Source: a virus
Virus record (IMG/VR): IMGVR_UViG_3300021138_000201
Coordinates: 1 to 21,430 of that record
Strand: one strand, 5' to 3'
Length of the DNA: 21,430 nucleotides
Position numbers and translations under genes: made by a program. The first letter of the stretch is position 1. Each line of letters begins with the position of its first letter. The notes below the pieces were generated by a model. The model worked only from the letters and a program-made list of their open reading frames with translations. It did no database searches and was not told the DNA's origin. Positions 1 through 21,430 of this stretch are shown here, piece by piece.

Positions 1-2
1 TT

Positions 3-140
3 AACATCAACGATATCAATCTTATCCTTCAAGCACTTGGCAATGCGCCATACGCACAAGTGTTTGAGTTAGTGCAGAAAATTCGTGAACAGGCTCAAGT
101 TCAAGTGCAGCCTATTCCTACTCCTGAGGAGACACATTAA
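3..140 (+). CDS. Small phage protein, C-terminal part only (5' end outside window)
   Basis: The frame is open from the left edge and ends in TAA at 138-140, where it overlaps the next ATG as TAATG. The visible 45 residues are helical and Gln/Glu-rich, with the pattern INLILQALGNAPYAQVFELV near the start of the fragment. This pattern recurs in the small gene at 739-915 (N-L-x-x-x-A-L-x-x-x-P, then L-[VI]-x-x-I-x-x-x-A), so the two look like paralogues. I do not recognise a function. Its place ahead of a DUF7936-like gene and the lysis genes puts it in the late module. Confidence 0.75.
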   Translation, partial: NINDINLILQALGNAPYAQVFELVQKIREQAQVQVQPIPTPEETH

Positions 141-469
141 TGTCTAACACTTACACTTGGTCGTTCCCGACCCTCACCGCATATCCACAGTCTGAAGGCC
201 AGACGGATGTAGTTTTTATAGTTCACTGGGTTCTTACCGGCACCGATGGCACTTATACCGGATCTGTTTATGGCACAGTTGGCCTGACCTATGTGGCTGG
301 TTCGCCTTACACGCCGTATGCCCAGCTTACCGAAACTCAGGTTCAAGGCTGGACGACGACCACTCTTGGTGCAGAACAGGTTGCTGCTTTGGAAGCTAAT
401 ATTGACGCACAGATTCAGCAACAGATTTCGCCAACAAGCGTTAATCTACCACCGCCTTGGGGCGCATGA
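140..469 (+). CDS. DUF7936-like small virion-module protein
   Basis: This 109-residue protein starts NTYTWSFPTLTAYP, followed by a beta-rich core (DVVFIVHWVLTGTDG) and a C-terminal part with a helix (EQVAALEANIDAQI) ending in PPPWGA. The W-x-F-P-x-L-x-x-Y-P opening and the VHW strand match a small protein, which I recall as DUF7936, found in late modules of many environmental and marine phages. Its role is not known; a tail-associated structural role is inferred from neighbours only. The ATG overlaps the previous stop (TAATG), suggesting translational coupling. The family name is from memory, so function confidence is moderate. Confidence 0.85.
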   Translation: MSNTYTWSFPTLTAYPQSEGQTDVVFIVHWVLTGTDGTYTGSVYGTVGLTYVAGSPYTPYAQLTETQVQGWTTTTLGAEQVAALEANIDAQIQQQISPTSVNLPPPWGA

Positions 470-497
470 TGGCCCATAGCTAAGAGAGAGCATAATC

Positions 498-728
498 ATG
501 GAAGATTCTCGCCTAGCAATTGGTGGGCTTTTAGCTAGGGTTGACAGGCTAGAAAGCGATATGCTTGAGATAAAAAAAGACCAGAAAGAGATGCTTCGCA
601 TATTACATAATGCTGAAGGGTCTTGGAAAGCAATGGTCGCTATAGGAGGAGTAGGAGTAATGATCGGCGGAGCCTTAGCAGGAATCGTTGGTTTTTGGTC
701 TAACATTAAAGACCTTTTTATTAAATAA
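498..728 (+). CDS. Coiled-coil plus transmembrane protein, XhlA/holin-like
   Basis: The protein has 76 residues. Residues 1-45 form an amphipathic coiled coil (RVDRLESDMLEIKKDQKEML), and residues about 45-67 form one Gly/Ala/Val-rich membrane segment (MVAIGGVGVMIGGALAGIVGFW), followed by a short charged tail. This soluble-helix-then-TM layout resembles haemolysin XhlA-type phage proteins that assist holins. A purine-rich RBS (AGAGAGAG, around 483-490) precedes the ATG. The gene is two genes upstream of a clear holin and endolysin, so an accessory holin or antiholin role is plausible but unproven. There is no lipobox or signal peptide to suggest a spanin. Confidence 0.85.
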   Translation: MEDSRLAIGGLLARVDRLESDMLEIKKDQKEMLRILHNAEGSWKAMVAIGGVGVMIGGALAGIVGFWSNIKDLFIK

Positions 729-738
729 GGAGAGTAAA

Positions 739-915
739 ATGAAAAATATCGAATTTACGTTTACCATCGAAGAAGTTAACTTAGTCTTTGACGCACTTCT
801 TGATAAGCCAGCTCGGGCAACCCGCGCTTTAATTAACCGCATTGAAGCTGAAGCTATCGAGCAATTGAAAGTTCAGGAAACTGATTCTGAAGATGCTAAA
901 GAGGGTAATGAATAA
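739..915 (+). CDS. Small helical protein, paralogue of the gene ending at 140
   Basis: I chose the ATG at 739 (58 residues) because AAGGAGAG lies just upstream at 727-734; an in-frame TTG further upstream overlaps the preceding gene and has no such site. The protein starts MKNIEFTFTIEEVNLVFDAL and ends in a very acidic tail (DSEDAKEGNE). The core pattern N-L-[VI]-x-x-A-L-x-x-x-P, then L-I-x-x-I-x-x-x-A-x-x-Q, is shared with the C-terminal fragment at 3-140. No known domain is recognised. The stop TAA overlaps the ATG of the holin gene (TAATG). Function unknown. Confidence 0.8.
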   Translation: MKNIEFTFTIEEVNLVFDALLDKPARATRALINRIEAEAIEQLKVQETDSEDAKEGNE

Positions 916-1436
916 TGGATTTTGGAAAATGGGGCGGGTTGATTGAGAATATCGCACCAACCATTGCTACTGCTCTTGGTGGTCCTTTGGCTGGTATGGC
1001 TACCCGTGCCATTTCTAGTGCATTATTTGGGCATCAAGATGGGTCTGTTGATGAAATTCAATCTGCCCTTTTGACTGCAACTCCAGATCAACTTTCTGCA
1101 ATTAAAAAGATTGATGCGGACTTCAAAGTCCAAATGAAACAATTGGACATTAATCTTGAGCAGATTGCTGAACAGGATCGGGATAGCGCCCGTCATATGC
1201 AAATTGAAACCCGGGATTGGATTCCCCGGGTTTTAGCAGTTTTGATTATTGGTGGGTTTGCTGTCATCACTGGATTAAAGATGGCTGGCTGGTCAACTAT
1301 AAATGATCCATCGGTTTCGGAGCTTCTGACAACGCTTCGTGATGGTGTAATTCTTGTTTTGTCTTTCTTTTTTGGTTCATCTACCGGATCACAAAGGAAA
1401 GATGAAATGATTTACAAATCGACACCAATGCTATGA
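915..1436 (+). CDS. Holin, GTA_holin_3TM-like family
   Basis: The protein has 173 residues. The N-terminus is a Gly/Ala-rich hydrophobic stretch (IAPTIATALGGPLAGMATRA, residues about 13-32). A middle charged helix (about 65-100) carries the AxxDRDSAR-like segment. RDWIPRVLAVLIIGGFAVI then starts the first strong membrane span, and a second one (GVILVLSFFFG) lies near the C-terminus. This order, including the charged helix and the W-x-P/R motif just before the TM, is typical of the holin family named after gene transfer agents. Holins permeabilise the inner membrane to release the endolysin. Its stop overlaps the endolysin start by ATGA, as in a lysis cassette. Confidence 0.88.
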   Translation: MDFGKWGGLIENIAPTIATALGGPLAGMATRAISSALFGHQDGSVDEIQSALLTATPDQLSAIKKIDADFKVQMKQLDINLEQIAEQDRDSARHMQIETRDWIPRVLAVLIIGGFAVITGLKMAGWSTINDPSVSELLTTLRDGVILVLSFFFGSSTGSQRKDEMIYKSTPML

Positions 1437-1969
1437 GTGACAACTTTGACCAATGTTTTAATATTGTCCTAAAGACCGAAGGTGGTTTTCAGGACGATCC
1501 GCATGATAAAGGAAACCGCCTAGCTGATAGTCGTCAGGGGTGTACCAATATGGGTGTAACCCAAGCAACTTGGGAAGCATGGGTTGGTCATCAAGTAACG
1601 CATGACGATATGAAGGCTTTGACCCCCGACGACATTAAACCATTGTATAAGAAAAACTTTTGGGCTTCTTGTCGCTGTAGCGAGCTTCCTGAAGGCTTGG
1701 ATTATGCCTTGTATGATTTATCGGTAAATTCTGGTGTTGGTCGTGCTATTCGGTTTTTGCAAATGATCCTTGGAGTTACGGCTGATGGGGTTATGGGTGT
1801 CCAAACCATGCAAGCAGTTAAATCTGCTGATGACCGCGATCTGATTCGTAAGCTCTGCAACTACCGTCTTACCTTTTTGCAGGGACTGCCAGATTGGAAT
1901 AGATATGGTATAACGTGGGGGAACCGAGTGGCATCGGTTGAGAAAACCGCAATTAGCATGACCGGATAG
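1433..1969 (+). CDS. Endolysin, GH108-type N-acetylmuramidase with PG_binding_3 domain
   Basis: The protein has 178 residues. KTEGGFQDDPHDKGN near the N-terminus carries the E-G-G motif of glycoside hydrolase family 108; E16 is the expected catalytic acid. MGVTQATWEAW (residues about 40-50) corresponds to the usual N-x-G-I-T region. The C-terminal half has the family's peptidoglycan-binding features: ALYDLSVNSGVGRAIRFLQ, GVTADGVMG, and a closing YRLTFLQGLPDW...WGNRV. The enzyme cuts glycan strands of the cell wall. No signal peptide or signal-anchor is visible, so export through the adjacent holin is expected. It overlaps the holin gene by 4 bp. Confidence 0.95.
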   Translation: MSDNFDQCFNIVLKTEGGFQDDPHDKGNRLADSRQGCTNMGVTQATWEAWVGHQVTHDDMKALTPDDIKPLYKKNFWASCRCSELPEGLDYALYDLSVNSGVGRAIRFLQMILGVTADGVMGVQTMQAVKSADDRDLIRKLCNYRLTFLQGLPDWNRYGITWGNRVASVEKTAISMTG

Positions 1970-1973
1970 GTAA

Positions 1974-2636
1974 ATGGCGACCTCTCAGACTGGAATGACC
2001 TTCAACGAGCTTCAAACCGACATCCAGAATTATCTGGAGCGAGGAGCTTCGGCTGCGGTTGATCCAATTGTCTATCAGCAAATACCCCGCCTTATTACTT
2101 TGGCTGAACGCCGCATTATTGCCGATCTGAAGATTGAAGGGTTTATTGTTGCGGTAACAACAAACCTTGAAGCTGGCGTATCTGTATATCCAAAGCCTGA
2201 TCGTTGGCGCACAACCATTTCTCTTAACTTTGGTACTGGAACGGGAAATGCTACCCGTACTCCAATTTTTCCACGTAGTTATGAGTACGTTAGAAACTAT
2301 TGGCCTGATGAGTCTCAAACGGGTCAACCCAAATTTTACGCTGATTATAACTACAACAATTGGATTATTTGTCCGACTCCGGATCAAAACTATCCAATTG
2401 AAATCCTGTATTACGAGCTTCCAGCGCTGCTCAACGATTCAAACCAAACCAACTGGATCACTGAGTACGCCCCACAATTGGTTCTTTATGGTGCGTTATT
2501 GGAAGCTACTCCATTCTTAAAGAATGATGAGCGTATCCCTGTTTGGAAACAATTTTACTCCGAGGCTGTCGCTGCGATCAATCAAGAAGATTTGAAGCGC
2601 ATTGTTGACCGCAGCACAACCAGAACCGAGGCTTGA
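1974..2636 (+). CDS. Head-to-tail adaptor protein, SU10-adaptor-like
   Basis: The protein has 220 residues. It begins TFNELQTDIQNYLERG followed by IPRLITLAERRIIADLKIEG, the two-helix start seen in podovirus adaptor proteins. A beta-rich middle follows (YPKPDRWRTTISLNF; PRSYEYVRNYWPD; QPKFYADYN), then PIEILYYELPALL, and a helical end (APQLVLYGALLEATPFLKND). This matches the adaptor family I recall from SU10-like phages, which forms a ring joining the portal to the tail nozzle. The family name is from memory. Gene order (adaptor, fibre, nozzle) agrees with a short-tailed phage. Confidence 0.88.
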   Translation: MATSQTGMTFNELQTDIQNYLERGASAAVDPIVYQQIPRLITLAERRIIADLKIEGFIVAVTTNLEAGVSVYPKPDRWRTTISLNFGTGTGNATRTPIFPRSYEYVRNYWPDESQTGQPKFYADYNYNNWIICPTPDQNYPIEILYYELPALLNDSNQTNWITEYAPQLVLYGALLEATPFLKNDERIPVWKQFYSEAVAAINQEDLKRIVDRSTTRTEA

Positions 2637-2637
2637 T

Positions 2638-4173
2638 ATGAGTTACACTGAAGTATTTGGCGGTTCTACTATTTACCCAAGTCAGGCTTCGTATTTTGCT
2701 GTTGATTTAAGCACCCAAGACGTTGTGCTTCAATGGCCGCTTGAGACTGTCCCTTCTACCAATGTTGCCGCCAGCATTATTGACGTTAACTGTACCGCCT
2801 CTGGACGTAGTGTGTTTTTGCCATCTGCTGCTTTGGCATCGCAAGGTCAAACGATCTTATTCAATAACGTGGGAACAACCACGTTCACCGTTCGGGATGC
2901 TGGTGGCAATACCATTATGTCGGTCGATTCTGGCCTTCTTTGGCAAGTTTATGTTACCGACAACACTTCAGCTAATGGTGCATGGCAAGTTCTTCAATAT
3001 GGGGCTGGCGTATCTTCGGCCACAGCTGGAGCGTTGGCTGGATATGGCATCAAGGCAATTGCCTCAACGCTTAACCAATCACAAAGCGTTAGTTCATTTA
3101 ACTTCAATTATACAACGGGAAGCACAGATCGCTCTAAACTTCTTGTCTGGACTGGTGGCATTGGAACTCTTACTCTTCCATTAGCAGCAAGCATTGGTAA
3201 CGATTGGTTTATCAGCATTAGGAACCAAGGCACAGGCAATATTACTATTGATCCAGCGGGAAGTGATTTAATTGATGGTGGGTTAACCAAGGATATACCA
3301 CCTACTAATTCATGCTTTATTGTTTGTGATGGAACCGGGTATTACACGATTGGGTATGGTCAGAATGTTAACTTTGCATTTAACTATACATCCATTGCTG
3401 TAGCTGGCACGGGAAACTATACGCTTTCAACTGCAGAACAAAACAAAATTGCCTATCGTTTTACAGGTGTATTGACAGGCAATCGCGTTATTATTGTTCC
3501 TCCAACAATTCAGCAATATTGGGTAGATAATTCTACAACTGGCGCGTTTTCTCTTACAATTACAACAGCATCTGGAACCGGATATGCTGTTACACAAAAT
3601 TCACGCGCTATTCTTTATTGCGATGGAACCAATGTTGTAAACGCAGCAACTGCTGGTATTTCAACTCCAATATCAATTGCAAACGGTGGCACGGGGGCAA
3701 CTACTGCTGGCGCTGCTTTAATTAATTTGGGCGGCGGTTCAACAGGTATCTCCGTATTCCAATCTACAACGACAACTCAAGCCTTGACTAATCTTGGCGG
3801 CACAGCAATTGGTCAGGCTCTTTTTACAACTCCAGCATCCATTGCAACCTTTAGCACTTTAGTTGGTGGTAGCGGATATGTAAGCAGCAATTATTATAAT
3901 ATCCCGCTCACTGGTGGTTCTGGTGCTGGGGTAACCGCAGATATGCTTGTATTTGGCGGGTCCGTTACGTTTATTGTTCTTAATAACCCCGGCATTGGGT
4001 ATGGCGTTGGTGATATTCTTTCGGTAAATAATTCATACCTTGGTGGTACTGGTTCTGGGTTTAGTGTCATGGTAGCAACAATTACAGCTGCTGCTGCACG
4101 AGCTACGTTGGAGGTTTATTCAACGTCCCAAACTGATAGCATTGCTTTGGCTTATGCAGTGAGCCTTGGCTAA
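2638..4173 (+). CDS. Fibre- or appendage-like structural protein with repeated beta modules
   Basis: The protein has 511 residues, with start ATG at 2638 just after the adaptor stop (TGAT ATG). It is almost entirely Ser/Thr/Gly/Asn-rich beta sequence. Three degenerate modules can be seen at about residues 55-122, 173-240 and 278-336. Each has a hydrophobic strand with a LP or PP, an N-rich strand (LFNNVGTTTFTV; SIRNQGTGNITI; VDNSTTGAFSLTI) and a closing CDGT/VTDNT-type strand. Residues 343-365 carry ISIANGGTGATTAGAALINL, a motif common in tail fibres. A GGSGY/GGTGSGF module follows at 407-483 and is shared with the nozzle protein. A role as tail fibre or tail appendage is inferred; no enzymatic motif is visible. 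Confidence 0.9.
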   Translation: MSYTEVFGGSTIYPSQASYFAVDLSTQDVVLQWPLETVPSTNVAASIIDVNCTASGRSVFLPSAALASQGQTILFNNVGTTTFTVRDAGGNTIMSVDSGLLWQVYVTDNTSANGAWQVLQYGAGVSSATAGALAGYGIKAIASTLNQSQSVSSFNFNYTTGSTDRSKLLVWTGGIGTLTLPLAASIGNDWFISIRNQGTGNITIDPAGSDLIDGGLTKDIPPTNSCFIVCDGTGYYTIGYGQNVNFAFNYTSIAVAGTGNYTLSTAEQNKIAYRFTGVLTGNRVIIVPPTIQQYWVDNSTTGAFSLTITTASGTGYAVTQNSRAILYCDGTNVVNAATAGISTPISIANGGTGATTAGAALINLGGGSTGISVFQSTTTTQALTNLGGTAIGQALFTTPASIATFSTLVGGSGYVSSNYYNIPLTGGSGAGVTADMLVFGGSVTFIVLNNPGIGYGVGDILSVNNSYLGGTGSGFSVMVATITAAAARATLEVYSTSQTDSIALAYAVSLG

Positions 4174-5993
4174 TGGCTATTTCCCCACTTCACATTCAAT
4201 CTAAACCCGGTATCAAACGCGATGGATCCGTGTTTGAAGGTGACTTTTATGTGGATGGGCAGTGGGTTCGGTTCCAGCGCGGGTTGCCTCGCAAGATAGG
4301 CGGATACCGCCATATCACTAGCGGTTTCAGCGGTTTATCTCGGGGTATGTATACATATCCATTAAATGGTTTGTTATACACTACATCTGGTAGTTCTGGT
4401 TTGCTGCAATCTATGACTATTGATTCAAGTGGTATTGGATCAGCGGTATACGACTGGACACCATCGGCCCTTGTTGCAAATGCCAACAATATGTGGTCGC
4501 TTGATGCTATCTTTGATACGGCAACGGCTGGCACAGCTTTAATTGCCCATGCTGCTACGAACCTTAATGACATTGCCAGCTCATCTAACTTCCAAATTTA
4601 TGGTGGAGACATATCCGTCAATACAGCCTTGTTGCCGCTAGGTGGGACATCCCCATCGGTATCTGGTGGCATTATGGCACTTTCTCCGTACTTGGTAGCT
4701 TATGGCAACAATGGTTATGTTGCTTGGTCTGCTCCCGGCGATCCTACTGATTGGACAACGACATCGGGCGGCGGTGCAGCCTATGTAACGGCTCAGAAAA
4801 TTGTTGCCGGTATTGTTACCCGTGGCGGTTCCACCAACTCACCATCTGCTCTACTATTCAGTTTAGACAGTGTAATTCTTATGTCGTTTATCGGCAGCAC
4901 GGGAGCTGGCTCCAACCCAACATTTTCCTTCAATACTATTTCGGATATGTCGTCGATCTTATCGTCCCAGTCTGTCATTGAGTATGATGGCATTTATTAT
5001 TGGTGCGGTTTGGATCGGTTCTTGTCATATAACGGCGTAGTCAGAGAAGTACCCAATAACCTCAATCTTAACTTCTTCTTTGACAACTTGAATTATTCCC
5101 AACGCCAAAAAGTATTTGCAACAAAGGTTCCCCGGTTTGGTGAAATTTGGTGGTGCTACCCATCTGGAAGCTCAACGGAGTGTGATCGTGCTATCATTTA
5201 CAATGTTCGTGAACAAACTTGGTACGACACTGTTCTACCTAATGGTGGCCGGAGTAATGGTCAATTTGCTAGGGTATTTCAGTATCCGGTGATGATAGGC
5301 ACAACTACTGACAATGCCGTATCTTCGCTTGGTACACTTGTCGGCGGTTCAACTTACACCAATGGCACATACTATAATGTAGCTACAATTAATTCATCGA
5401 GCATTAATGGGTCGGGAGCTACAGTCGATGTTACCGTTTCCGGGAATACTGTTACCAGCGTAACGCTTGTTTCGGGAGGAACTGGATATTCGGTTGGCGA
5501 TGTCTTGACCGTATCTTCATTTTTGATTGGCGGGACAGGAACCGGATTTACCATTAATGTTGCAACATTAACTGGATATAGCCTTTGGCAGCATGAATAT
5601 GGTGTCAATGAGTTAAACGGTTCGTTCATCAATCCAATTGAAAGTTACTTTGAAACGAGTGACATTTCGGTTGCCGCAGCTGAACAATCGCAAAACAAAA
5701 GCCTTCGCATTACCCTTATCGAACCCGACTTTGTGCAGTCTGGGCCAATGACGGTATCGGTTTCGGGTCGCTCTAATGCCCGTTCAGCTGAAATTACATC
5801 TGAAGAAATGATGTTCCCAGATGTTGCAAGCATTACATCTCCTCCTGAACAGGTAGTGTTTTTCAAAACCATTCGTCGTGAAATGCGGTTTAAGTTTCGC
5901 AGCAATGTGATTGATGGTGATTATCAGATGGGTCTTTGCTTGGCTCACGTTGAACCAGCGGACGGTACATTGCTGGGAGCCGTGCAGTCGTGA
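4173..5993 (+). CDS. Tail nozzle / stabilisation-type protein (P22 gp10-like) with inserted beta module
   Basis: The protein has 606 residues. The N-terminal GQWVRFQRGLPRKIGGYRHI is the hallmark opening of podovirus nozzle proteins. Many beta-propeller-like strands follow (YLVAYGNNGYVAWSAPGDP; VIEYDGIYYWCGLDRFLSYNG; IIYNVREQTWYD), and the end has SLWQHEYGVNELNGSFINPI plus ESYFETSDI, also typical of the family. Residues 388-467 hold a GGSTY/GGTGTGF module that sits between YPVMIG and the WQHEYG motif and looks inserted. The protein should form the tail tube end below the adaptor. It overlaps the preceding stop (TAATG) and the next gene's GTG. Confidence 0.92.
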   Translation: MAISPLHIQSKPGIKRDGSVFEGDFYVDGQWVRFQRGLPRKIGGYRHITSGFSGLSRGMYTYPLNGLLYTTSGSSGLLQSMTIDSSGIGSAVYDWTPSALVANANNMWSLDAIFDTATAGTALIAHAATNLNDIASSSNFQIYGGDISVNTALLPLGGTSPSVSGGIMALSPYLVAYGNNGYVAWSAPGDPTDWTTTSGGGAAYVTAQKIVAGIVTRGGSTNSPSALLFSLDSVILMSFIGSTGAGSNPTFSFNTISDMSSILSSQSVIEYDGIYYWCGLDRFLSYNGVVREVPNNLNLNFFFDNLNYSQRQKVFATKVPRFGEIWWCYPSGSSTECDRAIIYNVREQTWYDTVLPNGGRSNGQFARVFQYPVMIGTTTDNAVSSLGTLVGGSTYTNGTYYNVATINSSSINGSGATVDVTVSGNTVTSVTLVSGGTGYSVGDVLTVSSFLIGGTGTGFTINVATLTGYSLWQHEYGVNELNGSFINPIESYFETSDISVAAAEQSQNKSLRITLIEPDFVQSGPMTVSVSGRSNARSAEITSEEMMFPDVASITSPPEQVVFFKTIRREMRFKFRSNVIDGDYQMGLCLAHVEPADGTLLGAVQS

Positions 5994-6220
5994 TTGGTAT
6001 TGACCCAAGAAACATGGAAGTAATGGAATGGGCAGACAAGATGACACCCGTTCTCAATACCTATGGTGATGTCGGGAAATTAGATAGTCCTGACAACTGG
6101 CAAAATTGGGCAACTGGTGTTATTCTTATCAATCAAAAATGGCAGAGCGTTGCACCAATTCCATATCAATACACAGATTGGCGTGATTGGGCCGAGAGAT
6201 TTTTACAGGTAATACCATGA
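5990..6220 (+). CDS. Small Trp/Asp-rich phage protein, hypothetical
   Basis: The protein has 76 residues starting at GTG 5990, which overlaps the nozzle stop as GTGA; an in-frame ATG at 6014 is the alternative. It has seven tryptophans and the motifs MEVMEWADKMT, DNWQNWATGV and PIPYQYTDWRDWAERFL. The N-P/P-Y-x-[YF]-x-D-W-x-x-W-A-E-R pattern is one I have seen in small genes just after the nozzle gene in other podoviruses, without a known function. The gene is tightly packed, and its stop overlaps the next ATG (ATGA), arguing that it is real and co-translated. A virion-associated role is inferred from position only. Confidence 0.82.
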   Translation: MIGIDPRNMEVMEWADKMTPVLNTYGDVGKLDSPDNWQNWATGVILINQKWQSVAPIPYQYTDWRDWAERFLQVIP

Positions 6221-7344
6221 TGGCACAGCAAAGTCTTAGTCCAGTAGTTCTTAACTTTTCTCCTCCGCGTCGGTTCGCGGAAGGCGGTTTGGCGCAGAAG
6301 GCTGATGAAGTTAAGGCGGCTGGTCGCAACGGCGATACTATGCTTGTCCATGTTAATCCTACAGAATATGCGTGGCTAAAAAAGAATTTTGGGGGCGGTA
6401 TAAACCCAAAGACTAATCTTCCTGAATTTTCATTCTGGGATTATTTGCTTCCCATTGCTGCCAATGTCTTACTTCCCGGCGTAGGTGGAGCTATTGGAGA
6501 TGCCATCGGTGGAGTTACTGGCGGAGCATTGTCATCTGGGATTACAGGTGCCTTAGGAAACGCTGCTGTTGGAGCTGGCATAAATGCCATTACAGGCGGA
6601 GATATCGGGGGCGGAGCATTAGCTGGCGGCTTAGGTCCAATGGTCCTTCAATCTTTGGGTGTGACTGGACAGGGGGGAATGTTATCCCAGATGGGCGGTA
6701 ATCAAGGCCCAAGCTCTCTTAATGCTGCCGAAGGCAGTATGACCCCGGCAGCAAGAGCCACTTCATATGGTGGAGGCATTTCTGGTGTTACACAGTCTGG
6801 CGGATCTAATGTTATATCATCGCTTATGAAAGCAGCTCCCTTGATGTTGGCCGCTGCCGCTCTTGGTGGAAAAAGCAATGATTCTGGTGCAGCAAATGCA
6901 GCAGCGCAGGCTGCTCAATCCGAGATTAATGCTCAAAATGGTCAAAAGCTATCTAACGTCAATTTTAATCGCGTTCAAACACAGCCAATGGTTGACACAA
7001 ACTATGGCTATGGTCCTGAGAAGTTATTTTTTAGCAACAATACACTCCCATTAGACCAAACAGATTCCAATACAGTGTCGCCATTAAAAGCTGCGCAGGG
7101 GACATATGTTAAAGGCGGTGGAACGGGTACATCCGATAGTATACCAGCCAAGTTATCAGATGGTGAGTACGTCATTGACGCACAGACCGTCTCAATGCTT
7201 GGGAATGGTTCATCAGATGCTGGAGCATCTAAGCTCGATAAAATGCGTGAAGAAATTAGAAAACAAAAAGGTGGCGCATTAGCTAAAGGCAAATTTGCAC
7301 CGGATGCTAAGGCACCCCTCTCGTACATAAAGGGATTAAGGTAA
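6217..7344 (+). CDS. Ejection-type internal protein with glycine-zipper hydrophobic region
   Basis: The ATG at 6217 overlaps the previous stop (ATGA), giving 375 residues; an in-frame TTG at 6187 is less likely. The N-terminus has FAEGGLAQKADEVKAAGRNG, then VHVNPTEYAWLKKNFGGG and NPKTNLPEFSFW, a module I know from many phage internal proteins (H-x-x-P-x-E, GG, NPxTxLPEF). It is followed by about 80 residues of Gly/Ala zipper (VLLPGVGGAIGDAIGGVTGG and onward), likely membrane-active. Near the C-terminus is SDSIPAKLSDGEYVIDAQTV, another recurrent phage motif, then a basic tail. The likely role is DNA ejection across the host envelope; this is inferred from composition and position. Confidence 0.85.
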   Translation: MMAQQSLSPVVLNFSPPRRFAEGGLAQKADEVKAAGRNGDTMLVHVNPTEYAWLKKNFGGGINPKTNLPEFSFWDYLLPIAANVLLPGVGGAIGDAIGGVTGGALSSGITGALGNAAVGAGINAITGGDIGGGALAGGLGPMVLQSLGVTGQGGMLSQMGGNQGPSSLNAAEGSMTPAARATSYGGGISGVTQSGGSNVISSLMKAAPLMLAAAALGGKSNDSGAANAAAQAAQSEINAQNGQKLSNVNFNRVQTQPMVDTNYGYGPEKLFFSNNTLPLDQTDSNTVSPLKAAQGTYVKGGGTGTSDSIPAKLSDGEYVIDAQTVSMLGNGSSDAGASKLDKMREEIRKQKGGALAKGKFAPDAKAPLSYIKGLR

Positions 7345-8405
7345 TGGGCGTTCTTGATTTTCTTTTCCAAGGCTCACCGCCTCCATCGACGACGAATTAC
7401 GGAACGGCAACCACAGGTATTCCGCAATTCATGTCGGATTACACTCAAGGGTTGCTAAGTACAGCTAATGCCGTTGCTGCTGAACCTTATCAACCCTATA
7501 GCGGACCTCGTCTAGCTCAATTTACTGGAGCGCAAAACCAAGCATTTGCAAATACAGCAGCTGATGTTGGGCAATATCAGCCTGATATTAACAATGCGCT
7601 AAATTTAACAACGGAAGCTGGCAACGCTAATCCGCTAGGTACAGCGCAGTCTTATTTGAATAGTGCCGATCAAACGGCACCACAGGTCGTTAATAATTAT
7701 ATGAATCCGTATAACTCCGCTGTTACGGATCGTATTGGTCAATTGGCTGGGCGAAATCTTAGCGAAAACCTTATGCCATCGATCAACTCAAACTTTATTC
7801 GTGCTGGTCAGTTTGGCTCGGCTCCAATGCAGACGGCAGTGGGTAATGCGTTGCGCGATACGCAGGAAAGCGCATTGGCTCAACAAAATGCCGCTTTGAA
7901 CACAGGCTATGGTCAGGCAATGACCGCAGCTCAGGCCGATCTTTCTCGTCAAGCAGCTCTTGGTCAAACTGCTGGAAATCTTGCTTCTCAAACAGCTGCA
8001 AACCAACTTGCTGCTGCAAACCAAATGGGCAATACTGCAAATCTAGGTCAGACTATGGATTTGCGCGATCAAGCAGCTTTGGAAGCCACTGGTCAAACAC
8101 AGCAGACGCAAAATCAAAAGAATCTCGATACCGCCTATCAGGATTTCTTGACGCAAAAACAATACCCAGCTCAACAATTATCCATGATGAATTCGTTGAT
8201 CCGTGGATTGCCGTATGGAACAGATTCAGCTACATCTACGACTGCCCCAGCATCCTCATATACCGCATCTCCTCTTTCGCAAATTGCAGGCGCTGCATCG
8301 CTCGGCAAATCGCTTGGTATTTATGCTAAGGGCGGTGTTGTTAAGACAGAAGAAATCAAACGTAACCCAAATCGTCGGTCTACACGCGGTCGCAAGGGGA
8401 AATAA
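7344..8405 (+). CDS. Gln/Ala-rich ejection-type or internal virion protein
   Basis: The protein has 353 residues. It begins MGVLDFLFQGSPPPSTTNYG and IPQFMSDYTQGLLSTANAVA, an opening common to one of the internal proteins of marine and freshwater podoviruses. YMNPYNSAVTDRI and NFIRAGQFGSAPM (residues about 118-157) are well-kept family segments. A long Ala/Gln-rich helical region follows (about 165-285). The end has GIYAKGGVVKTEE and a strongly basic tail (RNPNRRSTRGRKGK), which could bind DNA. The gene overlaps its upstream neighbour as TAATG. The function, ejection into the periplasm or host, is inferred rather than shown. Confidence 0.85.
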   Translation: MGVLDFLFQGSPPPSTTNYGTATTGIPQFMSDYTQGLLSTANAVAAEPYQPYSGPRLAQFTGAQNQAFANTAADVGQYQPDINNALNLTTEAGNANPLGTAQSYLNSADQTAPQVVNNYMNPYNSAVTDRIGQLAGRNLSENLMPSINSNFIRAGQFGSAPMQTAVGNALRDTQESALAQQNAALNTGYGQAMTAAQADLSRQAALGQTAGNLASQTAANQLAAANQMGNTANLGQTMDLRDQAALEATGQTQQTQNQKNLDTAYQDFLTQKQYPAQQLSMMNSLIRGLPYGTDSATSTTAPASSYTASPLSQIAGAASLGKSLGIYAKGGVVKTEEIKRNPNRRSTRGRKGK

Positions 8406-8407
8406 TT

Positions 8408-9304
8408 ATGGCTGACAATACGACAGATTGGCAAGCTCAAGCGAACACCGCGAATGCAAATGCTGTTTCCGCGCTTCAAAATGCGGCTAATGCTAGTACG
8501 CCTAAAGGTATTTTAGGAAATATAGATCCTTTATGGCTGGGCGCTGCACAAGGCTTTCTTGCCCCAACTAAAACAGGTAGCTTTGGAGAGAGTGTTAGTA
8601 ACGCTGCGGCTGATGTTCAGTCTCCTCTTTCGGCCATGCGTACTCAGCAAATGTCTGCCTTGGAAAAGATTGCAGCGATTCAGCAAGCCAACGCAAATAT
8701 GAATATGCAAGCTCCTTATTATGCTGCTCGTGCAGATTTATATGGTTCAAAAGCTGATAATCTTGATAATTCCGGCGCTGGAATTGGGGTAGATTTTTCA
8801 ACTCCCCTTAAAACAAAACAAACACTTGCGACTCAAGATAATCTTGAAAGACAACTAGCTGCTGCTATGGGTTCTGAAACGCCAGACTCGGTAGAAATCA
8901 ATAGGCTTCAACAAATTGTTGCTACAAGAAAAAGGTTGATTGACCAAAAGATGGGAGTTCAAGCATCAACCCCTTCTCCAACAACGACACCCCCACCACC
9001 TCCACCGGCAACTCCCGGCCTTTGGGAAAGATTGTTTGGTACGAGTGCTTCTGCTCCTCCAGTAGCTCCGGATCAATCTCTTATGCCTGTTGGTGGGGCT
9101 GATACCGGCCCAACTATGGCCAATAGTGCTCCAAAAGTTCCGCAAGATCAACCAAATCAACCAGCTCAATCAAACCCAAATGCCAATTTAACGACCGGCT
9201 CTCAAAAAAGAATTCAAATTGGCAACGATACGGTTACTGCTACTTACGCGCCTGATGGAAAATGGTATGTTGTTAAGGACGGAAAACATTACCCGGTGGA
9301 ATGA
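8408..9304 (+). CDS. Low-complexity internal virion protein, Ala-rich then Pro-rich
   Basis: The protein has 298 residues. Residues 1-115 are Ala/Asn/Gln-rich and helical (WQAQANTANANAVSALQNAA; IDPLWLGAAQGFLAPTKTGS; QMSALEKIAAIQQANANMN). Residues 135-180 form a heptad-like helix with many charges. A proline-rich linker (TTTPPPPPPATPGLWERLFG) and a Pro/Gln/Asn stretch follow, then a compact beta end (IQIGNDTVTATYAPDGKWYV, ending HYPVE). No catalytic motif is seen. Its place between two ejection-type genes suggests the same group of injected or core proteins. The stop overlaps the ATG at 9301 (ATGA). Confidence 0.83.
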   Translation: MADNTTDWQAQANTANANAVSALQNAANASTPKGILGNIDPLWLGAAQGFLAPTKTGSFGESVSNAAADVQSPLSAMRTQQMSALEKIAAIQQANANMNMQAPYYAARADLYGSKADNLDNSGAGIGVDFSTPLKTKQTLATQDNLERQLAAAMGSETPDSVEINRLQQIVATRKRLIDQKMGVQASTPSPTTTPPPPPPATPGLWERLFGTSASAPPVAPDQSLMPVGGADTGPTMANSAPKVPQDQPNQPAQSNPNANLTTGSQKRIQIGNDTVTATYAPDGKWYVVKDGKHYPVE

Positions 9305-9306
9305 TA

Positions 9307-12300
9307 ATGGCAAAACTCGGTGCGGCTCTAAGCTACGATCCTTTCAAAGAACCTCCGATTGAAGAAGCAAAATTAGGCGCTCCGGTTGATTTTGATCCAT
9401 TTCAGCAAGCTGGACCTCCTGATGAAAAGGAATTAAATTTTCCTCCGCTTCAAGGCGTTGCCGCGCCCGGAATTCCTTTACCTATTCCGCGCCCAGCGGA
9501 TATTCCGCTTCCTGTTCCACGGCCAAGCAATTTAAATGAAGCTGCACCAACCCCAGCAGCGGTTCCTTTGACTGGCGTTGAAAGTATACCGGGCGTTTTA
9601 GATATTGAAAAACAAATGCGTTCCGTTCAAGGTGGCGCAACTACAGTTACAGCAGCTCATTTGCAAGATCTTAAAGACCGTATCGCTAACGGAGAACAGT
9701 TTCCTCCGGGAAGCGAAGGCGATATTATGAAGCGCATGGCGGCTGGTGAGCGCTTTGATCCTTTAACTGAGTTATCACTTAATACCAGCCTTATTCCTGA
9801 TTATAAAAATACAGAAGCACAAGCCCTTGCTGGTAAAGAACAATTAGAAAATAAAATTAATGCACTTCCACCAACAGATTTTTCAAAAACAGTTCTAGAA
9901 GCCAGAAAATCAGGAAGTCTAACTGATTTAGCTAGTGGTGTTTATAACGGCATATTGAAAGATCCGCTTGGAGCATTAACAGATTTAACTGGAACAATGG
10001 TTTCAGGAGCACCACAAGCTGCTGCTACAATATTCGGTAAAGCAGCGGGTGGCGCTTTATTTGGTGGTGCTACTGAGTTTGCCAAATCAATTGTCGATGA
10101 AACAATTAAAAGAAGTCCAAATCCAGATGAGTTGAGCAAGCAATTATTGGTTGGTGATACGACTGAATACGATAAATTATATGCTCAGCACCAAAAAGAA
10201 ATTGAATCACAAGCTAAGCAAGAAGCTCTTGTTTCTGGTACATTTGGAGGTGTGTTTGGGCTTATTCCCGGAGCAAAAACATTTTTAGGTGGCGTTGCTA
10301 AAAACCTTGGGGTGTATGCCCCATTAGGTACAGCTCAATCCGTTATTCAAAATGAAATTACAAAAGTTCCAGATATTGATTTGGATACTGGGAAGCCAAA
10401 AGTCGATGCAGGTGGAAATGTAATTTTAAAAGATTCTGAAGGGATGTCGCCTTCCGATATTGCTGTTGCCTACGGCATTGGCATCGCCTCTGGTATTCCA
10501 TTTGAAGCTATGCACCTATTAAAAGGTAAAGAAAGCACCCCTACTCAAGGAACTAACACGCCTCCCGGTGGTGCTGAAACTCCCCCCGGTGGTGCTGAAA
10601 CTCCTCCTCCTCCTCCTTCTGGTGGCCCCGGTGCTGGACCAGAGGCAGCTGCTCCTCCAAAAGAAGGCCGTGAAAGCACAGCTGAATACAATGCCGCATT
10701 CCCGGTCAACAATGATTCGGCGTTGATGTCGGGATTTGAAAATGACATTCTCTCAGGTCGCATGAGCCGAGAAGATGCGCTTGACCGTATTGCCAAGATG
10801 ACGCCAGAGGAAGCTGCCCAAATGGCAGGGCTGTTCCGTCAGGTCGGTGGTAAGGATGTAGAGGGCTACAAGATCACGACCGCTGATGACGCATATTTGG
10901 AGAATAAACGTAAAGAATTTGGCACTCACCCCGAGGTTTCCACTGAAGCTCCCGGCGCTCAGCCCTCCCCTGAGGAGCCGGTTGAGGCGCAGGGGGCGGA
11001 GCCCCCTCCGTCCCCTGATGCCACTAAAACTCAAGCTCCAATAGATGAAAATCAAGCAAGCATTTTAAAGGGTACAGGTTGGGGAATTGATGACATTATG
11101 GAAATGTCTCCTTCAGAGCGTGTGGCTAAAGCTGCAAGTGCTGTGAAGAATAAATCTACGCCATCGCCTCTTACAGATGATGACCGTGCTGTATTGTATG
11201 GTAAGCCAGCTCCAGAAGCTGCTGCTCCACCAAAGCCAGAAGCTGCTGCTCCACCACCACCGCCACCTACACCAGAAGCGGCTTCTCCATCACAAAGGGC
11301 TGAAGATCTTATTAATAAAGGCGTTCCCCCTTTAGATGCAATGAAGGAAGCTGCTGCTGAGCCAGCCGCCCCTGCTGCTGAACCTATTGTTACACCTCCA
11401 CCAGCTGCACAGGCTCCTACTCCTGCCATACTTGAAGGCAAGATTCCTGATCGCTCTATTTTAGAAGGTGCAAAGCCTCCAGCTTCTGAGGCTGCTCCAG
11501 CTCCTGAGGCTGCGCCAGCTCCTGAAGCTGCTGCCCCTAAGGAGGCTCCAGCTGTAGTTATCCCCAAGAAAAGAGCTGCACCTGTAAACTTTAAAGGTTT
11601 AGTTGGCTTTATTAAGTCGATTGGTGGCGTCAAGGACGAGCGCGGTGAGCTTCGTGCTCGCGATCTGCATCGTGTTCCCGGACTGGTAAGGCCAGATGGT
11701 CTTTCGATTGAGGACGCTGCAACCCGTGCAGTTGAGGAAGGCTTTTATCCAGAACATTACAATCAGGTAATGAATGGTGAAGGCGGTCACTACGGTCCAA
11801 CATCTGAGTTTGTTGAGCAGTTTAAAAATGATCTGCGTAACAAAAAGCAAAAGCCGGTAGACGCAGAAGAGGCCGATAACGTCAATGATAGAAAGCTATC
11901 CGACGAAGAGCAGTTCCGTCTTGGATCGAATGAGCAGGACGTTCGTGATTTATTGAAAGATATGGATCACACGGCGAGCGATGAGCTTGTTAGGGATGCT
12001 GCTATCATTATGTTGCGTGACAACAAGGGCGCAGAAGAAGCGCTCCACGAAGCAGCAGCTGCCCATCTTGCTGACGCTCTTCCCGGTGAAGAGTCAACCA
12101 TTCACGATATTGTTGGTGATGACTTCTGGAATACCGTTCATCAGCACCTGATTAACAAGGAAGAACCTAATGTTGAACCATCACCAAAGCAGGAAGCTGG
12201 GCCAGCTGGCAGAGAAACACGCCAACCTACCGAACAACCCACAGCAAAAGCAAAAGCTGAAAAACCTAGCGAGCCTATTCCGGAAATTGTCCCTAAAGAG

Positions 12301-15300
12301 TTTGAAGAAAAACTAAAAGATACAATGGTGACGGAAAATCCAGCTGCACCTATTGAGGAAGCTGGTGCTGAAGGCAAGCCGCAGACAGTAATCCCCGGCG
12401 CTGAAAAAATTCCTGATTCAGAATTGGCTCAACGTCGTGCTGACCAGCCGATGAGGGCTAAAGCTGAACAAAAAGAACCAGCTGGTTTATTTGGTGATTT
12501 AGGCCAAAAAGATTTATTGGATATTGCTAAGAATAAGCTTCCTGAGCCAGAAGCTCCAAAATACCCTAACTGGATTAAGGACGCGGCTAAAGAAATAAAA
12601 GGTAGTATTGTTATTTATCATGATAAGGCGTCAGAGACTGGTTTGCTTTCGGTCTTCAATGGCAATGATACTACTCCAATTTATGCCGCCGTTAAAAAAG
12701 CGGGTAATTCTGTAGAGGTTACCAGAAAAGATATTGATTCCATTGTATCTAATAAAGGCTTCACTCCAATTGAATTGCGTAATTTAAAGGCAGCGAAGAA
12801 AGAATTTCTTGTTAAAGATAAAGCTGCATATGATGCAGACCCAAATGGTCCATTTGTTGGTGGATCTCAGTTAGTCGTATCAAAAAGCATTAAACCTGAA
12901 ATTGCTGGTGTCTTTACCCAATGGGCTAAGATGATGGGAATAGACGCCAAAATTTACCTTACTGCTCCTGAAGATGTCCCCACCAGCACTTTTCATGGTC
13001 CGTATAGAAGCATTTATGCTTCTGCTGCATCAGGTAACTCTCATACAGCACGGATAATGCCCGGTGTTCATTATATTACTATAAATTCTCATTCTCGCAT
13101 CAGCAAAATGCTTGAGACATTAGCGCATGAGATGGGCCATGTTCTTGAAAAAGAATATTTTAAAAATCTTCCCAAGGCTACTCAGAATGCTATCAAGGCA
13201 GAACATACTAAATGGTTAGCCTCGACAAAGGGTATGACAGGTCGGGAATTTATCGATTCATTAAGAGCGCATACAACTGCTAAAATTACCCAGATAACTA
13301 ACCCTGATGCTGTTATTAGAAGTTTGCCACCATATTGGGAAAAATTTCCAGAGTGGTTTGCTGACCAGACGGCTCGTTGGGCTAATTCAGAAGCTAAGCC
13401 TCAATCAGTAGTTGAGAAATTCTTTAAGCGGTTAGCTGAAGCGCTAAAGCAATTCTATGCTAGCATTGCTGGTTCTAAGTGGCTTCCTACAAAGACGATG
13501 CGTGATTTCTTAAATGAACGCGCTAATGCAGCTGACAATCCTGCTCAGGGAATGGATATGCAGTCTGAGTCAATCAAACCAGATGATATGGATTATTCTT
13601 TTAATTCATTTGATCCTGAAACGGTTGACGAAATAAATAAGGCTAATGAAGCAAATGGTATGAACAGGGGCACTAAAAAACCCGTTGCAAAATCATTTGA
13701 AGAGCCAAAAGAAGGAGTTTTTGGTAAAATTCGTCGGGATATTCAAGATGAATTTATTTATCAATACTCAGTTGAGAAGTCCATTGAGCAAAGCAAAGGC
13801 GCTCCATTACCAGACGAACTTGGCGTCTATATGATGACCAACCTAATGCCCGGCAAAGTCGCTGAGGGGATGACTGATATTCAAAACAAAGAAGCTGTTC
13901 CACTTTTTGATAAAATGAAAAAAATGGAAATTAGTCTTAGCGAACTTGGTGTCTACGCTTATGCTAAGGCTGCTATAAATAGAAATCAAATTATTGCTGC
14001 TCGCAATTTAAAAATGCCTGATGGCGGCTCTGGCTTGATGACCAAAACAGCCTTAGACATTATTAAAAAGGTTGAAAGCGGCAATAGGGCAAGCGAATTT
14101 AAGGAATTGCTAAAAGACGTTCACGATATTCGAGATCGGGATACGGCTCGTCGTGTTGAAGCTGGTTTGATATCTCAAGTCGATGCAGACGAACTTCAAA
14201 AGGCTGAGCCTGACCATGCTCCCTTATTTGGTTTTTCAGAGCGTGACGCTTCAGATGATATGACATTCAACATTTCAAATATGAATGTTGGCAAGGGCAT
14301 AGGAATTACTCCATCCGAATGGAAAACGGCAACCGGAAGAACATCCATTGCCGATAACCCAGTTATCAATACCATCCTACGCGCTCAGGAAGGCATATAT
14401 CGAATTGAAAAGAATTTTGTTGGCGAAACTCTTTATAAGTTAGCCAAGGAAAACCCAAATCCCGATCTTTGGGTAATTAATAAACCTATTATGAAAAAGA
14501 TAATTGATGAAAATGGTTTCGTGGCGTGGAAGTTAGATACCATGATTACGCCAAACACCGTTGTTCTCAAGTCTGGTGGAAAACCAATCTTTATTCGCTT
14601 GAATAACGAGGCTTTGGCAGAATCGTTTAAGCGCTTAGGTATCAACAAACAAGGTGAAATGCTGAAGATGTGGAAGGGAGTAAATCAGTATTACTCTCAG
14701 CTTCAGACGGGTAAAAACCTAGATTTTATGAGCAAGAACGTTAGCCGAGACGTTGCTGATGCTTTTGTTTATTCGTTTATTAAAGATCCTAAAGTAGCAG
14801 CTCGATTTGTTATTAATTGGCTCCCAGCTATAACAATGACTATCCGCGTTGAAATGGGTATCGCCAGCAAAAAACAGTTGGAGCTTTACGATCAATGGCG
14901 TCATGCTGGTGGCAAGCTGAGTCATTATAATGGAGAAGAGCTAGAGCAGGTTGCCAACAGGTTACAAAAAATTGCTGGTTATGCAGACCCCGTAACATGG
15001 CGAACTCTTCCTGAAAAAGCGATTAAACCTCTTTGGAAATTGCTCAATGTTATCCCTAACATGATGGGTAAGCTCAATGAGCCTTTTGAACAAGCGACCC
15101 GCGTTGCTGTTTTTAAGTCAGCTGTCGATTCAGGCTATTCAGATGCTCAAGCAGCATTAATGGCACGGGATTCTACCGTTAACTTTAATCGGCGCGGTAG
15201 AGTTTCTGTTAGTGATTATAAATGGTTCTTTAACGCAGCTCTACAGCCTACCTTCATGTGGGGTAGAATGTTAAAGACCAAGCGCGGCGCAGCTGTGTTT

Positions 15301-16416
15301 ACATCTTTGCTGGGCTTAGGTTTTGCCAATGCAATTCGTAATATGGCAATGTCAGATGATGACAAAATGCAAAAGGGCCGCAAAAACTATATGGCAATTC
15401 CTGAATGGGAAAAGCAAGGCAATATCATTATCAAGACTGGTCCGGGGCCAAAAGATTATTATAAAATCCCTATTGGATCTCAGCTCAATTTGCCATTCTA
15501 CCTTGGTTCTCAATTTGCATTGGCGTTAACAGGCCAATCTACAGGTGCAGAAATAGCATCAAATGCTCTTTCTGGAGCGTTTTGGTCAGCTATGCCAATA
15601 TCATCTGGTCCATTAGCTCAAATGCTATTGCCCTCGATTATTGGTCCAGCAGTCGATCTTTGGTATAACCAGAACTGGATGGGAAGCCCTATTCATCCTC
15701 CAGAGACAACTTGGAATAAGGGACTTGTTCAAGCTGAGCAAGAAAGTAAAAACACTGCTCCGATATACAGTGAATTTACGAAATGGCTCAACACATCAGC
15801 TGGTGGTAATTCCGCACAACCATCCGGAACATTTACGGATCTTTACCCAGATGATATTCAACATATAGCTGATTTCTTAGTTGGCGGCGCTGGCAGAAGT
15901 GTTGAAGGGGTATCCAAGTTTGTAGCAAATCTTATCGGCGGTATTCCAACAAAAATGGAAGATATGCCAATTGTTAAATCATTTGTCCCATCAAAATGGG
16001 ATGCTTCTCCGCGCTATTATGAGTTACATAATCTTGCTGTAGAAGCAGAAAACCAAGGTCGTAAGGCCGTTGCTAATTATGAGAAAAACCCAACAGCAGC
16101 CAATATGGGAGTGATGAACAAAATCCTTACTCCATTGGGGGCTTATAATGAAGATGGTAAAGTGCATTGGACAGATAGCGCCCCAATTATGGCAATGCGA
16201 CAGGCTGATCTTCAATTAAAAGGAATTCGTGCTCAGCGTTTAATCGATAAAGATAATTCAAATTTAACACCGGCTGTTCGCCAGCAAAAATTGGACGCTG
16301 CTGATAAAAAGGCAAACGATATAATGATAGATGCTGGAAAAAGTATGTCATCTCTTGGGATACGGCCAATCAAAGGACCATTATCTTACTTGATAGAAAA
16401 ACCCCCCAGCCGGTAA
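9307..16416 (+). CDS. Giant polyvalent virion protein: membrane-active segments, HExxH metallopeptidase, LPD38-like C-terminus
   Basis: The protein has 2,369 residues from ATG 9307, preferred over ATG 9301 because GGTGGA at 9295-9300 is correctly spaced only for 9307. Order: two KLGA...DPF repeats (1-35); Gly/Ala hydrophobic segments (about 204-268, 310-348, 379-405); Pro-rich linkers (about 412-458, 545-580, 635-760, 955-1060); a GTGWGIDDIMEMSPSER segment (about 588-604); a small domain with GFIKSIGGVKDERGELRARD (about 761-865); a metallopeptidase domain with ETLAHEMGHVLEKEYF (H1274, E1275, H1278) and a downstream PEWFADQTARW (E1349, D1353) that could supply the third metal ligand; and, at about 1470-2230, a long helical region matching the large polyvalent protein-associated domain 38 as I know it (NVSRDVADAF; DSTVNFNRRGR; NAALQPTFMWGR). 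Such proteins are thought to be packaged and injected to protect or establish infection. Confidence 0.95.
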   Translation: MAKLGAALSYDPFKEPPIEEAKLGAPVDFDPFQQAGPPDEKELNFPPLQGVAAPGIPLPIPRPADIPLPVPRPSNLNEAAPTPAAVPLTGVESIPGVLDIEKQMRSVQGGATTVTAAHLQDLKDRIANGEQFPPGSEGDIMKRMAAGERFDPLTELSLNTSLIPDYKNTEAQALAGKEQLENKINALPPTDFSKTVLEARKSGSLTDLASGVYNGILKDPLGALTDLTGTMVSGAPQAAATIFGKAAGGALFGGATEFAKSIVDETIKRSPNPDELSKQLLVGDTTEYDKLYAQHQKEIESQAKQEALVSGTFGGVFGLIPGAKTFLGGVAKNLGVYAPLGTAQSVIQNEITKVPDIDLDTGKPKVDAGGNVILKDSEGMSPSDIAVAYGIGIASGIPFEAMHLLKGKESTPTQGTNTPPGGAETPPGGAETPPPPPSGGPGAGPEAAAPPKEGRESTAEYNAAFPVNNDSALMSGFENDILSGRMSREDALDRIAKMTPEEAAQMAGLFRQVGGKDVEGYKITTADDAYLENKRKEFGTHPEVSTEAPGAQPSPEEPVEAQGAEPPPSPDATKTQAPIDENQASILKGTGWGIDDIMEMSPSERVAKAASAVKNKSTPSPLTDDDRAVLYGKPAPEAAAPPKPEAAAPPPPPPTPEAASPSQRAEDLINKGVPPLDAMKEAAAEPAAPAAEPIVTPPPAAQAPTPAILEGKIPDRSILEGAKPPASEAAPAPEAAPAPEAAAPKEAPAVVIPKKRAAPVNFKGLVGFIKSIGGVKDERGELRARDLHRVPGLVRPDGLSIEDAATRAVEEGFYPEHYNQVMNGEGGHYGPTSEFVEQFKNDLRNKKQKPVDAEEADNVNDRKLSDEEQFRLGSNEQDVRDLLKDMDHTASDELVRDAAIIMLRDNKGAEEALHEAAAAHLADALPGEESTIHDIVGDDFWNTVHQHLINKEEPNVEPSPKQEAGPAGRETRQPTEQPTAKAKAEKPSEPIPEIVPKEFEEKLKDTMVTENPAAPIEEAGAEGKPQTVIPGAEKIPDSELAQRRADQPMRAKAEQKEPAGLFGDLGQKDLLDIAKNKLPEPEAPKYPNWIKDAAKEIKGSIVIYHDKASETGLLSVFNGNDTTPIYAAVKKAGNSVEVTRKDIDSIVSNKGFTPIELRNLKAAKKEFLVKDKAAYDADPNGPFVGGSQLVVSKSIKPEIAGVFTQWAKMMGIDAKIYLTAPEDVPTSTFHGPYRSIYASAASGNSHTARIMPGVHYITINSHSRISKMLETLAHEMGHVLEKEYFKNLPKATQNAIKAEHTKWLASTKGMTGREFIDSLRAHTTAKITQITNPDAVIRSLPPYWEKFPEWFADQTARWANSEAKPQSVVEKFFKRLAEALKQFYASIAGSKWLPTKTMRDFLNERANAADNPAQGMDMQSESIKPDDMDYSFNSFDPETVDEINKANEANGMNRGTKKPVAKSFEEPKEGVFGKIRRDIQDEFIYQYSVEKSIEQSKGAPLPDELGVYMMTNLMPGKVAEGMTDIQNKEAVPLFDKMKKMEISLSELGVYAYAKAAINRNQIIAARNLKMPDGGSGLMTKTALDIIKKVESGNRASEFKELLKDVHDIRDRDTARRVEAGLISQVDADELQKAEPDHAPLFGFSERDASDDMTFNISNMNVGKGIGITPSEWKTATGRTSIADNPVINTILRAQEGIYRIEKNFVGETLYKLAKENPNPDLWVINKPIMKKIIDENGFVAWKLDTMITPNTVVLKSGGKPIFIRLNNEALAESFKRLGINKQGEMLKMWKGVNQYYSQLQTGKNLDFMSKNVSRDVADAFVYSFIKDPKVAARFVINWLPAITMTIRVEMGIASKKQLELYDQWRHAGGKLSHYNGEELEQVANRLQKIAGYADPVTWRTLPEKAIKPLWKLLNVIPNMMGKLNEPFEQATRVAVFKSAVDSGYSDAQAALMARDSTVNFNRRGRVSVSDYKWFFNAALQPTFMWGRMLKTKRGAAVFTSLLGLGFANAIRNMAMSDDDKMQKGRKNYMAIPEWEKQGNIIIKTGPGPKDYYKIPIGSQLNLPFYLGSQFALALTGQSTGAEIASNALSGAFWSAMPISSGPLAQMLLPSIIGPAVDLWYNQNWMGSPIHPPETTWNKGLVQAEQESKNTAPIYSEFTKWLNTSAGGNSAQPSGTFTDLYPDDIQHIADFLVGGAGRSVEGVSKFVANLIGGIPTKMEDMPIVKSFVPSKWDASPRYYELHNLAVEAENQGRKAVANYEKNPTAANMGVMNKILTPLGAYNEDGKVHWTDSAPIMAMRQADLQLKGIRAQRLIDKDNSNLTPAVRQQKLDAADKKANDIMIDAGKSMSSLGIRPIKGPLSYLIEKPPSR
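9310..9408 (+). repeat. N-terminal 19-residue repeat in the giant gene
   Basis: Two in-frame copies with a 57-bp period (from 9310 and 9367) encode AKLGAALSYDPFKEPPIEE and AKLGAPVDFDPFQQAGPPDE. The shared positions are A-K-L-G-A, then [YF]-D-P-F. They sit at the extreme N-terminus, where polyvalent proteins sometimes carry short peptide repeats; any role, for example in packaging the protein, is a guess. Confidence 0.7.
10564..10604 (+). repeat. 21-bp tandem repeat in proline-rich linker
   Basis: CCCGGTGGTGCTGAAACTCC occurs exactly at 10564-10583 and 10585-10604, a 21-bp in-frame period coding for PGGAETP. It is followed by a short CCT run coding for prolines. This is a slippage-type expansion inside the first linker of the giant protein. 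Confidence 0.85.
10966..11018 (+). repeat. Perfect palindrome between two 8-bp direct repeats inside giant gene
   Basis: AGGGGGC (10991-10997) and GCCCCCT (11001-11007) form a 7-bp perfect stem around a GGA loop. The 8-bp word TCCCCTGA is present at 10966-10973 and again at 11011-11018, 45 bp apart, which keeps the frame. The stretch is much more GC-rich than the gene around it and encodes a Pro/Glu/Ala linker. It may be an inserted palindromic unit of bacterial origin, or simply a duplicated linker. Confidence 0.7.
11212..11256 (+). repeat. 24-bp tandem repeat in Pro/Ala linker
   Basis: CCAGAAGCTGCTGCTCCACC begins at 11212 and again at 11236, a 24-bp period coding PEAAAPPK, with a diverged third unit (PTPEAASPS) after it. 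The reading frame is kept. It forms part of the long linker between the GWGIDD segment and the GFIKSIGG domain. Confidence 0.85.
11485..11538 (+). repeat. 18-bp tandem repeat, three copies, in Pro/Ala linker
   Basis: Units start at 11485, 11503 and 11521; each is near [TC]CTGAGGCTGC[TG]CCAGCT and codes for an EAAPAP-type hexapeptide. The third copy has diverged. It lies in the same linker as the 24-bp repeat upstream and likely extends and stiffens the chain between folded domains. Confidence 0.85.
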
Positions 16417-16424
16417 CTGGGGGG
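16396..16424 (-). terminator. Rho-independent terminator for the leftward operon at convergent junction
   Basis: CCCCCCAG (16402-16409) pairs perfectly with CTGGGGGG (16417-16424) around a 7-base loop. Read leftward, the hairpin is followed directly by TTTTTC (complement of 16396-16401), so it is an intrinsic terminator for minus-strand transcripts from the gene ending at 16432. On the plus strand there is no U-tract after the stem, though the hairpin may still slow rightward transcription. The TAA stop of the giant gene (16414-16416) lies in the loop. Confidence 0.88.
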
Positions 16425-16431
16425 AGGTATC

Positions 16432-16713
16432 TCAATTCATAGTGTAAACATAGGCTACCGAACCCCGTTTTTTCCGTTCTTTTTCTGTCGTATATGTCCT
16501 TATAACAAGACCTATATTCCATAATTTTGTTAATTTACCGGATACGGATGCGTAGGATAAACATCCAAGCACCTCAAGCAATTCAGTGTCAGTGGCAGCA
16601 AATTTAACTTTTGTTCCGTATCTTCTCGATAAGCGGAGATAATCCACAATAGTAGAATATGATTCATTTCCATCCAATATCTCCTCAACTTTAGATAGCT
16701 TTAATTTACTCAT
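16432..16713 (-). CDS. Small winged-helix-like protein, putative DNA-binding
   Basis: The protein has 93 residues and is the last gene of the leftward operon. The middle part has helices in helix-turn-helix spacing (DTELLEVLGCLSYASVSGKL, then TKLWNIGLVIRT). A basic hairpin follows (TTEKERKKRGSVAYVYTMN) that would serve as the wing. The N-terminal 30 residues are helical with a charged start (SKLKLSKVEEIL). This is a winged-helix arrangement read by eye; no family is recognised. Its ATG overlaps the preceding stop (ATGA). It could be a regulator or a replication-initiation accessory protein; neither is shown. Confidence 0.8.
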   Translation of the reverse strand: MSKLKLSKVEEILDGNESYSTIVDYLRLSRRYGTKVKFAATDTELLEVLGCLSYASVSGKLTKLWNIGLVIRTYTTEKERKKRGSVAYVYTMN

Positions 16714-17051
16714 TGAGCCGCCTCATTAAAATTGACTGAATTTAAAGCAGCTTCAATAGATGCGTTGATGCGAGGAAGTTGATTGCGCTTATCTTCCTTT
16801 AGATCGGCAGCGATGGCAGTCCACATCATTGACTCCCGATAGGCTTCAACTTTCTCCGGCATAATACTGATTTTCGCATCTGCAAAGGCAGACATGATGA
16901 TGGCTAGGCTCCATTCATCCACTGGATTCTCCAGTTTCATGTTGGCAAATACCGCTGTATTTCCTAGCAAATCTTTGAAGTTATATTCATCGAGTTTAGC
17001 AAACGTATCAGATACCTTGCTAAGAACTGTTTGCATTTGGCCTTTATTCAT
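16710..17051 (-). CDS. Hypothetical helical protein, function unknown
   Basis: I chose ATG 17051 (113 residues). It lies two bases after the HNH gene's stop and has GGAGAG about 6 bases upstream. The frame stays open much further upstream, but that extension lies over the HNH gene and is low-complexity. The protein is mostly helical: MNKGQMQTVLSKVSDTFAKL, then a segment with ENPVDEWSLAIIMSAFADAK, and a C-terminal helix ending FNEAAQ. No motif or family is recognised. It is translationally linked to both neighbours, so it is likely expressed with the nuclease and regulator genes. Confidence 0.78.
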   Translation of the reverse strand: MNKGQMQTVLSKVSDTFAKLDEYNFKDLLGNTAVFANMKLENPVDEWSLAIIMSAFADAKISIMPEKVEAYRESMMWTAIAADLKEDKRNQLPRINASIEAALNSVNFNEAAQ

Positions 17052-17053
17052 CG

Positions 17054-17422
17054 TCACTCTCCACTGTTTCTGAGGACTAACTGTCCGTTGAGTTTCTTCT
17101 TCCATTTGGAATTTTTCCCAGCTGGTAGCGGGGTCTTGGACAATTTTAAGCCAAGATGGTTGGCTTTTTGTCTTTTGGCTTTGGCTGCTGTCGAGTGATC
17201 CACTTTCGTTTTCGTGGTCGCGCAAGGCTTGCAAGTCAGCCTGATGTTCTGGTCTGTATCCTCTCCCCCCAGCTCCAGCGCTCGAACGTGTTCGAAAATG
17301 AACCCACCAGTCACTAGCTTTGTTAAGCATTCCATACACCTCCCTTTTTCTCTCTCCCATATTGCCAACTTACGCCGCTGCGAAAGATTTCCACGTTTAG
17401 TCGTTCCCATATCCTCAACCAT
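17054..17422 (-). CDS. HNH endonuclease
   Basis: The protein has 122 residues. RRKLAIWEREKGRCMECLTK places the first Cys pair (C29, C32) of the structural zinc site. FIFEHVRALELGGEDTDQNI gives the catalytic E44-H45 and N59. CKPCATTKTKVDH gives the second Cys pair (C64, C67) and the final histidine H76. The rest is a Lys-rich tail. ATG 17422 is preferred because AGGAG lies about 9 bases upstream; an internal ATG four codons later is possible. It overlaps the upstream gene by 8 bp. Phage HNH proteins nick or cut DNA in packaging, recombination or homing; with no terminase gene nearby, the role here is open. Confidence 0.93.
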   Translation of the reverse strand: MVEDMGTTKRGNLSQRRKLAIWEREKGRCMECLTKLVTGGFIFEHVRALELGGEDTDQNIRLTCKPCATTKTKVDHSTAAKAKRQKANHLGLKLSKTPLPAGKNSKWKKKLNGQLVLRNSGE

Positions 17423-17873
17423 GCTTAAATTCTCCTAAATCGCATTGAGGAACCCACCATGCTCCAACTCCCATATCATCGGCTTTCCTCCAATACTTGT
17501 CTTGTTTGGCTATGGTTGAATGAATGCTTCCAATGATTTTAAAGATAGGTGGATTTGTAATGACCAAAATGTAAGTGGCATCGACCTTATCCCTCTCTCT
17601 TATTATCAAGCATCCATTTCGATGAGATGTAGACCGGATTTGATATTCTAGAACGTCCGGAGCCTTCCCAGCATTAACCGATTGGTTCCAGTACACTCCA
17701 AGATGTTTCGCTACAGCCATTTCAGCTGATGCTCCATCAACATCACTATTCCAATCATCTTTTGACCCAGCAACGATATTGGGCAATTTCCGTTGAATGG
17801 ATGAAATATGCCTTAAACACCCGACATGGGATGAAACGAAAAGCTCTGATGGAGTTAAAGTTACCTCGATCAT
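17415..17873 (-). CDS. PD-(D/E)XK-like phage protein, putative nuclease
   Basis: The ATG at 17873 gives an ATGA overlap with the upstream stop (152 residues); an in-frame TTG at 17888 is less likely. GASAEMAVAKHLGVYWNQSV supplies a helix with E51. APDVLEYQIRSTSHRNGCLI gives a PD (D73) and a strand with Q78-x-R80, where the classical motif has (D/E)-x-K. ERDKVDATYILVITN follows, and the end is WWVPQCDL. This order looks like the PD-(D/E)XK nuclease fold. I recall similar phage proteins with the same Q-x-R replacement, so it may be a diverged active site or an inactive relative. Confidence in the fold is moderate. Confidence 0.85.
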   Translation of the reverse strand: MIEVTLTPSELFVSSHVGCLRHISSIQRKLPNIVAGSKDDWNSDVDGASAEMAVAKHLGVYWNQSVNAGKAPDVLEYQIRSTSHRNGCLIIRERDKVDATYILVITNPPIFKIIGSIHSTIAKQDKYWRKADDMGVGAWWVPQCDLGEFKHG

Positions 17874-18382
17874 TTTTCTTTTTTCCAATCAAATTCCGCT
17901 ATTGAAACCAATTTCTTTTGATCGGTTCTTGGTACATAAACAATTTGGTAATGATCTTTGCACCATCGACAGCCAAAATTCTTCACCGGATCGCCGCATA
18001 TCATTGTCGGCTTATCTACCATTGCTGTTTGAACAATCCATTGGCATTGATCGAACCGACCATCCACGAACTTTGTATGGCCATAACCAGATTTGACTGT
18101 TTGTTTAATCAACAAAGTTAACTCAGGATCTGGCTGCGGACGATTAATGGCAGGGTTGAATGGCTTCACCCTTGCCCTCAAACCAACCTTTTCTTTTTTC
18201 GTCGTAGCCTTCGGTGGAAGATTTTTGTTGCCCATGAGTGGTACTCCTGATCGGAAAAGAAAACCTATTACCGAATTTCTTTTTCTCCCAATGCGAGCAC
18301 CAATGCTTGTGCTGGACCAACCTTCCTTAGCCAGCTCGATGCACTTATCCCGCTCTACTTGCGTCCATACTTTGATTTTCAT
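17870..18382 (-). CDS. gcrA-like: GcrA-like transcription regulator
   Basis: ATG 18382 overlaps the previous stop (ATGA), giving 170 residues; an in-frame ATG at 18394 would add four. The N-terminus has VWTQVERDKCIELAKEGWSS, then TSIGARIGRKRNSVIGFLFR, which matches the GcrA DNA-binding domain (W-[ST]..., eG-S-x-x-x-I, RN-[AS]-VIG). A basic linker covers about residues 55-100. The C-terminus has FDQCQW, MICGDPV, WCKDHYQIVYVP, the C-x-W, CG-x-P, [YW]C-x-x-H and Y-x-P pattern of the GcrA sigma-interaction domain. In Caulobacter GcrA acts with sigma70 at promoters with CcrM-methylated GANTC. A phage copy could redirect host transcription or drive phage genes; this is inferred. Confidence 0.9.
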   Translation of the reverse strand: MKIKVWTQVERDKCIELAKEGWSSTSIGARIGRKRNSVIGFLFRSGVPLMGNKNLPPKATTKKEKVGLRARVKPFNPAINRPQPDPELTLLIKQTVKSGYGHTKFVDGRFDQCQWIVQTAMVDKPTMICGDPVKNFGCRWCKDHYQIVYVPRTDQKKLVSIAEFDWKKEK

Positions 18383-18834
18383 CGTTTCACCCATGATTCG
18401 ACCTTTTCCCCGATCACGGCCTCAAGTTCTTGTAACAACTGCTCCCTGCTAACTGGCAATACCTCAGAGACAATGGTGTGAAGAGCCAGATTAAAGAACT
18501 TCTGAAACTCATCCTGTCCCATTGACGTGAACGAGATGGACGAAACCTTCGTCATCATGCTCCCATCGTGGAACATAATCTCATCAACGTATCCAAGGCG
18601 TATCTTTAGCCATTCAACCAGCTGCTCTCCACGTGCATAGTAGGGATGGTTATCCACAACTATTTGCATCAAGGCCCAAAATAATCTGTGTTGCTTTGCG
18701 CTGCGTGTCCGTGAAACCCGAATTGATAGGTCTTTACCTTCTGGTATATCGAGCAGCCGCTCCCGATCCCACTCCGTAACGGGGATTAATTTATCCCCGT
18801 TACGGCGGACAATAATGACAGGCTGATTGCTCAT
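18379..18834 (-). CDS. DUF1367-like phage protein
   Basis: The protein has 151 residues. LSIRVSRTRSAKQHRLFWAL is the key segment (R-x-x-x-Q/F-H-R-x-F-[WF]-A-L), followed by a helical middle (EQLVEWLKIRLGYVDEI). SISFTSMGQDEFQKFFNLAL and SEVLPVSREQLLQELEAVIG then close the domain. This layout resembles DUF1367 proteins that sit in recombination/replication operons of many phages; function unknown. The family call is by eye and from memory, with NinB-type proteins as an alternative (both have the R-S-x-x-Q-H/N-R-x-x-W-A-L start). It is coupled to ERF upstream (ATGA) and the GcrA-like gene downstream. Confidence 0.88.
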   Translation of the reverse strand: MSNQPVIIVRRNGDKLIPVTEWDRERLLDIPEGKDLSIRVSRTRSAKQHRLFWALMQIVVDNHPYYARGEQLVEWLKIRLGYVDEIMFHDGSMMTKVSSISFTSMGQDEFQKFFNLALHTIVSEVLPVSREQLLQELEAVIGEKVESWVKR

Positions 18835-19472
18835 ACTGCCTTAACCAGTATATCACGGATTCGCTCTTGAGCAGCTTGAAAAGCCTGAGTGATCTGCTTC
18901 TGGTGAGCATCAGCAAGGGTCTGCTTTGTCTGAGAGTTGGTAGTCGCCCATTTTTGCAGGTCTTCCTTGCTGGCGCATTTATCAAGATCAAGAAGAATTT
19001 CTTCCATCTTTAAAACGCTTTCAGGAATTCCGAGTTGAGATGCTTCTGGTTTTACCCGTGGTGTTCCCTTGGCAACAACAGGAACGGTATTGGCTGCATT
19101 GCCGTCATCATCATCCTCGCCAGAAACTCCGACAATTGCCGACAAACTTAGTCGTTTGGCATAAGTCAGGGCCGCTGCAATCTCTTGATGCTTCCCAGAT
19201 GCAGTAACTGGATAGACCGACTCGATCCATTGACCACTGGAGTGAACAAGGCGGGTGTAGAGAACGAGACCTGAATCCTCTAGATTGGTCAGCTGCATGA
19301 ATGAGATACCGTTTTTAGATAGGGGTGGACGTACTGCATTCAAAACTGATGATAGGTCAGCATAGGATGACTTAAAGTGTGGGTTAGTCTTGTTAAACAC
19401 AGGGTTAGAAACTTCTCCCTGCACCTTAGCCAGTGCAGCGGAGATTTCATTGATTGCTTCAGACGTTTTCAT
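18831..19472 (-). CDS. erf: ERF-family single-strand annealing protein
   Basis: ATG 19472 (213 residues) is preferred because AAGGA lies about 8 bases upstream and it sits just after the exonuclease stop; a longer frame would lie inside that gene. The sequence has the ERF order: ISAALAKVQGEVSNPVFNKT, NPHFKSSYADLSSVL, then VRPPLSKNGISFMQL, LVHSSGQWIESVYPV, AALTYAKRLSLSAIVGVSGE and DDDDG. These correspond to the N-x-x-F-K-S-x-Y-A-D-L, TYA-x-R and DDDG blocks. The C-terminal part is helical and variable. ERF proteins anneal complementary strands in recombination; next to a YqaJ nuclease it forms a two-part system. A close overlap links it to the DUF1367-like gene. Confidence 0.93.
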   Translation of the reverse strand: MKTSEAINEISAALAKVQGEVSNPVFNKTNPHFKSSYADLSSVLNAVRPPLSKNGISFMQLTNLEDSGLVLYTRLVHSSGQWIESVYPVTASGKHQEIAAALTYAKRLSLSAIVGVSGEDDDDGNAANTVPVVAKGTPRVKPEASQLGIPESVLKMEEILLDLDKCASKEDLQKWATTNSQTKQTLADAHQKQITQAFQAAQERIRDILVKAV

Positions 19473-19473
19473 T

Positions 19474-20280
19474 TCATGCTTCCTTAATGGTAATAGCGCC
19501 ACTTGATGAGCGCTTTGCAATAATTCCATGCCCCGTAGCGACAGCCACATCAGCATCAATCATCTTCTTGATAGCGTCTTTGGACTTGGTGTTTCTCTTG
19601 GCGTAGGCTTCTGTTTCAAGGAAATCCTTGGCATTTGATGCCCAAGCATTGTTTCCAGTGAAGTCTACAATCTTTACGACTGGGCCAGTATATTTCTGGG
19701 CCACGATGACAGGCTCAATCTCATTCTGGACGCAATGCCAGAAGTTATCTTCAGCTGCGATCAGGTCAGCCGCATATGCGTCATCGAGTTCTATATCCAG
19801 TGCAACATACTTATGATTGCCAAAGATTACCGACAGCGTTGCTGCTCTTAGATTGCAAACAATCATGTTATGGGTCAGCTGCGGAAGATATTTCTCCAGA
19901 ACGTCCTCCTCTTTGTAGAAAGCCGAAACGTGCTTGGCTTCCCAAAGCGTCTTGCTGCTATCCGTCAAGCCATCAAGGGTGCAGCCCATGAAGGGATGAT
20001 CCAGACAAATCATCTGATCCCCTGCATTAGTAACTTCCCGCTTGGTCTGCTTGGTAAACCACGCACGATTGAATGGTTCAGTGAACTGACCAAGGTTGAC
20101 CTGCAACACATCAGACAGGTCTTCTCCATCTGCTACGCCACGCTTCTGGTTCCAAAGATTGAGAATTTTCTCATTGTCTCCTCCCATAATGATATTGGCA
20201 TCTGATCCGCCAATTACAGTTTTTCGAAAATTCTTTTGGTCTGTGGTTAATCCAAGACCATCCAAGGCATTATCAGTCAT
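19474..20280 (-). CDS. YqaJ-family viral exonuclease (lambda Exo-like)
   Basis: The protein has 268 residues. VIGGSDANIIMGGDNEKIL (residues 22-40) is the G-G-S-D/A start of the YqaJ family. GQFTEPFNRAWF supplies E68. HPFMGCTLDGL has D103, and TLWEAKHVSAF has E114-A-K116, giving the D...E-x-K active site. YLPQLTHNMIV follows as the conserved Q/H segment, and the family's C-terminal helix (AAEDNFWHCVQNEIEP) is present. Such enzymes digest one strand of duplex DNA and pass the single strand to the annealing protein, encoded here just downstream. The ATG directly follows the upstream gene's TAA. Confidence 0.95.
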   Translation of the reverse strand: MTDNALDGLGLTTDQKNFRKTVIGGSDANIIMGGDNEKILNLWNQKRGVADGEDLSDVLQVNLGQFTEPFNRAWFTKQTKREVTNAGDQMICLDHPFMGCTLDGLTDSSKTLWEAKHVSAFYKEEDVLEKYLPQLTHNMIVCNLRAATLSVIFGNHKYVALDIELDDAYAADLIAAEDNFWHCVQNEIEPVIVAQKYTGPVVKIVDFTGNNAWASNAKDFLETEAYAKRNTKSKDAIKKMIDADVAVATGHGIIAKRSSSGAITIKEA

Positions 20281-20469
20281 TTAGTGGCTCCCTAAGTTCT
20301 CATGTTCTGCGTGTGGATCAATTTCTTTCTTCTTCTTAGCCCTCCATATATCAAACTGTCGCATGGCCGAATAAACCAAAAACCAAAGTACAATGCAGCC
20401 TCCCGCTGCATATAATCCAGTTTCATGCCCTTCTATGATTGGCAGTTCTTTACCAAATGCATCAGTCAT
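20281..20469 (-). CDS. Small single-TM membrane protein
   Basis: The protein has 62 residues. A short N-terminal part (MTDAFGKELPIIEGHETG) is followed by one clear membrane span (LYAAGGCIVLWFLVYSAM) and a basic-then-acidic cytoplasmic tail (RQFDIWRAKKKKEIDPHAEH). The positive-inside rule suggests the C-terminus is in the cytoplasm. It overlaps the gene upstream by 8 bp and its TAA touches the exonuclease ATG, so it belongs to the operon. No family is recognised; it could be an early host-membrane factor. Confidence 0.8.
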   Translation of the reverse strand: MTDAFGKELPIIEGHETGLYAAGGCIVLWFLVYSAMRQFDIWRAKKKKEIDPHAEHENLGSH

Positions 20470-20689
20470 CTTGTGCCTCTAAAAAGTGCTTTAACTCAGT
20501 GGCCAGCTTCTTCCGCAGCTGGGATGGAGTCCCGTGATACATCAAAACAACTTCCTCATGTTGAGTAGCCTGTCCCTCTATCCGAGGCCGTGTATCGATC
20601 AAAATGTTCATCACTGTCTTGTTCGAATCCGTTGAGTAGGTAAACGCAATCGAGAAGTCATCAATGTTGTTGAAAAACGAAGTAGCCAT
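20462..20689 (-). CDS. Hypothetical small protein, first gene of leftward operon
   Basis: The protein has 75 residues. The start ATG 20689 has AGGAG at 20696-20700, 6 bases away. The protein is beta-rich at first (DFSIAFTYSTDSNKTVMNIL), has an acidic middle (ATQHEEVVLMYHG), and ends in a helix (TPSQLRKKLATELKHFLEAQ). No family is recognised. As the first gene after the divergent gap, it is likely among the earliest expressed of this set. Confidence 0.82.
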   Translation of the reverse strand: MATSFFNNIDDFSIAFTYSTDSNKTVMNILIDTRPRIEGQATQHEEVVLMYHGTPSQLRKKLATELKHFLEAQDD

Positions 20690-20765
20690 GTCATACTCCT
20701 TAAATAGCCTTATGTGGCAAGCAATACATAAATCGCTAAAAAATTATTTGCAAGGGGTATTGACT
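20690..20765. promoter_or_regulatory. Divergent intergenic region, likely promoters for both directions
   Basis: This AT-rich 76-bp gap separates the leftward operon from the rightward DUF1064 gene and is the only place in the right half where both directions must start. Read leftward, TTGCAA (complement of 20745-20750) and TATGTA, 17 bases apart, form a weak sigma70-like pair; it is a poor match to consensus. No convincing rightward pair is seen. No GANTC site is present. The RBSs are AGGAG for the leftward gene and AAGGGG for the rightward one. Confidence 0.45.
20710..20731. promoter_or_regulatory. Candidate operator: interrupted palindrome in the divergent gap
   Basis: TTATGT at 20710-20715 is mirrored by ACATAA at 20726-20731, with a 10-base centre (GGCAAGCAAT). 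The spacing fits a dimeric helix-turn-helix site and it overlaps the possible leftward -10. With 6-bp arms in AT-rich DNA, chance is a real alternative. Confidence 0.3.
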
Positions 20766-21107
20766 ATGAAAAAAAATAAAAATAGATTTACTGTGTCGCC
20801 AATCGAGGATCGGACGCTTGATGGTATTGCATTTGCGTCCAAGAAAGAGATGAAGCGATACGCGGAACTCAAGCTGTGGGTAAAAGCCAGACAGATAATG
20901 GACCTTGAACTCCAGCCTGAGTTTCGCGTCTCTATTAATAATCAGCACTACTGCACCTACACGGCAGACTTTGCCTACACGCAAAATGGTGAACGGATCA
21001 TTGAAGAGCTGAAGTCGACTGGGACAGCCAAGGATGCGGCCTACCGTCTTAGGAAGAAGGCAGCTGAATTATTCCACGGGGTTAAGATAAAGGTGATTAT
21101 TAGATGA
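20766..21107 (+). CDS. DUF1064 family nuclease-like protein
   Basis: I chose ATG 20766 (113 residues), with AAGGGG at 20752-20757; the frame stays open upstream but that part overlaps the divergent gap and the leftward gene. IAFASKKEMKRYAELKLWVK has E28 in the first helix. MDLELQPEFRVSI leads to YTADFAYTQNG with D68 and IIEELKSTGTAKD with E81-L-K83. AYRLRKKAAELFHGVKIKVI closes the domain. This is the DUF1064 pattern, a compact PD-(D/E)XK-like fold of phages, sometimes linked to Holliday-junction or mismatch-type nucleases. The D...E-x-K residues are intact. The activity is inferred. Confidence 0.9.
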   Translation: MKKNKNRFTVSPIEDRTLDGIAFASKKEMKRYAELKLWVKARQIMDLELQPEFRVSINNQHYCTYTADFAYTQNGERIIEELKSTGTAKDAAYRLRKKAAELFHGVKIKVIIR

Positions 21108-21352
21108 CTAGGTTTGGATTAGACCGATGTGAGGCAATCGAGCGACATGCTGATTTTATTACAATGAACCACCTTATCTCGTTACAAAAGAAACTTTCTG
21201 AAGCTGAGAGGCAATGCGAGAACGCCCTTAATTATATGATTGCGGTCGTGAGGAAAAACCAAGAATATAAAGAATCGTTGCAGTTGATAGCTTATGAAGG
21301 CTCTGGCTGGGGACAATCCATTGCTAGAGCCGCACTGAAGGAGGGTGAGTGA
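21104..21352 (+). CDS. Hypothetical coiled-coil protein
   Basis: The protein has 82 residues and overlaps the DUF1064 gene by ATGA. Residues about 22-60 are a heptad-type helix (LISLQKKLSEAERQCENALN and onward). The end (YEGSGWGQSIARAALKEGE) has the W-G-x-x-I-A-R-x-A-L pattern often seen at the end of small phage proteins with a long helix. No function is recognised. Confidence 0.8.
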   Translation: MTRFGLDRCEAIERHADFITMNHLISLQKKLSEAERQCENALNYMIAVVRKNQEYKESLQLIAYEGSGWGQSIARAALKEGE

Positions 21353-21430
21353 TGTGTTTTCAATTTAAGGGAACTGCAAGCATAAGAAACCCCGTGATGT
21401 GGCGGATATTTAATAGAATTGGTAATTGGA
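21352..21430 (+). CDS. Partial CDS running off the right edge
   Basis: The ATG at 21352 overlaps the previous stop (TGATG), with GAGGGTGAG upstream as the RBS. The 26 visible residues read MCFQFKGTASIRNPVMWRIF and onward, with no stop before the window ends. Too short for a family call; the overlap pattern and RBS make it a likely third gene of the rightward early set. Confidence 0.6.
   Translation, partial: MCFQFKGTASIRNPVMWRIFNRIGNW

Follow-up and report, generated by a model that had tools for sequence, protein, structure and literature searches.

How do short-tailed phages pack giant proteins, thread them through a narrow tail into the cell and anchor them, and what purpose does the protease conserved in such proteins serve? 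These questions are raised here by a gene in a window of 21,430 b, the complete IMG/VR record of an uncultured virus, which is probably a genome fragment. A first-pass annotation made from the sequence alone had read the product as a polyvalent protein combining an HExxH metallopeptidase with an LPD38-like C-terminus. What kind of protein is it, and what would its protease act on?

Gene context

The reading frame of the giant protein can start at ATG 9301 (2,371 aa) or at ATG 9307 (2,369 aa), and stops at 16416. The following features define its surroundings.

1974–2636, plus strand: SU10-type adaptor (PF24175, E 1.8e-26)
4173–5993, plus strand: virion structural protein, 606 aa (phrog_3287, E 2e-35)
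6187–7344, plus strand: 385-aa protein with a tape-measure-type C-terminal motif (phrog_6090, E 3e-10)
7344–8405, plus strand: putative DNA ejection protein, 353 aa (phrog_4287, E 1.2e-18)
8408–9304, plus strand: 298-aa protein directly upstream of the giant, without a family match
9301–16416, plus strand: giant protein gene, an open reading frame with viral relatives
16402–16424, no strand assigned: strong terminator-like hairpin (10-pair stem, 7 GC pairs, T run) where the giant gene ends, separating the convergent operons

The giant closes a forward series of virion genes and is encoded with late genes, since the genes for the SU10 adaptor, the structural protein and the ejection-type proteins lie upstream of it in the same direction; convergent early genes lie beyond it. 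The ATG at 9301 overlaps the stop codon of the 298-aa gene (gATGAtaATGg), and this arrangement therefore suggests that the two genes may be translationally coupled. The 298-aa protein itself has no match in Pfam or PHROG. The claim that the giant follows ejection-type genes holds, since the phrog_4287 'DNA ejection protein' is encoded two genes upstream. A tape-measure-type motif also occurs upstream of the giant in several contigs that carry peptidase relatives (L092, L095, L097, L106, L107 and others), and in L097 the gene immediately before the giant fuses matches to the ejection protein and to transglycosylases.

It is very improbable that the giant is instead a non-virion protein, an intracellular agent of host takeover that merely adjoins tail genes. 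Such a reading draws on the fact that the phage is known from an uncultured virus record alone, but the giant ends the virion operon and appears coupled to the ejection-type genes, and its genomic place is conserved in related contigs. Moreover, a member of the same family, gp69 of Burkholderia phage JC1, was detected in CsCl-purified virions by 51 unique peptides (PMC9144972).

The C-terminal module

13699–16035, plus strand: C-terminal helical module, aa ~1465–2243 (PHROG 14770/616/10691, alignment A1)
15175–15198, plus strand: TVNFNRRG box within the C-terminal module (T1957, F1960, R1962 and G1964 invariant in A1)
15382–15975, plus strand: LPD38 domain (PF18857), aa 2026–2223 (Pfam E 5.6e-28)

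The C-terminus, previously described as LPD38-like, contains a true LPD38 domain, which scores 98.8 bits against a Pfam cut-off of 27 and is limited to the last quarter of a module of ~780 aa. The whole region 1465–2243 matches three PHROG families of giant proteins with E values of 1e-54 to 1e-86, and a profile search of viral contigs recovered at least 569 relatives of the module. The giants aligned with it in A1 come from Ruegeria phage 45A6, Stx-converting phages, Vibrio phages, Burkholderia phage JC1 and the archaeal virus MetMV, and the alignments cover the full length of the module at 21–27% identity. JC1 gp69 / Bcep22 gp75, the 45A6 protein and the Sepvirinae giants thus match the module end-to-end and in most cases have a zincin ahead of it; they differ in carrying methylase, helicase, GNAT or LPD23 payloads, none of which was recognised in the protein studied here. 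The entry A0A6J7WPT4 from an uncultured Caudovirales phage shares 36% identity over 1,156 columns spanning zincin and C-terminus (E 6e-67); it is annotated 'Large polyvalent protein associated domain-containing protein' and exists as a predicted model only.

A sequence search of the PDB with the C-terminal profile returned ferritins (E 0.004), which were read as chance helical matches. Homology with the C-termini of the VS-ABTNL-3 and Purivirus giants was also tested, and none was seen.

The zincin metallopeptidase domain

12559–13506, plus strand: zincin metallopeptidase domain, aa 1085–1400 (A4/A5 alignments, AlphaFold, hhalign)
13126–13140, plus strand: HEMGH, residues 1274–1278, predicted zinc ligands H1274/H1278 and base E1275 (invariant, n=32; model helix 181–199)
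13351–13365, plus strand: EWFAD, residues 1349–1353, predicted third zinc ligand E1349 (E1349 and A1352 invariant, n=32; model helix 263–276)

Both motifs lie where the first-pass annotation had placed them. Relatives of the peptidase were raised from an alignment of the giant with that of Vibrio phage VS-ABTNL-3, and the profile search of viral contigs yielded 74, with identities of up to 45% over ~235 aa. Two successive alignments (n=23 and n=32) show no variation at H1274, E1275, G1277, H1278, E1349 and A1352, and little or none at Y1343; in the numbering of the A5 alignment (n=32) the invariant positions are H190/E191/H194 and E265. The scan for relatives required one of two peptides, hence the conservation of the motifs was checked for bias. 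Of the non-redundant relatives, 16 do not contain the AHEMGH search peptide, and all 16 keep HExxH; a downstream E-x-x-A match is present in 16/16 relatives without the FxEWFAD peptide, with the automatic pattern hitting another spot in L105. The conservation of HExxH and of the downstream glutamate across relatives therefore makes the motif more than a chance occurrence.

The zincin core comprises an N-terminal helix, three strands and two C-terminal helices (Iyer 2017, PMC5512222). Structure prediction around HEMGH, which had been proposed as a check, returned such a core: the AlphaFold model of aa 1085–1420 (mean pLDDT 84.5, pTM 0.79) contains a helix at 113–125, strands at 131–135, 162–167 and 170–174, the HExxH helix at 181–199 and the glutamate-bearing helix at 263–276, with pLDDT mostly 87–97 for these elements. 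Because the set of zinc ligands is invariant and a zincin core is modelled, the domain is a metallopeptidase by sequence and predicted fold, and catalysis is predicted.

Fold matches of the models in the PDB were weak; among the best were two other zincins, M61 aminopeptidase at E 0.028 and anthrax lethal factor at E 0.03, neither of them significant. No Pfam peptidase scored above its cut-off, the nearest being Peptidase_M78 (IrrE N-terminal-like) at 14.1 bits versus 22 for the giant, with a best E of 8e-4 among nine matching members. Polyvalent MPTases were found to form a separate group (Iyer 2017, PMC5512222), and hhalign links the domain to zincins from other LPD38 giants (E 1.2e-8, 167 columns). 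An earlier HMM of LPD38-associated zincins gave only a weak match to the giant, E 0.025, yet the best against 200 shuffles.

When viral contigs were scanned with single sequences, neither the whole protein nor the peptidase alone found relatives; these were recovered with the alignments A1 and A2. A tblastn search of annotated phages with the peptidase returned only VS-ABTNL-3 (E 0.1), and a query from the relative L091 returned nothing; this zincin clade is all but absent from the annotated phage collection. Contigs from bacterial genomes suggest Methylophilaceae and Acinetobacter as its hosts. PVS_24 of VS-ABTNL-3 is the nearest peptidase there (24% identity over 131 aa, in-set E 5e-5). It occupies the same genomic place as the giant, separated by one gene from an upstream DNA injection protein, and differs in its C-terminus, which has no LPD38 match.

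Pairing of the zincin with the C-terminal module

The association of the two domains was measured in 48 non-redundant LPD38 giants with sufficient upstream sequence, using HExxH or HExxxH as the zincin motif. Of the 48, 32 have the motif in the 450 aa that precede the module, versus 0.9 expected and a maximum of 5 in 1,000 shuffles, and its frequency drops farther upstream (10/44, 4/40 and 1/29). In most LPD38 giants the zincin lies 142–340 aa ahead of the module, and the distance of about 193 aa in the protein studied here is typical. LPD38 giants as a rule have a zincin directly ahead of their C-terminal module. Exceptions occur, as 16/48 show no HExxH in the 450 aa before the module, and the pair is therefore not obligatory. 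When nine peptidase relatives with diverged C-termini (the Y family) were compared with the LPD38 family, zincin and module aligned as a single collinear unit (E 1.7e-88, 990 columns).

The surroundings of the pair vary. An ART domain is located between zincin and LPD38 in L116, and in L175, an Acinetobacter contig, the zincin is followed by methylase and helicase domains. L173 carries ParB and helicase domains and ends with LPD39 in place of LPD38, and the two appear to be interchangeable as C-terminal domains. The zincin clade is itself portable, as it is found in L099, L120, L130 and VS-ABTNL-3 / P0003 before C-termini without a detectable relation to LPD38.

Several minor observations belong to these relatives. 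In L173 and L121 the zincin clade of the giant is linked to LPD39, not LPD38. The reading frame at L175:5752–18650 runs into a second overlapping frame of 1,750 aa, which reflects either a frameshift or two genes. In the giants of L106 and L109, DLGRRGFLRGMGQAAAAVSPTGRALASAGAG after the zincin resembles a twin-arginine signal.

The giant bears LPD38, zincin and GFIKSIGG domains in a virion-gene setting, which is in keeping with the earlier description of it as a polyvalent-type protein. Polyvalent proteins are large proteins of phages or plasmids that combine several unrelated activities in their domains (Iyer 2017, PMC5512222); one recognisable enzyme is present among the domains of the giant, and no payload enzyme besides the zincin was recognised in Pfam, PHROGs or NCBIfam. 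The giant differs from DarB-like antirestriction proteins, which have a methylase-helicase dyad, as neither a methylase nor a helicase was matched in Pfam or PHROGs. It also differs from ejection proteins of the T7 gp16 type, which have a lytic transglycosylase domain; no transglycosylase was matched in the giant in Pfam or PHROGs, and in L097 such a match is located in the preceding gene.

With no second enzyme recognised, the zincin is the sole candidate effector, and it might be the payload itself. In this case the injected protease would cleave a host target, such as a protein of the envelope or of a defence system, in the early phase of infection. An effector role of zincins is known from other conflict systems (Iyer 2017, PMC5512222). 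However, the position of the zincin is kept in giants of Proteobacteria phages and of an archaeal virus, so that a phage-made substrate is the easier explanation, and a host substrate is rather unlikely.

The N-terminal half

9859–10536, plus strand: Gly/Ala-rich, mildly hydrophobic N-terminal region (aa ~185–410), candidate membrane-active (hydropathy maxima at aa 232, 307 and 385)
10468–10746, plus strand: linker 1, Pro-rich, aa 388–480 (composition)
10861–11610, plus strand: linker 2, Pro/Ala-rich, aa 519–768, with PEAAAP-type repeats (composition, repeats)
11569–11916, plus strand: GFIKSIGG small domain, aa ~755–870 (Purivirus PfDIW6 alignment, HMM)
12109–12561, plus strand: linker 3, Pro-rich, aa 935–1085 (composition)

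The hydrophobic Gly/Ala segments noted at first reading are present, but no strong transmembrane helix is among them: Kyte-Doolittle analysis in 21-residue windows gave a best mean of 1.43 at residues 385–405. The proline-rich linkers were confirmed by composition at the three positions above, and all three are poor in hydrophobic residues.

The string GFIKSIGG comprises residues 767–774 (11605–11628), and the domain around it recurs in other phage giants. The giant of Purivirus UFJF_PfDIW6, which takes the place of T7 gp16, shares it with 41% identity over 61 aa and likewise has an HExxH; it carries LPD22 instead of LPD38, and its C-terminus has no detectable relation to that of the protein studied here. 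The domain is also present in L011, and an HMM of three sequences found it in the giants of L015, L069, L070, L026 and L027 (E 7e-9 to 4e-6). A strict regular expression for GFIKSIGG was too narrow (2/237 matched), the HMM being more sensitive. No Pfam match was obtained for the domain; the stretch is a real small mobile domain of phage giants.

Comparison with phage N4 virion RNA polymerase

The closest well-studied layout is that of N4 gp50, an ejected polymerase of 3,500 aa. Its NTD inserts into membranes and is followed by a low-complexity linker of 100 aa, the polymerase domain, a zincin termed C1 and the large helical C2, for which structural homologues are said to be lacking (PMC12633501). 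The giant resembles it in layout, with low-complexity linkers, a zincin, a helical C-terminus and an N-terminal region that is a candidate, by layout only, for a membrane-active NTD. It differs in length (2,369 aa) and in lacking the single-subunit RNA polymerase domain of N4, no RNA polymerase domain having been matched in Pfam, PHROGs or NCBIfam.

Comparison with a profile built from eight schitovirus sequences gave two collinear matches, one to C1 (E 0.0009) and one to the end of C2 (E 0.0028), where TVNFNRRG of the giant aligns with EFINYDR of gp50. The hhalign scores were 38.8 for C1 (column-shuffle maximum 29.4) and 41.8 for C2 (maximum 23.0), to be read beside a score of 36 reached elsewhere by the reversed, unrelated L099. 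A Foldseek search with the C-terminal module ranked N4 gp50 third at a non-significant E of 0.26. Homology between the zincin and N4 C1 is therefore likely, and that between the C-terminal module and C2 is suggestive. Tentatively, and at somewhat less than even chances, N4 C1+C2 and the zincin-LPD38 module may descend from one delivery chassis with interchangeable payloads across bacterial and archaeal phages, the giant being the form without a recognisable payload. If the C2 link is true, hundreds of phage giants that are so far uncharacterised could take the N4 structures in the PDB (9pnr, 9pnq) as their template.

N4 also bears on the function of the protease. Self-processing of polyvalent proteins by zincins has been proposed (Iyer 2017, PMC5512222), and the first-pass annotation had raised the same idea for this protein: a polyprotein whose zincin cuts it at the Pro-rich linkers, after injection or before packaging, and frees the segments. 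The active site is conserved, the linkers are long and flexible, and DdrB of phage P1, which carries an MPTase, is processed before packaging (PMC5512222). Nevertheless, N4 vRNAP has the same layout and is packaged uncut, with no degradation of the purified full-length protein (PMC12633501, PMC5512222), a precedent that argues against obligatory processing before ejection; ArdC and TraC1 are likewise transferred at full length (PMC5512222). In the giant there is hardly any recognised payload to free, no conserved motif was seen in the linkers, and the alignment of peptidase relatives shows none adjoining the zincin. Self-cleavage at the linkers is thus doubtful.

Alternatively, the zincin could be mainly structural, with zinc that stabilises the C-terminal module or orders it for packaging and a protease activity that is minor or absent. 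The region of N4 vRNAP that contains the MPTase is needed for encapsidation though nothing is cleaved (Iyer 2017, PMC5512222), and C1 and C2 were handled as contiguous in the cryo-EM work (PMC12633501). A purely structural domain would not account for the invariance of the catalytic base E1275 in addition to the zinc ligands, which makes this explanation quite improbable.

Proposed role

The giant is probably an ejection protein of a short-tailed phage, a delivery chassis without a recognisable payload. This reading is based on the homology of LPD38 and the rest of the C-terminus, the conserved active site, the zincin-module pairing, the gene context and the presence of JC1 gp69 in virions. 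The protein is of a known kind, an LPD38 polyvalent giant, of which it is a newly added example.

The chassis would consist of a membrane-active Gly/Ala N-terminus, flexible Pro-rich tethers bearing one or more small domains, the zincin, and the helical module with LPD38 at its end. The giant is probably packed in the phage head, would be threaded through the tail like beads on a string, accompanied by the smaller ejection proteins of the adjacent upstream genes, and would enter the host cell together with the DNA. Following the published model of N4 gp50 (PMC12633501), the N-terminus would most likely anchor in the inner membrane, and the zincin and C-terminal module may refold in the cytoplasm. 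The zincin probably works after delivery, and its most plausible candidate substrate is made by the phage, be it the ejection channel or the giant; such a substrate is preferred because the zincin-module pair is kept across very different hosts, whatever the payload. As the giant combines protease and module without a recognisable cargo enzyme, its relatives provide a clean test of whether those two suffice for packaging and ejection.

Other features of the window

A similar Gly/Ser/Val-rich repeat module (GGxGY...GDxLxV...GGTGxGFxxxVA) is present in the fibre-like protein (2602–4173) and in the 606-aa structural protein (4173–5993), and also in fibre and baseplate PHROGs. The early genes on the minus strand (16435–20280) encode an ERF annealing protein, a YqaJ recombinase, a DUF1367 protein, a GcrA-like regulator and an HNH endonuclease, the frame of the last overlapping another frame. 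The match to the GcrA cell-cycle regulator is located at 17873–18394 on the minus strand (E 3.4e-7). GcrA is best known from Alphaproteobacteria, whereas the nearest relatives of the giant on bacterial contigs are from Beta- and Gammaproteobacteria.
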